Source: Acidobacteriota bacterium | Lineage (GTDB): Bacteria; Acidobacteriota; Blastocatellia; Chloracidobacteriales; Chloracidobacteriaceae | Assembly: GCA_016208495.1 (NCBI GenBank) | Contig: JACQXX010000028.1 | Location: 62,001 to 126,000 of the forward strand | DNA: 64,000 nt | Direction of reading: 5' to 3' | Shown: positions 1-64,000 of the stretch, in pieces | Numbering within the stretch: position 1 is the first letter of the stretch | How the letters are laid out: every line of letters begins with the position of its first letter | Program-made: the position numbers and the translations under genes | The notes under the pieces: model-generated | Seen by the model: the letters and a program-made list of their open reading frames with translations, nothing else | Told to the model about the DNA's origin: nothing | Database searches by the model: none

Positions 1-1583
1 AAGCTGCCGGTTAAGAGCGTATCTACGTTGAGTTCACGGGCAATTTGGTGTGGGTCAATGACCTGGTTGCGGTACTTTTCGACGTAGGAAGATGGCCGAA
101 CAACCAGGTTTTGCACATAGCCCAGTTTGGTAATGACCGCATCGGCCAGCGAGAATCCAAGAAAATCGGTTGCCGGGTCTGGTTTGAGATTCCGGAACGG
201 CAAAATGGCCAGACTCCGGGTTGGAGCCGCAACTTTCGGTGGCTGATTGGTCGAAACCGGATTGACTTGGGTTGGTAGAAAGCTCCAAATGAGAGTTGCC
301 AGAAGCAGCATCGAAAGTATTCCGACAATCATTCGCTGGCGCTGATTTTGATCCTCCAATTGCCCGGTTCGGGTCAGGTGACCGCCGCCTGGATCCGTAA
401 TCTCTGGCAATACCTGTTTTTGCGTCGGCGGTGCTGCCTCGGGAACCAGGGTCGTGTCGTGTTCGCCAAATAGCACAATGGTATCGAGCGGATCTTTCAC
501 CTCGACGGTTTTGAGTTCGAGGGCCTGAACAAGGTCATCGCTGAAATCACGAGCCCGCTGATATCGTCGTTTGGGGTCATAGGCCAGGGCCTTTAGAATC
601 ACCAGATCAATCGCATTTGGAAGATCAGAAACAATTTGTGACGGTTGGGTGAGAATGCTATCCCGTTGTAATTTATAGAGTTGAACCGCTGATTGAGCCG
701 CAAACGGGCGCTTCCCCGTCAGGAGTTCATAGGTAATCACGCCAAGGGTGTAATTATCACTCACCGCTGAAACCGGTTCACCCTTGAGTTGCTCAGGCGA
801 CATATAGGCAATGGTCCCAACCAGCATCGAACTGGCCGAGGTATCAACCGAAAGCTCTGAGTTCTCAACCCGCGCGATTCCAAAGTCAATGATTTTGATT
901 TGCTCCTCGCCGTCATCCATCGTCTGGAGCATAATGTTTTCGGGTTTCAGATCCCGATGATAGATTCCTTTTTCGTGAACCGCTGTCAGGGCTCTGGCCA
1001 TTTGTTGAACCAGGTTTTTGACTCGCTCGGGTCCAATCCCACCTTCTTTAATAATTGATCGAAGTGATTTCCCTTCAACAAATTGCATTGCCAAATATGG
1101 TTTCCCATCCGGCATTTCACCGGCATCGAGCACACCCACAATGCCTGGATGGTCAACGCGGGCCAACGCCTCAATTTCCTGACTGAACTTGGTGAGGGCC
1201 CATTCATTTTTGACAGACTCTTCGAGCAGGACTTTCAATACCACTGGTTTTGACAGCAAATGTTTATCCCGTGCCAGGTACACCACACCTAACCCGCCAC
1301 GCCCAAGCTCCTTTTCAACCAGATACCGGTCATTGACTAATTCACCAAGGTATTGATCTGGTAAGGGAGCTGGTTGCCTGGTACTGGCAGGGACAAGGGT
1401 ATTGGATCGAGGTGTACTTTCCTGACGGTTTTCTTCTGTGGACATATCACCCAAATGCCGAATGGTTAAAAGGGAGTTAACCCCAGGATCCATTTTCCGT
1501 GATTCCAGTTCGGTTTGGCAATCTATTCCATTGAAAAGTGGCACGTCCTCAATTGTAGACAACGATGGATCAGTTGTATTCAT
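1..1583 (-). CDS. Ser/Thr protein kinase with TolB-like extracytoplasmic domain (C-terminus cut by window edge)
   Basis: Hanks-type kinase read by hand from the minus strand; it is open to the window edge, so the C-terminus is missing. Seen: a glycine-rich loop (GRGGLGVVY) near residue 90, the catalytic motif HRDLKPEN near 209, DFG (IIDFGIAR) near 231, and the activation-segment end YMSPEQ. A single hydrophobic segment (about residues 408-428) follows, then a stretch starting SLAILPFRN that resembles the TolB/CsgG-like fold often placed after acidobacterial kinases; TPRs would be expected beyond the edge. The domain order implies a cytoplasmic kinase and a periplasmic sensor. Start choice is uncertain: in-frame ATGs lie at 1583, 1490 and 1445. 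I chose the longest, because the frame stays open and GAAG precedes it, but 1445 would still keep the whole kinase domain. Confidence 0.88.
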   Translation of the reverse strand, partial: MNTTDPSLSTIEDVPLFNGIDCQTELESRKMDPGVNSLLTIRHLGDMSTEENRQESTPRSNTLVPASTRQPAPLPDQYLGELVNDRYLVEKELGRGGLGVVYLARDKHLLSKPVVLKVLLEESVKNEWALTKFSQEIEALARVDHPGIVGVLDAGEMPDGKPYLAMQFVEGKSLRSIIKEGGIGPERVKNLVQQMARALTAVHEKGIYHRDLKPENIMLQTMDDGEEQIKIIDFGIARVENSELSVDTSASSMLVGTIAYMSPEQLKGEPVSAVSDNYTLGVITYELLTGKRPFAAQSAVQLYKLQRDSILTQPSQIVSDLPNAIDLVILKALAYDPKRRYQRARDFSDDLVQALELKTVEVKDPLDTIVLFGEHDTTLVPEAAPPTQKQVLPEITDPGGGHLTRTGQLEDQNQRQRMIVGILSMLLLATLIWSFLPTQVNPVSTNQPPKVAAPTRSLAILPFRNLKPDPATDFLGFSLADAVITKLGYVQNLVVRPSSYVEKYRNQVIDPHQIARELNVDTLLTGS

Positions 1584-1935
1584 AGGGCAGTCTTCTAAAG
1601 TTACCTGCACGTCAAGCGATTTGGGATTGAGTTGACTCTTCCGAATCAAAACAAAATTTGGATGTTTGAACCCAATCACCGAAACTCAATCGTTCTCACT
1701 TTCCTTCCGAGAGGAACACCACTGCATTTGGTGTGCCGAAGGGTTTTGAAGGTAAGATGAATTACTTGTAATGTGTTGATTTAAAAGTTACTTACCTCTG
1801 GTCGAAAAATCCAGTGACTGCTTTTTCGATTCGTATTGACTCAAATTGTGCCGGATAAGCGAGAACCTGCCACCTTTTTGTGACAACCCGACCTGTCACA
1901 CCGAAAACGAATCAATTTTTCCAATCACAAAACCT

Positions 1936-2703
1936 ATGACTGAAATTCTTCTCACCATCGAATCCACAATCGCGACGATCACTTTGAACCGCCCGGAGAA
2001 ATTCAATGCCCTGGCTGGCGACATGCGCGAGCAGTTACTCAAGGCAATCCAAACCGTCCGAGATGATGAGGCGACACGAGTTCTGATCATTACTGGCGCC
2101 GGGAAAGCCTTTTGCGCTGGCGGTGATGTCCAGGCCATGTACCAAACCCAGCAGCGGAATGAAGTAGACCGCCTTTCAAACTGGCTGGAACTGGGCGGGG
2201 AAATTGTGCAATCGCTGCGTAACCTTCCAAAACCAGTGATTGCGGCCATCAACGGTGTGGCGGCTGGAGCTGGCTGCAATTTAGCGCTGGCCTGTGATTT
2301 ACGGTTTGCTTCGGAAAAAGCCAGTTTGAGTCAGGCATTTGTCCGACTTGGGTTGCATCCTGATTGGGGCGGGAGCTTTTTCCTGCCGCAACTCATCGGA
2401 ACAGCCCGTGCGGCTGAACTGATGTTTACCGGAGATTTGGTGGATGCCCACACTGCCCAGACACTCGGACTGGTCAACCGGGTGGTTTCACCCGATAATT
2501 TGCTACCTCACGTCACCGAATTTGCCCGCCGATTAACCACGTTTTCGGCTGAATCGCTGGCTGAAATCAAGGAATCACTCTATTCAGTCACTTCATTGGC
2601 GGAAGCTGTCCGTCGCGAACGTGACGTTCAACTCAAACTTTGGGCATCGGAGAGTTCACGCAGCCGAATTAGTGATTTTGTCGAGCAAAGAAAAGTGAAG
2701 TAG
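1936..2703 (+). CDS. Enoyl-CoA hydratase/isomerase family protein, PaaG-like active site
   Basis: A 255-residue crotonase-fold protein acting on acyl-CoA thioesters. The oxyanion-hole motif AFCAGGDV is at residues 58-65 and the second CoA/oxyanion motif GVAAGAGCNLAL at 107-118. The two glutamates of classical enoyl-CoA hydratase are not seen. The first position is Asn (about 115), and an Asp lies in HPDWGG (about 143). That Asn/Asp pattern is the one in PaaG-type ring-1,2-epoxyphenylacetyl-CoA isomerases, so isomerisation is more likely than hydration; the substrate is unknown. The frame is open upstream to a TTG at 1846, but the ATG at 1936 matches the family N-terminus (TEILLTIES). It stands alone, and its TAG stop is the first unit of a short repeat array. 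Confidence 0.88.
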   Translation: MTEILLTIESTIATITLNRPEKFNALAGDMREQLLKAIQTVRDDEATRVLIITGAGKAFCAGGDVQAMYQTQQRNEVDRLSNWLELGGEIVQSLRNLPKPVIAAINGVAAGAGCNLALACDLRFASEKASLSQAFVRLGLHPDWGGSFFLPQLIGTARAAELMFTGDLVDAHTAQTLGLVNRVVSPDNLLPHVTEFARRLTTFSAESLAEIKESLYSVTSLAEAVRRERDVQLKLWASESSRSRISDFVEQRKVK

Positions 2704-2716
2704 CGAAATAGTGCAC

Positions 2717-2930
2717 GAGAGTGAATAGTGAGTCGCGCACAAGAGCGAGTAGCGAGTAGTCAGAAAAAATCCTTTTCAGTTAAGATGATTCGAGATTTTA
2801 CCTTGGTGGCTGAAGAATATTCACGGGGTGAAACAGTGAATTCACAGAGCAATGGATTGACTACTCGCTACTCACTGTTTTGGATTGACTACTCGCTACT
2901 CGCTACTCGCTCTCGTGCGCTACCTGGCTA
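2717..2930. repeat. Heptad-bracketed repeat element, copy 1 (GAGTAGC type)
   Basis: GAGTAGC-type 7-mers on the left (about 2717-2760) and inverted GCTACTC units on the right (about 2861-2920) enclose a core at 2755-2863. The same 109-bp core recurs without gaps at 10771-10879; by eye about 99 of 109 bases match. The element fills the gap between the enoyl-CoA hydratase-like gene and the DUF1800 gene. Its left end is continuous with the upstream TAG stop. I see no gene in it. Confidence 0.85.
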
Positions 2931-3031
2931 CTTCCAAATTTTGTCCAGACTTTTTTCAACCCGCCGACATCAAACAACGCGAACTGAACAAACAATTGCA
3001 TAATCTGCAAAAATAGGTAAGGAGTGGATTT

Positions 3032-5023
3032 ATGACTACCGAAAACACCTTTGCCCGTGGGGGTCGTGTTGTCTTCATGACGGCCTGCACTCTGATCTGC
3101 TTGCTCGCAGCAACTTCGGGGATCCCGATTGGCGTGCTGGCAAATGCTGAAAAATCAAATACTTCCAGGAAATCATCAGCTCGCGCGATCTCTGATGAGC
3201 AACGAATCGTGCATCTGCTCAATCGCCTGGGCTATGGCCCTCGACCTGGAGATGTCGAGCGCGTTCAACAAATGGGCATCAATGCTTACATTGATTCACA
3301 ACTCCATCCCGAACGCATTTCCGACACGGTTATGGAACGTCGGCTGGCGGAGTTTAAAACCCTCACGCTGACCCAAACCGAACTGATGGAAATTGAGAAA
3401 GAAAGCCGTGAGTTCCGCAAAACAATTGCCAAACAGGGCATCAAGCGCGATGAAAATGGCAAGGTTGACCCCGAATCCATTTCGCCGGAAGCTCGGGAAA
3501 TGCTGATGAACCGCAAGGAATCAGGCGAAATGAGCGCCCGTGAAATCCCGCGCGAACTTCAGGAAGCCAAGCTATTACGAGCGGTTTATAGCGAGCGCCA
3601 GTTGCAGGAAGTCCTGACCGATTTCTGGATGAATCACTTTAATATCTTTATTGGCAAAGGGTTGGATCGAGTCTTTCTGACCAGTTATGAACGCGATACC
3701 ATCCGGCCTCATATTTTCGGAAAATTTGAAGACCTGCTGACGGCCACGGCTGAAAGCCCGGCTATGATGTTTTATCTCGACAACTGGCAATCGGTTGATC
3801 CAAACATGAAGCTTCCCGATCTGAGCAAACTCGGAAAACGTCAAAACAACGGCGTTTTGGGAAAGGGGAGAAACCGCCGCTTGTTCCAAAATGGTGGCAA
3901 TCGTCAGACTGAAATGCCGGATCCTGAAAAACTCCAGGCTCTCCAGAACCAGTTGAAAAACCGCAAGTTCGGGCTCAATGAAAACTATGCCCGTGAATTG
4001 CTGGAACTCCACACCCTTGGGGTTGACGGTGGATATACCCAAAAAGATGTTACCGAAGTCGCCCGATGTTTTACTGGTTGGAGCATCAATCGCCCATTTA
4101 ATGGCGACCGCATGAAAAAGATGGGACTTGGTGGCGGAGAGCCTGGAACCTTTATTTACCGTGACCTGACTCACGATAAAGGTGAAAAGTCGGTGCTTGG
4201 CACCAAAATTACTGCTGGCGGCGGTAAAAGCGACGGTGAAACGGTGCTCCATATGCTGGCCACGCATCCGTCAACCGCGAAATTTATCTCAACCAAGCTG
4301 GCTCGCCGATTGATTGCTGACCAGCCTCCGCAACGGGTGATTGATGCCGCCGCCGCTACCTTCAAGCGCACGAGCGGTGATTTGCGCGAAGTTGTGAAAA
4401 CGATTATTTCCTCTCCAGAATTTTTCTCGACGGAAGCCTATCGCGCCAAAGTGAAAACGCCATTGGAACTCGTGGCCAGTTCATTGCGAGCGACAGATGC
4501 CGACATTCAACGGACAACCCCGATGATCATGGTTTTGCGACAGTTAGGAATGCCGCTCTATGGCTGGCAGCCGCCAACCGGGTATCCAGATACGGCTGAC
4601 CACTGGGTCAACACCGGTGCCTTGTTAAACCGACTCAATTTCAGTCTGGCACTGGCCGGAAATCGCATCCCAGGGGTTAAAGTGAACCTGGATGAGCTCA
4701 CGAGCGGCGCCCGCACCCCGGAAGCTGAACTCAACAAGCTGATTCAACATTTTCTCTCCAACGATATTTCCTCCCAGACCCGCAATTCGATCCTTGAAGG
4801 TCTCAATCAGGTCAATACTTCGTCCTCTGATGTTTCTGAACCATCCGACCTGGATGAACCACAAATGATGCGTGGCAAAAACAAAGGTGAGAAGCCCTTT
4901 GGAAAAGGCCGAGGCAAGGGACAACTGGAACTGGCTGCGCTGCTGAAAAATGGTGGGCCACTTTCCGAAACTGCCCAATTGACCGGGTTGATTCTTGGTT
5001 CGCCAGAATTTCAACGCAAGTGA
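3032..5023 (+). CDS. DUF1800 family exported protein
   Basis: A 663-residue protein of the DUF1800 family, whose members are exported and nearly always encoded next to a DUF1501 protein, as here. An N-terminal hydrophobic segment (about residues 14-37) ending near ANA looks like a Sec signal peptide. The family start signature RIVHLLNRLGYGPRPGDV follows at about 58-75. The conserved segments DFWMNHFNIF and NYARELLELHTLGVDGGYTQKDV are also present. The C-terminal 60 residues are rich in Gly and Lys and of low complexity. The start has a good ribosome-binding site, AAGGAG, eight bases before ATG. No enzymatic activity is established for the family; a role in export or surface assembly is inference. 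Confidence 0.92.
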   Translation: MTTENTFARGGRVVFMTACTLICLLAATSGIPIGVLANAEKSNTSRKSSARAISDEQRIVHLLNRLGYGPRPGDVERVQQMGINAYIDSQLHPERISDTVMERRLAEFKTLTLTQTELMEIEKESREFRKTIAKQGIKRDENGKVDPESISPEAREMLMNRKESGEMSAREIPRELQEAKLLRAVYSERQLQEVLTDFWMNHFNIFIGKGLDRVFLTSYERDTIRPHIFGKFEDLLTATAESPAMMFYLDNWQSVDPNMKLPDLSKLGKRQNNGVLGKGRNRRLFQNGGNRQTEMPDPEKLQALQNQLKNRKFGLNENYARELLELHTLGVDGGYTQKDVTEVARCFTGWSINRPFNGDRMKKMGLGGGEPGTFIYRDLTHDKGEKSVLGTKITAGGGKSDGETVLHMLATHPSTAKFISTKLARRLIADQPPQRVIDAAAATFKRTSGDLREVVKTIISSPEFFSTEAYRAKVKTPLELVASSLRATDADIQRTTPMIMVLRQLGMPLYGWQPPTGYPDTADHWVNTGALLNRLNFSLALAGNRIPGVKVNLDELTSGARTPEAELNKLIQHFLSNDISSQTRNSILEGLNQVNTSSSDVSEPSDLDEPQMMRGKNKGEKPFGKGRGKGQLELAALLKNGGPLSETAQLTGLILGSPEFQRK

Positions 5024-5090
5024 GCCGTAGCGAAGTAGCGAAATAGCGAAATAGCGAGCAGAACTTATCGAAAACCCGGAACCCGGAAGG
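5024..5090. repeat. Short tandem repeats between DUF1800 and DUF1501 genes
   Basis: Directly after the DUF1800 stop there are about four units of AGCGAAAT/AGCGAAGT (8-mers), then two units of ACCCGGA. The second set runs into the ribosome-binding site GGAAGGAG of the next gene. It is a single-orientation member of the short-repeat population. Confidence 0.75.
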
Positions 5091-5100
5091 AGAAATTGCC

Positions 5101-6381
5101 ATGATGACACGTCGAAACTTTATTCAAACGGCTGGACTTGGAGTGGCTGCAATTGGAACCTCACCGTTTTTGCCCAACATCTTGACTGGATTTTCCAGCT
5201 CAGTTTCAGCCGATGCGAAAACCAAAAAATCATCGAAAGTGCTGGTGTACCTCTTCCAGCGTGGAGCGGCAGATGGATTAAATATTGTGGTGCCGTTTAC
5301 TGAGAGAAACTACTATGACCTGCGGCCAACACTTGCGATTGCTGAGCCACAGAGCGGCAATGCCAAAGCCGCACTCAATTTGGATGGCAAATTTGGTTTT
5401 CACCCGGCATTGGCACCACTGAAGCCCTATTTTGACAAAGGACAGTTGGCCGTGATCCATGCGGCTGGTTCACCAGACGCGACCCGCTCTCATTTTGACG
5501 CCCAGGACTATATGGAATCAGGAACTCCGGGGCGAAAAAGCACCACCGATGGCTGGTTAAACCGCTATCTGGCGACATCAGTTGAACCAGGAGACACACC
5601 CTTTCGAGGCGTTGCCTTGACACAATTGACGCCGCGTTCAATGCAAGGAACGGCTGATGTTGTGGCAATGGCCAACATTGGAAGCTTTAACCTGCGCGCC
5701 GGGAGCAATTCGTCCGTCAAGTCGAGCTTCGAAGAGATGTATGCCCAGTCGGCAACTGACGCCTTGCGAGGAACCGGGCACGACACATTTGATGCGGTGA
5801 ATTTCTTGCGCAAAGCCAATCCCGAACAATTCAAAGTCGAAAATGGGGCTGATTATCCACGCGGCGAGTTAGGTAACAGTCTGCGACAAATTGCCCAACT
5901 CATCAAAGCCGGAGTTGGTCTTGAAGTCGCATTTGCTGAAATGGGCGGCTGGGATACCCATAACAACCAGGGAGATCCCGCTAATGGGCAGGGCGCAGGC
6001 CGGTTATCACGGCTCCTGCGTGAATTTGGCGGCTCACTCGCCGCATTTGCCCAGGACCTTGGCCCGCGAATGCAAGACGTGGTGGTTTTGACCATGACCG
6101 AATTTGGCCGAACCGCACGCCAAAATGGCACTGGCGGGACCGATCACGGACATGCGTCGTGTATGTTTGCCTTGGGCGGACCAGTGAAGGGTGGCAAAGT
6201 CTATGGGCAGTGGCCTGGATTGGGCGCCAATGATTTGTATGAAGGCCGCGATCTAGCCGTCACGACTGATTTCCGCGATGTCGTTGCCGAAGTTCTCACC
6301 CGTCACATGGGCGCACGCAATCTTCGCTCAGTGCTGCCGGGATACACGGTGAATGAAAAGAATTTCAAAGGGCTTTTGTGA
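5101..6381 (+). CDS. DUF1501 family protein with Tat signal
   Basis: A 426-residue DUF1501 protein, related to the alkaline phosphatase/sulfatase-like fold. The N-terminus has a twin-arginine motif (MTRRNFIQT) and a hydrophobic stretch ending before VSADAK, so Tat export is likely. Recognisable segments are LFQRGAADGLNIVVP near residue 51, AGSPDATRSHFDAQDYM near 121, GGWDTHNNQG near 281 and TEFGRTARQNGTGGTDHGHA near 336, with the Asp/His residues that usually bind metal in this fold. A strong AAGGAG lies 9 bases before the first of two ATGs. It forms a pair with the upstream DUF1800 gene, 77 bp apart. Substrate unknown. Confidence 0.92.
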   Translation: MMTRRNFIQTAGLGVAAIGTSPFLPNILTGFSSSVSADAKTKKSSKVLVYLFQRGAADGLNIVVPFTERNYYDLRPTLAIAEPQSGNAKAALNLDGKFGFHPALAPLKPYFDKGQLAVIHAAGSPDATRSHFDAQDYMESGTPGRKSTTDGWLNRYLATSVEPGDTPFRGVALTQLTPRSMQGTADVVAMANIGSFNLRAGSNSSVKSSFEEMYAQSATDALRGTGHDTFDAVNFLRKANPEQFKVENGADYPRGELGNSLRQIAQLIKAGVGLEVAFAEMGGWDTHNNQGDPANGQGAGRLSRLLREFGGSLAAFAQDLGPRMQDVVVLTMTEFGRTARQNGTGGTDHGHASCMFALGGPVKGGKVYGQWPGLGANDLYEGRDLAVTTDFRDVVAEVLTRHMGARNLRSVLPGYTVNEKNFKGLL

Positions 6382-6394
6382 AAGAAAGATGAAA

Positions 6395-6472
6395 TTTGGT
6401 GACTGGTGCCTGGAAATCAATCCTTCGAGGAGCCAGGAACCAGGCACCAAGAACCAGGAACATCTGAGCCTA
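6395..6472. repeat. ACCAGGA-type heptad array
   Basis: The leader of the next gene carries the sequence GAAATCAATCCTTCGAGGAG followed by drifting 7-mers of ACCAGGA/ACCAAGA type. The same composite string occurs near 11540, 19230 (reverse) and 27870, so it is part of a dispersed family. Confidence 0.7.
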
Positions 6473-6487
6473 AAGGAGCTTCCTTTT

Positions 6488-6763
6488 ATGCAAAATGCAA
6501 AAACAACTCGTCGTTCAGTTTTAAAAACCCTGGCTGCACTTCCACTTGGCGGAGCCGTGTTGAGTTTGTTTGACGGACCTGCCAATGCCGCCGCTGTTGA
6601 TCAACCACATATGGATGCCGCGCTTGATGCGCTCCAAACCGCCAAACGCGAACTCGATAAAGCCAGTGCAGACAAAGGTGGCCATCGAAACCGCGCCCAA
6701 AACCTGGTTGACAAAGCAATTGCCGAAGTCCAAAAAGGGATTCGCTATGACCGACGGAATTAG
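6488..6763 (+). CDS. Small Tat-exported helical protein
   Basis: A 91-residue protein with a clear Tat-like leader (KTTRRSVLKTLAALP, then a hydrophobic stretch ending PANAAA). The mature part of about 58 residues is short, charged and probably helical (LDALQTAKRELDKASADKGG). The start at 6488 is preceded by AAAGGAG; longer in-frame starts would run through the upstream repeat and are rejected. It follows the DUF1501 gene in the same direction and may be a third member of that export operon. I recognise no family. Confidence 0.75.
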   Translation: MQNAKTTRRSVLKTLAALPLGGAVLSLFDGPANAAAVDQPHMDAALDALQTAKRELDKASADKGGHRNRAQNLVDKAIAEVQKGIRYDRRN

Positions 6764-6847
6764 TATCAGTAGTCAGTAGATCCCTAAGTACAAGTCCCCA
6801 TAAAAGAAGGATGAAATTCAACCACCCGCTGAAGAAGCATTGGTTTT

Positions 6848-7106
6848 CGCCCGGATGGGCGGTGGAAAATAGCCGGTGGCAAGTGTCGCTTTGGACACGC
6901 GGCCACCGGACAGAGTCACCATCACGGGGTCGCGCCCGGATGGGCGCTGGAAGCTGATGCGGGTCCCGGTTTTCGTGGAAGTTTCGGCTGCTCGCTCACG
7001 ACTCCTGTTCCAGCGCCCATCCGGGCGCGAACCACTGCGGACCGACGCTCCGGTGGTGTGCCCAAAGCGGCAAACCACCGGCTATTGTCCGGCGCCCATC
7101 CGGGCG
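6848..7106. repeat. Nested palindromic element, copy A
   Basis: A 259-bp imperfect palindrome. The outer arms start and end with CGCCCGGATGGGCG and its complement and continue through AATAGCCGGTGG...CGCTTTGG. An inner inverted pair (CGCGCCCGGATGGGCGCTGG and its complement) begins near 6931 and 7012. A close relative is at 21593-21841. Small overlapping frames in the arms are by-products of the palindrome. It looks like a non-autonomous, REP- or MITE-like repeat. Confidence 0.85.
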
Positions 7107-7227
7107 AAAGCCAATTCGGAATCGCCGAAATTCCATCCCCCATTTATGAGGACTTGTGCTAAGTTTATTTGATTGAATGACTTGACTGGTTTCTTCTGCG
7201 AAGGTCCGTTATAAAGGCGTGGGAAAA

Positions 7228-7256
7228 AGTTCAGAGTTCCGTCTTTAGACGGGTTT
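7228..7256. repeat. GTTCAGAGTT plus CTTTAG hairpin, single copy
   Basis: GTTCAGAGTTC is followed by the hairpin CCGTCTTTAGACGG. The same pattern, with stem bases changed in compensating fashion, occurs at 7824-7844 and 63740-63760. Confidence 0.6.
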
Positions 7257-7280
7257 TCGAATTTGGAAGTGAAAGCGGTT

Positions 7281-7796
7281 TCAGGGGATGAGGTTATCTT
7301 CCAGACCGCTTTTTCCTTTTTGGGAGTCAATGGTGGATAGGGTGTGGCCCGTCCGATCCAGGATAATTTGTTTTAATTCTTCAAAATAATCAATTTGGCT
7401 ATCTATAAGAATTGTTTGCCGGGTTGTTTTGGAAACCAGAATCAGTATTTGGGGTGGCACCCAAAATGACACCTCATCAAGGTTGTCCCAGGTAATTGAG
7501 TACTGGATTCGATCAGAAACAACAGCAGTAATTTTTTCTTGATCAATTTGATATGAACAATAAACCAGTTGATTTAACCAAAACAAAAAATATCCAATCA
7601 ATAAAAATCCAATGATAAACCCAATAAAAACAATAACTTCAGCGCTATTAGATGATAAGTGAGTGTGTGTCAATACCCCAAAGAGAAAAACAAATGCCAG
7701 GCAGGTAGCAATGCCCCAATTCAGCAACTTCCGAATTGGTTTGGAAAAGACATATTGTTTAAATTCAGTTTTATGACTCTGGGACTGGAGTGCCAT
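7281..7796 (-). CDS. Small membrane protein with two transmembrane segments and a possible PH-like domain
   Basis: A 171-residue protein. Two hydrophobic helices (about residues 27-45 and 53-75) are joined by a short loop. A beta-rich cytoplasmic part of about 90 residues follows (YQIDQEKITAVVSDRIQYSI, then WDNLDEVSFWVPPQILILV). That arrangement resembles small membrane-anchored bacterial PH-domain (YcxB/YdbT-like) proteins, but I cannot confirm the family. The coding sequence is notably A+T-richer than its neighbours, which could mean recent acquisition. It is flanked by repeats on both sides and shows no operon partner. Confidence 0.7.
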   Translation of the reverse strand: MALQSQSHKTEFKQYVFSKPIRKLLNWGIATCLAFVFLFGVLTHTHLSSNSAEVIVFIGFIIGFLLIGYFLFWLNQLVYCSYQIDQEKITAVVSDRIQYSITWDNLDEVSFWVPPQILILVSKTTRQTILIDSQIDYFEELKQIILDRTGHTLSTIDSQKGKSGLEDNLIP

Positions 7797-7823
7797 ATAA
7801 GAGTCTTTCAGAATCTGATTTCT

Positions 7824-7941
7824 GTTCAGAGTTCAAGCTTTAGCTTGCAAAAATCGTAGTGGCACATCAGGTAAATTCTTGATAAGAGATGGGTTGCTCA
7901 AAGCGTTAGTCGGAAGACAGGCTAAAGCTTGAACTCTGAAC
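7824..7941. repeat. 118-bp element with perfect 21-bp terminal inverted repeats
   Basis: Left end 7824-7844 (GTTCAGAGTTCAAGCTTTAG plus C) and right end 7921-7941 are exact reverse complements over 21 bases. The left end itself folds as AAGCTTTAGCTT. The 76-bp interior has no reading frame of note. It ends 9 bp from the stop of the TPR gene, so it could also act as a 3' end structure. Confidence 0.85.
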
Positions 7942-7950
7942 TTCCTATCC

Positions 7951-9618
7951 TTATTTAGCTGTTTCCTGCAGCAGTCGTTGAAGGGCCAGGGCTTCACGGT
8001 CCTGGGCGTTGGCGTCGAGCGCCAGTTTGAGGTGGGATTCGGCCCGTTTTCGGTCACCCTGGCCAAGATAAATCCGACCCAAAAGCACGTGGGCAGCCAC
8101 CAGTTTCGGATTCCAAAACACGGCGGCCCGCAAGGCGTTGATGGCGGCGGGGAAGTCGCTCCGACGTTCGTTGACCCGGCCCATCAGCAGGTGCGCATCG
8201 CTGTTGTCCGGAGCGACCTGCAGCACCTGAGCCAGAACTGTCAGGGCTTCTTCGTCATTGTTTCCAAGGAAGGCACTTTGGGCTTTAGTCATCCAGGCTT
8301 CAACCTGTCGCGACTGAGTGCCGCCGACAAAAGCCGATTGGCGGTTTTGTTCTTTGCTGCGCAAATAGCGGAAAAATGCTTCGCGGTTAAATGAATGCTT
8401 GAGGTTGGCAAGTTGCGGCAGTTTGCCGGTTGTTTCCCATTTGGCAAATTCAGGCAGCGTCTTTTTGGCTTCGTTGAGCGCGGTGGCGGCTTTTTCAGAA
8501 TTTCCGCTCTTTTCAAAACTTTTCGCCATCAGGTAAAAGGCGGGGCCGAGAGTGGGGGCGCGTTGAGTGACCGATTCAAATCGGGAAGCGGCCTCCGGGA
8601 ATTTTCCATTGAGCCAGAGCGCATAGCCATAGTTGAACTGAACTTCCGAATCCTGGGGTGATGCTTCAGCCGCAAGTTTAATCAGCCGCAGCCCTTCCGG
8701 CAGATTCCCTTTTTTAAGCTGGATGACCGCCGCGTTGTTATAGGTTTCATAGAGTGGCATCGGAGTGAGCAGTTCACTGAAACTTTTGTCGGCTGCATCA
8801 ATTCCGCCCGATTGAAATTGACACACACCAAGATAAAACCGGGCTTCGAGACCCCGGCTATCGTTCACCCCAACTTGTTCAAACCATTTGAGCGCATCGG
8901 AATACTGTTTGTCGCGATAATAGGCAATGCCCATTTCATAGACGGCCTGGGGAAATCGTGGTTGACCCTGCTGAGCGCTTTCCTGGATGGCACGCTGGAG
9001 TAACTTCAGCCGGTCTTCCTTGCTGGAGGTCAACAACGCTTTGACATAAAACTCATAGGCTGTATACGGAACACTTTTGGAACGCCCGATAAGCTGGTCG
9101 CGTGAAAAGGGAAGTGCATTGTTGCGCTGGTACATTAACTCCCAGGCAAGGCGTCCTTGAATGGCCTGTAAATCTGAAAGCGGGCCACTCAGTGTGTGAT
9201 CACGGCCTAAAAAACGGCCTTCCCGGAGCGATAAAATCTGGGCGGTGACCGTTACAGTGAGATCTTTGTCAGCCCCGGTAATGTTGTAACTGCCACGGAT
9301 GAGGAGATCGGCACTTACTGCTTCACCAAGTTTGATTTCGGTGGCGCGAGTCAAAATGGCGGTATTAGGAATGCGGAGCTTTTCAAATGCCAGGTTGCGT
9401 TCGTCGAGTTCAACTGGAATAAGTCCTGGCGAATCCAGCAGATCAGCCATCGAGACGGTGAAGCTTTCGCGAATCCAGTTAAATTCCTGACGATTGCTTG
9501 TGTTTTCAAACGGCAGTGTCAAAACAATATCGGTTGCATAGCCCGGTACGCTGAAAACCAGCAGCAACCCGAGGGTGCAAAGCCACGTTTTCCATCGAAA
9601 GTACATCGGTTGAGACAT
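7951..9618 (-). CDS. Exported TPR protein with CsgG/TolB-like N-terminal domain
   Basis: A 555-residue protein with a signal peptide (hydrophobic residues about 12-28, cleavage near GYA). Residues about 30-170 resemble the CsgG/TolB-like beta-alpha fold (TLPFENTSNRQEFNWIRESF, then LIRGSYNI). From about 215 to the end there are TPR units (for example YEMGIAYYRDKQYSDALKWF and LLMGRVNERRSDFPAAINAL). It is probably a periplasmic or lipoprotein-like scaffold for protein interaction. It is transcribed divergently from the exported-protein gene at 9806. A specific pathway cannot be read from the sequence. Confidence 0.85.
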   Translation of the reverse strand: MSQPMYFRWKTWLCTLGLLLVFSVPGYATDIVLTLPFENTSNRQEFNWIRESFTVSMADLLDSPGLIPVELDERNLAFEKLRIPNTAILTRATEIKLGEAVSADLLIRGSYNITGADKDLTVTVTAQILSLREGRFLGRDHTLSGPLSDLQAIQGRLAWELMYQRNNALPFSRDQLIGRSKSVPYTAYEFYVKALLTSSKEDRLKLLQRAIQESAQQGQPRFPQAVYEMGIAYYRDKQYSDALKWFEQVGVNDSRGLEARFYLGVCQFQSGGIDAADKSFSELLTPMPLYETYNNAAVIQLKKGNLPEGLRLIKLAAEASPQDSEVQFNYGYALWLNGKFPEAASRFESVTQRAPTLGPAFYLMAKSFEKSGNSEKAATALNEAKKTLPEFAKWETTGKLPQLANLKHSFNREAFFRYLRSKEQNRQSAFVGGTQSRQVEAWMTKAQSAFLGNNDEEALTVLAQVLQVAPDNSDAHLLMGRVNERRSDFPAAINALRAAVFWNPKLVAAHVLLGRIYLGQGDRKRAESHLKLALDANAQDREALALQRLLQETAK

Positions 9619-9805
9619 AATTTTACAGTTCCTTTGGTTCGTTCCAATCCTACACCAGACACGAGAAAAGATCTCTACACGTTGGTTGTGACCTCAGGTT
9701 GCAGCATTTTTGAACTCCAGGCACCCTGAATCGGGCAGCGCTCCCAATTTTTCGCGCGCTCAAAGACTGACACAACCTCCAGATCAGAAAAAGAAGAGGG
9801 ACAAA

Positions 9806-10747
9806 ATGAAACACATATTGTGGAGGCTTTGCTTTGGATTTTTTGGAATGCTGATTGGGTTGATGACGTCATTACCGCTTTCGGCCCAACACATCCCAGT
9901 TGCTCCGGTCGGGGAAGGCGTTGCATCAACGCCAGCACCATCGTTACTCCCGCCAGAATTAGAAACTCAATCACTTCAGCATCCCAACCCGACCTGGGTT
10001 GAGGTTCGACCAGCTTCAGAAAAAGGGAAATCGTCTCGTCCAAACCTCTCAGAACCAGTCTCGTCACCGGAAGATCCGCTGATTATTCCCATTGCTTTAC
10101 CAAAAGCTGATTTGGTGCTTCCCAAAGGGTTTCAATGGGGAGAGGCAGTCAAACAGTCCTTCTTTTTCCTGGCTATTCAGCATAGTTTCCGGTTTGCCAC
10201 CGAAGCTGGCACCCGGTCTGAAATTGGCGGACCATTTTTTGGAGATTATTTCCGCGCCGTGCGCAGTCTCAAAGGCTGGGATGACGGCGACCCATTTATT
10301 GTGAATTATGTCGGACACACCATGATGGGCACGGTGAGCGGATTTATTCAAATCCACAATGATCCAAATGGAATCAATCAGGAAATTGGATGGAATAAAT
10401 CTTACTGGAAGAGTCGCTTAAAGGCTTTGGGGTGGTCGGCAGCCTTTAGCACGCAATTTGAAATTGGTCCGCTCAGTGAAGCCGCACTCGGAAATGTCGG
10501 TATCCACCCAACCAAATCGGGAAAATCTCCGATGGCCTATGTTGATATTGTCCTGACCCCGGCGCTTGGAACGGCCTTTCTCATCACGGAAGATGTCGTT
10601 GATCGGTATCTGATTCGAAAGATTGAAGATAAAACAAACAACCGGATTATCCGGTTGATGGCACGCAGCTTTCTCAACCCCAGCCGGAGTTTTGCCAATA
10701 TTTTGCGTGGAAAGTGGATGTGGTACCGGGACAAACGACCCCTATAG
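9806..10747 (+). CDS. Exported protein of unknown function
   Basis: A 313-residue protein. The start at 9806 has AAGAAGAGG upstream and gives a signal peptide (WRLCFGFFGMLIGLMTSLPL, then AQH). The mature N-terminus is Pro-rich and low in complexity to about residue 100. The remainder is compact, with segments such as NYVGHTMMGTVSGF, WNKSYWKSRLKALGWSAAF and FLITEDVVDRYLIRKIED. Hydrophobic patches and the conserved-looking G-H pair suggest an outer-membrane or membrane-associated protein resembling DUF3943-type proteins; this is a weak guess. The TAG stop is the first unit of the heptad array that follows. Confidence 0.75.
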   Translation: MKHILWRLCFGFFGMLIGLMTSLPLSAQHIPVAPVGEGVASTPAPSLLPPELETQSLQHPNPTWVEVRPASEKGKSSRPNLSEPVSSPEDPLIIPIALPKADLVLPKGFQWGEAVKQSFFFLAIQHSFRFATEAGTRSEIGGPFFGDYFRAVRSLKGWDDGDPFIVNYVGHTMMGTVSGFIQIHNDPNGINQEIGWNKSYWKSRLKALGWSAAFSTQFEIGPLSEAALGNVGIHPTKSGKSPMAYVDIVLTPALGTAFLITEDVVDRYLIRKIEDKTNNRIIRLMARSFLNPSRSFANILRGKWMWYRDKRPL

Positions 10748-10905
10748 CGAGTAGCGAGTAGTGAGTAGCAAGTAGTCAGAAACCCCCCTTTTCAGTTAAG
10801 ATAATTCGAGGTTTTACCTTGGTGAGTGAAGAATATTCACAGGGTGAAACAGTGAATTCACAGAGCAAGGGATTGACTATTTGCTACTCGGTACTCACCC
10901 TTGTA
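10746..10905. repeat. Heptad-bracketed repeat element, copy 2 (GAGTAGC type)
   Basis: The GAGTAGC array (10746-10776), a 109-bp core (10771-10879) matching the core at 2755-2863, and inverted GCTACTC-type units (10881-10905) fill the space between two convergent genes. The left array begins with the TAG stop of the upstream gene. The right array supplies the last codons and stop of the acpH-like gene. Confidence 0.85.
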
Positions 10906-11497
10906 CCTTACTCGCAAGTTGATCTGCTACCTGGTCCACAAAGCCTTTCACTTCGGGCAAAAACTGCCTGAAGTCTGCTTCAAATCCTTCATACTCCTGC
11001 TCTAACTCTTCAATGGCGGCGTGAAGCGGGTTGTCGCGTTTGATCCGACGTGACATCCGTTTCATCACGCTATCAATCCCTGAAGTTTCCCGGTAGGAAG
11101 AAAACCAGTCTTCAGACGTTAGCCGAGGAAGCACAAGTCTCATTGTTTCAGGGAGTTCCAATTCTCGCTCAAGCAGAATTGTATACACTCGTCGGGCAAA
11201 GTCGGGAAGCGGTTCCGGATGAAATTCCAGCCAGTGTTTGGCCAGAAAATGGTCATAAAACACATCAACCATAATCCCGCCATACCGACGACGACTCTGG
11301 CTGATGCGGGCTACGCTCTGGCGGAAAATGTCGTGATGGTCAGTGAACTGATCAACTTTGCGATGGAGTTCGATGCCGCGCCGGAGGTCTCCCGTGTAGT
11401 CATTGACTGCTGCGCCTTTGACAAAATCTCCGAGCAGGCTGCCAACCAGAAAGTCCGGCGTATCAGGTGAAAGGTAGAGATGACCGAGGTAGTTCAT
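10895..11497 (-). CDS. acpH: AcpH-like acyl-carrier-protein phosphodiesterase (DUF479)
   Basis: A 200-residue protein matching the DUF479/AcpH family, whose E. coli member removes the phosphopantetheine arm from ACP. Seen: the start MNYLGHLYLS, GSLLGDFVKG near residue 22, the helix segment LHRKVDQFTDHH near 44-55, and VDVFYDHFLAKHW near 77-89. The His and Asp residues are those of the HD-like metal site of the family. The length is near the usual 190-200. The last seven codons lie within GAGTAGC-type repeats. Family members in other phyla have not all been shown to act on ACP, so the precise substrate is inferred. Confidence 0.85.
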   Translation of the reverse strand: MNYLGHLYLSPDTPDFLVGSLLGDFVKGAAVNDYTGDLRRGIELHRKVDQFTDHHDIFRQSVARISQSRRRYGGIMVDVFYDHFLAKHWLEFHPEPLPDFARRVYTILLERELELPETMRLVLPRLTSEDWFSSYRETSGIDSVMKRMSRRIKRDNPLHAAIEELEQEYEGFEADFRQFLPEVKGFVDQVADQLASKVQG

Positions 11498-11513
11498 AGA
11501 GAATGAAGAATGA

Positions 11514-11640
11514 AAAAAGTGGTTAGTGGTTAGTGGTTAGTGGTTAGAAATCAATACTTTCGAAGAAGAACCAGGAACCAAGAGCCAGGAATCAAGAACT
11601 AACCACTAATCACTAACCACTAGCCACTAAATAGTTTCTT
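11514..11640. repeat. GTGGTTA heptad element with inverted arms
   Basis: Four GTGGTTA units (from about 11519), then GAAATCAATACTTTCGAAGA, then drifting ACCAGGA/ACCAAGA/GCCAGGA units grade into ACTAACC units, the reverse complement of the left array. The whole 120-bp element is in 7-base register and could fold into a long hairpin between the kinase stop and the acpH start. Confidence 0.8.
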
Positions 11641-11648
11641 CATTCGGT

Positions 11649-14348
11649 TTATACTTTTAAATTCAACATTTTCGCCGCGTGATTACGTGACACCTGGTTG
11701 CATTCGCGGCATTCAGCCAGCTTTCTTAGATTGTCTTTGCGCAACATTCGCAGGTGGTTAAACACAATATGCGCTGGTGTTTTGGGGTTGGCAACCAGGG
11801 CATACCGGCAGTCTTCGCGCTGAAAGAGGTGTTTTTCCTTGGCCAGCGTCAGCAAAAGTTGGGTGTTGATGGCAAACGTCCCAATGTAAGGAGCAACATT
11901 TTCAAGCTTTGCCAGGTGTGGAAAACATTCGAGCGCAATCCGGTCAATCGGGTGGCAAACAAAAAACTTCAGAAAATATCCGTTGCGGGCCAGCTTCCGC
12001 TGAACCGGAAGTGGAATCGAAGCCATTTCCATCGGCGGCTGGTCAGCATAGGCATTTCCGCTGACAAATCGTTTCAACAGTGTGAGATACTCGGTATCAA
12101 TATCAACCAGTAACTGATGTCGAGCAGCCTCGGAACGGATATGCTGATCAAGTTCAACCAGCAGGTTAAAGAAGGTGTCTTCGTGAAAGAAATCGCACTT
12201 GAAAAATTCTTTGACCAGTTCCATCACACTCAGTGCACGGTCACTCGTTCCCTGATGGAGCAACGTGTCGCGAACACAGAGGAAAAACACTTTGAGGTAG
12301 TCGGGAGACACCTGTGGTTTCAAGTACATCCAGAGTTCAAGCAACCACGAAACCGGCGTGTTTGAAAACGTAATCACGCCCCAAAAATCGGTGGGTGCCA
12401 GCCACGACATCACCAATCGGCGCAAAGCCAGGGATGGATGAAACAGCAGGGAGCGGGCAAAAATCCGCCGGTCAGATGGTGAATATGGTTCCACCAGAGC
12501 GCGAAGGGCTTCCAGTGTTACCTGGTGGGTGATGTTCTGGCTGAATAGATCAAGCAGGGTTTTCCACTTTTCCGCCTGTTGAGGACAGGACACAAACATC
12601 ATGGCCATGGTGAAGACCAGGCGGGCCCGGCCCCGGCCTTCAAGCAAAATGACGTCGGCCTTTTGCCATAAGAGTTCAAGCAGAATGTCCCGCTCAGCTT
12701 CGGTATGGGCCTGGAGCGCCATAAAGAACAACTCCATCCCTGAGCCCACAATTGACATGACCGCTTCATGCCGGCGCAGATCATTGTCAGATTTCAGTTC
12801 CTCAATCAACAGTTCTGAGCTATCAACCACACCCTCCGGCTCGATATCTTCAAAGGTGACAAAGGCTTCTTCTTCAGTGAGTTGGGTGGTTGCTGGCCGC
12901 AATTTGAGCAGGTATTGACTGGCTGGAATGACGATACTGGTGTGGAGCCGCATCCGGTATCCTTCAAGTGAGGTGGCCAATCCACCTTTGGATTTGAGTC
13001 CTTCCAGATGCTGTTCGAGTTCCTGAGCTAAAAATTGAAGCGTCAACAGCGTGGCCTGACTGGATTCGGCTGAGTGCATTTCGGTAACTGGGGTTTCTAA
13101 ATAGGTGAGCACCCGGGTTCCCCCCGTGATGAACTCCGCCAGTCGAATCAAAACCTGATCCGGATGGCAGGCCGGTTCATTTGCCATTTGGGAAAGATCA
13201 CCCGCCAGCGATTCCAAATGCTCAAGTTGCTGCTCCACACCCGCAATTTGAGTTGGCGCCGCTTTGGTCTTTTGGGTGTGGGAGACAGCTTTCAGTGGTT
13301 CTGGCTGGAGGGGTGGCGATGGGAGATTCCCGGTTTGAGTGGCGGCATACAACGCATGGTAGACCTCACGAGCCGAAGTTGGTCGCTGGTCTTTGTCTTT
13401 GGCCAGCATTTTCACCACGATGTGTGAAACCGGGAGTGGCAAATTCGGAGACAGTTCGTGCGGAGGGGTTGGCTTGACGGTCAGGTGTTTGAGTGCCAGA
13501 CTATACAAACTGTCAGATTCAAAAGGTGGTTTCCCCGTCAGAACTTCATAAAAAATGATGCCGAGTGAATAAATGTCTGAAAAACGATCTACCGGATGTC
13601 CCTGACATTGTTCGGGCGACATGTATCGAGGCGTTCCTAAAATGGCATTGGTGGCCGTAACCTCTTGTCCGGATTGGGCTTCGTCAATCAATTTGGCAAT
13701 GCCGAAGTCCAGGACTTTGACGATTTCGCGATCTTCAATCTGATTGAAAAAGATGTTATCCGGCTTTAAGTCCCGATGGATGATGCCACGTCGGTGCATG
13801 GCATCGAGCACCAGACAGAGTTGTTCAGCCAGGGAAACGACTTCGGTCAGGCTCAGCCGACTTTGCCGCCGGAGCCGTTCGCGGAGCGATTCACCGCGCA
13901 AATATTCCATCACCAGATAGTACTGGCTCCCATCAACTCCATAATCAAAGACCTGAACTGAATTGGGATGTTCAATCGAAGCACAGGTTCGGGCTTCCCG
14001 GCGAAATCGCTCAACCGTTTCAGCATCTCCTAAAAAATTGGTTCGAATGACTTTAATGGCGACTGTTTTTTCAAGCCCGAGATGACAGGCTTCATAGACG
14101 CGTCCCATGCCACCGCTTCCGATTTCACGGTGAATCTGGTATTTGCCGTTTAGAATTTTTCCAATCAGTGCATCGGCTGATGGTAACGGGAGGGACGGGG
14201 AAGTTGGCGGGATAACGACAGTTGGTGAGGCAATGAGCAGGGTTGGAGGTTCAAGCGTCGGATCCACAGCCGGCAAAAGGTGTTTTTGCCCGGAAGTGAT
14301 ATGGGGCTGGGGGGAGGGAATGGTGGGTGAATCCGACTTCTCAGCCAT
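11649..14348 (-). CDS. Soluble Ser/Thr protein kinase with long helical C-terminal region
   Basis: An 899-residue Hanks-type kinase. A Pro-rich leader (1-65) precedes the kinase domain: GSGGMG at 78-82, the VAIK lysine at 99, HRDLKPDN at 191-198 and DFG at 214-216, with YMSPEQ further on, so it should be active. Residues about 360-899 are helical with no transmembrane segment and may form a HEAT-like solenoid. The end (YALVANPKTPAHIVFNHLRM) resembles a motif common at the C-termini of acidobacterial kinases. The start overlaps the 3' end of the upstream gene by 184 bp. No internal Met precedes the glycine loop, so the ATG at 14348 is kept despite a poor ribosome-binding site. Confidence 0.88.
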   Translation of the reverse strand: MAEKSDSPTIPSPQPHITSGQKHLLPAVDPTLEPPTLLIASPTVVIPPTSPSLPLPSADALIGKILNGKYQIHREIGSGGMGRVYEACHLGLEKTVAIKVIRTNFLGDAETVERFRREARTCASIEHPNSVQVFDYGVDGSQYYLVMEYLRGESLRERLRRQSRLSLTEVVSLAEQLCLVLDAMHRRGIIHRDLKPDNIFFNQIEDREIVKVLDFGIAKLIDEAQSGQEVTATNAILGTPRYMSPEQCQGHPVDRFSDIYSLGIIFYEVLTGKPPFESDSLYSLALKHLTVKPTPPHELSPNLPLPVSHIVVKMLAKDKDQRPTSAREVYHALYAATQTGNLPSPPLQPEPLKAVSHTQKTKAAPTQIAGVEQQLEHLESLAGDLSQMANEPACHPDQVLIRLAEFITGGTRVLTYLETPVTEMHSAESSQATLLTLQFLAQELEQHLEGLKSKGGLATSLEGYRMRLHTSIVIPASQYLLKLRPATTQLTEEEAFVTFEDIEPEGVVDSSELLIEELKSDNDLRRHEAVMSIVGSGMELFFMALQAHTEAERDILLELLWQKADVILLEGRGRARLVFTMAMMFVSCPQQAEKWKTLLDLFSQNITHQVTLEALRALVEPYSPSDRRIFARSLLFHPSLALRRLVMSWLAPTDFWGVITFSNTPVSWLLELWMYLKPQVSPDYLKVFFLCVRDTLLHQGTSDRALSVMELVKEFFKCDFFHEDTFFNLLVELDQHIRSEAARHQLLVDIDTEYLTLLKRFVSGNAYADQPPMEMASIPLPVQRKLARNGYFLKFFVCHPIDRIALECFPHLAKLENVAPYIGTFAINTQLLLTLAKEKHLFQREDCRYALVANPKTPAHIVFNHLRMLRKDNLRKLAECRECNQVSRNHAAKMLNLKV

Positions 14349-16909
14349 ATTTGGGAATTTTTCGTGTAATTCACACTCGAAAGGGACACTTTGGCGCCGA
14401 CATTGATGGTAAAGGCGATGGTATTTGAGCGTTTCGACGGGATACCGGAGTCAATTGCAACCAGTAACACTCGATAACTGCCAGCATCGCGCTCGGTTGG
14501 TTTGACAACGACGCGACCAGTTCCATCTCCATTGTCTGAGAAGGTCATAAACGATGGGGCATTGGTCAGAACAAACCGAAGGCTCTGGCCTTCATCCGGG
14601 TCAGTGGCGGTGACCTCGAAGTCGCGAGTTTCAGCTACGAGCAAGTCAATGTTGTCAACCTGTTCGAGTTCAGGCGCCGTGTTGACGACTACGTTGAGGG
14701 CAAAACTGGTGGTGGTTGCCAGTCCCAAATCATTGCGGACAATGACATCAATATCATAGACCCCACCATCATTTTCAGTTGGCTCGATCACAAAGAGACC
14801 GGTTCCGCCGCCCTGATCAATGATGCGGACAAAGGGCAGGGTGGACGAAGTACTCAACGTCATGCGGCGGTTTTCGGGATCACGGGCCAGAATCGGCACG
14901 GTCAGTTTTTGGGTCGCGTAGGCCGTTTGATCTGGAATTGCCGTGATGGCCAGTCCATCCATGCTGTCTGGAACAAACACCCGGAAAATGACTTGAGACG
15001 TCAGAGGGCTCTTGGAATTGTTGTCATTGTCAGGGAAGTTGTTGTCAATCACCTGGGCGACAATTTTGTATTCCTGGCCCAGTCCGTTGTTGGCCGTGTC
15101 TGAACCATCCAGCAGTCCTGGCTTGATCAGAATCGAGGCCGTGCCGTCAAAGTTGTCAGTCAATGTGACAAACCGGGGGGCGCCAAGCAGGGTGTAGCGC
15201 AACGCATTGGCGCTTGGGTTGTCAATATCAACCAGTTTGAGGGGAATCGTGTACTCGTCGCCTTCGGCCACAATCACCTTGCGGCCTCGACCATTAAAGT
15301 CAGCCAGACCGTTGGTCGTGGTCATCAATGGTGCGTGGTTGACCACCGGAGCGACATTAATACTTTGGTAAACCGCACCGTTGGTCGTGACCTGGATCAG
15401 GTCTGGAGCATTATTTCCAGCCGTGGCGGAAAAGTCATTTTGGGCCTGGGTAACAATTTCACCCGTGCGAGACACCACAAAACTGGTGGCCGCCACGACT
15501 CCGGTGATTGAATCCACGTTGTCAGGAGACTGGGCCGCAATCGAAGAAAAACTATCTCCAGTTGATGGAAACACATTGAAATATTTCAGGATTGGATTTT
15601 GGATTGCAAGCTGGTCAGCGGTCATCAACCCGGCGGCAAAATCGTTGGCCACCTGACCCACCACGGAATTGACCAGCCGGCCATTGTTGCGTTCCAATCC
15701 GGCGACGTAGGCGTCAATCAAACCATTCTGGTTGAAATCGCTAAAGAGGGTCAGCGCCCCATAGCCAATCCGAAGGCCCGTCAATTTATCGTCCGCACCA
15801 GGGTAGACCGCAATTCGTCCCCCGCCTGCCAGGGTATTGACGAGCGGCTGGGCCTGACCTCGAAGCGTAAACTGTCCATTTTGGAGCCCACTGCCAAAAA
15901 AAACGGTCAGTGAGGCGAGTTCATTGCTTCCATCCGGTGCAATGATATCCGAGGCGCCGCCACCCTGTTCGGCCACCACCGCAATATCGGGAATTCCATC
16001 TCGATTAATATCAGGTGTATCAACTTCAATACCCCGATGAACAATGCCATACCCGGCAGCCGCAATTGAAACCGCACGCGCTGGGGCGAGCAGCAACGGG
16101 TTGGTCGGCTGGAATGAGCCATCTCCGTTGCCAAGCAGGATACAAACCCGCGAATCTTCACGTTGCGTGGTATCCAACCCACGGTTCAACACAGCCGTGT
16201 CAATTTCTCCATCATCATTAAAATCGCCCAGCGCCTGGGAAACCGGGTTGATTCCGCCACTTTCCGAAACCCGACCTTGCCCAAAGGTTCCATAGCCACT
16301 GTTGATCAGTGTTGCCACGGTACCGGTTCGGCGATTGAGCATCACAATTTCAGGGGCGCCGTCACGGGGTAAGGTTTCACCCGAAGTCAGGTCTCGCGGG
16401 CCGGTCAAATCAGCCAGTTTGATACAGGTCGGATCTCCACCGACCGGATAAGCCCGAATGACAAATGATTCTGGCCCAAAGCCGCCTCCGAGGTTGGTGA
16501 GTACCAGAATCTGATCAAGGTCTCCATCAATGGACACCACGATATCCAGATCGCCATCCTGGTCAATATCACCGAGGTCAATTGATGTTGGTCCGCCACT
16601 CTGATCGTCAAGCTGGGACATAAACTCTTTGAGTGAAATGTCCACCCGACTTTTCAAGCCGGAAGAGGTATTGAGCAACAACACGACTTGAGCCAGTCCG
16701 CGATCACAAATGGCGACATCGGGCAGCCCATCCAGGTCAATATCGCCATCGGCGATACCCACGAAACTGCTTGACGCATCTGAAATAACTTCTTTGTTTT
16801 GGCTGTACTGATTTTGGGCCTGGACCGTGGTGGGATTGAGAACGCTCAAAAATGTGAGCAGAAGACATGCAGACAGGCAGGCGAACCCTTGTAACCCTTT
16901 GAGACGCAT
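14165..16909 (-). CDS. Secreted FG-GAP/VCBS repeat protein with Ig-like domains
   Basis: A 914-residue surface or secreted protein. The signal peptide covers about residues 1-31 (ending VQAQNQ). Five calcium-binding D-x-D-x-D-G type loops follow between about 52 and 410 (DGDIDLDGLPDVAI, DIDQDGDLDIVV, DFNDDGEIDTAV, DINRDGIPDIAVV, DFNQNGLIDAYV). They mark FG-GAP/VCBS beta-propeller blades. From about 530 there are three or four cadherin/Ig-like modules (for example NTAPELEQVDNIDLLVAETR). The final 60 residues after TINVGAK are Pro- and Ser-rich and unlike the rest; they overlap the kinase gene in another frame and may be read-through from a lost stop. Confidence 0.85.
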   Translation of the reverse strand: MRLKGLQGFACLSACLLLTFLSVLNPTTVQAQNQYSQNKEVISDASSSFVGIADGDIDLDGLPDVAICDRGLAQVVLLLNTSSGLKSRVDISLKEFMSQLDDQSGGPTSIDLGDIDQDGDLDIVVSIDGDLDQILVLTNLGGGFGPESFVIRAYPVGGDPTCIKLADLTGPRDLTSGETLPRDGAPEIVMLNRRTGTVATLINSGYGTFGQGRVSESGGINPVSQALGDFNDDGEIDTAVLNRGLDTTQREDSRVCILLGNGDGSFQPTNPLLLAPARAVSIAAAGYGIVHRGIEVDTPDINRDGIPDIAVVAEQGGGASDIIAPDGSNELASLTVFFGSGLQNGQFTLRGQAQPLVNTLAGGGRIAVYPGADDKLTGLRIGYGALTLFSDFNQNGLIDAYVAGLERNNGRLVNSVVGQVANDFAAGLMTADQLAIQNPILKYFNVFPSTGDSFSSIAAQSPDNVDSITGVVAATSFVVSRTGEIVTQAQNDFSATAGNNAPDLIQVTTNGAVYQSINVAPVVNHAPLMTTTNGLADFNGRGRKVIVAEGDEYTIPLKLVDIDNPSANALRYTLLGAPRFVTLTDNFDGTASILIKPGLLDGSDTANNGLGQEYKIVAQVIDNNFPDNDNNSKSPLTSQVIFRVFVPDSMDGLAITAIPDQTAYATQKLTVPILARDPENRRMTLSTSSTLPFVRIIDQGGGTGLFVIEPTENDGGVYDIDVIVRNDLGLATTTSFALNVVVNTAPELEQVDNIDLLVAETRDFEVTATDPDEGQSLRFVLTNAPSFMTFSDNGDGTGRVVVKPTERDAGSYRVLLVAIDSGIPSKRSNTIAFTINVGAKVSLSSVNYTKNSQIWLRSRIHPPFPPPSPISLPGKNTFCRLWIRRLNLQPCSLPHQLSLSRQLPRPSRYHQPMH

Positions 16910-16984
16910 AGTTTTTCCTGTGATAAGAACGTGAACGGGATGTGTTGTCTTGGAATGATATAGGGAAGTGACTGAACACCGCGC

Positions 16985-17250
16985 ATTATAGTGAAATAGT
17001 AGAAAGAGCGAAATAGGGAAATAGCAAAATAGAAGTGAGTAGCGAGTAGCGAGTAGCGAGTAGCGAGTAGCGAGGAGTCAACCCAGGAAGAGTGAGTAGC
17101 GAGTGGCGAGTAATCAACCCAGGAAGAGTGAGTAGCGAGTGGCGAGTAATCAACCCAGGAAGAGTGAGTAACCAATAGTCAATCCAACTCAAATAGCCAG
17201 TACCAGACTTTGATTGACACTACTCGCTACTCGCTACTCGCTACTCACTT
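16985..17250. repeat. GAGTAGC heptad array with 36-bp higher-order repeats and inverted arm
   Basis: Units of GAGTAGC run from about 17035. From about 17070 a longer unit of roughly 36 bp (AGCGAGTGGCGAGTAATC followed by AACCCAGGAAGAGTGAGT) is repeated, the first copy shortened. An inverted GCTACTC array lies at about 17218-17247. The middle TTGATTGAC matches the right edge of the cores at 2755 and 10771, so this is probably a decayed third copy. No gene is present. Confidence 0.8.
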
Positions 17251-17265
17251 TTCATTTCGCTGCTT

Positions 17266-18372
17266 TCATGGCCGATAATTGCGCCGGGCTCTGATTACGA
17301 CCTCAGGGCGGGCAACTTCGACTTTGAGGACGTGTCGGTCTGAGGTTGGGGTATCTTCCGAGGGGTAAAACCCAAGTGTGTATTGGGTCCGCAATTCATC
17401 AGCGATCAATCGAAAAACCTGTTTTAAATCAGCCACTTCGCTGGTAAATGAACGTCCGCCGGTGGTGGTTGCCAGTTCGTCGAGGAATTTGCGGGCCGAG
17501 GCATTTTTTTGTTCCATCCATTCGCGACGGGCTTTGATGTCGGTCAGCAGGGTTCGGACTTGCTCTTCTTTTGACTGTTTTTCCCCGACTTTGCGAGGCC
17601 GGGATGGTGCGGCTTTGGCGTCAGGTTCGGTTTTTGAGGCATCTGGTGGAACAACCACGCTCTCGGTCATAAAGAAGATGGTATAGATCATGCTGCTGGT
17701 TTCGGAGGCAATGCCAAACACGGCTTTTTCATTCAATTTACTTTTGAGGTCTTTTCCATCCGTCAACAGCACAATGGCTTTGCGGCCAACAATGGATTTG
17801 AACTGGTTTTGGATTGCTTCAGCCAGGGCATCGTGCAGGCGAGTTCCGTACTTTTTCCCGATTTCAGCTTTGGCCACCGCGCGTTCCATCAGAATTGGAT
17901 CATCGGTTAATTCGGTTAAGACCCGAACTTCACTGTCAAAACTGATGACCATGGCTTTGTCCTTTGGGCGAAGCTGGCGCAAAAATGTGATGCCGGCTTC
18001 TTTGATTTCTTTCAGGACACCGCTGGTGCTGTAACTGGTATCAATCAGCAGGGCCATATGGAGCGGGGCGTCGGCGGCGTCAAAAAAATTGATTTGTTGG
18101 GCGGTGTTGTTGTCAAAGATTTTAAAATCTTCAACTTTGAGTTGCTGGATGTACTTTCCCTGGGCGTCAGTCACAATCACGGGAATCGTAACCAGGGTGG
18201 CTTCAATCGTGATTGAGTCGCCCTCAGGTTCGGTTTGTTTGTCCTGAGCGATAGCTGGTGACGTTCCCGCCAGGAAGCAACCCAACAGGAAGATGACCCA
18301 CCCCAGCCATATCGTGCGGGATTGGTGTGAGCCATCGAACTGGCGATAGAAGATTTTGGTGGCGTTTCTCAT
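17266..18372 (-). CDS. VWA-domain protein, acidobacterial VWFA-related type
   Basis: A 368-residue exported protein. A hydrophobic N-terminal segment (about residues 21-43) is followed by a beta-rich region (ATLVTIPVIVTDAQGKYIQ, then DFKIFDNNTAQQINFF) and a von Willebrand A domain. Its metal-binding MIDAS motif is intact (LIDTSYSTSG, a DxSxS at about residue 112), with a later LLTDGKDL. The sequence pattern is that of the family annotated as 'VWFA-related Acidobacterial domain', one of the better taxonomic pointers here. The ligand is unknown. It is divergent from the gene at 18499. Confidence 0.9.
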   Translation of the reverse strand: MRNATKIFYRQFDGSHQSRTIWLGWVIFLLGCFLAGTSPAIAQDKQTEPEGDSITIEATLVTIPVIVTDAQGKYIQQLKVEDFKIFDNNTAQQINFFDAADAPLHMALLIDTSYSTSGVLKEIKEAGITFLRQLRPKDKAMVISFDSEVRVLTELTDDPILMERAVAKAEIGKKYGTRLHDALAEAIQNQFKSIVGRKAIVLLTDGKDLKSKLNEKAVFGIASETSSMIYTIFFMTESVVVPPDASKTEPDAKAAPSRPRKVGEKQSKEEQVRTLLTDIKARREWMEQKNASARKFLDELATTTGGRSFTSEVADLKQVFRLIADELRTQYTLGFYPSEDTPTSDRHVLKVEVARPEVVIRARRNYRP

Positions 18373-18498
18373 AAGGGTGTGTTATCTCGCTCAAAACCAC
18401 ATTCATTAATGTCCCACAGTACTCACTTTTCCCGACCAGTTTTTCTGAAGCGGTTTCATCTGTGTCCATTCGACCAACCGAGGAGGAATCCTGATACC

Positions 18499-19035
18499 AT
18501 GAACTTGAGGCTTTTGCTTACCGGAATCATTGTTGGATGCGTGATCCTGACCTGTCCTGTGACAGGATTTGCGCAGAAAAAGAAATCGTCCAAAGCGGCT
18601 CCCGCCAAAACTTCCCAACCACCGAAACCGGATGCTGCCGCCGAAAAACGAGTTGCAGCCCAACAGTTATCAGTACAGCTCAAGGGATTGACTCAATTTC
18701 TGTATGTTTTTGGTGGTGTGACCCGGAGCTTTGAACACGTCGAAGAGGCAACTGAAGGCGAAGGCGTACCAGCCAGCGCAATTCGCAAAACTGAGAAAAC
18801 CCGGAGTGTTCTGGCGGAAAGCATTCGTAATCTGCGTGGCAATTTGGAGCAACTCGAAAACGACTTCAGCCAGAAATCCAATTTGCGGCCTTACTTTCAC
18901 TATCTGGTCGGTGTCTCTGACCTGGCGACGCAGGCTGAAGCCCAGGTCAATGATGGTCAGTTAAAAGAAGCTGGCCAGTCGCTTCTCAAATTGTCAAATC
19001 AACTGGCCGAAACGCTGGCCGGGTTGCAGGACTGA
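18499..19035 (+). CDS. Exported helical protein of unknown function
   Basis: A 178-residue protein. The start at 18499 is fixed by a perfect AGGAGGA 11 bases upstream and gives a signal peptide (LRLLLTGIIVGCVILTCPV, then GFAQ). A basic Ala/Pro/Lys linker follows (KKKSSKAAPAKTSQPPKPDA). The rest is strongly helical with charged heptads (VLAESIRNLRGNLEQLENDF and LLKLSNQLAETLAGL). The length and composition suggest a periplasmic helical bundle. I recognise no family. The divergent partner is the VWA protein. Confidence 0.8.
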   Translation: MNLRLLLTGIIVGCVILTCPVTGFAQKKKSSKAAPAKTSQPPKPDAAAEKRVAAQQLSVQLKGLTQFLYVFGGVTRSFEHVEEATEGEGVPASAIRKTEKTRSVLAESIRNLRGNLEQLENDFSQKSNLRPYFHYLVGVSDLATQAEAQVNDGQLKEAGQSLLKLSNQLAETLAGLQD

Positions 19036-19297
19036 GCCGATAGTGGTTAGTGGTTAGTGGTTAGTGATGCAAGTTAAGGGTTGGAAATCTATTTGTTAGA
19101 AATAAAGGATTTATTGGGATTTCAAATTTCAGTCGGTTAACCTGCTGTCTGGAAGTTGCTAATTTTGAAGGCTCGATTTCAACTCTTAATTCGCATATTG
19201 ATTAGTGGTTAGTTGTTGGTTCCTGGTTCTTCTTCGAGCATATTGATTTCTAACCACTAACCACTAACTACTAACCACTAACCACTAACCACTTTCT
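19036..19297. repeat. GTGGTTA heptad-bracketed element
   Basis: GTGGTTA units begin 5 bp after the stop of the upstream gene. Inverted TAACCAC units (19250-19292) end 5 bp before the stop of the OmpA gene on the other strand. The interior of about 180 bp holds TTCCTGGTTCTTCTTCGAGC and TGATTTCTAACC, the reverse complement of the motif shared with 11540 and 27870. Confidence 0.8.
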
Positions 19298-20242
19298 TCA
19301 TTCCGTTGCGGTGGCGCGGTTGACGAGGATTCGAACTTCGACGCGCCGGTTGAGGTCGCGGCCTTCGCGAGTGGTATTGTCGCCAACGGCCCGTGCTGAA
19401 CCATATCCAAACGGCGTGATCATGCGACGGAGCGGAATGTTGTGGTTTTCAGCCATATAGCGCACGACTTCATCAGCCCGTTTTTGACTCAAGTCCCGAT
19501 TTTTCTGAATTGATCCAGTGGTGTCGGTATAGCCGGCAATTTCAATCAGATACCCCCGAATAGTCCCGGATTTTTGGGCAATATCGTCAAGTACCTGCTT
19601 GGCCTCAGGCGACAGGTCATATTTATTGACTTTGAAATAGACGGTGGATTCTTCCTTGACGTCATATTCATCGAGCGCCGAGATGCGTTCGTTGACCTTT
19701 TTGTTCAAATCAACCATTTCGGTGCGGGTGGTATCAATGTCAGTCCGCAGCGTTTTGGAGATGTTGTTGAGTTCATCCACCTGACTGGCAAGTTCTTCGT
19801 TGGCGGATTCCACCCGACTGACGCGCTCTTCAACCGGAGTGACGCGGGTTTCAACTGAACGCGAAATTTCCAGATCCGAATCCTTAAAGCGCAATTTTTG
19901 GGCCACCAGTTGACCTTGCGTATCATTGGTGCCTTCGATTTCAACCCGCAACCCGACCAGCAGGGCTTCGAGGTTAAAATCTTTGCCTGAGGTCAGAAAC
20001 CCACCTTTTGATTTGATACTGGTGGTGCGGGTGACCAGAACCGTGACCTCACGGTTGTCATTGGTCTTCACCGTGAGAACGTCTCCCTGGCGTTTGGCAA
20101 TCCGGCCTTTGAGTTTAACCTTTTGTGAGACAGCCGTTCCCGCGGGTGAAGGGGTTACGGCTGCCTGAGCGATAAATCCATCTCCAACGATGCCTGTCAT
20201 CAGCACCAAAACAAAAATCCAATGCAAACGCAATCGGCTCAT
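19298..20242 (-). CDS. OmpA-family protein with DUF5666-like N-terminal domain
   Basis: A 314-residue envelope protein. The start at 20242 has AAGGAG eight bases upstream and gives a signal peptide ending IAQAAV. Residues about 40-125 form a small beta-barrel-like domain (KLKGRIAKRQGDVLTVKTND) resembling DUF5666. A predicted coiled coil follows (about 130-190, VESANEELASQVDELNNISK). The C-terminal OmpA peptidoglycan-binding domain (about 195-310) shows VYFKVNKYDLSPEAKQVLDD, IAGYTDTTGS, and a final NRRVEVRI. It presumably links the outer membrane to peptidoglycan. Confidence 0.9.
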   Translation of the reverse strand: MSRLRLHWIFVLVLMTGIVGDGFIAQAAVTPSPAGTAVSQKVKLKGRIAKRQGDVLTVKTNDNREVTVLVTRTTSIKSKGGFLTSGKDFNLEALLVGLRVEIEGTNDTQGQLVAQKLRFKDSDLEISRSVETRVTPVEERVSRVESANEELASQVDELNNISKTLRTDIDTTRTEMVDLNKKVNERISALDEYDVKEESTVYFKVNKYDLSPEAKQVLDDIAQKSGTIRGYLIEIAGYTDTTGSIQKNRDLSQKRADEVVRYMAENHNIPLRRMITPFGYGSARAVGDNTTREGRDLNRRVEVRILVNRATATE

Positions 20243-20394
20243 AAAAGCGTCTCCTTGAATCAGATCGAAAAGAAGTTGTGAAAAGCTCAATGAAATCAAA
20301 AGGGCAGCTCAAACAAGGTGGGCGTTTGAACCCTGCTAAAGTACCTGTTTGAGAGAGCAATGTGAAGAGGGAGTGTGGATTTATATGCGGCGGG

Positions 20395-20428
20395 GTTCGG
20401 GGTTCAGGGTTCAGGGTTCAGGGAAATC
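20395..20428. repeat. GGGTTCA heptad array upstream of ompA
   Basis: Four to five units of GGGTTCG/GGGTTCA. The flanks, about 20300-20543, hold no gene that I can support. Confidence 0.75.
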
Positions 20429-20543
20429 CAGTTTTCCCGTCAGTTGACCCGGTGTGAATCCAGGATGGATGTTTCGAACAGAGCCGAAATTTGGTAAGGC
20501 TTGGGGCAACCAGGGTTTTTCTAAAAAGAAGAATTTGGAGACA

Positions 20544-20942
20544 TTACCTGACCAAAAACAGCACCAAAGCCCATACGCCAACCAGGTACAATAAAATGAT
20601 CAGCAGTACCAGATACCCCAACCGCTGCCTAATCCATTGCTCAACCTCCTCCTCCGCACCCATTCGAGGAACCTTTGTTGGTTGTACCGAGGTTGGAACA
20701 ACTCCCCGTCCAGTAAAGCTCAAGCAGCGATAACAATATTCAATCGTTTCCCAAAACTCCGTCGTCGCTCCACATCGTGGGCAAGCCAGCCTAAACGACT
20801 CTGTCCCCCGCGCATCCAGTTGCACAATTGCCTGACACCTTCCGCACAAACTGGTGACTGGATCAAATTGATCAGCCTGATGGCAAACTTCACATCGGGT
20901 CGGAAGCGATTCTTTGAGGATTTTTAAAGCTTTGTCAGGCAT
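20544..20942 (-). CDS. Zinc-ribbon membrane protein, paralogue 2
   Basis: A 132-residue protein starting MPDKALKILKESLPTRC. Four CxxC pairs (CEVC, CGRC, CPRC, CYRC), spaced about 18-26 residues apart, form two likely zinc ribbons. A single C-terminal transmembrane helix follows (LVLLIILLYLVGVWALVLFL). The first 30 residues are almost identical to those of the gene just upstream (20974-21474), including CHQADQFDPVT, so the two arose by tandem duplication. The longer in-frame start at 21020 is rejected because both genes share the MPDK start and the conserved leader before it. Function unknown; a membrane-anchored metal or redox sensor is possible. Confidence 0.75.
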   Translation of the reverse strand: MPDKALKILKESLPTRCEVCHQADQFDPVTSLCGRCQAIVQLDARGTESFRLACPRCGATTEFWETIEYCYRCLSFTGRGVVPTSVQPTKVPRMGAEEEVEQWIRQRLGYLVLLIILLYLVGVWALVLFLVR

Positions 20943-20973
20943 AACCCCTTGGCTCCCTTCACCTATTTTGGAT

Positions 20974-21474
20974 CTATCTATCCCAGGAGCACAGAATCCA
21001 AAGTACAACCCAAAAACCAATCCAAACCAACACCGGGTTTATCAATCCAGTCAAGCCACCATAGACAATAAGGCCAAGCACTCCAATCGCCAGTTTTTTA
21101 TAAAGTGGCTTGAGGGTGATTGTTCTGTCACGAATGCTCTCAATCGATGCTTTTGCTTTGCGCTTAGGTGTTGACCATACGCCGCTTCTTGAAACAACTG
21201 GACCATATCGGACGGGATTGCCAACTGGGACTGCTGTTTGTTCATAGCACTGATAACAAAAACCAACCGAAGCGAAGAATTTTCCCAAACTCCCGCATTT
21301 TGGGCAGGCCAAATATGAGGTTTTTGCTAAAGAATCACTTTCGGGGTTTCCTCCAAATACAAACTGGCAACGCTGGCAAACTCCGGTGACTGGATCAAAT
21401 TGATCAGCTTGATGGCAGACATCGCACCGGCTTGGGAGGGATTCTTTGAGGATTTTCAAGGCTTTGTCAGGCAT
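20974..21474 (-). CDS. Zinc-ribbon membrane protein, paralogue 1
   Basis: A 166-residue protein starting MPDKALKILKESLPSRC, the tandem copy of the gene at 20544-20942. It keeps the same Cys pairs (CDVC, CQRC, CPKC, CYQC), then has a longer basic linker and a hydrophobic C-terminus with one or two membrane helices (LAIGVLGLIVYGGLTGLI, LVWIGFWVVLWIL). The start at 21474 is chosen because it aligns exactly with the paralogue; the open frame further upstream runs into a palindromic element. It is 31 bp from its paralogue and probably co-transcribed with it. No known family recognised. Confidence 0.75.
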   Translation of the reverse strand: MPDKALKILKESLPSRCDVCHQADQFDPVTGVCQRCQFVFGGNPESDSLAKTSYLACPKCGSLGKFFASVGFCYQCYEQTAVPVGNPVRYGPVVSRSGVWSTPKRKAKASIESIRDRTITLKPLYKKLAIGVLGLIVYGGLTGLINPVLVWIGFWVVLWILCSWDR

Positions 21475-21592
21475 AACCCGTTGAGTTGGGTGAAGAACTT
21501 TCTCAGGAATTGTAGCAAGGGAACTCAGTTGGCGCGACAAAGAAATTGGGCTGAACTCCGTTGCGGAAAGATTGCCTGGGTTTGCCAACCCC

Positions 21593-21841
21593 CGCCCGAA
21601 TGGGCGCCGGAAAATAGCCGGTGGTTTGCCGCTTTGGGCACACCACCGGTTCCCGGTCCACATCGCTTCGCGCCCGGATGGGCGCTGGAATATCTTGTCG
21701 GTCAGGAATCCTCAATTTTCCGTAACTTTTGAGACTTTGGTCCAGCGCCCATCTGGGCGCGAACGCTTCACGGCCCGCATTCCGGTGGGTGCGCCGCAAA
21801 GCCGGCTTCCACACCGGCTATTTTCCGGCGCCCTGCGGGCG
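21593..21841. repeat. Nested palindromic element, copy B
   Basis: A 249-bp relative of the element at 6848-7106, with the same outer arms (CGCCCGAATGGGCGCCGG ... CCGGCGCCCTGCGGGCG), the same AATAGCCGGTGG...CGCTTTGG block and the same inner pair (GCGCCCGGATGGGCGCTGG / CCAGCGCCCATCTGGGCGC). It lies directly upstream of the zinc-ribbon pair. Confidence 0.85.
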
Positions 21842-21867
21842 AAAACCGACCTTTCCGCAACAGATTT

Positions 21868-21985
21868 AGGCTGAAGAAAACGGGCCTGAAGTTGGGTTTA
21901 CCCAATATTCTTCAACCCACCTTCTTCAGCTCTGAGCCCCAAGCCCTCAGCCCTGGTTTTCTCAGCCCGAAGTCTTCAGCCCTGC
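21868..21985. repeat. GGCTGAAG / CTTCAGCC repeats
   Basis: Inverted and direct copies of GGCTGAAG and CTTCAGCC interspersed with AGCCCTCAGCCC. A related run is at 30090-30175. The stretch 21842-21989 holds no gene. Confidence 0.65.
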
Positions 21986-21989
21986 TCGA

Positions 21990-23930
21990 TCACGCCACTG
22001 ATTTTTCCACAATCGCCATCGGTTGATTGTTGTTGGTCATTGATGTTACCTGACCGCTCAGCATGGTGGCGGCCAGAGCAGACAAGGCAGTATTTTTGCC
22101 TTCGCCACCACCACTCACAAACACATCCGGAGTGATTTTAATCTTGCCTTCTTTGATCAGCTTGAGCATTTCAATCGTCAAGACACCTTCGCGACCAATT
22201 TCCGAAATGAGCAGCTTGTAGGCATGCTGATTGGCTTCAGCGCGCAGTGTAATTTGTTTGGCTTCGCCTTCGGCGCTTGCAATTGCCGCCATCGCTTGCG
22301 ATTTAGCAATTTCAACGGCTGCCTGAGCCGCCACAATATACTTTTGCTGATCAGCCGAGGCTGTGGCATTTTCCAGAGCACTCCGGGTTTCTTCAGCCAT
22401 TTTCTGTTCGCGATAGGTTTTTTCACGTTCGCGAGCCAGGAAGCGGTCCGTCTGGGTCTTGAGCAGTGTTTCTGGAATCCCAACGTCACCAATCAACACA
22501 TCCACCGTCTCAATGCCATATTCACGCAGCATGAGCGTGGTCACTTCGCGGGCATTGGCCTGCTGTTGCGACCGGTTGTTCAAGAAGTCGAGCGCGTCGC
22601 AGCGTTCGGCATTGTTGCGGAAGGTGGCGCCAATTGCCGGGTGGATCACGCGGTCAATCGCATTCTGAATCGAGCCGATTTTCGAAACCACCATTGGCGC
22701 TTTTTCCTTTGGAACTCGAATCACCACTTTGACATCCACCGGGAATGAGAAACCATCCCGGCTTTTGACTGTGATCGAATCCAGCGGCGTCGCCCGGTTG
22801 GTGGTATTCCAGTCAATCGTAATGTTGAGCGTCGAAATCGAGAATACCACATAGGCAATCGGATTCAGGTAATAGGTATTTGGTTCAAGGACACTCTTTA
22901 ACACCCCACGGAAGCCTTCATCCACCAGGTCTGGGGTTCGGCCATCTTCACCGACTGGCGGCAAGATCCCGACGTTGGAACGAACCACGCCAACTTCGCC
23001 AATGTTGATGACGGTGGCTTCCTGAACCGTGACCTGAAAGAGCAGAGGATTGATGTAATACATCCCCGGCTTGAGAATGTCGAGTTGTGGTCCGCGCTGA
23101 CCACCGTGATCCAAAAACGCCTGACAATCCTGGAAATCGTTGTGGCCGGTGACGGTATCGCCCAGGATTTGTTCTTCGCGTAGCGGCGTTCCATCAAGTG
23201 CCGAAACCAGCCCGATTTCACCCGTTTTGACCCGCACGGCATCGGCCAGTTGAATGCGGAACAGTTGGGTGTTGATGCGATACTGGCCCGGCGTCAGGAT
23301 GTCAACCTGGGGGCCTTTTTGACCTCCGGCCCGCAAAAAGACCTGGCTATTTTGGAAATTCTGGTGGCCGGAAACCCGCTGACCCAAAAGCTGCCCCGTC
23401 TGGAGCGTCGCGCCGTCAGTTGCCGTGACAATGCCAACTTTTCCTTGTGGAATTTCAATCATGGCGGCTGGCTGAACATTGAACAGATAGGTGTTGATTC
23501 GGTAGCGGCCTGGGGTCAGTACTTCCAACTGTGGCCCTTTTTGTCCGCCCCGGCGCAGGAAGGCTTCACCATCCTGAAAATTGCCATGACCCTCGGCGCT
23601 TTCGGCAAAAAGCTGGCCGGTTTTAAGCTGAGCGCCATCAATTGCCGTGACCAGCGCCATCTGGCCCTGGGGAACTTCAGTAATCGGAATGCGCGTGACT
23701 TTAAAAAACGGTTTGGGCAGGAAGTGCAACCCTGGAGGCAACACGCGGGCTTGCAGGCCCTGTTCGCCAGTGGCGATCACCCGCCCTGGAACAAGTGATT
23801 TTCCAATAATTTTTTTCTCGACCAGTCCAACTTCGCTTTCACGAATGAGATAAAACGGATTGATCGTGGCAAGCAATATCACAATGGCAATAACTGAAAA
23901 CACCAGCAAGAACAAAAGTGGCCCTTCCAT
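21990..23930 (-). CDS. SPFH/Band 7 (flotillin-like) protein with triplicated N-terminal module
   Basis: A 646-residue protein. An N-terminal membrane helix (residues about 4-24) precedes a module of about 80 residues repeated three times in full. Each begins like IPQGKVGIVTATDGATLQTG, continues through GHQNFQNSQVFLRAGGQKGP and ends LTPGQYRINTQLF; partial copies lie at both ends. A Band 7 domain follows (about residues 370-520, with VDVKVVIRVPKEKAPMVVSK), then a long Ala/Glu/Gln-rich helix (ENATASADQQKYIVAAQAAV) typical of flotillins. It probably oligomerises at the inner membrane. The start at 23930 places the membrane helix at the N-terminus. It lies 114 bp downstream of the riboswitch-controlled gene and may be in its transcript. 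Confidence 0.88.
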   Translation of the reverse strand: MEGPLLFLLVFSVIAIVILLATINPFYLIRESEVGLVEKKIIGKSLVPGRVIATGEQGLQARVLPPGLHFLPKPFFKVTRIPITEVPQGQMALVTAIDGAQLKTGQLFAESAEGHGNFQDGEAFLRRGGQKGPQLEVLTPGRYRINTYLFNVQPAAMIEIPQGKVGIVTATDGATLQTGQLLGQRVSGHQNFQNSQVFLRAGGQKGPQVDILTPGQYRINTQLFRIQLADAVRVKTGEIGLVSALDGTPLREEQILGDTVTGHNDFQDCQAFLDHGGQRGPQLDILKPGMYYINPLLFQVTVQEATVINIGEVGVVRSNVGILPPVGEDGRTPDLVDEGFRGVLKSVLEPNTYYLNPIAYVVFSISTLNITIDWNTTNRATPLDSITVKSRDGFSFPVDVKVVIRVPKEKAPMVVSKIGSIQNAIDRVIHPAIGATFRNNAERCDALDFLNNRSQQQANAREVTTLMLREYGIETVDVLIGDVGIPETLLKTQTDRFLAREREKTYREQKMAEETRSALENATASADQQKYIVAAQAAVEIAKSQAMAAIASAEGEAKQITLRAEANQHAYKLLISEIGREGVLTIEMLKLIKEGKIKITPDVFVSGGGEGKNTALSALAATMLSGQVTSMTNNNQPMAIVEKSVA

Positions 23931-24044
23931 ACGCAGTCTCCCAATAGCAAACCAGGGTGAAAAGAAAAGGAATGAGGGGCAAAAGGTTTGTCCTGAGTCC
24001 TTGCCTAAATGCGCCTTTCGGCCCTCATTCCTCACTGACGAGGT

Positions 24045-24530
24045 CTATCGAACGTGAATGCTCGGAGCACGAAACTCTTCGCAATAGCGACCGAAAATGC
24101 CAGCAATCCGTTTGCAGATGGTTTCCAGCGGTTCGTTCACAATCCGGCGGCCCAGGTCTGGCGGTAACGCTGCCAGCGCAGACACCGTCGGCTGGTGAAC
24201 CGATGGGTATGAGGTACTGTGAACTGAAGGAAATAGAGGTGGGGGAATCGGGGAGGGAAGTTCATCCGCGAGATTGACCAGCACCTGATAAATCAGGCCC
24301 GCCGGCAATTCTTCGGCCACTTCAATCGTGAAATGCTTGAGCATCCGGCACTGGTGTTTTCCAGTTCGAGTCGTTTCAAGCCCGTAGACTCTGACAGTGC
24401 CTGCGTATGGCGCGCGTGGAAGTGGGTGGGTTGATTCAACCTGCAGCCGACACAGCCCCTGTGCGTGGTCCGCCCCTGTGAATTGGGGAGTAGCAAGCAC
24501 AGTGACGCAAATCGTAGCTGGTTGATTCAT
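24045..24530 (-). CDS. Protein of unknown function behind a c-di-AMP riboswitch
   Basis: A 161-residue protein with no signal peptide or membrane helix, a Pro/Ser-rich stretch in the middle (SPIPPPLFPSVHSTSYPSVH) and Cys residues at scattered positions. I recognise no domain. The start at 24530 lies 11 bp after the predicted riboswitch terminator; the alternative start at 24551 would fall inside the terminator tail. As the first gene after a cyclic di-AMP aptamer, with the flotillin-like gene next, it may belong to the cell-envelope, osmotic or ion-homeostasis response that this second messenger usually controls. Confidence 0.7.
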   Translation of the reverse strand: MNQPATICVTVLATPQFTGADHAQGLCRLQVESTHPLPRAPYAGTVRVYGLETTRTGKHQCRMLKHFTIEVAEELPAGLIYQVLVNLADELPSPIPPPLFPSVHSTSYPSVHQPTVSALAALPPDLGRRIVNEPLETICKRIAGIFGRYCEEFRAPSIHVR

Positions 24531-24540
24531 ATGTGTTTCG

Positions 24541-24582
24541 CCAAAAAGCAAAAGACCACAGGCCCAAACGGTCTGTGGTCTT
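24541..24582 (-). terminator. Intrinsic terminator of the c-di-AMP riboswitch
   Basis: A perfect 10-bp stem on the minus strand (AAGACCACAG / CTGTGGTCTT, 24582-24573 and 24561-24552) with an 11-base loop, followed by TTGCTTTTTGG. It sits between the aptamer and the ATG at 24530, where the expression platform of a transcription-attenuation riboswitch would lie. Confidence 0.88.
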
Positions 24583-24603
24583 CATCTCTTTGACACGCAG
24601 ATC

Positions 24604-24795
24604 GGTTCGCCCTTCCAAACGTGCCTACGAGGTTAGCTGACGGATTCGGGCTTGGAAGTGCCCTACTGGAGATCACTCATTGCTGAAGATCAATCCAGAT
24701 TCACCCCAGAAAGCCGGCATCACACAAGCTGACGACTGGCTTCCAGTTGGTTCCCCCGCTCTACTTCTTTCGTTGCAAAGTAGACTCGGCTGCAA
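24604..24795 (-). promoter_or_regulatory. Cyclic di-AMP (ydaO/yuaA) riboswitch aptamer
   Basis: On the minus strand the conserved blocks of the ydaO/yuaA class occur in order: GCCGAGTC near 24790; GCGGGGGAACC; TCTGGGGTGAATCTGG; CAGTAGGGCA; CCCGAATCCGTCAGCTAACC; CGTAGGC; and GGAAGGG near 24607. The match to the known consensus (GGAACC, GGGGUNAAUC, CAGUAGGG, CCGNCAGCUAAC, AGGC, GGAAGG) is extensive. A terminator follows directly. This class binds two c-di-AMP molecules and usually turns expression off when ligand is present. Assignment is from memory of the consensus, not a covariance search. Confidence 0.88.
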
Positions 24796-24828
24796 AGTTC
24801 TGACAAACAACCTCAAAAACTGATGACT

Positions 24829-24856
24829 ATGCTAGACCTTTTTTTGGCACTGTCAA
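24829..24856 (-). promoter_or_regulatory. Sigma-70-like promoter for the riboswitch transcript
   Basis: On the minus strand TTGACA (24856-24851) is followed after 16 bases by TAGCAT (24834-24829). Transcription would begin about 25-30 bases before the aptamer. This supports an independent transcript rather than read-through from ftsY. Confidence 0.7.
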
Positions 24857-24902
24857 GCAAAATCGCATGTCAACCTCCGTCTCTCAATTGCACGGGATAT
24901 AA

Positions 24903-24934
24903 CACAAAAGGGGGCGGACACCTCGGTCCACCCC
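24903..24934 (-). terminator. Intrinsic terminator of ftsY
   Basis: On the minus strand, starting at the last base of the ftsY stop codon: GGGGTGGAC, loop CGAGGT, GTCCGCCCC (one G-T pair), then CTTTTGTG. A 9-bp stem with a short T-rich tail. Confidence 0.75.
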
Positions 24935-26367
24935 TACTCAAACAACCCATTCACATAATCTTCAGGCGAGAACACCACCAGGTCGTCCATCTGCTCGCCA
25001 ATGCCAACGTAGCGAATTGGAATTCCCAGTTCTTTGGAAATGGCGACCACAATTCCACCTTTGGCCGTTCCATCCAGTTTGGTCAGCACAATTCCAGTGA
25101 CTGCCACACTCCGGGTAAATTGACGAGCCTGCTCCAGTCCGTTTTGGCCAGTCACGGCGTCAATGACCAGCAGCACTTCGTGCGGCGCCTGGGGAACTTC
25201 GCGTTTGGCGATGCGGGTCATTTTTTCAAGTTCCTGCATCAGGTTGGTTTTGGTATGAAGTCGCCCGGCGGTATCAATGATGACCACATCGGCATCGCGG
25301 GCTTTGGCTGCCTGGAGCGAGTCGAAAACCACGGCTGCCGGGTCCGTTCCAGGTTTTTGCTGGACCAGATCTACCTGGGTGCGCTGGGCCCAGACGGCAA
25401 GCTGGTCCGACGCCGCTGCCCGGAACGTGTCAGCCGCACAAATCAGTACTTTATTGCCTTCTTTTTTGATGAGGTTGGCCAGTTTGGCAATGGTGGTGGT
25501 TTTTCCGACGCCATTGACGCCGACCATCATCATGACATAAGGCCGAATATCGTCAGCGAGTTCGAGTTCTGAGGCAACTGTTTTGCCTCCAAAATTGCGC
25601 TTTGGCGGGGCTGACGTGAGAATGGCCAGGAGTTCGGATTTTAACAGCCGCTTTAATTCATCCACATTATTGATCTGGTTTCGATCAACCTGTTTGCGAA
25701 TTTTTTCAACCAGATCAAGCGTGGTTTGAACGCCAATGTCAGATCCCAGCAGAATCTCTTCAAGATCATCCATGACCTGGGCGTTGATCACCTTCTGCCC
25801 ACGCAACAGCGTGTCGAGTCGTCCAACAATATTTTCACGGGTTTTTTGGACTGCCGTTTTGAAGCGATAAAAAAATTTCTGTTTGGCTTCTTCTTCAGGG
25901 CTGAGTGTGGGGGTGATGACTTCAACCGGTGCGGGAGGCGGAGGGAGCGGGGCCGTGGGTGACTCTGACTGTCCACGACCAAAAAACCGGCTGAGAAACC
26001 CTGATTTTCCACTCTGTTCACCGGGTTCGGCCAGGACTGGGATGGGTGAAATCACACCGGGCGTTTCTGGTTGTGGTGATGTTGCCAAAGGGACTGGAAC
26101 CGCAGGTGGGGTGATGGGCTCGGTCACCGGTGGCGGCGCGGCTGGCTGAACTTGAACTGGAGAAGAGATGATTTCTGGTGATGCCGGAGTTTCAATGGCC
26201 GGCGCCACACCCGCTGAGGTCAACATTTCCGTGCTTTGAACTGCAGACGGCTCCTCAGATGGTTTGGGTGCATCCGTTTCGCGGCCCATCAGGCGATTCA
26301 ACAAACTTTGCTTTGGCGCCTCGCCTTCAGAGGCATCCTTTTTCTTACGATTCCAAAATAAACCCAT
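24934..26367 (-). CDS. ftsY: Signal recognition particle receptor FtsY
   Basis: A 477-residue SRP receptor GTPase that docks ribosome-SRP complexes at the membrane. The N-terminal 165 residues are a variable Pro/Glu-rich region (typical of long FtsY forms). The NG domain follows, with the helical N part near 170-260. GTPase motifs are [10 protein letters not shown] (G1, about 284-293), the insertion-box start [18 protein letters not shown] (G3), TKLDG (G4) and GTAKGG. All key residues are intact. It is a single gene with its own terminator, lying between eno and the riboswitch transcript. Confidence 0.97.
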
Positions 26368-26439
26368 AGTGTGTGTGTGACGGTCAGGAGATTTGTGTTT
26401 TGAAAAGATTGAAACTGGTAGCCAGAAGCGAGCAGGGAA

Positions 26440-27932
<1,493 letters not shown>

Positions 27933-27935
27933 CGG

Positions 27936-28871
27936 TCACTCCAAAATCTTCTGTGTCATTGGGATGCGCTGGCGATAGTTGGCTTCGCCGACATAGGTCT
28001 TCTGGTTTGGCTTTTGGGCGTGAAGCTTCTTTGAAAGTGAATCAATGGCCGCCGCGCGTTTTTGTGACGGAGGATGGGTTCGAAAAACGGTATCGGCCAG
28101 CCCGGTCAAGGGATCGGTTGCCCCCGTGGATTTGAGTGACCCCAGCCGTTGCTGCATGGTTTTGCCTTCAGCGGGTTCGTACCCGGCTTTGAACGCCAAA
28201 ACCGTTCCAAGATTGTCAGCTTCGCTTTCCTGAACTTCGCTATAGGAAAAGGTGAGCAGTTTTGACCCAAGTGACGCAATCAGAACCGAGACATCGGCAA
28301 AGGGTAGTTGTGACGCCGCCACCACTGGTTTATAGAAATCCACGGTATGTTCGGCATCCACATGTGAAATTTCGTGTCCAATCACCGCCGCCAGTTGAGC
28401 TTCGTTTTCAATCACCGTTTCAAGCAATCCACGATAGATAAAAACGTGTCCCCCCGCGATGGCGAAGGCATTGGGCAGACGGTCTTCAACCACATGAAAT
28501 TTGTACTTAATGCCTTTGCGTTTGACATTGGTCGCCAGCACCTTGCCAATCGAGGTCACATAGGCTACTTCACGTTGATCCCGATCAAGCTTTGAGCCAA
28601 GTTTTTTCTGAATGTTTTGAAAAAACTGGTTGCCGATCTGCATTTCCTGTTGGGGTGTGATGGTGACGGTGTCCAGAATCGGTTTGACCAGTGACCGGAC
28701 AGCCTCTTTGCCAAGCGGAACGGCGACGCCAACCGCATCAATGATGGCATCTTCAATGGATCCACCTTTTTGGCGGTGGAGCGAGTTGGAATGAGCTGAA
28801 ACGGCAGGTTGGCCTGCGCTGAATGTGCTGATGATGAGGGAAATGGCTAAAAATGTAGTAAGGAGTTTCAT
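27936..28871 (-). CDS. Exported M48-family zinc metalloprotease
   Basis: A 311-residue protease with a signal peptide (LLTTFLAISLIISTFSA, cleavage near VSA). The zinc motif HEISH is at residues 166-170 in VIGHEISHVDAEH, and the third-ligand motif ESEADNLG follows near 215. The region RLPNAFAIAGGHVFIYRGLL is typical of periplasmic M48B/M48C proteins (BepA/LoiP-like), which act in outer-membrane protein quality control. There are no TPRs after the protease domain, so it is nearer LoiP than BepA. No obvious operon partner. Confidence 0.9.
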   Translation of the reverse strand: MKLLTTFLAISLIISTFSAGQPAVSAHSNSLHRQKGGSIEDAIIDAVGVAVPLGKEAVRSLVKPILDTVTITPQQEMQIGNQFFQNIQKKLGSKLDRDQREVAYVTSIGKVLATNVKRKGIKYKFHVVEDRLPNAFAIAGGHVFIYRGLLETVIENEAQLAAVIGHEISHVDAEHTVDFYKPVVAASQLPFADVSVLIASLGSKLLTFSYSEVQESEADNLGTVLAFKAGYEPAEGKTMQQRLGSLKSTGATDPLTGLADTVFRTHPPSQKRAAAIDSLSKKLHAQKPNQKTYVGEANYRQRIPMTQKILE

Positions 28872-29008
28872 AAGATTCCCTCCTGGATGAGTGTAAATGC
28901 CTGTTGATCAAGGGTTTCACTCGCTAACGCTTGTTTCACCCGAGGCTTTAACTATGTCACCCTCTTCGAGGGTTTGAGTGGCTGTCTTTTCTTCATTCTT
29001 CATTCTGC

Positions 29009-29932
29009 TCACGCCATTTTCGCCGGACGATTGCTGATGCGAATTTCAGGGTCTTTAATGACGACCTTGCTGTACGGTGCCACCGAATGCGTGAGCCAGA
29101 CGTTGCCGCCAATCACGCTCCCGCGACCAATCACGGTGTCTCCGCCAAGAATCGTCGCCCCGGAATAAATCACCACGTCATCTTCAAGCGTTGGATGCCG
29201 TTTGGTATTGCGGACCAGTTCGCCATCCTCTGTTTTTGGAAACGAAAGTGCTCCGAGGGTAACTCCCTGATAAATCTTGACGTTATCGCCGATAATACAT
29301 GTCGCGCCGATGACAACGCCCGTTCCATGATCAATAAAAAACCGTTTCCCAATTTGGGCGCCAGGATGAATATCAATTCCAGTTCGACCGTGGGCATATT
29401 CCGACATGATGCGTGGAATGAGCGGCACCTTGCGTTGAAACAAGGCGTGAGCAATCCGATGGATCATAATGGCCTGCAGCCCCGGGTAGCTCAAAATGAT
29501 TTCATCGTAGCTGTGGGCTGCCGGGTCACCAACGTAGGCGGCCTCGACATCCGCCGCCATGGTTTCACGGAGCGCCGGGAGATGTTCGAGTACATCGAGC
29601 ACAATGGCCCGCGCCTGGTTCTTACATTCGGGGCAATCTTTACAGTTGGGAAGATCCAGTTGCCGGTCGTGACACAGGCAGAGCAGCACCTGTTTGGTCA
29701 GATCATCGTGAATTTCGGCGACCAGATCGCGAACACGGGCTTCGACCCCACCGGCATCCAGCCCGGCCATCCCAAAGTAACCTGGGAAAATGACTTCCCG
29801 AAAGGCACCCAGGATGTTGATGATGACGCTCCGTGAGGGAAGCGTTCCGCGTTCGATATGGTGAATGATGGGTTTGCAACTGGTGTATGACGCGATGACA
29901 GATTGGGAAATAGCAGCAAGTTTCGGGTCCAT
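29009..29932 (-). CDS. cysE: Serine O-acetyltransferase with Cys cluster
   Basis: A 307-residue serine acetyltransferase (serine plus acetyl-CoA to O-acetylserine, cysteine synthesis). The N-terminal helical SATase domain precedes left-handed beta-helix hexapeptide repeats ([20 protein letters not shown], then [20 protein letters not shown]). The Asp-His catalytic pair lies in FIDHGTG, and [20 protein letters not shown] follows. An uncommon feature is the segment [20 protein letters not shown] (near residue 93-112) with five Cys, four of them in C-x2-C-like spacing, which could bind metal or an Fe-S cluster. Start at 29932 or at 29947, five residues longer. Confidence 0.93.
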
Positions 29933-30059
29933 GTGACTGGCCGGCAACCGGTTGGTTCAACCAGGAGTTGTTCGAGAGGTGAACTTCCATTGTTGGACGG
30001 TTCGGCTGCGGGTAACTCCTTCAGGCATTGGTTCGGAAAAGAAAATACAGGTATGGATA

Positions 30060-30176
30060 CTCTAATCCAGTCTGCCTGAGAAGTGAACCCCGAAAAGCCA
30101 GGGCTGAAAAAACCAGGGCTGAGGGTTTGGGGCTGAAGACTCGCAAGCTCGGGGCTGAATTACCCGACTCCTTCAG
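30060..30176. repeat. GGGGCTGA repeats
   Basis: Direct copies of CCAGGGCTGA and GGGGCTGAA, of the same family as the run at 21868-21985. The rest of the gap 29933-30059 shows no gene. Confidence 0.6.
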
Positions 30177-30187
30177 CTTTCACCTGT

Positions 30188-30412
30188 AGGTTTTTTGATT
30201 TCATCCCGAAGGGATAGCGCAAGTTTAGCCGGTGGTCAGCGTTGCTTTGAACGCGCCACCACCGGATTTGGTCATCCTCAATATTTTCTCCTGCACGGCC
30301 TGCGCCCCGTTGGGGCGCGGCTGGCACGGGAGGAAATAATAGACTGCCAGATCCGGTGGTAGGCCCAAAGCGGCCAACCAACCGGCTATCCGAACGGCAA
30401 CTCTTCGAGGTG
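30188..30412. repeat. Palindromic element, diverged copy C
   Basis: Inverted arms carry TAGCCGGTGG...GCTTTGAA...CCACCACCGG on the left and CCGGTGG...CCCAAAGCGG...CCGGCTATCC on the right. An inner GCGCCCCGTTGGGGCGCGG replaces the CGCCCGGATGGGCG boundary of copies A and B. Same architecture, different stem sequence. Confidence 0.65.
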
Positions 30413-30438
30413 CAAGCCAAAGACCTGCAAGTAAAAGG

Positions 30439-32133
30439 TCACGACACCCCATCCGGATTGCTCGGAGCTTTTTTAAAGTAGTGACGATAGGCGAGTTTGA
30501 CCAGGTTCCAGACCTTATTCCAGGCGATGTTGCCTTCTTCGCCGCGAATCAATTTTCCAAGAATCTGGTTGCGCAGGTGGGCTGACTCACGCTTGAGCAT
30601 AAATTCCTTGGCGTGGGGGCGGGCAGCGTCAAAGAAGCTGAACTTTGGTTCAACGAGCAATCCGATGCCTTCAATCGTGGTCAGGGCGCGAATGATGAAC
30701 GTGAAATTGGCGGGAATGTAGAACGGAAAGCTGTAAATTGTGTCGGCCACGGCAGCCATCAGGTCCTGAAACCGAATCATGCCGATTTTGACGCCGACAT
30801 AGCGGGAAAAAATGGATTCAACCACCGGGCGAAATTCCTCTGGATCAAATCCAGGTCGCAAGAAGCCGAGCGCGATGGCGTCTCCGACAATGCCGACGAT
30901 GTCGCGTTCGACAATATGGAAAAAGGCATCAATCATGCCGCTGCGCATCTCGTCGGTAATTTGCCCAACCATCCCGAAATCAAAGAAGGCCAGCCTGCCA
31001 TTGGGCATCATGCGCAGGTTTCCCGGATGCGGATCCGCGTGGAAAAAGCCGTCTTCGAGGAGTTGCTTGAGGTAGGTCCGGGTCAGAAGTCGAATGATTT
31101 CAATTGGTTGATGTCCGGCAGCCTTGAGACCTTCGAGGTCAGTGAGTTTGAGACCGCCGATGTACTCCATGGTGATAATGCGGCGGGAAGAAAGCTCCGG
31201 GTAGATTCGCGGGACATACACCGTGTCTTTCCAGTCGGCAAAGTTCTGGCGAAACCGCTCGGCATTTTCGATTTCTTTCTCATAATCGGTTTCTTCGTGG
31301 ATCATCCGGTCAAATTCATCCACGACGCCCAGCCAGTCAATTCCTTGAATCCATTCTGGATAGCATTCGAGGCCTGCCGCCACGTAGCGAAGTACCGTTA
31401 AATCCAGGTGCAAGATTTCTTCGAGATTGGGACGCTGGATTTTAATCACGACTTCTTCGCCTGATTTGAGCCGGGCGCGGTAGACCTGTCCGAGGCTGGC
31501 CGCTGCGAGTGGTTCGCTATCAATGCTGAGAAACAGTTCGTGAGGTGCGCGACCAAGGTCTTCGCGGATGCGTGCCCAGGCCAGTTCATTGGGGAAGCAG
31601 GGAACTTCATCCTGGAGCAGCGAGAGTTCTTTGATGTAAGCGAGCGGCAACAAATCGGGGCGGGTTGCAAGCGTCTGGCCGATTTTGATGAAAGTGGGCC
31701 CAAGTGCCGTCAGGTCTTCACGCAGGGTTTGGGCTCGTTGGGCCTCACGTTGGGCCGGATCTTTGATGGAGAGACGACGAGTGGCATACCAGACTGTCCA
31801 CCGATGAGCGAGGCGCTGCCACCAGCGAGGAAGTGCGGTGCGATCCTGAACGGAGAACCATTCAACCCAGAGCGGAAAGGCAAAACCGAACATCACCCGG
31901 AAAAGCTGCCAGAGCCGTTTGTAGGCCGGCCAGCCAATTTCGCGAACGGCAGCCCAGTATGGCGCCGCATCAGGCGGGGTGGGCTGGAACTGGAGCTTTT
32001 CGGGCACGGATTGAACGGCAAGCTGTTCCTGAAATTCGATGTGTTCAATCACCAGGGCCGACGGCACCAGCGTCTCCGGTTTCGGAGCGTCCACAATGGC
32101 AGGTTGGATGGCGTCAGGTTTCGAAGCTTCCAT
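30439..32133 (-). CDS. ABC1/AarF/UbiB-family atypical kinase
   Basis: A 564-residue protein of the ABC1 family, which is needed for quinone biosynthesis or lipid metabolism in other organisms. The family-specific motif KIGQ (residues 150-153 in FIKIGQTLATRPDLLP) is intact, as are the Ala-rich loop equivalent (PLAAASLGQVYRA), the nucleotide-binding Lys region (VVIKIQRP), HADPHPGN and DFGMVG. The N-terminal 60 residues are a low-complexity Pro-rich leader. Unlike E. coli UbiB, it lacks an evident C-terminal double transmembrane hairpin. No quinone genes lie nearby, so the substrate is open. Confidence 0.9.
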   Translation of the reverse strand: MEASKPDAIQPAIVDAPKPETLVPSALVIEHIEFQEQLAVQSVPEKLQFQPTPPDAAPYWAAVREIGWPAYKRLWQLFRVMFGFAFPLWVEWFSVQDRTALPRWWQRLAHRWTVWYATRRLSIKDPAQREAQRAQTLREDLTALGPTFIKIGQTLATRPDLLPLAYIKELSLLQDEVPCFPNELAWARIREDLGRAPHELFLSIDSEPLAAASLGQVYRARLKSGEEVVIKIQRPNLEEILHLDLTVLRYVAAGLECYPEWIQGIDWLGVVDEFDRMIHEETDYEKEIENAERFRQNFADWKDTVYVPRIYPELSSRRIITMEYIGGLKLTDLEGLKAAGHQPIEIIRLLTRTYLKQLLEDGFFHADPHPGNLRMMPNGRLAFFDFGMVGQITDEMRSGMIDAFFHIVERDIVGIVGDAIALGFLRPGFDPEEFRPVVESIFSRYVGVKIGMIRFQDLMAAVADTIYSFPFYIPANFTFIIRALTTIEGIGLLVEPKFSFFDAARPHAKEFMLKRESAHLRNQILGKLIRGEEGNIAWNKVWNLVKLAYRHYFKKAPSNPDGVS

Positions 32134-32138
32134 AAAAC

Positions 32139-32192
32139 AATAGGGTTCAGGGTTCAGGGTTCAGGGTTCGGGGTTCGGGGTTCGGGGTTTCG
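32139..32192. repeat. GGGTTCA/GGGTTCG heptad array
   Basis: Seven consecutive units just upstream of the AarF-like start codon. The remainder to 32356 is A+T-rich with no gene that I can support. Confidence 0.8.
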
Positions 32193-32356
32193 AAGAAAGG
32201 CAAATTTTTCGATTATTTTGCTTCTTAAGTACCTTGTCATAAATTTTCTGAGATATTGGATTTGGTAAGTGTTTGATTTTTTTCGTCTATTTCGTGTGTT
32301 TCGTGGTTCAAAATGTCTTGGAATTTTCGGTAAGGTACTTACCAATGCCAGGTGCT

Positions 32357-32680
32357 TCAAGCGTGATTGGTTTCATACATTATTTGTCCACGTTGAACAA
32401 TTTCCTGCATAAATGGATCACCAATGGCCAGTCGTTCTTGAACTTGTTGTGGTGTTCGGACGATAACATCCATGGGAAGCAGAATATTGAGATAATTCAA
32501 AATTTGAATTGCCTGCTGAGTATGCCTTCCCTCAAACGGCATCACTACGAGCAAGTCAATATCCGATTCAGGGGTTGGATGCCCATAAGCGTGTGATCCA
32601 AAGAGAATGATTTGTTCTGGATGAAATTTTTCAGCGATTTGGTGACAAAGTAAATGGATTTGGCGCTCAATTTGTTCCAT
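32357..32680 (-). CDS. MNT-type nucleotidyltransferase domain protein
   Basis: A 107-residue protein with the minimal nucleotidyltransferase signature GSHAYGHPTPESDIDLLVVM (GS-x-xG followed by SDxD), the pattern of MNT antitoxins that AMPylate HEPN toxins. The start at 32680 has GGAGAAGGAA upstream. The open frame further upstream (to 33049) lies in repeat DNA and overlaps the Uma2 gene, so it is not used. No HEPN partner gene is visible on either side; it is therefore an orphan MNT or acts with a distant partner. Confidence 0.82.
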   Translation of the reverse strand: MEQIERQIHLLCHQIAEKFHPEQIILFGSHAYGHPTPESDIDLLVVMPFEGRHTQQAIQILNYLNILLPMDVIVRTPQQVQERLAIGDPFMQEIVQRGQIMYETNHA

Positions 32681-32759
32681 GGCTGATTCCTTCTCCGTTT
32701 CGAAAAGGTCAAATTCTTCTGGAAAGGGTTGTTGACGGCAATCCGTTTTGATGTCTTGG

Positions 32760-32905
32760 GTTGAGCCTCCTGAAAGGCTGCCGTTCGGATAGCCGGTTGG
32801 TTGCGCTGCTTTGAGCGCTACCCGCTGGAACCGCATCCTGTCACCGGTTTGCACCCAGGATGGGGGCAGTACGGATGTACTCAGGTTCCGTTGGTATCGC
32901 CGCTT
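32760..32905. repeat. Remnant of palindromic repeat
   Basis: The stretch GCCGTTCGGATAGCCGGTTG followed by GCGCTGCTTTGAGCGC resembles one arm of the element at 30188-30412 (right arm reversed). It separates the MNT and Uma2 genes. Confidence 0.5.
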
Positions 32906-32918
32906 TCCCTGATGGGTA

Positions 32919-33473
32919 TCACGTAAACAAATCATCCACCGGTATGGTCCAACCAGGAACAGCGGGTTCAGCTTCGGCGATTTCGCCCCGGCGGTAAATG
33001 GTTGGAGCATCAGGATCAGTTGACCGATAAACCTTGACGATTGATTCACTTAACAGATCAACATCCCAAACGACCACTGTTCCCGCCGCAAAGTAGTCGC
33101 GCCGTTTTTCCGCCATTTGGAGTTCAGCTTCCGGGCCGTAGTCATTTTCACTTCGCACCTCAACCGCAAACACGGGAGCGCCTTCAAGGAATTTCATTCC
33201 AGTCCGCGGGCCGGTGTGAAAGGCGGCGTCCGGGCTAAAGGAAGCGCGGTTTGGGAGGTTGACCCGAAATCCGACGTTGTCCGGGTAGGCAAAGCCGGTG
33301 CCTGATTGGCGTTCATACTGACGCAAACTGGAATAAATATCGCCGGCAGTTCGACCTGGATCTCCACCTGTGGGAGGCATAGACACAATTTCTCCGTTGA
33401 CGAGTTCCGCTTTGGCGTGATTGGGAACCTGTATCAAATCATCAATTGTGGCTTTGTGAGGAAGTGTGAGCAT
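32919..33473 (-). CDS. Uma2 family (DUF820) putative endonuclease
   Basis: A 184-residue protein of the Uma2/DUF820 family, a PD-(D/E)xK nuclease-like fold abundant in cyanobacteria and acidobacteria. Seen: the N-terminal KAELVNGEIVSMPPTGG, the acidic motif FSPDAAFHTG, and EVRSENDYGPEAE followed by EKRRDYFAAGTVVVWDVD, which supply the putative catalytic D, E and K. The length is typical. The cellular role of the family is not established, although many copies lie near mobile or repeat DNA, as here. Confidence 0.9.
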   Translation of the reverse strand: MLTLPHKATIDDLIQVPNHAKAELVNGEIVSMPPTGGDPGRTAGDIYSSLRQYERQSGTGFAYPDNVGFRVNLPNRASFSPDAAFHTGPRTGMKFLEGAPVFAVEVRSENDYGPEAELQMAEKRRDYFAAGTVVVWDVDLLSESIVKVYRSTDPDAPTIYRRGEIAEAEPAVPGWTIPVDDLFT

Positions 33474-33643
33474 CCGGGTTTCCTCCAGATAAGTTGAAGT
33501 TGAGGGAACCCGATTGTACCAGCGGGAGGAAGGAATACCAATTTGGAATCACATGGTTCGATTTGTAGAAGGCTAAGTTATTTAATCAAATAGACTTAAC
33601 GAACTACTGACTACGGACTGTTGACTACAAATTAATATAAATT

Positions 33644-35149
33644 CTAATCGAGGCCGGGGAGTTTCCCGATTGGAGACTTCAAGGGGCCGGTGTTCCCGGT
33701 ACTTTGGCGAGGGAGAAACTGGAGCAGAACAAAGATCACGATGCACACACCCAGGTAATACCAGAGTGAACCCATAAAGGCTGCCGTATACGCCTGGGAT
33801 TGGCTGACATTGGGCATGGCCTGACGCTGACCCAGGATGCCGAAAAAAATCACCCCGACAATGGCAATTCCAAGTGCTCCGCCAATTTGTTGCACCGTAG
33901 TCAATATCCCTGTTGCCGCTCCAGCAATTGCCCGTCTAACTTTGGCGAGAATCATATTATAGAGTGGTGTGGTAATGAGTCCCATCCCGGCTCCCTGGAT
34001 CATCAGGGCAATGGAAAGGGCAAAAAAATTGATATTTTCACTGTTGGTCAAGAGCGTTAGATAGGCAATTAGTGGACCCAACCCCATAAGAATGATTCCA
34101 ATGGTCAGGGTTTTCTGGCCAAATCGTTTGGTGAGTTGAGAGGCAAAAATCGACCCTGAAATAAATCCTAATGCCATTGGAGTGAGGGTTAATGCTACCC
34201 AGAGGGGTTTAAATTTAAGTCCAACCTGAATGAAAATCACAAACGTGAAGTAAAACGAGCTTTGGGTTGTTGCGTAAAGGAGTGCCACGATCAATCCGAT
34301 GACATAGGTTCGATTTGTGAGAAGCCCTTCTGGAATCAGTGGAGAGCTATCTTGAGCACTGGCTTTGAGATGTTCATAGCGCAAAAAAAGCCCAATGATG
34401 AGGATTGATCCAACCAGGCAGAGGATGGCGATTGGTGGCCAGCCAGCTTCGCGTCCAACCACAAGTGAGCCAACCATAAAGGCAAGCCCCAGCGCCAGAA
34501 TTCCTACTCCAAGCAAGTCAAGGGACGTGCCAAAGTAAGAACGTGACTCACGCAAAAATTTTGGAGCAAAGCTGGCTGCCAGGATGTAAATAGGCACGCT
34601 CACGAGAAAAATAGCTCGCCATCCAAACCATTGGACAATCGCACCGCCGATGAAAAGCCCCAGGAGTGCTCCTGAGCCAAGCGCTGCATTGTAAAATCCA
34701 AATGCTTTATTGCGTTCTTTGAGGTTAAAACTCACTGAAAGGATTGACAGAACTTGGGGTGAAATGAGTGCCCCAGCCAAACCTTGTATTACAAATAAGC
34801 CAATGATCAAATAAATATTGTGCAGCAGGCAACACATTCCCCAACAAACGGCATACCCGAGTGTTCCAACGATAAACATGCGTTTGCGTCCGAAGAGGTC
34901 CCCAATCCGTCCGCCAGTGATCAAAAAACTGGCGGTGGCAATCTGGTACGAAGCCACAATCAATTGCATTTGGGCTGATTTCGCCATCAGTTCCTCTTGC
35001 ATTGAAGGAATGGCAACATAGGTCAGAAAGCCATCGAGTGAGAGGGAAAACATAATGGCTGACAAAACTGCCAGGCTTTTCCATCGGGTTGGGTCAGGGA
35101 GGGCTTCAAAGGTGGTGCTCGTGTGGGCAAAAGGGAGTTCGCGGGTCAT
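33644..35149 (-). CDS. MFS transporter, DHA2-like (14-TM drug:H+ antiporter type)
   Basis: A 501-residue transporter with about 14 hydrophobic helices. The family motif A appears as GGRIGDLFGRKRMFIVG after TM2 (about residues 78-94), and the motif-C-like region GALISPQVLSILS lies near 136. It resembles EmrB/QacA-type exporters driven by the proton gradient. It lies downstream of the TonB receptor and the NRPS genes on the same strand, so it could export the assembly-line product. A strong terminator between it and the receptor argues for separate transcription. Confidence 0.9.
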   Translation of the reverse strand: MTRELPFAHTSTTFEALPDPTRWKSLAVLSAIMFSLSLDGFLTYVAIPSMQEELMAKSAQMQLIVASYQIATASFLITGGRIGDLFGRKRMFIVGTLGYAVCWGMCCLLHNIYLIIGLFVIQGLAGALISPQVLSILSVSFNLKERNKAFGFYNAALGSGALLGLFIGGAIVQWFGWRAIFLVSVPIYILAASFAPKFLRESRSYFGTSLDLLGVGILALGLAFMVGSLVVGREAGWPPIAILCLVGSILIIGLFLRYEHLKASAQDSSPLIPEGLLTNRTYVIGLIVALLYATTQSSFYFTFVIFIQVGLKFKPLWVALTLTPMALGFISGSIFASQLTKRFGQKTLTIGIILMGLGPLIAYLTLLTNSENINFFALSIALMIQGAGMGLITTPLYNMILAKVRRAIAGAATGILTTVQQIGGALGIAIVGVIFFGILGQRQAMPNVSQSQAYTAAFMGSLWYYLGVCIVIFVLLQFLPRQSTGNTGPLKSPIGKLPGLD

Positions 35150-35249
35150 TTCAGTTTCAACAGATGAGTTTCCTGGTTCAAAATCTGGCTTTCAGTGGAG
35201 TATTTCGGGTGGAGGTGCGATCCCCAGGAAAGCAAAACTCTGAATTCCA

Positions 35250-35279
35250 GAAAAACAGTGGGCACCGCAAGGGTGCCCG
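35250..35279 (-). terminator. Intrinsic terminator after the TonB receptor gene
   Basis: On the minus strand: GGGCACC, loop CTTGC, GGTGCCC, then ACTGTTTTTC. A 7-bp G+C-rich stem and a T5 tract about 115 bp after the receptor stop. Confidence 0.88.
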
Positions 35280-35394
35280 TTGTGTGAGTAGAGAGTTGTT
35301 TGTGGTTTTCCCCTCAATTCAATTGAATCGAGAGAACGTACAACCTGTGAATTTTGAGAGATATTCAAGCACTTGGTTCCTCGCCGGTCCAACA

Positions 35395-38300
35395 TTAAAA
35401 GGTAAGCCGAACACCAAATTGGAAGAGCCGTGGTGCAAACGAACTCAAATATCGATTCCGGGTGACGGTATAGCGACCGTTTTCTTGTGGTGGAAGATTA
35501 AAATTCCCGTCGGCGTCCCGTTGGAAAATGCGATTGAATTGATCAATATTGACCCGGTTGAAAAGATTAAACACCTCAGCAATGACTGAAACCGAATAGC
35601 GTTCTTTGATCGAGAAGTTCCGGGTCAACCGGACATCAACATTAGAAAAATTGGGCGAAACACCGACATTTCGCCCAATTGGGCGGGAAACACCATCTGG
35701 GCCAACCACTTGCGGGCGATCATAGAGCACGTCGTTTGAATCCAGATCGGCACCAGCCTGGAGGTTAAATGGACGACCGGAATTGAGTGCGATAATGGTT
35801 GAGAGCGAAAAGTTTTTCAAGAATTTGTTCTGGGTATAGTTTAAATCCCACGACCCTGAGAACAAAAACCGGTGGCGGACATCCTGAAGTGATAATCCGC
35901 GTTCGCTGCGCAGGTTAAAGACATTCTCGATTTCCTGAACGCCACCCACATAGTCTGACGAGTTATCAATCGTTTTCGAAAACGTGTAGCTGGCCTGAAA
36001 GCCAAAATTATTGGCAAACCGGCGATTGATCGAACTTGACAGGCCATGGAAATAGCTATCAAAGGCTGATTCGTAATACAGAACTGCCCCACGGGCGGTA
36101 TCAACCCGGCCATTGAGATAACTCTGGGCCAAAATTGGTTCCGGTCGAACCACTGGATTTACATCACGCGTGCCAAAGAGCCGAATGCCGCGTGTGTAGT
36201 TGTACGATATATTCAGAATTGTCTTTGGAGTCAGGAAATAGTTAAAACCCAAACTTGTTTGTTGAGTGTAGCTGGTTTGTAGATTTTGTTGAACTTCGTC
36301 CTCCAACCCAAATTGGCGGGTAAACCCTACGTTTTCAGGAATCTGGTCTGAAGCTGGGAAGTTACGCGTTGGGCGCTGGAAGGTCAGGATCGTTTCGGGC
36401 AGCAGTTGGAATGAGGTGGTGCGACCTTTGGGAAAGGCGGCAAAGATCGGTCCGATATTTGGGGTTGCGAAAAACAACCCATACGTGGCGTACAGCGAAA
36501 GTTTAGGAAATTTACTTGGGTTATATGACAGTGCCACGCGTGGACTGAGGTCGCCTTTATTGCCATCCAAAAACTGCGTGGTGAACCGGTCATAGCGCAG
36601 GCCCAGCTTGAGCATCAGGTTATCACGCAATTTGATGTCATCTTGAATAAAGGTGGAAAAGAAGTTTTGAGTCACCTCTAGTGGTTTTTGGGAAATGAAT
36701 CCCTGGGCATAAAAGGTCGGAAGCGGCAGGTTGGCCAGGTCCAGGTTGTCTGGGAAATTTGGAGAATTGGCAAACAAGGGTACCAGTGGTGCCAGGGCGC
36801 TCAAAAATGTCTTTTGATCCGCTGACCGCAAGCTGGGATCAAACGCCTCAAGCGCACTAAAAAAACCATCTCCTGGCAAGCCAATAAATCGCAAATCCAG
36901 GTCATTAAACGTAATTGAACCCTGTTCACGGCTGGGAAGGCGGTTTTTCGCCATAATCCGCAGGAAATCAACCCCGAATTTAAGCTGGTGGTTGCCTCGT
37001 GAAAGCGAGACGTTATCCACAATCTGGAAAATGTTGACCCGTCGTGGCTGGTTGAGAAAGATCGGTGGTCCGAAGACGATGCGACCTACATCGCCGCTAT
37101 TGATTGACACCCGGGGACTCACCGTATCAGTCAGCACATCCTGAGACCGATGGCTATACAGGAACCTGGTTTCATTCACCATGTTCAGATTGGCGTTGAT
37201 ATAGGTATTGCTGGCGGCAAACTGATTATCATTGAGCCGCTGTGTCCCCGAGTTGGATCGGTCGGTTAACGCCCCAACCGGCTCAAAGTTACCGTCGAAA
37301 GTTCCACCATAATTGTAGCGCAGGGTAAGCAGGTTGTTGGCATTGACCTGCATGTCGGTTCTTGCCAGGACAGAGGTGTTTCCGAGTGCAAACGGTTGGG
37401 CCCCATTATCAACATAGGAAAACCCGATTCGGCGGGCTGATTGAACAATATTTTCAGGAATGGTGATAATGTTGTTTTGTTTCACTGAAAGACGCTCAAA
37501 TGAAGCGAAATAAAAGAGTTTATCTTTTTTGATCGGACCGCCGACTGTCGCGCCAAACTGGTATTGTTTATACGGCGGATTTTCCTCGGCAAAGGCATTG
37601 CGGGCACTGACGGCATCGTTGCGGACAAAGAAAAAGGTCGTTCCGTGGTGATCGTTTGTCCCACCTTTGGTCACGATGTTGACCACCCCGCCCAGGGCGC
37701 GGCCAAATTCAGCCGAATAGCTATCTGAGACCACCTGAAATTCGCGCACGGCTTCCTGACTAAATGTTGACCGGACGGTGCCAACGTTACTGTCGTTGTT
37801 GTCCAATCCATCAATGGTGACGTTGTTTTGGCGGCTTGACTGGCCATTAAACGATAATCCGGAAGTTGCGGCCACCCCTTGAACCGGTAGCCGGTCAACC
37901 GTCACCCGTGGGGCCGTAACGGCAAAATCCAGGAAGTTCCGGCGGTTGATAGGCAGATTGTCAATCCGGTCCGACCCATTGATGGCGCTGCTTTCGGTCT
38001 TGCCTTGTTCAAAGGAAACTGCGGCCTCAACGTTGACGGTTTCGACGGCGCCTTCAGGCACCAGTGTCATTTGAACCAGCGCTGAAGTACCGATATTGAT
38101 CAGTACCCGTTCTTTTTTCGGTGCAAAGCCTTCGAGTTCCACCAGAACTTCATAATTTCCAGGCGGCAATTGCAAAAATTGATAGTTGCCGTCTTCATCG
38201 GCGTCAGCAGTCCGTTCCAGATTGGTTTCAATTTGTCTGGCTTTGACTGGGGCACCGGCAATCACCGCACCGCCAATGTCTTTCACCCGCCCAACAATCA

Positions 38301-38439
38301 TGCCAGTGGTTGAGCCGCTTTGGGCTTTCACTGTTGAAATCGGAGTATTCAAGCTGATGGCAACTACACTCAAGAGGCTCAACAAGCCCAAAAAAACAGT
38401 ATTCCGTAATAGATTGTTGGTCGACATAGGTTTTTTCAT
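35395..38439 (-). CDS. Oar-type TonB-dependent receptor
   Basis: A 1014-residue outer-membrane receptor. A signal peptide (about 1-39, ending VKAQ) precedes an N-terminal carboxypeptidase-regulatory beta-sandwich (TGMIVGRVKDIGGAVIAGAP, then LPPGNYEVLVELEGF), a plug region (PINRRNFLDFAVTAPRVTVD, GLDNNDSNVGTVR) and a long C-terminal barrel with alternating aromatic strands, ending FQFGVRLTF with the terminal Phe of outer-membrane proteins. This expanded family is typical of Acidobacteriota and usually thought to import oligosaccharides or peptides. It follows the NRPS by 45 bp on the same strand and might be co-transcribed. Confidence 0.93.
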   Translation of the reverse strand: MKKPMSTNNLLRNTVFLGLLSLLSVVAISLNTPISTVKAQSGSTTGMIVGRVKDIGGAVIAGAPVKARQIETNLERTADADEDGNYQFLQLPPGNYEVLVELEGFAPKKERVLINIGTSALVQMTLVPEGAVETVNVEAAVSFEQGKTESSAINGSDRIDNLPINRRNFLDFAVTAPRVTVDRLPVQGVAATSGLSFNGQSSRQNNVTIDGLDNNDSNVGTVRSTFSQEAVREFQVVSDSYSAEFGRALGGVVNIVTKGGTNDHHGTTFFFVRNDAVSARNAFAEENPPYKQYQFGATVGGPIKKDKLFYFASFERLSVKQNNIITIPENIVQSARRIGFSYVDNGAQPFALGNTSVLARTDMQVNANNLLTLRYNYGGTFDGNFEPVGALTDRSNSGTQRLNDNQFAASNTYINANLNMVNETRFLYSHRSQDVLTDTVSPRVSINSGDVGRIVFGPPIFLNQPRRVNIFQIVDNVSLSRGNHQLKFGVDFLRIMAKNRLPSREQGSITFNDLDLRFIGLPGDGFFSALEAFDPSLRSADQKTFLSALAPLVPLFANSPNFPDNLDLANLPLPTFYAQGFISQKPLEVTQNFFSTFIQDDIKLRDNLMLKLGLRYDRFTTQFLDGNKGDLSPRVALSYNPSKFPKLSLYATYGLFFATPNIGPIFAAFPKGRTTSFQLLPETILTFQRPTRNFPASDQIPENVGFTRQFGLEDEVQQNLQTSYTQQTSLGFNYFLTPKTILNISYNYTRGIRLFGTRDVNPVVRPEPILAQSYLNGRVDTARGAVLYYESAFDSYFHGLSSSINRRFANNFGFQASYTFSKTIDNSSDYVGGVQEIENVFNLRSERGLSLQDVRHRFLFSGSWDLNYTQNKFLKNFSLSTIIALNSGRPFNLQAGADLDSNDVLYDRPQVVGPDGVSRPIGRNVGVSPNFSNVDVRLTRNFSIKERYSVSVIAEVFNLFNRVNIDQFNRIFQRDADGNFNLPPQENGRYTVTRNRYLSSFAPRLFQFGVRLTF

Positions 38440-38483
38440 CAGAGGGTGCAGGGAAGTTTAAGAAGTTAAGGGTTATAGAAAAC

Positions 38484-41400
38484 TTACAGGAAGGTTGAGA
38501 GTTGACTGTTGATACCCTCTTGCATTTTTTCAAGGATTTGCATGTATTCTCTGAAAACCTGGATAATTGCTTCTGGCTCGAAATAGGCAATGTCGTAGGT
38601 CGCCCATATCGAAACAGATTGACTTGGTGTGATACTGAGGCTGAGCGGATAATGCCAGACATCATAGCATTCTTCTTCTGCCCATTCCAAATCAGTGGTT
38701 GATGGATTTTTGGCTTCGCCCCGGTAGTAGTTTTGAAAACGGATTACACTTAAACCCTTGAGTGCCTGGATTGAAGGATATTCTGATGGGCAGTCTGCCC
38801 CCCAGGGAAAATGTGGAACTTGCTGTATCTCTAGCAATTGGGTATGAAGCGCCTGAATCCATTCAATCACAAGTTGCTGTTTTGAAAGGTGCGTACATAA
38901 AGGTACTGTATTCATCAGTAGCCCAACAATAAATTCAGCCTTTGGTAGATCAATTGCTCGTCCTGAAACAGTGACTCCAAAAGTTATGAAAGGCTGATCA
39001 TTATGGCGAGCCAAAAGCAAAGCCCAGGCTGCCTGGAAAAGAGTGCTCAACGTTATCTGGGCCGCCCTGGCAACCTGTGAGAGCCTTTGAGTTTGAGTTT
39101 CTGAAATGGTGAAGTGATAACCACTATATTGTTGACCCATTTCACTTTTTGAAAGGGTTTTTCGTGTATAAGGAAGGATCGTAGGCTGCGATACTTGAGA
39201 AAGAACCTGTCTCCAGAAATGTTGAATTGGCTGTAAATCCTGATTTTGATACCACTTCCAAAAAGTATTGTAACTTGGGGAGGTTGGGAGTTGAGGATTT
39301 TTTCCTTGAGATAGGGCTCGATAGACAATTTGAACTTCATTCAAAACGAGAGACACACTCCATCCATCAACCAGTAAGTGAGGTAGTGTCCAAACCAGCC
39401 AGGCTGTGGTTGAGGAAGTTTGAATAAAACTAAGCCTCAAGAGGGGGGCTTCGTCCAAATCAATCCTTCGCTCTCGATCTTGTATCAACCAGGATCGAAA
39501 TTGGGCTCTTTGTTCCTCAAAGGGAAGGTTTGTCCAATCGAGTTCAACCCAATAATCCTGCTGTTTACCCAGAATAAGTTGAAGAGTACCAATTTCATCC
39601 TGGTTGACAAAGACACTTGAAAAAATCGGGTGGCGTTGCAACACGTATTGCCACGCCGTTTTCAGTTTCCCCGTATCAAAGTGGCCTTTCACTTCTATTG
39701 CATTTTGCAACCGGTATACACTTAGGTTGGGAGTCTTTTTGAGGTGTTCCAGCATGGCTTGCTGACCAGCAGTTAGTGGGAACACCGCTTTGGCTGAGTG
39801 ATAGCGTTGGAGCAACCAGGATTGCTGTTCAAAACTGAGTTGGACAAAACTGTTTTCAAAGTGTGGAGATCCCTGACCTGATCCAGATCGAAGTTGATCA
39901 ATGATTGACCGGAGTTTAATCATGAGTAATTGGGTAAGATGATCAACGGTTCCCAGATGATGAACATTGGTGCCATACGCCCAATCAATTTTAAGTTGCT
40001 TATTTTGAATTGCTGCAGAGAAATCAAATAAGTATTTTCTCTGGGCACGGGGACTATGAAATCCTCCATCAATTGACTCTAATTGGTTAAACAATTGAGA
40101 GTTTCCGATTGTCTGATCAATCTGACTCAAGTAATTGTAACTGATTTGTGCCTGGGGGAGTTGTGAAAATTGGACTTGAACCTCTGGATCACTCAAATAT
40201 CGGAGAACCCCAAATCCAATTCCCCGGTTTGGAACTTTGCTCAGGGTGGTTTTCACATGCTGAATGGCGGCATTCATTGTGGTTTGCGGTGCGACCTCAA
40301 TAACAAGTGGATAAATCGAAGTAAACCATCCAACTGTTCGAGACAGGTCAACATTTTGGAAAAGGTCTTCACGGCCATAGCTTTCCAAGTCAATGAAGAC
40401 TGTTTGACTTTGTGTCCATTCAGAAATTGTCAGAATAAGACAGGAAAGAAGTACCTCATTGACAGATACCTGGAAAGTAGGCTGGAGTTGCCGCAGAAGA
40501 CACTCCGTTTCGGACTCGTTCAATGAAACACTAATGTGCGCAACGGAACCTTCGGTATTAATTCCCTGACTATTAACTGGCAAAATGCCAACTGATCCCC
40601 AATTCAGACCAAGCCAGTATGCTTGCTCCTGTTTGAGTGTTTCTGAGTCTGCATAGCTTCGAAGTTGTTTAGCCCAGTGTTGAACTGGTGTTGTTTTCAT
40701 CGGCAACTGGACAGGTAGTTCTTGAAGGATTTGCAAATAGGCAGTCTCCAGGTCTTCCAAAAGAATCCGCCAGGAAATTGCATCCACAACCAAATGATGG
40801 ATGGCAATAAATAATTGGTCGGTTTCAGTTTCCCCAAATGAAAGCTGAATCATCCGGATGAGAGGGCCTTCGGAAAGGTTCAAGCTGGCTTGAGCTTCTC
40901 TGAGAGCTTGATCACATTTTTTCTTTCTTAATTCATTTGGGGCGTCAGAAAAAGCGATATGTATATAAGGAAGATTGTCATCTGGTTGCTGGTATGACTG
41001 AACCCATTGGCCTTCCTCAAAGAAAAACCGGGTGCGCAGGGCATCATGCTGTACAAGCAACCTGAAAAGCGCTTTTTGGAGGATTTCGTCTTTTAATTTA
41101 TCCTTCGTGCTGAGCAGAATTGCCTGATTCCAATGATGTGAATCTTCCAGATTTTGCTCAAAAAACCAGCATTGGATTGGTGTTAGCAAGCCAGAACCTA
41201 AAACGAGACCCTGTTCGCTGGTTGCTATTTGAGGAGTTACACTCCTTTGAGCAAGCTGAGCAATCGTTGGGAATTGAAAGAGTTGTTTTGGAGAGATTTG
41301 AACCCCAGCCTGATTGGCTTTTGAAATTACCTGAATACTCAAAAGCGAATCACCGCCCAAAGCAAAGAAGTTGTCATAAACTCCAACCTGTGTCAGTCCA

Positions 41401-44400
41401 AGTACCTCACACCAAATTCGAGCAAGTGTAGTCTCTGTTAATGTTTGAGGAGCCGTAAATTCGACTTTGCTGGTTACTCCATATTCAGGAGCCGGAAGGA
41501 GTTTGCGATCTACCTTGCCGCTGGTGGTGAGGGGGAAGGTCTCCAGGGTGACAAAGGTCGCTGGAATCATATAGTCCGGCAATCGCTGGCCAAGGTGTTG
41601 ACGCAGGTCAGCCGGGGAAGGAGTTGTTCCAGCCGGGAGCACGTAGGTGACAAGGCGTTTGTCACCGGGACGGTCTTCACGAGCCATCACCACGGCCTGT
41701 CGAATGCCAGGATGGTCTTCCAGTGCGGCTTCAATTTCACCGAGTTCAATCCGAAAGCCACGAATCTTGACCTGATGGTCAAGGCGGCCAAGGTATTCAA
41801 TATTGCCGTCAGGGAGAAACCGGGCAAGGTCACCGGTTCTATACAGGGTTCGGGGTTCAGGGTTCAGGGTTTGGCCTTGAGCCTGGGAAAGTTCCGATGT
41901 TTCCCTGAAGCCTTGCTCCAAACTTTCCTTAGCCTGGCCATCAATTGAATCATGCTCTGTTGCTTCAGAATCTCTGAACCCTGAACCCTGAACCCTGACC
42001 CCTGAGATGAATTTCTCAGCCGTCAGTTCCGGACGATTCCAGTAGCCGCGACCAACCCCGATTCCGCCTATATGCAATTCACCGGGAACTCCAATCGGGG
42101 TTGGCTGGCCGAAGGAGTCGAGAATGAAAATCTGAAGATTGGCAATCGGACGACCAATCGGGACAAAGGGAAGTGGAGAATTGGGTGTGCATTCCCAAAA
42201 GGTGACGTCCACTGCTGCTTCAGTCGGGCCATAGAGGTTGTGGAGTTCGCACAAGAGCCGGTCAAAGAACCGTTGCTGAAGGTCGAGCGAAAGGGCTTCA
42301 CCGCTACAGATGACCCGTTTGATCGAGGTGCAGGTTTCAACCTGTTCTGCCTGGAGAAAGGCCACCAGCATTGACGGAACAAAATGCAGGGTAGTGATGT
42401 GATGCTGGCGGATTACCTCAACCAGATAGGCTGGATCTTTGTGCATCCCAGGTTGGGCGACAACCAGTTGGGCACCAGTCAGAAGTGGCCAGAAGAATTC
42501 CCAGACCGAGACGTCAAAACTGAAGGGTGTTTTTTGAAGGACGCGATCTGCTGGGGTGAGGTGATAGGCATCCTGCATCCAGCAGAGGCGGTTGACGATT
42601 CCCCGATGCTCATTCATTGCACCTTTGGGTTTCCCCGTGGACCCAGAGGTGTAAATGACATAGGCAAGATGGGTTTCAGTTACGGGACTGGCAAGATTGT
42701 GAACTGGAAAGTTGGAAAGTGTGGACCAGTCACGATCAAAACAGAATACCTGAGCGGAAACCGACTGTAACCGATCAAGCAAGGTCGAATGGGTCAGAAC
42801 GACTGGCGCCTGGGCATCTTCAATCACATAGGCGAGGCGATCCTGGGGATATTCGGGGTCAAGCGGGACATAGGCACCACCGGCTTTGAGGATGGCGAGC
42901 AAGCCAACGACCATTTCCAGGGAGCGTTCAACACAGATCCCAACCAGGACATCCGGACCAACGCCCTGGTGCTGCAGGGAATGGGCGAGTTGATTGGCCT
43001 GGGAGTTGAGTTCGTGGTAGGTCAAAGACTGGTCTTCAAAGACAATTGCGATGGCATCTGGGGTGCGTTCAACCTGGGCTTCAATCAACTGGTGCAGGCA
43101 GACATCACGCGGGTAATCAGCCTGGGTGGCATTCCATTCGACCAGCAGTTGGTGGCGTTCAGCTTCAGTCAGGATTGGGAGGTGTCCAACTGGGAGAGTT
43201 GGATTTGAAACGGCCCCAGTCAGGAGGGTTTCATAGTAGCTGAAGAACCGGTCAATGGTTGATTGGTCAAAGAGATCGGAATTGAATTCAAAGGTGATAG
43301 CCAGTCCCTGGGGAGATTCCTCGACGTCACAGGTCAGATCAAATTTGGCAATCCGGGTTTCACTTTCCACCAGTTCAAGCTGCAGGTCGCCAAAATCAAA
43401 CGTGAGGTGGGGTGTGTTCTGCATCACGAACATCACCTGAAACAAAGGCGAACGACTCAAATCCCGTTCGGGATGGAGTTCTTCAACCAGCTTCTCAAAG
43501 GGAACATCCTGATGGGTAAAGGCATCCACCGTGGTTTGGCGAACCTGGGCGAGCAAGTCAAGAAACGTGGGATTGTGGGAAAGGTCAGCGCGCAGAACCA
43601 GGGTGTTGACAAACAGACCAATCAGGTTTTCGGTTTCAAGCTGGTTGCGCCCGGCGATGGGGGTGCCAACGGCAATGTCACTCTGCCCACTCAGCCGATG
43701 GAGCAGGGTCTGGAATCCGGCCAGCAAGACCATAAACAGTGTGGCGTGGTGCTGACGGCTAAGCTGAGTAAGCTGGTCAACCAGTTCCCTGGAATAGAGG
43801 GTCTTCACTCGTGCCCCCCGAAAACTCTGGATTGCTGGTCGGGGTCGGTCGGTGGGGAGGTTGAGTGATTCCAGGCCCGCCAGTTGTTGTTTCCAGTAGT
43901 CAAGCTGAGGTCGCAACCGCTCATCCGTCAGCCAACCGCGTTGCCAGACGGCAAAGTCGGAATATTGAATCGTGAGTGACGGCAAGGGGGATGGCTGGTG
44001 ATGGAGAAAGGCTTGATACAGGGTGTGGAGTTCAGTGAGGAAAACACTCAACGACCAGCCGTCGGCTGCGATGTGATGAATGGTCACCAGGAGAATGTGC
44101 TGGTCTGGCGCCAGGCGCAGCACGGAAAAGCGGATCAACGGGCCTGCCGTGAGGGAGAACGGCTGATGGGCTTCCTGACTGGCAAGGGTCTGGACCTCGG
44201 ATTCCTGGTCAGGTACCGACAGGGAGGAAAGATCAGTGATTGAGAGCTGTTGATCACCAACCGGTGCAATCACTTGCACTGGCTGACCGTCAACCTGAGC
44301 AAAAGTGGTGCGCAGGGCTTCGTGGCGGGAAATGATTTCATTCAGACTCTGGGCCAGGGCCTCAACATCAAGCGGTCCGCTGAGTCGGAGCACGCCCGGC

Positions 44401-47400
44401 ATATTGTACATCGGGCTATCTGGTTCAAGTTGATCCAAAAACCAGAGGCGTTGCTGGGCAAACGACAGCGGCAGGTGCTGATCGCGTAAAACCCGACTGA
44501 TCGGAGGTGAAGCCTGAAAATCTGCCTGAGGATGAGCCACAAGCTGAGAGAAAGCTTCCAGAGTTGGCGCTTCAAACAGGGAACGCACCGGGAGTTCAAT
44601 CTGAAGCACCGTGCGCAACCGGGAAATAACTTGAGTGGCCAGAAGTGAATGTCCTCCCAGTTCAAAGAAATGGCTGTGTAGATAAAGGGGGCTATCCCCC
44701 AGGACCTCCCGCCAGATTCCAGCCAGAATCTCTTCGAATGGGTTCAACATGCGGCTGGTTGGGAGTGATTGGTCTAGTTGGTATCCTTCTGGTGGAGGCA
44801 AAGCACGCTGATCAATTTTCCCATTAGGTGTCAAAGGAAATGAATCGAGGATCACAAAAGCGGCAGGGAGCATATAGGCAGGGAGCCGCTGGCTCAAGTA
44901 CTGACGCAGGTTATTGATCGGAATTTGTGCTTCGGGTGCAAGTAAATAGGCGACAAGGCGTTTGTCGCCTGGGCGATCTTCGCGAACCACAACCAATGCC
45001 TGTTTGATAAATGGATGATTTCCCAAAGCCACTTCAATTTCACCCAATTCGATGCGAAAACCACGCAACTTAACCTGAAAATCAATGCGTCCGAGGAATT
45101 CAATATTTCCGTCAGGAAGATACCGGGTAAGATCGCCAGTGCGATAGAGGCGGGCTGTAGGATCGGATGAAAAAGGGTTTGGAATGAACTTTTCAGCAGT
45201 GAGTTCAGGTCGATTCAAATAGCCACGAGCGAGACCGTCACCGCCAATGCAGAGTTCACCAGGGACGCCGATTGGAACAAGCTGCAAATTACGGTCTAGA
45301 ATATACGCCTGAACATTGGCCATAGGGCGGCCAATTGGAAGTTCTGTCCAGGTTTCCATTTCAGGCGACCAGGCCGGTGGCGCATAGGCAATGCACGTCA
45401 CGGTTGCTTCGGTCGGACCGTAGCCGTTGATCCAGGGTGCACGGCCTTGGCCAAGTTTTTGCCATTGGGCCGATGTGACCGGCGAGGCTTTTTCCCCGCC
45501 AACAAAAGCAATTCGCAGACTGACGGGAAGTGGTGTGTTTGAGGTGACCAGTTCACGTGCCAGTTCGCTAAAGTAGGCCGTCGGTGGGTCAATTACCGTT
45601 ACTCGATGGCGGTCAATAAATTCAATAAATTCAGCGTAAGATGGAACAACTTTGTGGGTTCTAAGCACTACTGTGGCGCCACAAGTCAAGGCTGAAAATA
45701 TCTCTTCGGCAGCCGTGTCGAAATTGAGTGAAGCAAATTGCAAGAAACGGTCGCTGGCACTCAGTTTCAGCAGGTGCTGAACTGCGGAACACAAATTGAC
45801 GATGTTTTGATGAGTGATCAACACCCCTTTGGGCAGTCCGGTTGAGCCTGAAGTGTAGATGACATAGGCCAGATTCTCGGGTTCCGGGTTCTGGGTTCCG
45901 GGTTCCGGGTGCTTGAAGGTTGAAGATTCAAATGTGTTGATGTTCACAATCTCTGACTGGTGGGCAGGTAAAAAAGCTTCGGATTTATTGTCGGTCACAA
46001 TCACCGGAAACTGGGCATCCTGAATCATAAAGATCAGGCGTTCTTGCGGATAGGTTGGGTCAAGTGGAACATAGGCGCCACCAGCTTTGAGGATTGCCAG
46101 TAATCCGATGACCATTTCCAAGGAGCGTTCGACACAGATCCCAACCAGGACATCTGGACCAACGCCCTGGTGCTGCAGGGAATGGGCAAGTTGGGTGGCC
46201 TGGAAATTGAGTTCACCGTAGGTCAGGGACTGGTCTTCAAAGACAACCGCAATTGCATCTGGGGTTCGTTCAATTTGGGCTTCAATCAACTGGTGCAGGC
46301 ACACGTCACGCGGGTAATCAGCCTGAGTGGCATTCCATTTTTCCAATAGGTCAAGTTCATTTTGTGACACAAGTTGCAACTGATCAATTAAGCAGGTTGG
46401 TGCCTTGAGTGAAGAATCAAGCAATGTCTGATAATTGAGGGCCATCCGTTCAATTGTCGTTTTTTCAAACAAATCGGTATTAAATTCCAAAGAAAGGATG
46501 AATCTTTCTTGAGTTTCAACGACGGCCAGTGACAGGTCAAACTGCGCGATTCGTTCCTCAACCGGATACGGGGCAATTTGTAATCCACCAAAATCAACTG
46601 GTGGCTGGTCTTTCCCCGAGATCAGGGCTGAAAGATGATGTAAGCCCTGTTCTGGCAAGCGATCAAAGACAAAAGAACATTGAAAAAGTGGTGATCGGCT
46701 TGGGTCACGGACCGGGTTTAATTGTTCAACGAGGAGCGGGAATGGATAATTTTGATGGTCCAATGCCTCAAACACTGTTTGCTGAACCTGTCGCAAAAAT
46801 GTCAGAAAATCAGGATTCCCGCCACAATTGGCCCTCAATACCACTGGGTTGACAAAATAGCCAACACAGCGATTGAACTGAGTTGAAGTCCGACCGGCAA
46901 ATGGACTCCCAACCCAAATATCATCTTCTTGGGTGTACCGATGGAGTAAAATGTAGAAGGTAGTAAGAAGCACTACAAAAGGCGTGGTTTTCGCTTCAAG
47001 AGTAAAGTGTTTAAGCCGTTCAGATAAGCCTTTGTTGACGACAGTTTCAATCTTTGTACCCTGGTAGGTTTGTATCTGAGGACGAGGTTTATCAGTTAAC
47101 AGATTAAGTAATGGTGCATCTCCGGCAAGTTGTGTTTTCCAGTAATGCCAATCATTTTTGCCAGATTCGGAGTGTAACCACTGTTCCTGCCATTGCACAA
47201 AACCGGCATAAGTAGATTGAATTTCTGGTAATTGTACTTGAATGTTAGTCATCTCCGCTTTGTATAGTTGGCGTAGCTCATCAAGTAGAATAGTCAACGA
47301 CCAGAAATCAATTACAATGTGGTGCAGAACAGTCAACAGCACGTAGTCCAACTTTGAACAACGCCACAAACTCACTCTGAGGATTGGGCCTTGAGAGAGG

Positions 47401-47810
47401 TCAAACGGGCGATAAGCTTCTGACTTCAGGTCTGAATCAATAATTTCTTTGGCCCAGTTGGTGGCGTCGATTTCTACAAAAGAGACATTCAAATGTGGGT
47501 GGACGATCTGAATTGGTATTCCATTTTGAACACCAAACGTTGATCGCAACACTGGGTGGCGATCAATCAATTTTTGAAATGATTGACGGAGAGCTGTAGA
47601 GTTAACTGGAGAGGTAATACGTAGCGATGAAATGACGTGATAGGCACTGCTTTCTGGGGTTAGTTGGTGCAGAAACCACAAAGCACGTTGACCGTGTGAG
47701 AGGGAGTGGCTTTCCGGGCGAGGCTGATTTTTGATCTCAAGAAGTTTTTTTAAAAGTGCACGTCTTTGCTCTGTGGTCAGATTGGAAATATCTGGGAGAT
47801 CACTGCCCAT
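38484..47810 (-). CDS. Nonribosomal peptide synthetase, C-A-T-C-A-T-E-C
   Basis: A 3108-residue dimodular NRPS. The N-terminal docking-like helix (LTTEQRRALLKKLLEIK) precedes C1 (HHIVIDFWS near 163), A1 (about 500-1000, YTSGSTGLPKG near 650), T1 (LGGHSLL near 1052), C2 (HHIAADGWS near 1248), A2 (about 1565-2100), T2 (LGGDSLL near 2150), an epimerisation domain (HHLVVDAISW near 2340) and a terminal C domain (PHLLVDGWS near 2810; the first His is Pro, the catalytic His is kept). By hand alignment with GrsA, A2 reads about DVWFISLVDK, 7 of 10 positions as in the Ser code DVWHLSLIDK; A1 reads about DTEDFGGVTK, substrate not assigned. No thioesterase or reductase follows. Both A domains contain in-frame heptad repeats. 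It overlaps the PKS gene by 11 bp. Confidence 0.95.
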   Translation of the reverse strand: MGSDLPDISNLTTEQRRALLKKLLEIKNQPRPESHSLSHGQRALWFLHQLTPESSAYHVISSLRITSPVNSTALRQSFQKLIDRHPVLRSTFGVQNGIPIQIVHPHLNVSFVEIDATNWAKEIIDSDLKSEAYRPFDLSQGPILRVSLWRCSKLDYVLLTVLHHIVIDFWSLTILLDELRQLYKAEMTNIQVQLPEIQSTYAGFVQWQEQWLHSESGKNDWHYWKTQLAGDAPLLNLLTDKPRPQIQTYQGTKIETVVNKGLSERLKHFTLEAKTTPFVVLLTTFYILLHRYTQEDDIWVGSPFAGRTSTQFNRCVGYFVNPVVLRANCGGNPDFLTFLRQVQQTVFEALDHQNYPFPLLVEQLNPVRDPSRSPLFQCSFVFDRLPEQGLHHLSALISGKDQPPVDFGGLQIAPYPVEERIAQFDLSLAVVETQERFILSLEFNTDLFEKTTIERMALNYQTLLDSSLKAPTCLIDQLQLVSQNELDLLEKWNATQADYPRDVCLHQLIEAQIERTPDAIAVVFEDQSLTYGELNFQATQLAHSLQHQGVGPDVLVGICVERSLEMVIGLLAILKAGGAYVPLDPTYPQERLIFMIQDAQFPVIVTDNKSEAFLPAHQSEIVNINTFESSTFKHPEPGTQNPEPENLAYVIYTSGSTGLPKGVLITHQNIVNLCSAVQHLLKLSASDRFLQFASLNFDTAAEEIFSALTCGATVVLRTHKVVPSYAEFIEFIDRHRVTVIDPPTAYFSELARELVTSNTPLPVSLRIAFVGGEKASPVTSAQWQKLGQGRAPWINGYGPTEATVTCIAYAPPAWSPEMETWTELPIGRPMANVQAYILDRNLQLVPIGVPGELCIGGDGLARGYLNRPELTAEKFIPNPFSSDPTARLYRTGDLTRYLPDGNIEFLGRIDFQVKLRGFRIELGEIEVALGNHPFIKQALVVVREDRPGDKRLVAYLLAPEAQIPINNLRQYLSQRLPAYMLPAAFVILDSFPLTPNGKIDQRALPPPEGYQLDQSLPTSRMLNPFEEILAGIWREVLGDSPLYLHSHFFELGGHSLLATQVISRLRTVLQIELPVRSLFEAPTLEAFSQLVAHPQADFQASPPISRVLRDQHLPLSFAQQRLWFLDQLEPDSPMYNMPGVLRLSGPLDVEALAQSLNEIISRHEALRTTFAQVDGQPVQVIAPVGDQQLSITDLSSLSVPDQESEVQTLASQEAHQPFSLTAGPLIRFSVLRLAPDQHILLVTIHHIAADGWSLSVFLTELHTLYQAFLHHQPSPLPSLTIQYSDFAVWQRGWLTDERLRPQLDYWKQQLAGLESLNLPTDRPRPAIQSFRGARVKTLYSRELVDQLTQLSRQHHATLFMVLLAGFQTLLHRLSGQSDIAVGTPIAGRNQLETENLIGLFVNTLVLRADLSHNPTFLDLLAQVRQTTVDAFTHQDVPFEKLVEELHPERDLSRSPLFQVMFVMQNTPHLTFDFGDLQLELVESETRIAKFDLTCDVEESPQGLAITFEFNSDLFDQSTIDRFFSYYETLLTGAVSNPTLPVGHLPILTEAERHQLLVEWNATQADYPRDVCLHQLIEAQVERTPDAIAIVFEDQSLTYHELNSQANQLAHSLQHQGVGPDVLVGICVERSLEMVVGLLAILKAGGAYVPLDPEYPQDRLAYVIEDAQAPVVLTHSTLLDRLQSVSAQVFCFDRDWSTLSNFPVHNLASPVTETHLAYVIYTSGSTGKPKGAMNEHRGIVNRLCWMQDAYHLTPADRVLQKTPFSFDVSVWEFFWPLLTGAQLVVAQPGMHKDPAYLVEVIRQHHITTLHFVPSMLVAFLQAEQVETCTSIKRVICSGEALSLDLQQRFFDRLLCELHNLYGPTEAAVDVTFWECTPNSPLPFVPIGRPIANLQIFILDSFGQPTPIGVPGELHIGGIGVGRGYWNRPELTAEKFISGVRVQGSGFRDSEATEHDSIDGQAKESLEQGFRETSELSQAQGQTLNPEPRTLYRTGDLARFLPDGNIEYLGRLDHQVKIRGFRIELGEIEAALEDHPGIRQAVVMAREDRPGDKRLVTYVLPAGTTPSPADLRQHLGQRLPDYMIPATFVTLETFPLTTSGKVDRKLLPAPEYGVTSKVEFTAPQTLTETTLARIWCEVLGLTQVGVYDNFFALGGDSLLSIQVISKANQAGVQISPKQLFQFPTIAQLAQRSVTPQIATSEQGLVLGSGLLTPIQCWFFEQNLEDSHHWNQAILLSTKDKLKDEILQKALFRLLVQHDALRTRFFFEEGQWVQSYQQPDDNLPYIHIAFSDAPNELRKKKCDQALREAQASLNLSEGPLIRMIQLSFGETETDQLFIAIHHLVVDAISWRILLEDLETAYLQILQELPVQLPMKTTPVQHWAKQLRSYADSETLKQEQAYWLGLNWGSVGILPVNSQGINTEGSVAHISVSLNESETECLLRQLQPTFQVSVNEVLLSCLILTISEWTQSQTVFIDLESYGREDLFQNVDLSRTVGWFTSIYPLVIEVAPQTTMNAAIQHVKTTLSKVPNRGIGFGVLRYLSDPEVQVQFSQLPQAQISYNYLSQIDQTIGNSQLFNQLESIDGGFHSPRAQRKYLFDFSAAIQNKQLKIDWAYGTNVHHLGTVDHLTQLLMIKLRSIIDQLRSGSGQGSPHFENSFVQLSFEQQSWLLQRYHSAKAVFPLTAGQQAMLEHLKKTPNLSVYRLQNAIEVKGHFDTGKLKTAWQYVLQRHPIFSSVFVNQDEIGTLQLILGKQQDYWVELDWTNLPFEEQRAQFRSWLIQDRERRIDLDEAPLLRLSFIQTSSTTAWLVWTLPHLLVDGWSVSLVLNEVQIVYRALSQGKNPQLPTSPSYNTFWKWYQNQDLQPIQHFWRQVLSQVSQPTILPYTRKTLSKSEMGQQYSGYHFTISETQTQRLSQVARAAQITLSTLFQAAWALLLARHNDQPFITFGVTVSGRAIDLPKAEFIVGLLMNTVPLCTHLSKQQLVIEWIQALHTQLLEIQQVPHFPWGADCPSEYPSIQALKGLSVIRFQNYYRGEAKNPSTTDLEWAEEECYDVWHYPLSLSITPSQSVSIWATYDIAYFEPEAIIQVFREYMQILEKMQEGINSQLSTFL
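41844..42005. repeat. Heptad-bracketed element inside the NRPS A2 domain
   Basis: GGGTTCG/GGGTTCA units (41844-41871) and the inverted CCCTGAA array (41972-42005) enclose a core of about 100 bp. The element is read in frame, adding about 50 residues (GVRVQGSGF ... TLNPEPRT, residues about 1936-1989) between ELTAEKFIS and LYRTGDLAR, where A1 has only about 11 residues. Confidence 0.88.
45878..45918. repeat. GGGTTCC heptad array inside the NRPS A1 domain
   Basis: Four to five units of GGGTTCC/GGGTTCT in the coding sequence, read on the minus strand as HPEPGTQNPEPE just before NLAYVIYTSGSTG. The corresponding site in A2 (before ETHLAYVIYTSG) has no repeat. Confidence 0.85.
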
Positions 47811-50800
47811 GCGATGATCCTCCGCTGGTAAGCATTTGTTGTAAAAGGGCTTTAACTTGTTCGTCAGAAAGTTGATCTACTTTATCTAACAAATCATCCG
47901 TGGTTCCACGTGGAGATTGGCTGTGATTTAACGGTACTGGCGGCGAAACAGGTGGTTCTAAGGATATTGCCGTTATCTTCACGGTTGCTGGAGCCGGAGT
48001 TGCTGACAATGATTGATGTAGCGTTGTGGTCAGTGTGTTCAGTGATGCCTCTTGAAGAAATGAAGCTACTGGGAGCACGGCGCCCAAATCACTTTCAATC
48101 TGGCTGCGAAGTGTAACTGCCATCAAGGAGTCAAATCCAAGCGACATCAGCGAAGTAAACTGCTCAACCCGTGAGGGTTTAATTCCTAGAGTCTGTGCGA
48201 CTGCGGTTTGGAGATATTCTTCCAGCAGTTGCCTTCGATCATCAAGGGGCATTGTAAAATAAGTTTCCCGTTTCAAACCCAGGCGGACTGTTGTCTGGCT
48301 GGGAGGTGGGGCCGGTTGGTTGGTTGGTTCAGTAATGTAATTAAGCAGTGGAGAGGTCATCAGGGACGGGAAAAGCTGTTTCAGTTGCCCCCAATCAAAT
48401 CGAGCTCCAATCAAAGTCGGAACCTGGGAATCCAGGTTATAGTGGAGGATTTGCAATCCCGTAGCAGGTGACAGAAGGTTAATTCCTGAGGCTGGGTTTT
48501 TGCCGGCTGCTGTGTTCCGGGCTGCCATTCCAACCTCTGCCCACGGCCCCCAATTGATGGTACTGGCCTTGTATCCATTTTGACGTAACCAGTGAACAAT
48601 CGCATCTTGAAAGGTATTGCCAGCAGCATAATTGGCTTGCCCGGGTGAGCCCAGGACTGATGCCAGCGAACTAAAGTTAACAAAGAAGTCCAGTTCCTCT
48701 GGGGAAAATGCATTGGCCAGATGCCATGTGCCAAGGATCTTAACCCTTGTGACAGACAACAATGCTTCCCGGTTCAAATTGTAGAGTGATTGATCTTCAA
48801 GCACACCAGCAGCATGAATCACGCCTCGAATTGGCGGCCAGCCTTCATCGGCATAGGTTTGAAGAAACTGTCCGAGTTGTTCAGCACTTGAAACATCAAG
48901 CGCGATTGTTTGAACATTGACTCCTAAAGCTTCAAGATCACGGATGGCTGCAATTTGTTGTTTTTGGAGAGAATCCTCTGGGTACGCTTTCCATTCATTT
49001 CGGGCTGGAAGAGGCGTCCGACTGGTCAAAATCAGGCGCCGGGCACCCTGTTGCGCCATCCACTGAGCCACAATCAATCCAAGTCCGCCAAGTCCCCCTG
49101 TGATGAGATAGCTTGCATTGGTTCGCCAGACCAGCGACGGGTGAAGGGTGAGGTTCTGTGTGACCTTAACGAGCCGAAGCCCATAGATGCCATCTTTTCG
49201 AAAAGCAAGCTGATCCTCACCCATCAAGTTGAGGATGGCTGTTCGTGTAGAGTGAACGGACTCCTCAGTCGTGAAGTGGGTGTCTAGATCAAACATCCCT
49301 CCCCAGTACTGAGGCATTTCACGAGACAAGGTGCGCCCAAATCCCCAAACTGGTGACTGGAGTAATCCATCTAAAGTTGGATCATTGGATACATTTTGGA
49401 CCCCCTGAGTCCCAATCCAAAAAAGAGGTGGGGTTATAAATTGCTGGGCAAATACTTCCTGTAACGTGAAGAGGATGCCTGTGCAGGTGACATCGACAGT
49501 TGTTTCAAAAGTTGAATCGGCGAATTGTTCAATGGTAGGTGCATTAAGTGGCCATAAGTACAACACACGGCTGGGAATAGCTCCGGTTTGATGAAGCCAA
49601 TCGAACAATTGCCGAAATTGATCTCGACTGGCTGGGTTAAGTCGAACCTGGTTGGAATCACTGATCTCAAAATCAGATCCTGGATGCACCACAAAGCATG
49701 TGGCTCCACTGGCAGTTAATGATTGTGCCAAGCTGTCGCCGATTCCAGAGAGATCACTAAAAATAAGCCAGTTCCCAGTTGATTCCGCAGTTGTGCTTGA
49801 TACCTCAATTTGTTTCCAAATAAGTTGGTGAAGCCAGCCGTCCAGTGAGTCTGAAGGTGTTTCTTTGATAGAAGGAATCAATGGCTTTGAATTCAACTCT
49901 TGATTCCATTGGACATCAATCCAGCACCGTTCACGTTGCCACGGATAGCTGGGCAGTTTTATTCGGTGACCAGATGTTCCATAGAGTCCTGACCAGTTAA
50001 CATTGCATCCTTTTGCATAAAGAGTTGCTAGGCTAGAGCACAAACTCAAAAACCCATTTTCACCTCGTCTTAAGGAAGAAAGAATCACAGTATCAAGTTT
50101 TTGAGATTGGAAGCATTCGCGAATGGCTGGGCTTAACACTGCATGCGGCCCCAGTTCCAGAAAAACCTCATATTTTTCCGGTGCCATGGTTTCGATGGCC
50201 TGGGTAAAGCACACTGGTTCGCGCAAATTCCGTCCCCAATAGGCTGGTGAAAAGTCGCCGAAGGTAGGAGGTTTGCCAGTTACCGTTGAAAAAATTGGTA
50301 TCGCTGCATTGTGTGGGGTCAGGCCATAAAGCGTTCCAGCCAGTTCGTGTTGCAGAAAGTCAAGTTGTGGGCTGTGGAACGCATAGTTTTGGGTAATTAC
50401 CCGGGCAAAGATGCCGCGCGACTGCAGGTGTTCGACAAGGGCTTCAACCGATTTGGGATCGCCAGAAACAGTAAGTGATGTTGGACTGTTTTCAGCGGCT
50501 ACTGACAGGGTTGGGAACAGCTTGAGCAGTTCCTGAAATTCGGTTTCTGAAATGGCCGCCGCTGCGGTTTTTCCTTTTCCAGCCGCCTTTTCCATAATCC
50601 GACCACGATGGAAAATCACATGGAGCGCATCCTGGAGTGTCAGGACTCCGGCCACGTGGGCCGCCGCAACTTCGCCCATGCTATGTCCGACAACCGCATC
50701 CGGGACAATCCCAACCTGTTTCCAAAATGCGGCCAGCGCAACTTGAAGGCTAAAGATCGTCGGCTGGGCAATATCAGTTCGACTGAGTCTCGAATGGGCC

Positions 50801-53800
50801 GCATGGGCCTGCAACTCCTCAAACACCGACCAGCCACCATACCCTTGCAGGTATTCGTCACATTGTTTGAGCACCTTACGGAATGGGGTGCTGGCATCAA
50901 TCAAATCCACGCCCATTCCGGCCCATTGATTTCCCTGACCGGAAAAAACAAAGGCTACCTTTGGCGTTTGGCCTGGAATTTTACGCCCAACGGCCAGCCC
51001 ATACGTGGTTTCACCCGCCAGAAACACCCCCAGTTTTTCAATCAGCTGGTCACGCGATGAACCAACCACGGCCAGCCGATATTCATAATGATCACGCCGG
51101 AAACTGGCTGTCCGGCAAAAGTCATAGAGATTGAGATTGGGCTGAGCAACCAGATGCGCCTGGAATCGTTCGGCCAGGAGAGTCAGTGCTTCTGGTGTAC
51201 GGGCTGAAATTGGAAGCAGGTACGCTGTTTGGGGGCGAGATTCTGCCTGGTTTTGGAAGTTTGAAATCGGCGGAATTCCTTCGAGGACAGCATGGGCGTT
51301 GGTACCACCAAAGCCAAATGAATTAACCCCAGCTAGCATTGGCCCGTCAGTTCGTGGCCAGGGTGATAATTGTGTTTGAACATAAAGTGGCAGGCGAGAA
51401 AAAGGAATGTAAGGATTCGGGTTGTCAAAATGTAGGCTGGGTGGGATGGTTCGATTTTTTAATGCCAGTGCTACTTTGATCAATCCAGCAATCCCCGCTG
51501 CTGGCTCAAGATGACCAATATTGGTTTTTACCGAGCCAATGGCGCATTTGCTGCCAGGTCCCCGATCTTGTGAAAGTACTTTGCCCAGCGCTTTAACCTC
51601 AATTGGATCTCCAAGCGATGTTCCAGTACCATGGGCTTCAATATACTGCACCTGACTTGGGGAAATCATGGCACGAGCGTAAGCTTCTTGTAATACAGCT
51701 TCCTGGGCATGCTGGCTGGGTGCTGTCAGTCCGTTACTTCGCCCATCCTGGTTAACTGCGCTCCCTCGAATAACTGCATAAATGGAGTCATTATCGGTTA
51801 AGGCTTTAGAAAGAGGTTTCAAGACTACAAGCCCAGCTCCTTCACCGCGTACATACCCATTTGCACGAGCGTCAAAGGTCCAACAGTGACCGTCAGGCGA
51901 AAGGAAACTGGAGGCGATCAGATTTTCCGTGACTTCATGAGAGAGTAATAAGTTGACACCCCCAGCGAGCGCCAGGACAGATTCACCCTGGCGGAGGCTT
52001 TGACAAGCCTGGTGGATTGCAACTAATGATGAGGAGCATGCTGTATCGATTGAGATGCTTGGACCGAGAAAATTGAAAACGTAGGAAATCCGATTGGAGA
52101 CAATTGATAGAGAACTCCCTACTGCCGTATACGGTGTTCGGCAATGAGGCGAACTAACTTGAATACGCCCATAATCTCCGACTCCCAATCCAACAAATAC
52201 TCCGACTTTGCTCCCACTTAAACGTTGGGGCGCAAGTCCGGCATCGTCGAGCGCTTCCCAGGTGACTTCGAGCAGCAGCCGTTGTTGCGGATCCATATGC
52301 TCGGCTTCGCGGCGGGAAATCCCAAAAAACCCGTAGTCAAACAGGTCAATGTCATCCAGAAAGCTGCCCCAGTAGGTCTTGCTCGGATCGGTCGGGTAAA
52401 AACCGCTCTTTCCTCGGCGTTCCGCTGGGACTTCGCGGATCATATCTACGCCGTCGCACAGCAGTTGCCAGAACGCTTCGGGGCTGTTCGCACCTGGAAA
52501 ACGACAGCCGATGCCGATGATGGCAATTGGTTCTTCGGCTTTGTTCTGCCCGGCAAAGAAGTGCGAAATCAATTCGATTGAATCCTGTCCTCCGGCGAGA
52601 TGCCGCGAGAGGGCATAAATTGAAGGATAGGTATAAAACAGCGTCGGCGAGAGTTTGCGTCCCAGCCATTGCTCAAAGTCTCCGGTCAGGCTGACGACAT
52701 CCCTCGATGCAAGACCAAACCGCGAAAACTCATCGTGGACGTTGATTCGGGTGGCGGGGATCCGGGCATAGCGCGCCAGTTGATCAATCAACCAGACCTG
52801 AATTTCCTCCGCGTTCGGAGTTTTTTTGAGTGGCGTCAACACCGGGCTGGACGAATCTTCGTTCAGCCCAAGCGATGGCGTTTCAGTTGGCAGAAACTCA
52901 AGCATCCGGTTTTGAAAAGCCTGCCGACAGGCTTGCCGCTGGATTTTCCCGCTTGATGTTTTAAGAATCGTGCCCGGTTTGATCAAATCAATCGTGTAGA
53001 CGTGAACATCGTGAAATTCGGCCACCGCTTGCCGAATCGCCGCCTGGATGGTGCGCACATCGGCGGCACTCGGGTCTTTAAGTTCGGCTGAGGGTTTGCG
53101 TTCGCCGCCGCGAGCACGTTCGCGGCGTTCAATTTCAGCCACCACCACCAGATGTTCGCCATCGGCGGAGTCAACCGAAAACGCAGCCGTACAGCCGGGA
53201 CGAATTGCCGGATGGCTCTGTTCGACGGTCAATTCAATGTCATGTGGGTACAGATTTCGACCATCAATGATGATCATGTCCTTGAGGCGTCCGGCGATGA
53301 AGAGCACCCCGTCACGCATAAACCCAAGGTCACCAGTTCGCAGGAAAGGTCCTTCGCCGGTATCGGCCAGATAGGCGCCGAAGGTGTGTTCGGTTTCTTC
53401 TTCACGTCGCCAGTATCCAACCGCCACGCCGGGGCCGGAGACCCAAATTTCCCCAACTTCATCGGTTGCGCAGGCGGTCAGCGAATCGGGATTCACAATC
53501 ACCACCCGAACACCGGATGGCTCAACGGTCGGTCGTCCACAACCTGCCAGTACCCGAACGTTGTCCTGACGGGAGGGAGGGACTTCGATAACTTTGTGTT
53601 GTTCAAGTGCTTGGGCATCCACCGTGCAAAAGACCGGCTCGTCTTCGCGCCGGGTGGCTGATACTTTCAGCGTGGCTTCGGCCAGGCCAAACCCTGGGGA
53701 GAACGTTTTCCAGCGAAAGCCGCAGCCTTCAAACGCTTTGGTAAAGCGTTCCATCGTCTCGCGGCGAACGGGTTCGGCGGCATTGAGTGCGGCTTTCCAG

Positions 53801-54684
53801 CAACTCAGATCAAGTGCGGCGCGCTGTTCGGGGGAAATTTTGCGAACACAGAGGTCAAAGGCAAAGTTCGGGCCGGCGCTGTACGAAGCACGATATTTTG
53901 AAATAGCCTGCAGCCAGCGCAAGGGGCGTTGCAAAAACGCCACTGGCGACATCAGCACTGACTGATATCCGGTGTAAATTGGCTGGATAATGCCGTCCAT
54001 CAATCCCAAATCATGAAAATTGGGCATCCAGGTGACGGTGACCGTGTCTGGGGTATGTTCCCATCCGTCACGGTAATAGGCCGCATTGCAGAGCATATTT
54101 CGATGCGTGACCATCACCCCTTTGGGAATCGAGGTTGAACCGGAGGTGTATTGCAGAAAGGCGAGTGAATCAGGGGTAATATCTGGGGGCTGCCAGGTTT
54201 CGGCGGCGGCATCTGGAATCTCATCGGTGACGATCCACTCCATGCGGGCCAGGTCAGGGGCCTGATCAAAGAGCATCTCCGCCATGGAATACACCTGACG
54301 GGTGGTCATCACAAATTTAGCTTTGGCATCAGCCGCAATGGCCTGTAGACGGGGAAGGGTTCGATTGACTCGTTGCGGATGTGGTGGATAGGCCGGCACC
54401 CCAATCACTCCACCATACAGACATCCAAAAAACGCGGTGGCAAAGTCGAGGCTGGCTGGATAGAGCAGGAGCGCTGATTCGCCTGCGGCCTGTTTTTGTT
54501 GCAAGGTAGCGGCAATCGCCCGCGCTCGTCGGTCAACTTCGGTAAAGGTCAACTGGGCGGCTTCGACTTCGCCATCCGCCAGGTAAAGATAGACTCGTTT
54601 ATCAGCGAACTCAGTCGCCCGCCGGGTGAGCAATTCAACCACGGTAGAAGGCTCAACTGGAGGCTCAGTAACAAGATTGGTCAT
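47800..54684 (-). CDS. FAAL-PKS hybrid: fatty acyl-AMP ligase-ACP-KS-AT-KR-ACP
   Basis: A 2294-residue loading and extension enzyme. Residues 1-595 are a fatty acyl-AMP ligase (YTSGSTSIPKGVMVTH near 180; FAAL features GPNFAFDLC and GRLKDMIIIDGRNLYPHDIE). ACP1 has its Ser in FGLASRD (near 660). The KS (about 715-1140) has intact DTACSSS, EAHGTGT and KTNIGHLE. The AT (about 1245-1540) has GHSMGE and YAFH, the Phe favouring malonyl-CoA. The KR has GGLGGLG near 1862, SS and QANYAAGN near 2015; its LED motif resembles the LDD of B-type KRs. There is no DH or ER. ACP2 has GFDSL near 2185. A C-terminal docking-like tail (LDKVDQLSDEQVKALLQQML) fits the NRPS N-terminus. Expected intermediate: a 3-hydroxy fatty acyl thioester two carbons longer than the starter. 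Confidence 0.96.
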   Translation of the reverse strand: MTNLVTEPPVEPSTVVELLTRRATEFADKRVYLYLADGEVEAAQLTFTEVDRRARAIAATLQQKQAAGESALLLYPASLDFATAFFGCLYGGVIGVPAYPPHPQRVNRTLPRLQAIAADAKAKFVMTTRQVYSMAEMLFDQAPDLARMEWIVTDEIPDAAAETWQPPDITPDSLAFLQYTSGSTSIPKGVMVTHRNMLCNAAYYRDGWEHTPDTVTVTWMPNFHDLGLMDGIIQPIYTGYQSVLMSPVAFLQRPLRWLQAISKYRASYSAGPNFAFDLCVRKISPEQRAALDLSCWKAALNAAEPVRRETMERFTKAFEGCGFRWKTFSPGFGLAEATLKVSATRREDEPVFCTVDAQALEQHKVIEVPPSRQDNVRVLAGCGRPTVEPSGVRVVIVNPDSLTACATDEVGEIWVSGPGVAVGYWRREEETEHTFGAYLADTGEGPFLRTGDLGFMRDGVLFIAGRLKDMIIIDGRNLYPHDIELTVEQSHPAIRPGCTAAFSVDSADGEHLVVVAEIERRERARGGERKPSAELKDPSAADVRTIQAAIRQAVAEFHDVHVYTIDLIKPGTILKTSSGKIQRQACRQAFQNRMLEFLPTETPSLGLNEDSSSPVLTPLKKTPNAEEIQVWLIDQLARYARIPATRINVHDEFSRFGLASRDVVSLTGDFEQWLGRKLSPTLFYTYPSIYALSRHLAGGQDSIELISHFFAGQNKAEEPIAIIGIGCRFPGANSPEAFWQLLCDGVDMIREVPAERRGKSGFYPTDPSKTYWGSFLDDIDLFDYGFFGISRREAEHMDPQQRLLLEVTWEALDDAGLAPQRLSGSKVGVFVGLGVGDYGRIQVSSPHCRTPYTAVGSSLSIVSNRISYVFNFLGPSISIDTACSSSLVAIHQACQSLRQGESVLALAGGVNLLLSHEVTENLIASSFLSPDGHCWTFDARANGYVRGEGAGLVVLKPLSKALTDNDSIYAVIRGSAVNQDGRSNGLTAPSQHAQEAVLQEAYARAMISPSQVQYIEAHGTGTSLGDPIEVKALGKVLSQDRGPGSKCAIGSVKTNIGHLEPAAGIAGLIKVALALKNRTIPPSLHFDNPNPYIPFSRLPLYVQTQLSPWPRTDGPMLAGVNSFGFGGTNAHAVLEGIPPISNFQNQAESRPQTAYLLPISARTPEALTLLAERFQAHLVAQPNLNLYDFCRTASFRRDHYEYRLAVVGSSRDQLIEKLGVFLAGETTYGLAVGRKIPGQTPKVAFVFSGQGNQWAGMGVDLIDASTPFRKVLKQCDEYLQGYGGWSVFEELQAHAAHSRLSRTDIAQPTIFSLQVALAAFWKQVGIVPDAVVGHSMGEVAAAHVAGVLTLQDALHVIFHRGRIMEKAAGKGKTAAAAISETEFQELLKLFPTLSVAAENSPTSLTVSGDPKSVEALVEHLQSRGIFARVITQNYAFHSPQLDFLQHELAGTLYGLTPHNAAIPIFSTVTGKPPTFGDFSPAYWGRNLREPVCFTQAIETMAPEKYEVFLELGPHAVLSPAIRECFQSQKLDTVILSSLRRGENGFLSLCSSLATLYAKGCNVNWSGLYGTSGHRIKLPSYPWQRERCWIDVQWNQELNSKPLIPSIKETPSDSLDGWLHQLIWKQIEVSSTTAESTGNWLIFSDLSGIGDSLAQSLTASGATCFVVHPGSDFEISDSNQVRLNPASRDQFRQLFDWLHQTGAIPSRVLYLWPLNAPTIEQFADSTFETTVDVTCTGILFTLQEVFAQQFITPPLFWIGTQGVQNVSNDPTLDGLLQSPVWGFGRTLSREMPQYWGGMFDLDTHFTTEESVHSTRTAILNLMGEDQLAFRKDGIYGLRLVKVTQNLTLHPSLVWRTNASYLITGGLGGLGLIVAQWMAQQGARRLILTSRTPLPARNEWKAYPEDSLQKQQIAAIRDLEALGVNVQTIALDVSSAEQLGQFLQTYADEGWPPIRGVIHAAGVLEDQSLYNLNREALLSVTRVKILGTWHLANAFSPEELDFFVNFSSLASVLGSPGQANYAAGNTFQDAIVHWLRQNGYKASTINWGPWAEVGMAARNTAAGKNPASGINLLSPATGLQILHYNLDSQVPTLIGARFDWGQLKQLFPSLMTSPLLNYITEPTNQPAPPPSQTTVRLGLKRETYFTMPLDDRRQLLEEYLQTAVAQTLGIKPSRVEQFTSLMSLGFDSLMAVTLRSQIESDLGAVLPVASFLQEASLNTLTTTLHQSLSATPAPATVKITAISLEPPVSPPVPLNHSQSPRGTTDDLLDKVDQLSDEQVKALLQQMLTSGGSSHGQ

Positions 54685-55155
54685 CGTGGTTTACCTGCAG
54701 TGATGCGCACAGAAAAGTGGTATGTGCCGCAGAAGAATTGACCTTGAAGTTGTGAAGGGGGATCTGGTTTTCTAAGGAGTAGAAGTTGACGCGGGCTATT
54801 CTAGTCAAAGAAGTGGATAAAAAAAACCCCGAAAGACGCTACATTTTGAGGTTCTCTGCCTCCGGTTCAGCCGAAGGGTGACAGAATGGAGAATGGAGAA
54901 TGAAGAATGACAAGAGGACAAGGGGAAGCTTGCCGCGCGCTCAAAATTTGAATGGTGATTGAAAAATGAGGTTGATGAATCCCCGAAGGGGATACTTATA
55001 TCAGCCGTGGGTCAGCGTCAGCGCCACCCACGGAAGAATGGAGAATGGAGAATGGAGAATGGAGAATGGAGAATGGAGAATGGGCCGGTGACCGTGGGCT
55101 TCGCATCACGGCTATTCCACATCAGCCCCTTATTTCGCCTTATTTCACTACTTCA
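54685..55155. repeat. Intergenic region with GAATGGA arrays and short palindromes
   Basis: GAATGGA units occur at 54884-54905 and, seven in a row, at about 55034-55083. Between them are a hairpin ATCCCCGAAGGGGAT near 54978 and the inverted pair CCGTGGGT / ACCCACGG (54998-55033). After the array, CCGTGGGCTTCGCATCACGG (near 55092) recurs almost exactly near 63801. No gene is supported; the first 140 bp presumably hold the promoter of the PKS-NRPS operon, though I see no convincing hexamers. Confidence 0.75.
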
Positions 55156-56778
55156 CTATTGATGCAGCCAGTAAACCAGATAAGTTACGGCTTTGCCGGC
55201 ATCAAGGTCCTTTTCACCGGAGAGCCGATACGCTTCAGCCATTTCGCCAATCGCGCCGCCGATGCCACCAACGGCCATATAGGCCCGACCGGCGCAATAC
55301 CGGAGGTCGGCATTTTCCTTGGCTTCAGCCGCAATATCGTCATAGTCAATCAGGACGTTGAGTAACTCCTGGCGCACAGCATCATCGTCGGTTTGACGGG
55401 TGTCTTTGCTGTCTTTCTGGCTGACTTTGCGGGCTTTATTTTTCAAGTTGCCCGGATTGGCAGAACGGCTTTGTTCATTGTCAATGATGAACTTATCGCG
55501 ATTGCCGAGCATGGTGGAGAGCAGATTCCGCATTGTTTGCGGTGACTTGCCGTCTTCCTGATCCATCGCCAGCCGATATTCGGCATAGGCGCTCTTGTCA
55601 TCGCCTTTGAGCGTGTAGGCAATCGCCAGGTTTTCATGGGCAATCGGGTAGAAATTTTCCCGGAGCTGAATCGCCTGTTTAAAGGCCGTAATGGCCAGTT
55701 CTTGTTCGTTGGTGTCACGCAGCAGCGAGCGAATCAGGTACAGGTTGCCCAGCGTCAGGTAGGCTTCAGAAAAATTGGTCTGCTGCTGAACGGCGGTTTT
55801 GGTTTCAGTGAGCGCTTCGTCAAACTTGGCCTGCCCCATATAGCATCGGGCCAGATTGTAGTGAGCCAGCGGGTAGTTTGGTCGCTGGGCAATCGCCGCC
55901 TTAAACTGTTCGGTGGCGCCCTCGACATTCCCAATCGCTTCATAAATCAGGCCCAGGTTGTTGGCGGCATCGGGATAGTTCTTTTTGCGAAGCGTAATCG
56001 CGGTTTGATACTCCTTGATCGCTTCGTCAAATTCGCCCCGGTGGGCATAGGCAATCCCCAGATTGTAATACACCGGAGCATAATTCTTTTCTTTTTCCAG
56101 GACCAGCTTGTACTGGCTGATGGCTTCGTCAATGCGTCCGCTTCGATAGAGGGCGACGCCAAACCCAAGTGCCACGTCCGGATTGGCCGGAGCGATTTCG
56201 GTGGCTTCCTGGTATTTTTTGGCCGCTTCTTCAAAGTCTCCCTGTTTCATCAGGGCATCGCCGAGACCCATATGGGCTTCGACCAGTTTTGGGCTTTTCG
56301 TGATGACTTTTTTATACAGCGCGACGGCTTCTTCAACTTTGTCCTGATCCAGCAGGGAATCAGCTTTGGCAATGTCAGCTTGTGGGCCGGTCAGAACCGG
56401 TTTGACCGGAACGCGGCGCTCACGCACGGCGCTGGCTTCACCGACCTGTTGTACCCCAAGCCGCTGGCTGATTTCATTGATGTTGAGCCGCAGGGAGGTT
56501 GACGAACTTGACCGGGCCGGGTTGTTGTTGAAATTGAGCCGCAGTGAGGTGGAGGTCGTTTTCGGTTTGGAGGACGTGAGGTCAATGCGCAGTGACGTCG
56601 AACCTTGCTGGGCAGCCAGAATGCTGGCGGGCTGGATGCCTGATCCTGGAATGGCACTGAGCACGACTTCACCCCAGGGCAGAAGCAGGCCCATGGCCGC
56701 CAGTAGTGTCAGGTGTCGAGTGGCCGTCTGGGCAAAGCGGACCGGAACGCAAATGCAAACCTTGTCAGTATTCGACAT
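55156..56778 (-). CDS. TPR protein with N-terminal TSLRL repeats
   Basis: A 540-residue protein. A hydrophobic segment at about residues 22-42 is a signal or membrane anchor. Three short repeats of the form TSLRI/LxL (TSLRIDL, TSLRLNF, TSLRLNI) follow between 80 and 105. From about 135 to 400 there are about eight TPR units (for example PKLVEAHMGLGDALMKQGDF and YAPVYYNLGIAYAHRGEFDE). The end is helical with no recognised fold. It is immediately downstream, on the same strand, of the kinases at 56928-59924 and is probably part of the same signalling or assembly cluster. Confidence 0.85.
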   Translation of the reverse strand: MSNTDKVCICVPVRFAQTATRHLTLLAAMGLLLPWGEVVLSAIPGSGIQPASILAAQQGSTSLRIDLTSSKPKTTSTSLRLNFNNNPARSSSSTSLRLNINEISQRLGVQQVGEASAVRERRVPVKPVLTGPQADIAKADSLLDQDKVEEAVALYKKVITKSPKLVEAHMGLGDALMKQGDFEEAAKKYQEATEIAPANPDVALGFGVALYRSGRIDEAISQYKLVLEKEKNYAPVYYNLGIAYAHRGEFDEAIKEYQTAITLRKKNYPDAANNLGLIYEAIGNVEGATEQFKAAIAQRPNYPLAHYNLARCYMGQAKFDEALTETKTAVQQQTNFSEAYLTLGNLYLIRSLLRDTNEQELAITAFKQAIQLRENFYPIAHENLAIAYTLKGDDKSAYAEYRLAMDQEDGKSPQTMRNLLSTMLGNRDKFIIDNEQSRSANPGNLKNKARKVSQKDSKDTRQTDDDAVRQELLNVLIDYDDIAAEAKENADLRYCAGRAYMAVGGIGGAIGEMAEAYRLSGEKDLDAGKAVTYLVYWLHQ

Positions 56779-56927
56779 AGAACTTTTCGGATATGGTCGA
56801 GAGTTCCGCCTTGTGGCGGGGAGTTATAGAAATTATGGAAGATAATTGCCTTCGGTGAAGAAGCTGTCTGAAGCCAGAACTCTGAACTTTTCCTGAAATC
56901 CGATGCCGCGCGTTTCCACGCTTGAGT

Positions 56928-58136
56928 CTATTTTTGGGTGGCCAAAAAAATCACCACGGCAATTATCACGAGAACAACAATGGCGCCGATGATCATCATG
57001 GTTGAATTGGATTGTTTGGCGACTGGGTCAGCCGGTGGTGATGATGGCGCGGGAGCGTTGTTTTCCTTCGACGCGGCGGCTGGCGTCGCGTTGCCTCCGC
57101 CCCCTGATCTGACCGCCGCTTCTCGTTGCTGGGTGGCATACGAAATGGTCTGGGCACTTTGAACGGTGGGTTGTGGTATCGGCGAGGATGCGCTTGGTGT
57201 TTGAATGGTGGGCATGGCCGCCAGCAAGTCAGACTGGGCTGAAGCTGAGGCTGCTTTATTCAGATGGGACGTTGGTGCGGTATCGGCCACATTTTTCAGC
57301 GCTTTGAAAAATTCGTTGACGCTCTGGTACCGCTTATCAATGTGCGAGGCCAGCACTTTCTGCAAGACCGGGTCAATTCCGGTAGGGAGGAATGAAAATT
57401 TCTGTGATGGTGCCGGCAACTCTTTCATTTTCATTTCAAACAGGCGCCGCAGGTCTTCGCTGTCGTGTGGCAGTTGGCCGGTGAGCATCAAATGGGTAAT
57501 GACGCCCAGGCTGTACACGTCTGCGGTGGGGCCGACTTGCAGGCCCATTAAATGCTCTGGTGCCATATAAATCGGCGTCCCAAACACTTCACCGACGGCG
57601 GTCAAGGCTGAAACCTGTTCATCCGGCTGGAGCAATTTCACAATCCCAAAATCGAGCAACTTGACCACTTCCTGGTCTTTTTTGGTGCTGATCATGATAT
57701 TGGCCGGTTTGAGGTCGCGATGGAGGATGTTCTGGTCATGCGCCACGGACAATGCATCACAGAGCGGTTCCAAAATCTGCAGCACGCGTCCAATCGGCAA
57801 TGGCCCGGAGCGGGCCAGGTAGACATCCATGGTCTCGCCTTCGACATACTCCATGACCATAAACAGGATGCCATCGTCGGTTTTGCCGAAATCGCTGACC
57901 TTGATGATGTTGGGGTGCGTCAACGCCCACCCAACCTTGGCCTCACGCTGAAAGCGTTTGATCAATTGTGTGTCATTGGCAAAATGTGGCGACAGCACTT
58001 TAATCGCCACATCGTTGCCCAGATGGATATGTTTGGCTTTAAAGACCGACCCCATCCCGCCACTTCCAAGGAGCTTTTCGATGCGATAGGTGCGGTTGAT
58101 TTCTTTCCCAATCAGGTTATTGAAATACTCGCTCAT
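56928..58136 (-). CDS. Tail-anchored Ser/Thr protein kinase
   Basis: A 402-residue Hanks-type kinase: GSGGMG at 25-30, VAIK lysine at 46, HRDLKPAN at 139-146, DFG at 162-164 and MAPEH in the activation segment, so it should be active. Residues about 280-375 are a Ser/Pro/Ala-rich linker. A final membrane helix (MMIIGAIVVLVIIAVVIFLA) ends three residues before the C-terminus, leaving essentially no extracytoplasmic domain. It starts 6 bp after the stop of the upstream kinase gene, so the two are almost surely co-transcribed. Confidence 0.93.
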   Translation of the reverse strand: MSEYFNNLIGKEINRTYRIEKLLGSGGMGSVFKAKHIHLGNDVAIKVLSPHFANDTQLIKRFQREAKVGWALTHPNIIKVSDFGKTDDGILFMVMEYVEGETMDVYLARSGPLPIGRVLQILEPLCDALSVAHDQNILHRDLKPANIMISTKKDQEVVKLLDFGIVKLLQPDEQVSALTAVGEVFGTPIYMAPEHLMGLQVGPTADVYSLGVITHLMLTGQLPHDSEDLRRLFEMKMKELPAPSQKFSFLPTGIDPVLQKVLASHIDKRYQSVNEFFKALKNVADTAPTSHLNKAASASAQSDLLAAMPTIQTPSASSPIPQPTVQSAQTISYATQQREAAVRSGGGGNATPAAASKENNAPAPSSPPADPVAKQSNSTMMIIGAIVVLVIIAVVIFLATQK

Positions 58137-58142
58137 GCAGTG

Positions 58143-59924
58143 TCACTTTCCTCCGTTGGCGGTCTCACAAACAACACGAAATCCAAGTTTATCGCTTTCG
58201 GCATAGGCTGGGAACTGAAGTGATCGGTAGGTTAACTGGTCAACCTGTTTCCCATCTGGATCAACCGTTTCGCCTCGAATCACACGGGCATTTGCCGAGT
58301 CTCCCAAAATACTGGTGTCCCACTTTGCGCCTGGGTAGGGAGCAATTGTTGACCCCGTCCATTCCCGATATCCGGTGAGCACATCCGAGGCGCCAAAATG
58401 ACCTCCATCGCGGGCAATGTACTCCCATTCAAATTCAGTTGGTAGCCGATGGAGCCGGTTGGTTTGGACGGTGAGCCAGGAGCAGTAATCCTGACAATCT
58501 TCCCAACTCACCATCGTAACGGGTTTGTTGAGGAGGTCGCTGGGCGGGGTGGGGCCGTTCCAGTTTGATGGCGGGCGATGTTTGGCCAACCGGACGAATT
58601 CGGCATATTGCGCACTGGTGACCAGTTGTTTGGAAACCTGGAATTCGTCAATCGTCGTGGAATGCTCCGGTTGAGACAAAATACCGTACCCGCTGGCTTT
58701 GTTGGCGGTCATTGAGCCAATTTTGGTCACGCCGCTTCGGGCGGTGACCAGTTGTGGAATGAATTGCTCGGCAAGTTTGCCGCCTGGCTCAGCCGTCGCT
58801 GTTTCTGATTTGAACAGTTTGCGGAAATCGGGTGAAAACGCCCACAGGCCGCCAAATCCACCGCCCAACACCACCAGGATCACTGGAATCGCGACCCAGG
58901 CTTTTCCTTTTTGTGGTGGCGGCACCTCAATCCGCATGGTGGAGCCAACGTTCGGATCGGTTTGAGAAACGACCCGATTGGCAACGGTCACTCGTTGGGT
59001 GGAGGAAGGAAAGGAACCGGCCATTTCACCAAGGGTTCTCGTCCGTTTCACCAGTTCGGCTTCGATGATGGTGTGTTGTTCGAGTTCTTCGAGTGCCTGT
59101 TTAAAAGCGTGGGCTGATTCAAACCGGTCGTCTACTTCTTTGGAAATCGCTTTGAGGACAATGTCATTTAACCGGGGTGTAATATCAGGTCGGAGTTCGG
59201 TGAGCGGTTTGACGTTTGACATCAACACCAGCGGCAGCGTCTGGGTCAACATTTCATAAATGATCAATCCGATGGCGAACACATCCACCCGGGCATCAAC
59301 GGTGCCACCAAACATCTGCTCGGGGGCCATGTACTTGGGGGTTCCTGGGAGAGCCGCCCCGGTCAGTGATTCGGCTTCGATTTCACCTGGCCGCTGGAGC
59401 AGTTTGGCAATGCCGAAATCCAGCACCCGCGCCATGATTTCACCGTCTGAAAGCTGCTGAATCATCACGTTTTCAGGTTTCAAATCCCGGTGAACGATGT
59501 TTTGCAGGTGGGCCGCGTGCAACCCGGCACACATTTGTTTGGCAATGTGGATGGTTTCTTTTTCGGTGAGTTTTCCTTTTTCGCGCATGAGCTGCCGAAG
59601 CGTGGTCCCCTCGATGTATTCCATCACGATGTAGGGCACATCTTTTGGCAGCACGCCGAAATCCGTCACCATCACCACGTTTGGGTGGTTGACCCTCACC
59701 AAAACTTCGGTTTCGCGTTTGAACCTCAGGACCTGATTGGCGTCTGAACCTGACCCGGACTCCACTTTATCGAAGTGCATCAGCTTGAGGGCAAAGACTT
59801 TGTTCAGGTTGAGGTGGGTTACACGGTACACCTTTCCCATTCCGCCTTTGCCAAGCAGAGAGTCAATTCGATATTTGCTGTCAACAATTGATCCGATGTA
59901 ATCCCCGACTGGCGCCTCGCTCAT
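58143..59924 (-). CDS. Ser/Thr protein kinase fused to a formylglycine-generating-enzyme-like (SUMF1) domain
   Basis: A 593-residue kinase: GKGGMG at 25-30, ALK lysine at 47, HRDLKPEN at 145-152, DFG at 169-171 and MAPEQ later. A membrane helix lies near 345-365 (AIPVILVVLGGGFGGLWAF). The outer part (about 400-593) has the FGE-sulfatase/SUMF1 fold: FQVSKQLVTSAQYAEFV, PVTMVSWEDCQDYCSWLT, HRLPTEFEWEYIARDGG, REWTGST and LGFRVVCE. Such C-terminal domains on bacterial kinases usually act as ligand-binding modules, since the catalytic Cys pair is rarely complete; here Cys occurs in DCQDYC only, away from the usual site. The start at 59924 fits the kinase length; a longer frame to 60020 has a poor leader. 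Confidence 0.92.
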   Translation of the reverse strand: MSEAPVGDYIGSIVDSKYRIDSLLGKGGMGKVYRVTHLNLNKVFALKLMHFDKVESGSGSDANQVLRFKRETEVLVRVNHPNVVMVTDFGVLPKDVPYIVMEYIEGTTLRQLMREKGKLTEKETIHIAKQMCAGLHAAHLQNIVHRDLKPENVMIQQLSDGEIMARVLDFGIAKLLQRPGEIEAESLTGAALPGTPKYMAPEQMFGGTVDARVDVFAIGLIIYEMLTQTLPLVLMSNVKPLTELRPDITPRLNDIVLKAISKEVDDRFESAHAFKQALEELEQHTIIEAELVKRTRTLGEMAGSFPSSTQRVTVANRVVSQTDPNVGSTMRIEVPPPQKGKAWVAIPVILVVLGGGFGGLWAFSPDFRKLFKSETATAEPGGKLAEQFIPQLVTARSGVTKIGSMTANKASGYGILSQPEHSTTIDEFQVSKQLVTSAQYAEFVRLAKHRPPSNWNGPTPPSDLLNKPVTMVSWEDCQDYCSWLTVQTNRLHRLPTEFEWEYIARDGGHFGASDVLTGYREWTGSTIAPYPGAKWDTSILGDSANARVIRGETVDPDGKQVDQLTYRSLQFPAYAESDKLGFRVVCETANGGK

Positions 59925-60020
59925 GAAATCACCACAACTCAAAAAGAATATAAGTCTGCTCCGCGTCTCAAGCGCGGTTTTGCTTCGTTTTTTGGAAAAC
60001 CAGCCAGATGCCCTGACCAC

Positions 60021-60639
60021 GTTCTCATGAGAAAGAAGCTACGGTCTCGATTTTTAGAAAAAGCACCTGATTTCGGCCTTCCAAATCGCATTCGACTCAG
60101 AAAACAGGAGTCAGTTTTCCAAAAGCCTGTTGGTTTGGCCTGGGTGACAGGTGGGGATCACCTGCCATCAAGCAGAAAAACAAAGACCTAAACTCAAAAA
60201 ATAGAATACTTTCAAGGCATGAGAAATGGGTCTTTGGAGCTTACAGTTTTTGCGTGTACCAGCCGTCGCCTCTGACGTTGGAAAACAATCCACGATGTGG
60301 TGAATGAGTCGTTGGGAAGCTTGCGACACGCTGTAAGGAATGAACCCAGACTGTAGCGCACCAAACCATATCTTTCAACGTTGTTGACAACGTTCCCCTC
60401 AAAGGGGTTCGCTTTGAAAGGAGTAACTTGAGTTGTCTCAAAGAGTTTATGCTTACTCAGGTTTGAAGCCAACAGATCCATCCGTTTTCGGGAGTGAATC
60501 TCAATCGGTCGTCAATCAAGTTTGACACTTTTGAATGAATAAGTGAAAAGTTGGTGTAGATTCAAAAGGTAGACGCCTGAACATATCAAAACCCTTTTGA
60601 GGTGTCTATCCTAAAGTCAGTTACAACTTACCTGAAAGG
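60021..60639. other. Long intergenic region between divergent kinase and mazG genes
   Basis: 619 bp without a supported gene. It contains hairpins: CAGGTG-GGGAT-CACCTG near 60144, AACGTTGT-TG-ACAACGTT at 60377-60394, and CCCCT-CAA-AGGGG directly after it. These could be operator or leader structures. A frame of 89 codons on the minus strand (60212-60481) lacks a ribosome-binding site and family resemblance and is not called. Confidence 0.5.
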
Positions 60640-61479
60640 ATGCAAACACATACACCAATGGGGAACTCACCGTTCGAACGCCTGGTTGAGGTCATGGCTC
60701 GCCTCCGCGCACCAAATGGATGCCCGTGGGATCGCGAGCAAACACACGCCACTTTGAAACCCTACTTGATCGAAGAAGCCTATGAGGTGCTTCAGGCCAT
60801 TGATGATGACGATGACGAGGAATTGAAAGCCGAACTTGGAGATGTGCTGCTTCAGGTTGTGTTTCATTCGCAGATTGCGACTGAAACCGGACGATTTTCC
60901 GTGGATGATGTCATTGGAGTGTTATGTGCCAAGCTCATTCGCCGCCATCCACATGTTTTTGGAGAGACTGAGGTTTCCGGAACACACGAAGTGCTTCAAA
61001 ACTGGGAATCCATCAAAGCCCAGGAGAAAGCCGCCAAAGCCGAGGCCACCGGCACCGCAGTTAAAAAATCCCAACCAGCTTCATTTTTGGACAATGTCTC
61101 GCCCAAAATGCCACCGCTCATCGAAGCCCGCCAGTTGACGGAGCGCGCGGCCTATGTGAAATTCGATTGGGAACGCCCTGAAGATTGTCTCGACAAACTC
61201 CACGAAGAAGTTGACGAACTCAAAGCCGAACTGACCGCACCAACCCTCAACCATCTGGCGATTGCCGATGAAGTTGGCGACCTGCTCTTTGTCGCCGTCA
61301 ACATTGCCCGACTGCTCAAAGTTGACCCGGACAGCGCGCTCAAAAATGCCAACCGCAAGTTCCGCCGCCGCTTTGGCTATATCGAACAGGCTCTGGCCCG
61401 CGAAGGGAAAACTATTCAAGACAGTAATTTGGAAGAAATGGAACGCTACTGGCAGGAAGCCAAGCAAGGGGAGAAGTGA
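60640..61479 (+). CDS. mazG: Nucleoside triphosphate pyrophosphohydrolase MazG
   Basis: A 279-residue all-alpha NTP pyrophosphatase that hydrolyses NTPs to NMP and PPi, clearing non-canonical nucleotides. The first MazG domain has LRAPNGCPWDREQTHATLKP, EEAYEV and ELGDVLLQVVFHSQIA with its Mg-binding EExxE and ExxD residues. The second domain, after a linker, has EEVDELKAEL and DEVGDLLFVAVNIARL. The two-domain length is normal. The start at 60640 or the ATG at 60658 both keep all motifs. The TGA stop is part of the first GTGACAAG unit of the following array. Confidence 0.95.
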   Translation: MQTHTPMGNSPFERLVEVMARLRAPNGCPWDREQTHATLKPYLIEEAYEVLQAIDDDDDEELKAELGDVLLQVVFHSQIATETGRFSVDDVIGVLCAKLIRRHPHVFGETEVSGTHEVLQNWESIKAQEKAAKAEATGTAVKKSQPASFLDNVSPKMPPLIEARQLTERAAYVKFDWERPEDCLDKLHEEVDELKAELTAPTLNHLAIADEVGDLLFVAVNIARLLKVDPDSALKNANRKFRRRFGYIEQALAREGKTIQDSNLEEMERYWQEAKQGEK

Positions 61480-61655
61480 CAAGGTGACAAGGTGACAGGG
61501 TGACCAAGTGACAAGGTGACAGGGTGACAAGGTGACAAGGTGACCTTTTGACAAGGTGACCAAATAACCAAATGAAAAGAATTGAGAGTCTGTCACCCTG
61601 TCACCTTGTCACCCTGTCACCTTGTCACCTTGTCACCCTGTCACCTTGTCATTTT
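61476..61655. repeat. Inverted GTGACAAG octamer arrays between mazG and threonine aldolase
   Basis: About ten units of GTGACAAG/GTGACAGG (61476-61562), a 30-bp spacer, then about eight inverted CCTTGTCAC/CCCTGTCAC units (61591-61652). The two arms can form a very long hairpin. Each array starts at or next to the stop codon of the gene it follows. Confidence 0.88.
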
Positions 61656-61661
61656 GTCATT

Positions 61662-62705
61662 TCAGTCAATTTCCGTCACCAGCCGCCGCAACGCCTGGGC
61701 GGCGGTTTTGCAGCTTAACCGGTCAACATCACGATGGGTCACAAAGCGAATTTGGGTTGGACTGACCGGGCCGGTCAAGACTCCACGGTAGGCGAGCCGT
61801 TCACACACCGAAGCTGACGTGAGGCCCGTGCCAGCCACATCAACAATCACGATATTGGTGACCACCTGCGTGGGATCAACTGAAATTCCTGGCAAATCAG
61901 CGATTTCCTCGGCCAGAAACCGGGCGTTTTCATGGTCGTGAATCAGGTTTTGCGGGCTTTCTTCAAGTGCCACCAGACAGGCGGCTGCCAGAACGCCGAC
62001 CTGCCGGAGACTCCCGCCAAGCATCTTTCGGTACACAATCGCCCGATCAATGACTTCACGGCTTCCCACCACCATTGAGCCAATCGGGGTGCCAAGTCCC
62101 TTTGAAAAGCAAAACATGACTGAATCAGCACCACGGGTCAGTTCAGCGACTGAAACACCAAGCGCTGTGGCGGCATTGAAGATTCGAGCCCCATCCAGAT
62201 GCACCTTGAGTCCCGCTGCGTGCGTCTGCTCGCAAATGTGGCGAAAGGTTTCAACTGGCATGACCGTGCCACCCGCCATATTGTGGGTGTTTTCCAGGCA
62301 AACCATGGCCGTTTGGGCACGATAATAGACTTTGGGCTGAATGAGCGGTTCAATATCGTCCCAGGTTGGCTGACCCTGTTCGGCGTTGAACAGACGGGGA
62401 ACGACTCCGGCAAAGGCCGCACCCATGCCGACTTCCCAGTTGTAAATGTGGGATCTGGCTTCGACGATGATTTCCTGTCCGGGTTGACTGTGGAGCTTGA
62501 GGCCGATTTGATTGCCCATTGTTCCCGACGGAACAAACAATGAGGCTTCAAAGCCAAAGAGTTCGGCTACCTGTTCCTGGAGCCGGTTGACGGTTGGGTC
62601 TTCAAAGTAGACGTCGTCACCAACAACGGCTTCGGCCATGGCCTGGCGCATGGCAGGTGAGGGTTTGGTGACAGTATCGCTGCGGAGGTCAATGGTGGAA
62701 GGCAT
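61662..62705 (-). CDS. ltaE: Low-specificity L-threonine aldolase
   Basis: A 347-residue PLP-dependent fold-type I enzyme (threonine to glycine plus acetaldehyde). Seen: the N-terminus [49 protein letters not shown], the PLP-contact region [25 protein letters not shown], and the Schiff-base lysine in [13 protein letters not shown] (about residue 203). The length is normal. No ribosome-binding site is visible, because a GGGTTCG array starts 6 bp upstream of the ATG. Convergent with mazG. Confidence 0.94.
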
Positions 62706-62709
62706 AGGA

Positions 62710-62975
62710 ATTAGGGTTCGGGGTTCGGGGTTCGGGGTTCAGGGTTCGGGGTTCGGGGTTCGGGGTTAGAAAGTATCGTTGAAATTTCTGGTGTCGAAAT
62801 TCGCAAATGGGGGGCTACAATATCTTGTGGACTCCAGTTGTGCAATCCAGAGCGACCCACTAAAAGACAAGCAAAAAATAAATTCGAAAACCCTGAATCC
62901 TGAACCCCGAACCCCGAAACCCGAACCCCGAACCCCGAACCCCGAACCCCGAACCCCGAACCCCGAACCCCGATT
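62710..62975. repeat. GGGTTCG heptad-bracketed element between divergent genes
   Basis: Eight units of GGGTTCG/GGGTTCA (62712-62767), a core of about 125 bp, then the inverted CCCCGAA array of about eleven units (62893-62970). It fills the whole space between the divergent ltaE and sirtuin genes, so their promoters must lie in or between the arrays. Confidence 0.88.
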
Positions 62976-62990
62976 TCCCACGAGGTTACA

Positions 62991-63722
62991 ATGACCGACA
63001 ATATTTCAAGAGCACGCACGTATCTTCAACCAGCCAAACGAGTTGCCATTCTTACCGGAGCTGGAATTTCAGCCGAAAGCGGGGTGCCGACGTTTCGTGG
63101 TGGAGGAAACACCGCTGTCTGGCGGGGACTGCCGGCAATGACGCTTTCATCTTCAGACCTTTTGGAAGACAACCCAAAGCTGGTGTGGGAATGGTTTGAA
63201 TACCGACGCGGATTGATTGCTCCGCTCCAGCCCAACCCGGCGCATTACGCACTGGCGGCCTGGGAAAAGCACTTTCCAGAATTTCTGCTGATTACTCAAA
63301 ACGTAGACGGTCTCCACCAGAAAGCCGGCAGCACCAAACTGGTCGAACTGCACGGCAATATCTGGCGCGGACGATGTGCCCAAACCGGCGACGTGTTTGA
63401 ATTACCTGAAACGCCGTTGCCGGAATTGCCCCCGCGTGGACCACAAGGGCAGGTGCTACGACCAGATGTCGTGCTCTTTGGTGAATATCTTCCGCCAGGT
63501 GCGTTTGAAAAGGCCGAACAAGCCGCCGCAAACTGTGATGTGTTTCTGGTGGTTGGTACCTCAGCCGTCGTGTATCCGGCAGCGCAGCTACCAATGATTG
63601 CCTTGAGTTACGGCGCCAAGGTCATCGAAGTCAACCCGGAGGAAACCGAACTTTCCTCATCTGTGAGCCTGAGCCTGCAGGGAAAAGCCGGCGAAATCTT
63701 GCCGCAACTCCTGGATATATAA
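62991..63722 (+). CDS. cobB: Sir2-family NAD-dependent protein deacylase lacking the zinc Cys tetrad
   Basis: A 243-residue sirtuin. NAD-binding motifs are AILTGAGISAESGVPTFRGG (residues 19-38), TQNVDGLHQKAGS with the catalytic-pocket residues, and the catalytic His in ELHGNIW. The zinc ribbon, normally two CxxC pairs, is reduced to one Cys (GRCAQTG), with Pro-rich sequence where the second pair should be. RPDVVLFGEYLP and VGTSAVVYPAAQLP follow as usual. The segment FEYR occupies the position of the YxxR motif of succinyl/malonyl-specific sirtuins, with Phe for Tyr. The length is typical of bacterial CobB. The start has ACGAGG upstream. Confidence 0.92.
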   Translation: MTDNISRARTYLQPAKRVAILTGAGISAESGVPTFRGGGNTAVWRGLPAMTLSSSDLLEDNPKLVWEWFEYRRGLIAPLQPNPAHYALAAWEKHFPEFLLITQNVDGLHQKAGSTKLVELHGNIWRGRCAQTGDVFELPETPLPELPPRGPQGQVLRPDVVLFGEYLPPGAFEKAEQAAANCDVFLVVGTSAVVYPAAQLPMIALSYGAKVIEVNPEETELSSSVSLSLQGKAGEILPQLLDI

Positions 63723-63887
63723 GCAGAAAACAGGATGAAGTTCAGGGTTACGCCTTTAGGCGGGGTTTTGAGATTGGGTTGAATCCCAACCTGGCCAGGT
63801 CCGTGGGCTTCGCACCACGGATATTCCACGACGTCCCTGCCGGGCTAAAATCCTTCGCCATGCGAAATCTTCAGCCTGAAAGAAAAT
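63723..63887. repeat. Short palindromic repeats downstream of the sirtuin gene
   Basis: GTTCAGGGTTACGCCTTTAGGCGGG (split: GTTCAGGGTT at about 63742, hairpin CGCCTTTAGGCG after it) belongs to the CTTTAG hairpin family of 7228 and 7824. CCGTGGGCTTCGCACCACGG near 63801 repeats the palindrome near 55092. No gene. Confidence 0.6.
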
Positions 63888-64000
63888 ATGACCAATCACT
63901 GGCGGGATTTTCACCAGCACCTTCAAAGCCTGGCAGGTGAGCATTCAGGAAAAATACTCGTCGGGTGTGCCGTTACCATCGAAGTCTTCCTTCTGGTTCT
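63888..64000 (+). CDS. Start of an unidentified gene (cut by window edge)
   Basis: An open frame from ATG at 63888 to the window end gives 37 residues (MTNHWRDFHQHLQSLAGEHS then GKILVGCAVTIEVFLLVL). The polar start followed by a hydrophobic segment suggests a membrane protein with a first transmembrane helix. GAAAGA lies upstream as a weak ribosome-binding site. Too short to identify. Confidence 0.45.
   Translation, partial: MTNHWRDFHQHLQSLAGEHSGKILVGCAVTIEVFLLV

Follow-up and report, generated by a model that had tools for sequence, protein, structure and literature searches.

Peptide release by a terminal condensation (C) domain is already known from glidonin, ftChyA and IvoA. In the glidonin synthetase of Schlegelella brevitalea, which ends in C13-A*-T13-TE, the terminal C domain C13 joins the carrier-bound lipopeptide to a free amine, putrescine; the second His of its motif matters, and the A*-T portion behind it may be needed for folding (available sections of PMC10587159). 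The terminal domain (CT) of ftChyA, a fungal two-module NRPS, releases a dipeptide onto free anthranilate (available sections of PMC9622831), whereas that of IvoA uses water and frees a D-amino acid; Fda1 is a proposal of the same kind (available sections of PMC11546977 and PMC12751119).

The locus described here adds a conserved, rare assembly line for a lipodipeptide that lacks a thioesterase (TE) and carries a remodelled, DCL-like terminal domain (Ct). Like glidonin synthetase, it has a terminal C domain at the end of a lipopeptide line. However, C13 is followed by a partial A domain, a T domain and a TE, whereas the gene studied here stops at Ct, which stands after an E domain; an E domain before C13 is not mentioned in the sections of PMC10587159 at hand. 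The E-C end and the position of the terminal C domain in the DCL clade are shared with IvoA (PMC12751119, PMC11546977, as far as their available text goes), but IvoA is a single fungal module and the present line a bacterial FAAL-PKS-NRPS with an N-acylated dipeptide. With ftChyA the line would share transfer of a dipeptide by a terminal C domain to an amine that is not bound to the line, but ftChyA is fungal and without a lipid front, and the accessible part of PMC9622831 notes no E domain. The aeruginosin system, where release is reductive (available part of PMC3765200), and the FAAL lipopeptides of PMC4598715, which have no matching end in the portion available, were set aside as parallels. 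No published description of this cluster came up in the literature searches, which covered C domains at the ends of lines, NRPSs of Acidobacteriota and specificity codes.

The window, the whole stretch of 64,000 bases that was analysed, comprises bases 62001-126000 of contig 28 of an acidobacterial genome (G000; 8.38 Mb, 177 contigs). Its relevant features are given below, with amino acid identities to counterparts in G259, which belongs to a different family of the same order, and in G051, a genome of the same family.

33644..35149, minus strand: MFS exporter, 501 aa; 41% over 487 columns to G259
35395..38439, minus strand: Oar-like TonB-dependent receptor, 1014 aa; 65% over 976 columns to G259, 49% to a homologue in the G051 locus
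38484..47810, minus strand: NRPS C-A-T-C-A-T-E-C, 3108 aa (ORF, Pfam, local HMMs); 36% over 3133 columns to G259
38487..39785, minus strand: terminal C domain Ct, DCL-like (local HMM, context, tree, model); the gene stops at the domain end
38604..38657, minus strand: strands of the Ct C-lobe that hold W402 and W419
39360..39383, minus strand: Ct motif PHLLVDGW (alignment; P160, H161 and D165 in the numbering of a 458-aa fragment)
39891..41195, minus strand: E domain, HHLVVDAISW (local HMMs)
41217..41450, minus strand: T2 (carrier search, local HMM)
41481..43130, minus strand: A2, code DVWHISLVDK (by eye), with an in-frame heptanucleotide-repeat insert
43143..44480, minus strand: C2, HHIAADG (local HMM, motif by eye)
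44511..44744, minus strand: T1 (carrier search, local HMM)
44781..46331, minus strand: A1, code DTEDFGGVTK (by eye), Arg/Lys-like by comparison with ApnA
46344..47714, minus strand: C1, HHIVIDF (local HMM, motif by eye)
47800..54684, minus strand: FAAL-ACP-KS-AT-KR-ACP protein, 2294 aa (ORF, Pfam); 42% over 2330 columns to G259
48025..48219, minus strand: second ACP (Pfam, carrier-domain search)
48535..49116, minus strand: KR catalytic domain (Pfam)
50044..50952, minus strand: AT domain, GHSMGE (Pfam)
51424..52533, minus strand: KS domain (Pfam)
52597..52794, minus strand: first ACP (Pfam, carrier-domain search)
52897..54627, minus strand: FAAL domain (fatty acyl-AMP ligase type; Pfam AMP-binding, DIP2-like C-part); 57% to the G259 FAAL
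55156..60020, minus strand: upstream genes for a TPR protein, a Ser/Thr kinase and a kinase-FGE protein, also present before the syntenic G051 NRPS locus
41847-41984, 45879-45900, 20394-20408, 32144-32179 and 62736-62959: GAACCCN-type repeats, also found in stretches L032-L037 and L052-L054 of the genome

The original prediction of an FAAL-ACP-KS-AT-KR-ACP protein followed by a C-A-T-C-A-T-E-C protein is borne out. Pfam matches in the upstream protein comprise an FAAL-type AMP-binding domain with DIP2-like C-part, PP-binding, KS, AT, KR and a second PP-binding domain, and those in the downstream protein comprise four Condensation-family stretches, two AMP-binding and two PP-binding domains, whose order was resolved by local HMMs. 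The two genes overlap by 11 bp, as had been stated, and both frames are intact. By eye, the translations retain the motifs of the KS (DTACSSS), the AT (GHSMGE), the KR (Ser/Tyr), both ACP serines and both T serines, E (HHLVVDAISW) and C2 (HHIAADG); C1 reads HHIVIDF and the last C domain PHLLVDG. Among the solved structures closest to the FAAL domain are FadD32 and FadD23, both of which are named as fatty-acid--AMP ligases. An FAAL fused before an ACP and a PKS module, and downstream NRPS modules with C, A and T domains and their motifs, mark the locus as an FAAL-primed PKS-NRPS lipopeptide line. An assembly artefact or pseudogene is ruled out by the orthologue in G259, by the two open genes and by a window free of N.

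No TE, reductase or further NRPS gene follows at the locus, and the next genes, on the same strand, are the predicted TonB receptor and MFS exporter, which belong to the conserved set and are more than adjacent genes. Docking-like tails are present as claimed, but LSxEExxALL-like sequences of a similar kind are also found at the ends of other NRPS proteins, so the tails do not show exclusive pairing; after Ct, neither the window NRPS nor that of G259 has a docking tail. A siderophore system would call for iron-binding residues (hydroxamate, catechol or beta-hydroxy-Asp) and tailoring genes; no hydroxylase was found among the genes scanned beside the line. Genes for a kinase-FGE-sulfatase-like protein, a TPR protein and a Ser/Thr kinase precede an NRPS locus both here and in a second member of the family (window 55156-60020; G051:C72:202075-206921) and are possible regulators of these loci; they are absent beside the G259 cluster. 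Between the exporter gene and an ABC1-kinase gene, the window (32357-33473) also contains overlapping ORFs with a Uma2-family and a nucleotidyltransferase domain, the latter weakly MntA/HalB-like.

In a class-wide search, the best non-self match to the FAAL domain (57% identity) lies on contig C6 of G259, in a cluster (G259:C6:64464-85238) of identical architecture with the same terminal C domain and neither A-T nor TE behind it. The cluster encodes a PKS protein (2220 aa), an overlapping NRPS (2988 aa) with the same eight domains by local HMMs, a receptor (988 aa), an MFS protein (496 aa) and a phosphopantetheinyl transferase (PPTase; 229 aa). The same layout and end in G259 indicate that the end is conserved and no assembly break. 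Among the proteins compared, the receptor is the best conserved, and identities of the NRPS domains range from 49% (T2) down to 30% for the last C domain, which is the least conserved of the eight. Beyond the last cluster gene, 284 bases of the G259 contig remain, so more genes may follow there. On the other side of the cluster, an IstB-like ATPase gene of the insertion-sequence type (L085:7621-8442) stops 22 bp before the PKS gene, which hints at mobility.

The architecture occurs in 2 of 162 genomes of the class, so the domain order described earlier as uncommon is indeed rare in this sample. When the Ct sequence and a two-row profile were searched against these 162 genomes and a draw of 396 genomes from the phylum, only G000 and G259 scored as a pair (913 and 851 bits against at most 291 for the next), values that are high by construction with both copies in the profile. 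A scan of named genomes gave one weak relative, in Methylobacter marinus, which has an ordinary E-C-A-T order. Among plasmid records, 558 had a match, all below 60% identity, and the best 40 of these 558 reached 27-33%.

Ct lies after the E domain, and its class was assessed from context and phylogeny. In a context table of 53 rows (52 DCL-type and one other C domain), from which fragments of up to 380 residues and duplicates had been removed, an A domain follows 48 of the 52 DCL-type domains; the others are the two Ct, the split module G008:C127, with A-T at the start of the following gene, and a C domain of G386 that stands alone. The last of these (G386:C47; L139:9254-10765) is a DCL-type C protein with the motif THLVVDA, encoded between two NRPS genes. 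In a quick tree of 64 rows, which omits rows L022, L028, L029 and L031 of the context table, the Ct pair falls among the DCL domains and is separated from the 13 LCL and 3 E domains included, as it also is when either copy is left out. The phylogenetic check that had been proposed, carried out here with DCL, LCL and E domains, places Ct with DCL, on a long-branched join with 91 SH-aLRT that is not starred; the pairing of the two Ct (95 SH-aLRT) could be helped by their long branches.

Among solved structures, PvdL matches Ct best by sequence. The AlphaFold2 model of Ct is a confident C fold (pLDDT 87.1, pTM 0.87) that 357 of 997 compared chains match at Z >=8; its fold matches include structures of PvdL-E2-C3-A3. 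The motif reads PHLLVDGW in the window and PHLLMDGW in G259. In an alignment that took in 29 of the 50 other DCL rows, HH is present in 28 of 29; both Ct have Pro in place of the first His, which leaves the HHxxxDG motif typical of DCL domains incomplete, but retain the catalytic second His (H161), D165, G166 and W167. Moreover, P160, R374, C398, W402 and W419 are common to both Ct and occur in none of the 29. Among 161 columns conserved in the 29 domains, the consensus residue is replaced at 70 in the window copy, at 77 in that of G259 and at 49 in both. A glycopeptide X domain, which has HRxxxDD in place of HHxxxDG (available sections of PMC11546977), was rejected on the motif PHLLVDG. On this evidence, Ct is best described as a DCL-like domain with a predicted intact fold.

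Counted from the motif His, the key residues of the glidonin domain are +242, +244 and +263 (numbering of PMC10587159, available sections). In C2 of the window, these offsets lead to two C-lobe strands that were matched by eye with the Ct strands of W402 and W419. This comparison of spacing between domains whose offsets vary gives a hint at most, and the acidic residues named for glidonin are not obviously present.

The ten-residue codes of the A domains were read by eye at the usual anchor positions, with the Ser and Gln consensus codes as references. For A2 (DVWHISLVDK), the best solved relative is Txo2, and the code is Ser-like by comparison with the consensus. For A1 (DTEDFGGVTK), it is ApnA A1; LgrA was set aside in both cases, as its bits may sum over two A domains. 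The codes in G259 are DAWQFGLIDK and then DVEDTGAITK and differ from those of the window, so the G259 peptide should differ as well. In Planktothrix, Arg corresponds to the ApnA code DVEDIGAIEK and Arg/Lys to DVEDIGGVEK (available part of PMC5311044), and A1 is predicted to be Arg/Lys-like. The likely product of the window line is a 3-hydroxyacyl-(Arg/Lys)-D-Ser with a C-terminal cap or a free acid.

The core of A1 (window 45202-46167) shares 83% DNA identity over 969 bp with the last A domain of the NRPS on contig C118 of the same genome, and the two codes are identical, which points to an exchange of the specificity-determining part between two lines. Heptanucleotide repeats of the GAACCCN type are dispersed over the stretches of this genome that were read, NRPS coding sequence included; in A2, an inverted pair flanks some 100 bp and keeps the frame, whereas A1 has a short run. 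The same pattern found none in L038 and L051.

Every other C, A or T domain found in whole-genome searches of G000 sits on other contigs. Of the 19 carrier matches, 4 belong to this line, 9 to three other NRPSs, 2 to two AMP-ligase-T-acyltransferase proteins, 1 to a small ACP and 3 to a frame of 2936 codons. The 6203-aa protein of C118 ends in E and the 2271-aa protein of C61 starts with a DCL C domain, so the two fit each other, and the candidates for a third NRPS gene fall away: C118 pairs with C61, the line on C91 has its own TE, and the proteins of C33 and C82 are AMP-ligase-T-acyltransferase fusions. Two of four thioesterase-family matches pass the cut-off, one in the C91 line and one in a stand-alone gene on C130 that adjoins a PPTase and could act in trans on this line. 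G259 has six PP-binding matches: this line accounts for four, a frame of 95 codons whose size indicates a fatty-acid-type ACP for one, and a reductase-AMP-ligase-T-acyltransferase lipid protein for the last; the genome-wide carrier search found no other NRPS-type carrier, and no TE exceeded the Pfam cut-off (PF00975; a single sub-threshold match, 19.6 bits). The line therefore appears not to depend on a TE in G259, and hand-over to another NRPS is unlikely there.

The other lines of G000 have features of their own. The second line is spread over two contigs (G000:C118:47876-66487 and C61, L035:6692-13507), with five modules and a short tail after E on C118, a dimodule on C61, and a TE on neither. 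The 2963-aa NRPS of C91 (L034:6170-15061) has a glycosyltransferase family 4 region fused before C-A-T-C-A-T-TE, and its gene is preceded by one for a family 2 glycosyltransferase. A Cas6-like gene (L051:6587-7624) adjoins the AMP-ligase-T-acyltransferase fusion on C82.

The syntenic locus of G051 (contig C72) appears to have a complete, conventional end. There, TPR (54%), kinase (73%) and kinase-FGE (57%) genes precede an A-T-C-A-T-E-C-A-T NRPS that is collinear with the window NRPS over A-T-C-A-T-E-C (39% over 2686 columns). By contrast with the window, the locus has no FAAL-PKS, and its corresponding C domain precedes an A-T pair. The next protein is a C-A-T whose C-terminal part looks like a TE, judged by eye and from its alignment to the C91 protein, which extends across the TE region at 39%; behind it lies the TonB receptor, and no MFS homologue occurs in the G051 stretch that was read. 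In the simplest story, the window line would have gained the FAAL-PKS front and lost the A-T and TE parts, and its last C domain would have turned to release, a direction that we infer from this comparison.

Taken together, the assembly line for a lipodipeptide is probably complete, and its last C domain probably releases the product onto a small soluble nucleophile. Release of a 3-hydroxyacyl-dipeptide by this domain, as originally predicted, is thus partly supported and the best-supported reading, because G259 keeps the same end without another NRPS-type carrier or a TE over the cut-off. In the steps that we infer, the FAAL would load a fatty acid onto the first ACP, the PKS module would add one malonate unit (the AT is presumably malonyl-specific) and reduce it to a 3-hydroxyacyl chain, and the NRPS would add the Arg/Lys-like and then the Ser-like residue, which the E domain would turn to the D form. 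Ct would take the D-configured dipeptidyl thioester on T2 for attack by the nucleophile, using H161; the MFS protein would export the product, and the TonB receptor may take it, or a complex of it, back up. By analogy, the acceptor is more likely an amine than water, given the bacterial precedent of glidonin and the release by ftChyA onto free anthranilate, whereas IvoA and the proposed Fda1, with terminal C domains of the DCL branch that free acids, stand on the side of water. Catalysis by Ct has against it the 49 of 161 columns at which both copies leave the consensus, the loss of the first His and their mutual identity of 30%.

The water case, in which Ct would be a hydrolase that releases the free acid 3-hydroxyacyl-X-D-Ser, is possible but doubtful: the E-C order is that of IvoA, whose terminal C domain also falls in the DCL clade (available sections of PMC12751119 and PMC11546977), and the two bulky Trp on C-lobe strands common to both Ct would narrow the acceptor channel to water, but the bacterial terminal C domains named in the available text of the glidonin paper add amines (PMC10587159). 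It is unlikely that Ct is what a lost module left behind, as a docking or vestigial piece, with the chain freed by a trans thioesterase or by spontaneous hydrolysis. The A-T behind the matching C domain of G051 and the subsequent C-A-T protein with its TE-like part, the rank of Ct as the fastest-changing domain of the NRPS and the stand-alone TE of G000 would all fit such a remnant, yet Ct is of full length and, although its copies in the two families are only 30% identical, both retain the catalytic H, D and G and share derived residues; moreover, no TE of G259 exceeds the cut-off. Attack by the fatty 3-hydroxyl or a side chain within Ct, which would give a small or dimeric lactone as in fungal cyclising C domains, is improbable: the KR should leave the 3-hydroxyl, but a 10-membered ring or a dimer would be required, the domain is of the DCL-like kind, and the two genomes do not share their residue codes.

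An acceptor supplied by a third NRPS protein encoded elsewhere, as a trans A-T, is the least probable of these alternatives. Split modules such as that of G008:C127 do occur, but G000 has no stand-alone amino-acid A-T protein in whole-genome A and carrier searches, its other NRPSs begin with C or a glycosyltransferase region, and neither in the gene nor elsewhere in that genome does an amino-acid A-T follow this last C domain. The earlier suggestion that the chain is passed to a protein encoded elsewhere is therefore unlikely, given also the carrier inventory of G259, and the third NRPS gene with a matching docking domain that had been named as decisive against release by Ct was not found in G000, in keeping with an end that lacks a docking tail. 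The search for trans-acting proteins that had been proposed thus yielded no A-T in G000, a candidate TE in G000 and no TE above the Pfam cut-off in G259.

Returning to release by Ct, it is tempting, though tentative, to regard Ct as the founder of a separate DCL-derived release class, marked by PHxxxDGW and the two shared C-lobe Trp, which would have replaced an older A-T and thioesterase end and couple a lipodipeptide ending in a D residue to a specific small acceptor, a conjugate that the co-conserved TonB receptor would recognise. The mode of release decides the product, and the usual expectation is a thioesterase. The compact set of five genes (PKS, NRPS, receptor, exporter and, in G259, PPTase) with its remodelled C domain would offer a clean test case for the conversion of a C domain to release. 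Little was found in the literature on the NRPSs of Acidobacteriota, and Ct may be a tool for peptide capping. If the acceptor is found, the TonB receptor would provide a direct handle on the function of the product.

Follow-up and report, generated by a model that had tools for sequence, protein, structure and literature searches.

The Rickettsia palindromic elements (RPEs) form recognisable families located in unrelated genes, and we know of no RPE with tandem heptads. They are palindromes of ~150 bp that lie in frame within protein genes (reviewed in PMC10969869). A second related group consists of the G-rich heptad repeats of Rehm et al. 2015 (PMC4692102), GGGAATC in Xanthomonas and GGGGA(C/T)T in Nostoc. 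In the parts of that paper used here, Xanthomonas contains close convergent inverted pairs (70 and 75 cases), arrays often have four units, and the repeats are under-represented in coding regions; NRPS loops are not described in those parts. REPINs, as presented in the corresponding part of PMC3116915, are made of two inverted directional repeats flanking a short spacer. Finally, Baunach et al. 2021 (PMC8097286) describe natural exchange of the Acore subdomain of NRPS adenylation (A) domains as common, and no repeats are mentioned in the sections on which we rely.

The case reported here combines heptad pairs of the Xanthomonas/Nostoc type with in-frame palindromes of the Rickettsia type, in the A6-A7 loop of NRPS A domains. 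In common with the heptads of PMC4692102, as far as its cited parts go, it has a 7-base unit, a genome-wide and mostly intergenic distribution and convergent inverted pairs; it differs from them in its many coexisting heptad families and its plentiful in-frame NRPS arrays. As in RPEs, the element is palindromic and stands in frame inside an otherwise conserved gene. Unlike RPEs, it is hosted by a single loop in a single domain family and has variable cores, and no palindromic core shared by genic and non-genic copies was found, the searched cores occurring at full length in A domains only. The inverted directional repeats around a spacer recall REPINs as outlined in the cited part of PMC3116915, but the unit is a heptad array and not a REP, and the Y1 transposase genes lie mostly away from arrays. 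Heptad repeats and in-frame palindromic elements are known; new are the NRPS setting and the occurrence of the hotspot in more than one phylum: in the literature outside subscription journals, with the work on Nostoc small repeats covered through citing papers and sources partly in extract, we found no earlier report of repeats in A-domain loops. We consider it probable that a palindromic, slippage-prone and polarised heptad element, as found in intergenic DNA, occupies the disordered A6-A7 loop without breaking the frame, and that there it is tolerated, slips and is copied between modules.

Results

The window, a stretch of 64,000 nucleotides, comes from the draft genome of an Acidobacteriota bacterium (8.4 Mb in 177 contigs), whose taxonomic family also includes a genus with two-contig genomes of 3.7 Mb. 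An NRPS gene of 3108 aa occupies positions 38484..47810 on the minus strand, according to the list of open reading frames, the translation and Pfam, which recognises four condensation, two adenylation and two carrier domains. Within the second adenylation domain, A2, positions 41844-42005 read (GGGTTCA)n, then a core of ~100 bp, then (TGAACCC)n. An earlier note on this DNA had described inverted heptad arrays around such a core, and we recovered them: the arms, at 41844-41871 and 41977-42004, are 28 nt each and 93% complementary, with ~102 bp between them. In the sense of the gene, on the minus strand, the 5' arm of G-rich heptads (41974..42005) is translated as SGVRVQGSGF, the core of ~102 bp between the arrays (41872..41973) as ~34 residues, and the 3' arm of C-rich heptads (41844..41871) as TLNPEPRTL. 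The element cannot be due to chance because the folding energy of its coding-strand RNA, -81.1 kcal/mol, is far below that of shuffled sequences (mean -51.8, z -6.7); a strong hairpin would thus be carried by the transcript. An Rfam search matched no family at this position.

The A6-A7 loop of A2, from AEKF to YRTGD, is 55 aa long and in frame. In A1 of the same protein this loop has only 13 aa, and 13 aa is the median of 76 loops taken from 80 named relatives or loci; in LgrA ~5 residues separate the two flanking motifs. The insert amounts to ~42 residues beyond the usual loop. The earlier note had counted about 50 extra residues inserted in frame; the frame was right, the number was somewhat high, and, since the native loop residues of A2 are missing, the element replaces the loop and does not interrupt it.

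We then asked how this element compares with the repeats found elsewhere in the genome. Our census covered 1.29 Mb of DNA, with genes called by a simple codon model. At a score of at least 14, it contained 302 arrays with a period of 7, whereas period 8 accounted for 44, period 6 for one and periods 2-5 for none; the 7-bp tandem unit therefore exceeds the other unit lengths, as for the Xanthomonas/Nostoc heptads. With a cut-off of 13, 325 arrays in 48 heptad families were obtained, and 280 of them lay outside predicted genes though ~80% of the DNA is coding, again a mostly intergenic distribution like that of the Xanthomonas/Nostoc repeats. The third property of these repeats, a fixed polarity with G-rich arms facing, was found in all inverted pairs (G-rich arm 5' in 41/41). 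The unit (GGGTTCA)3 is present 1198 times in this genome, 762 times in G001 of the sister genus and 57 times in G021. It is abundant in no further genome of the class, being rare or absent in the remaining sampled members, and none of the seven genomes of genus g4 contains it. Judging from their sequence, GGGTTCA arrays could form a G-quadruplex; AGTGGTT and AGTAGTC lack a G3 run.

Four intergenic elements of the window, without assigned strand, served for comparison: (AGTGGTT)n with (AACCACT)n at 11518..11629, (GAGTAGC)n with (CTACTCG)n at 17037..17246, (TAGTGGT)n with (CTAACCA)n at 19041..19293, and (GGGTTCG)n with (AACCCCG)n at 62714..62973. The core of the third resembles a copy in locus L063 (76% over 130 bp). 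The second encloses a 36-bp tandem repeat of 3.1 copies (17058-17170). An octad counterpart of the heptad elements, with inverted arrays of 8-bp units (GGTGACAA and TTGTCACC), is located at 61465-61560 and 61590-61659, and a c-di-AMP riboswitch (ydaO/yuaA, 83 bits) at 24607-24801 on the minus strand. The earlier note had attributed to the A2 element the architecture of the intergenic ones, and this holds for the arms, the polarity and the spacing. The core is another matter: no other copy of it was found in the genome, and no intergenic copy was found for any of the A-domain cores that we searched. As the searched coding cores are absent between genes, it is only the heptad, the polarity and the spacing that may point to a common source with the intergenic elements.

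True dispersed repeats exist among the intergenic elements: the ACTACTG family (core at L055 3340-3466) comprises at least 40 copies, in both orientations and with unrelated flanks, whose conserved core of ~120 bp is 83-91% identical. This family, together with the invariant polarity of the pairs and the presence of a common element in non-sister A domains (see below), might suggest a true mobile element, MITE-like or REPIN-like, mobilised by a transposase acting in trans, with the heptad arrays as terminal inverted repeats, and entering genes as well as intergenic DNA. We nevertheless hold such an element to be unlikely, because most AACCCTG elements lack a common core, full A-domain cores are limited to A domains, no target-site duplication is visible by eye at the listed element boundaries, and an array lies within ~1.5 kb of only one of the genome's nine matches to Y1 transposases. 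The latter count also led us to reject a REPIN/RAYT system, for which a repeat-flanked Y1 gene is expected.

Within the NRPS genes, evidence for copying came from pairs of A domains. The elements of L030_1661 and L031_54 reach an identity of 0.88 over 160 nt, and of 0.85 in the core, while both flanks are at 0.64; those of L029_2091 and L031_1191 are 0.94 identical over 86 nt with a downstream flank at 0.68; one upstream flank value (1.00) was left out as an artefact of free end gaps. Shared elements are thus 85-94% identical at the nucleotide level and their flanks only ~60-70%, and a tree of A-domain cores does not place the partners of these pairs as sisters. Such high identity between non-sister domains with divergent flanks indicates that the element was copied between modules, by either conversion or transposition. 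When the two shared elements were searched genome-wide, full-length matches were obtained in A domains only. The groups of the A-domain core tree span both genera, and in orthologous clades the heptads differ between the two genera. Likewise, in the loop before A3 of the sister pair formed by A1 of the window (44745-46256) and L031_4597 (L031 4622-6211), one domain has AACCCGG and the other AACCCCC-like units; as their A3-A6 regions are 83% identical, the heptads must turn over rapidly in place. The same pair is an example of natural Acore exchange, with identity dropping from 83% of nucleotides in A3-A6 to 52% after A7. In the census sample, ACAGGGG, AGCCCCC and ATCCCCC are confined to coding arrays. 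According to the earlier note, the element can move or expand into genes and stay in frame. Persistence in frame is borne out, and the same loop is involved repeatedly; with no intergenic match to the searched cores and with coding-only heptads, our results demonstrate that elements are copied from one A domain to another and that heptads turn over in place, and do not demonstrate movement from intergenic DNA into genes.

The mosaic structure of A domains at the A6-A7 junction, as in the pair above, and the frequent Acore exchange in NRPS (PMC8097286, cited sections) raise the question of whether the loop arrays are kept as landing pads that promote swaps of the substrate-binding Acore from one module to another. 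We observed discordance across the loop in 6/11 pairs with two arrays, 12/17 with one and 3/4 with none; although these numbers are small, discordance is no commoner where arrays are present, which leaves a role of arrays as recombination promoters unsupported. We therefore consider a landing-pad function very unlikely and did not retain it. In a broader form of this idea, to which we attach just as little probability, paired G/C-rich hairpins in A6-A7 would be preferred sites of NRPS module exchange at the DNA level, recruited separately here and in Nostoc as an engine of peptide diversity. Mosaic A domains in which the Asub part is retained occur here as in the exchanges of PMC8097286; in contrast to the cited account of these, arrays are present, yet they are unnecessary for mosaicism.

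The A6-A7 loop proved to be an array hotspot in both related genera and, separately, in Nostoc. The source genome has 11 NRPS A domains above the cut-off in all, and 10 of them bear arrays in this loop. The eleventh, A1 of the window, has its array in the variable loop before A3 instead (HPEPGTQNPEPE, 45878..45910, minus strand), which is the second in-frame heptad array of the 3108-aa gene. In the sister genus, arrays are located in A6-A7, before A3 and in one Asub loop. With few exceptions, array sites are loops of naturally variable length. Array density, in arrays per kb, was compared between the A6-A7 loop and all other NRPS coding DNA: it is 11.25 versus 0.22 for the source genome, 3.70 versus 0.34 for the sister genus, and for four Nostoc genomes 4.12 versus 0.09, so that the loop has ~10-50 times the density of the remainder of the same genes. 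Of the 54 A6-A7 loops sampled in Nostoc, 22 contained arrays in frame, with units of 7 or 8 bp, among them AACAGTC, GGGGACT and AGCAGGGG; this rate is biased because the four genomes were selected for one long-looking loop apiece. None of five A6-A7 loops of Crocosphaera had an array. In Microcystis A domains (L237, L239), a different palindromic repeat, CCCCCCTAACCCCCCTTGATAAGGGGGG, is in frame in this loop. Comparison with relatives, which the earlier note had proposed as a check, established the 13-aa loop as the usual state and extended the arrays to the sister genus and Nostoc. It did not reveal the same loop sequence in organisms without such repeats: among the 76 loops of the 80 named loci, the ten of at least 20 aa are all cyanobacterial, a group known for repeats of this type.

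An AlphaFold prediction (57 sequences) had a mean pLDDT of 89.8, with 38-48 in the insert blocks and ~95 in the domain body, and the predicted structure matched solved PDB A domains with Z values of ~50-58. The proposal of a tolerant loop just before A7 is in agreement with this model. The insert is best interpreted as a loop, predicted to be disordered, on an otherwise normal enzyme, and in A2 it would most likely be a neutral disordered spacer. Its presence in almost every module of the genome could alternatively mean that it has a use, as a linker, in partner docking or in regulation. That it is a selected protein feature of this kind seems extremely unlikely to us, however, as the inserts vary by module in sequence, length (31-78 aa) and heptad type, and are predicted to be disordered, and as relatives have ~13 aa at this place.

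Coding copies of the arrays are purged of stops. The AACCCTG of the C-rich arms yields TGA in one of its three phases. In the NRPS genes of the source genome, T occupied the stop phase in 0 of 12 cases versus 17 of 27 in the other phases; when the sister genus was included, the values were 1/13 versus 19/29 (Fisher p = 0.0006), and the single stop-phase T must precede a non-stop base because the frame stays open. Intergenic arrays have T at that position in 335 of 563 cases. In the 3' arm of the A2 element, the heptad in the stop phase is AACCCCG (CGA) rather than AACCCTG (TGA). Moreover, AACCACT, which contains stops in both strands, forms 28 arrays between genes and none in coding DNA. An assembly artefact, conceivable in a draft of 177 contigs with repeats that are difficult to assemble, is hardly credible, because the pattern is seen independently in many unlinked modules, in another genus and in several assemblies of Nostoc, always in open frames and with stop-phase substitutions.

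Discussion

We propose the following scenario for the tolerated heptad element. Arrays would arise or arrive nearly anywhere, and those in genes would last only where extra residues of any sequence are harmless. The A6-A7 loop may tolerate changes in length and sequence best, the loop before A3 and one Asub loop less so. Slippage would then lengthen the arrays and change their heptads, and the recombination or gene conversion already usual in NRPS genes could copy them from one module to another.

In two phyla, one loop of a large enzyme family thus gives shelter to simple-sequence DNA, and it offers an unusually clear natural record of repeat DNA turning into protein sequence. For NRPS engineering, A6-A7 would be a natural insertion-tolerant site, and the effect of repeat arrays on module shuffling becomes testable. 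Such loops also run the risk of being taken for errors by annotators.

Outside NRPS genes, coding arrays mostly occupy gene ends and apparent linkers that are rich in proline or disordered. A large gene at L046 5242-10665, hemagglutinin-like by eye, carries in-frame heptad arrays in both senses.
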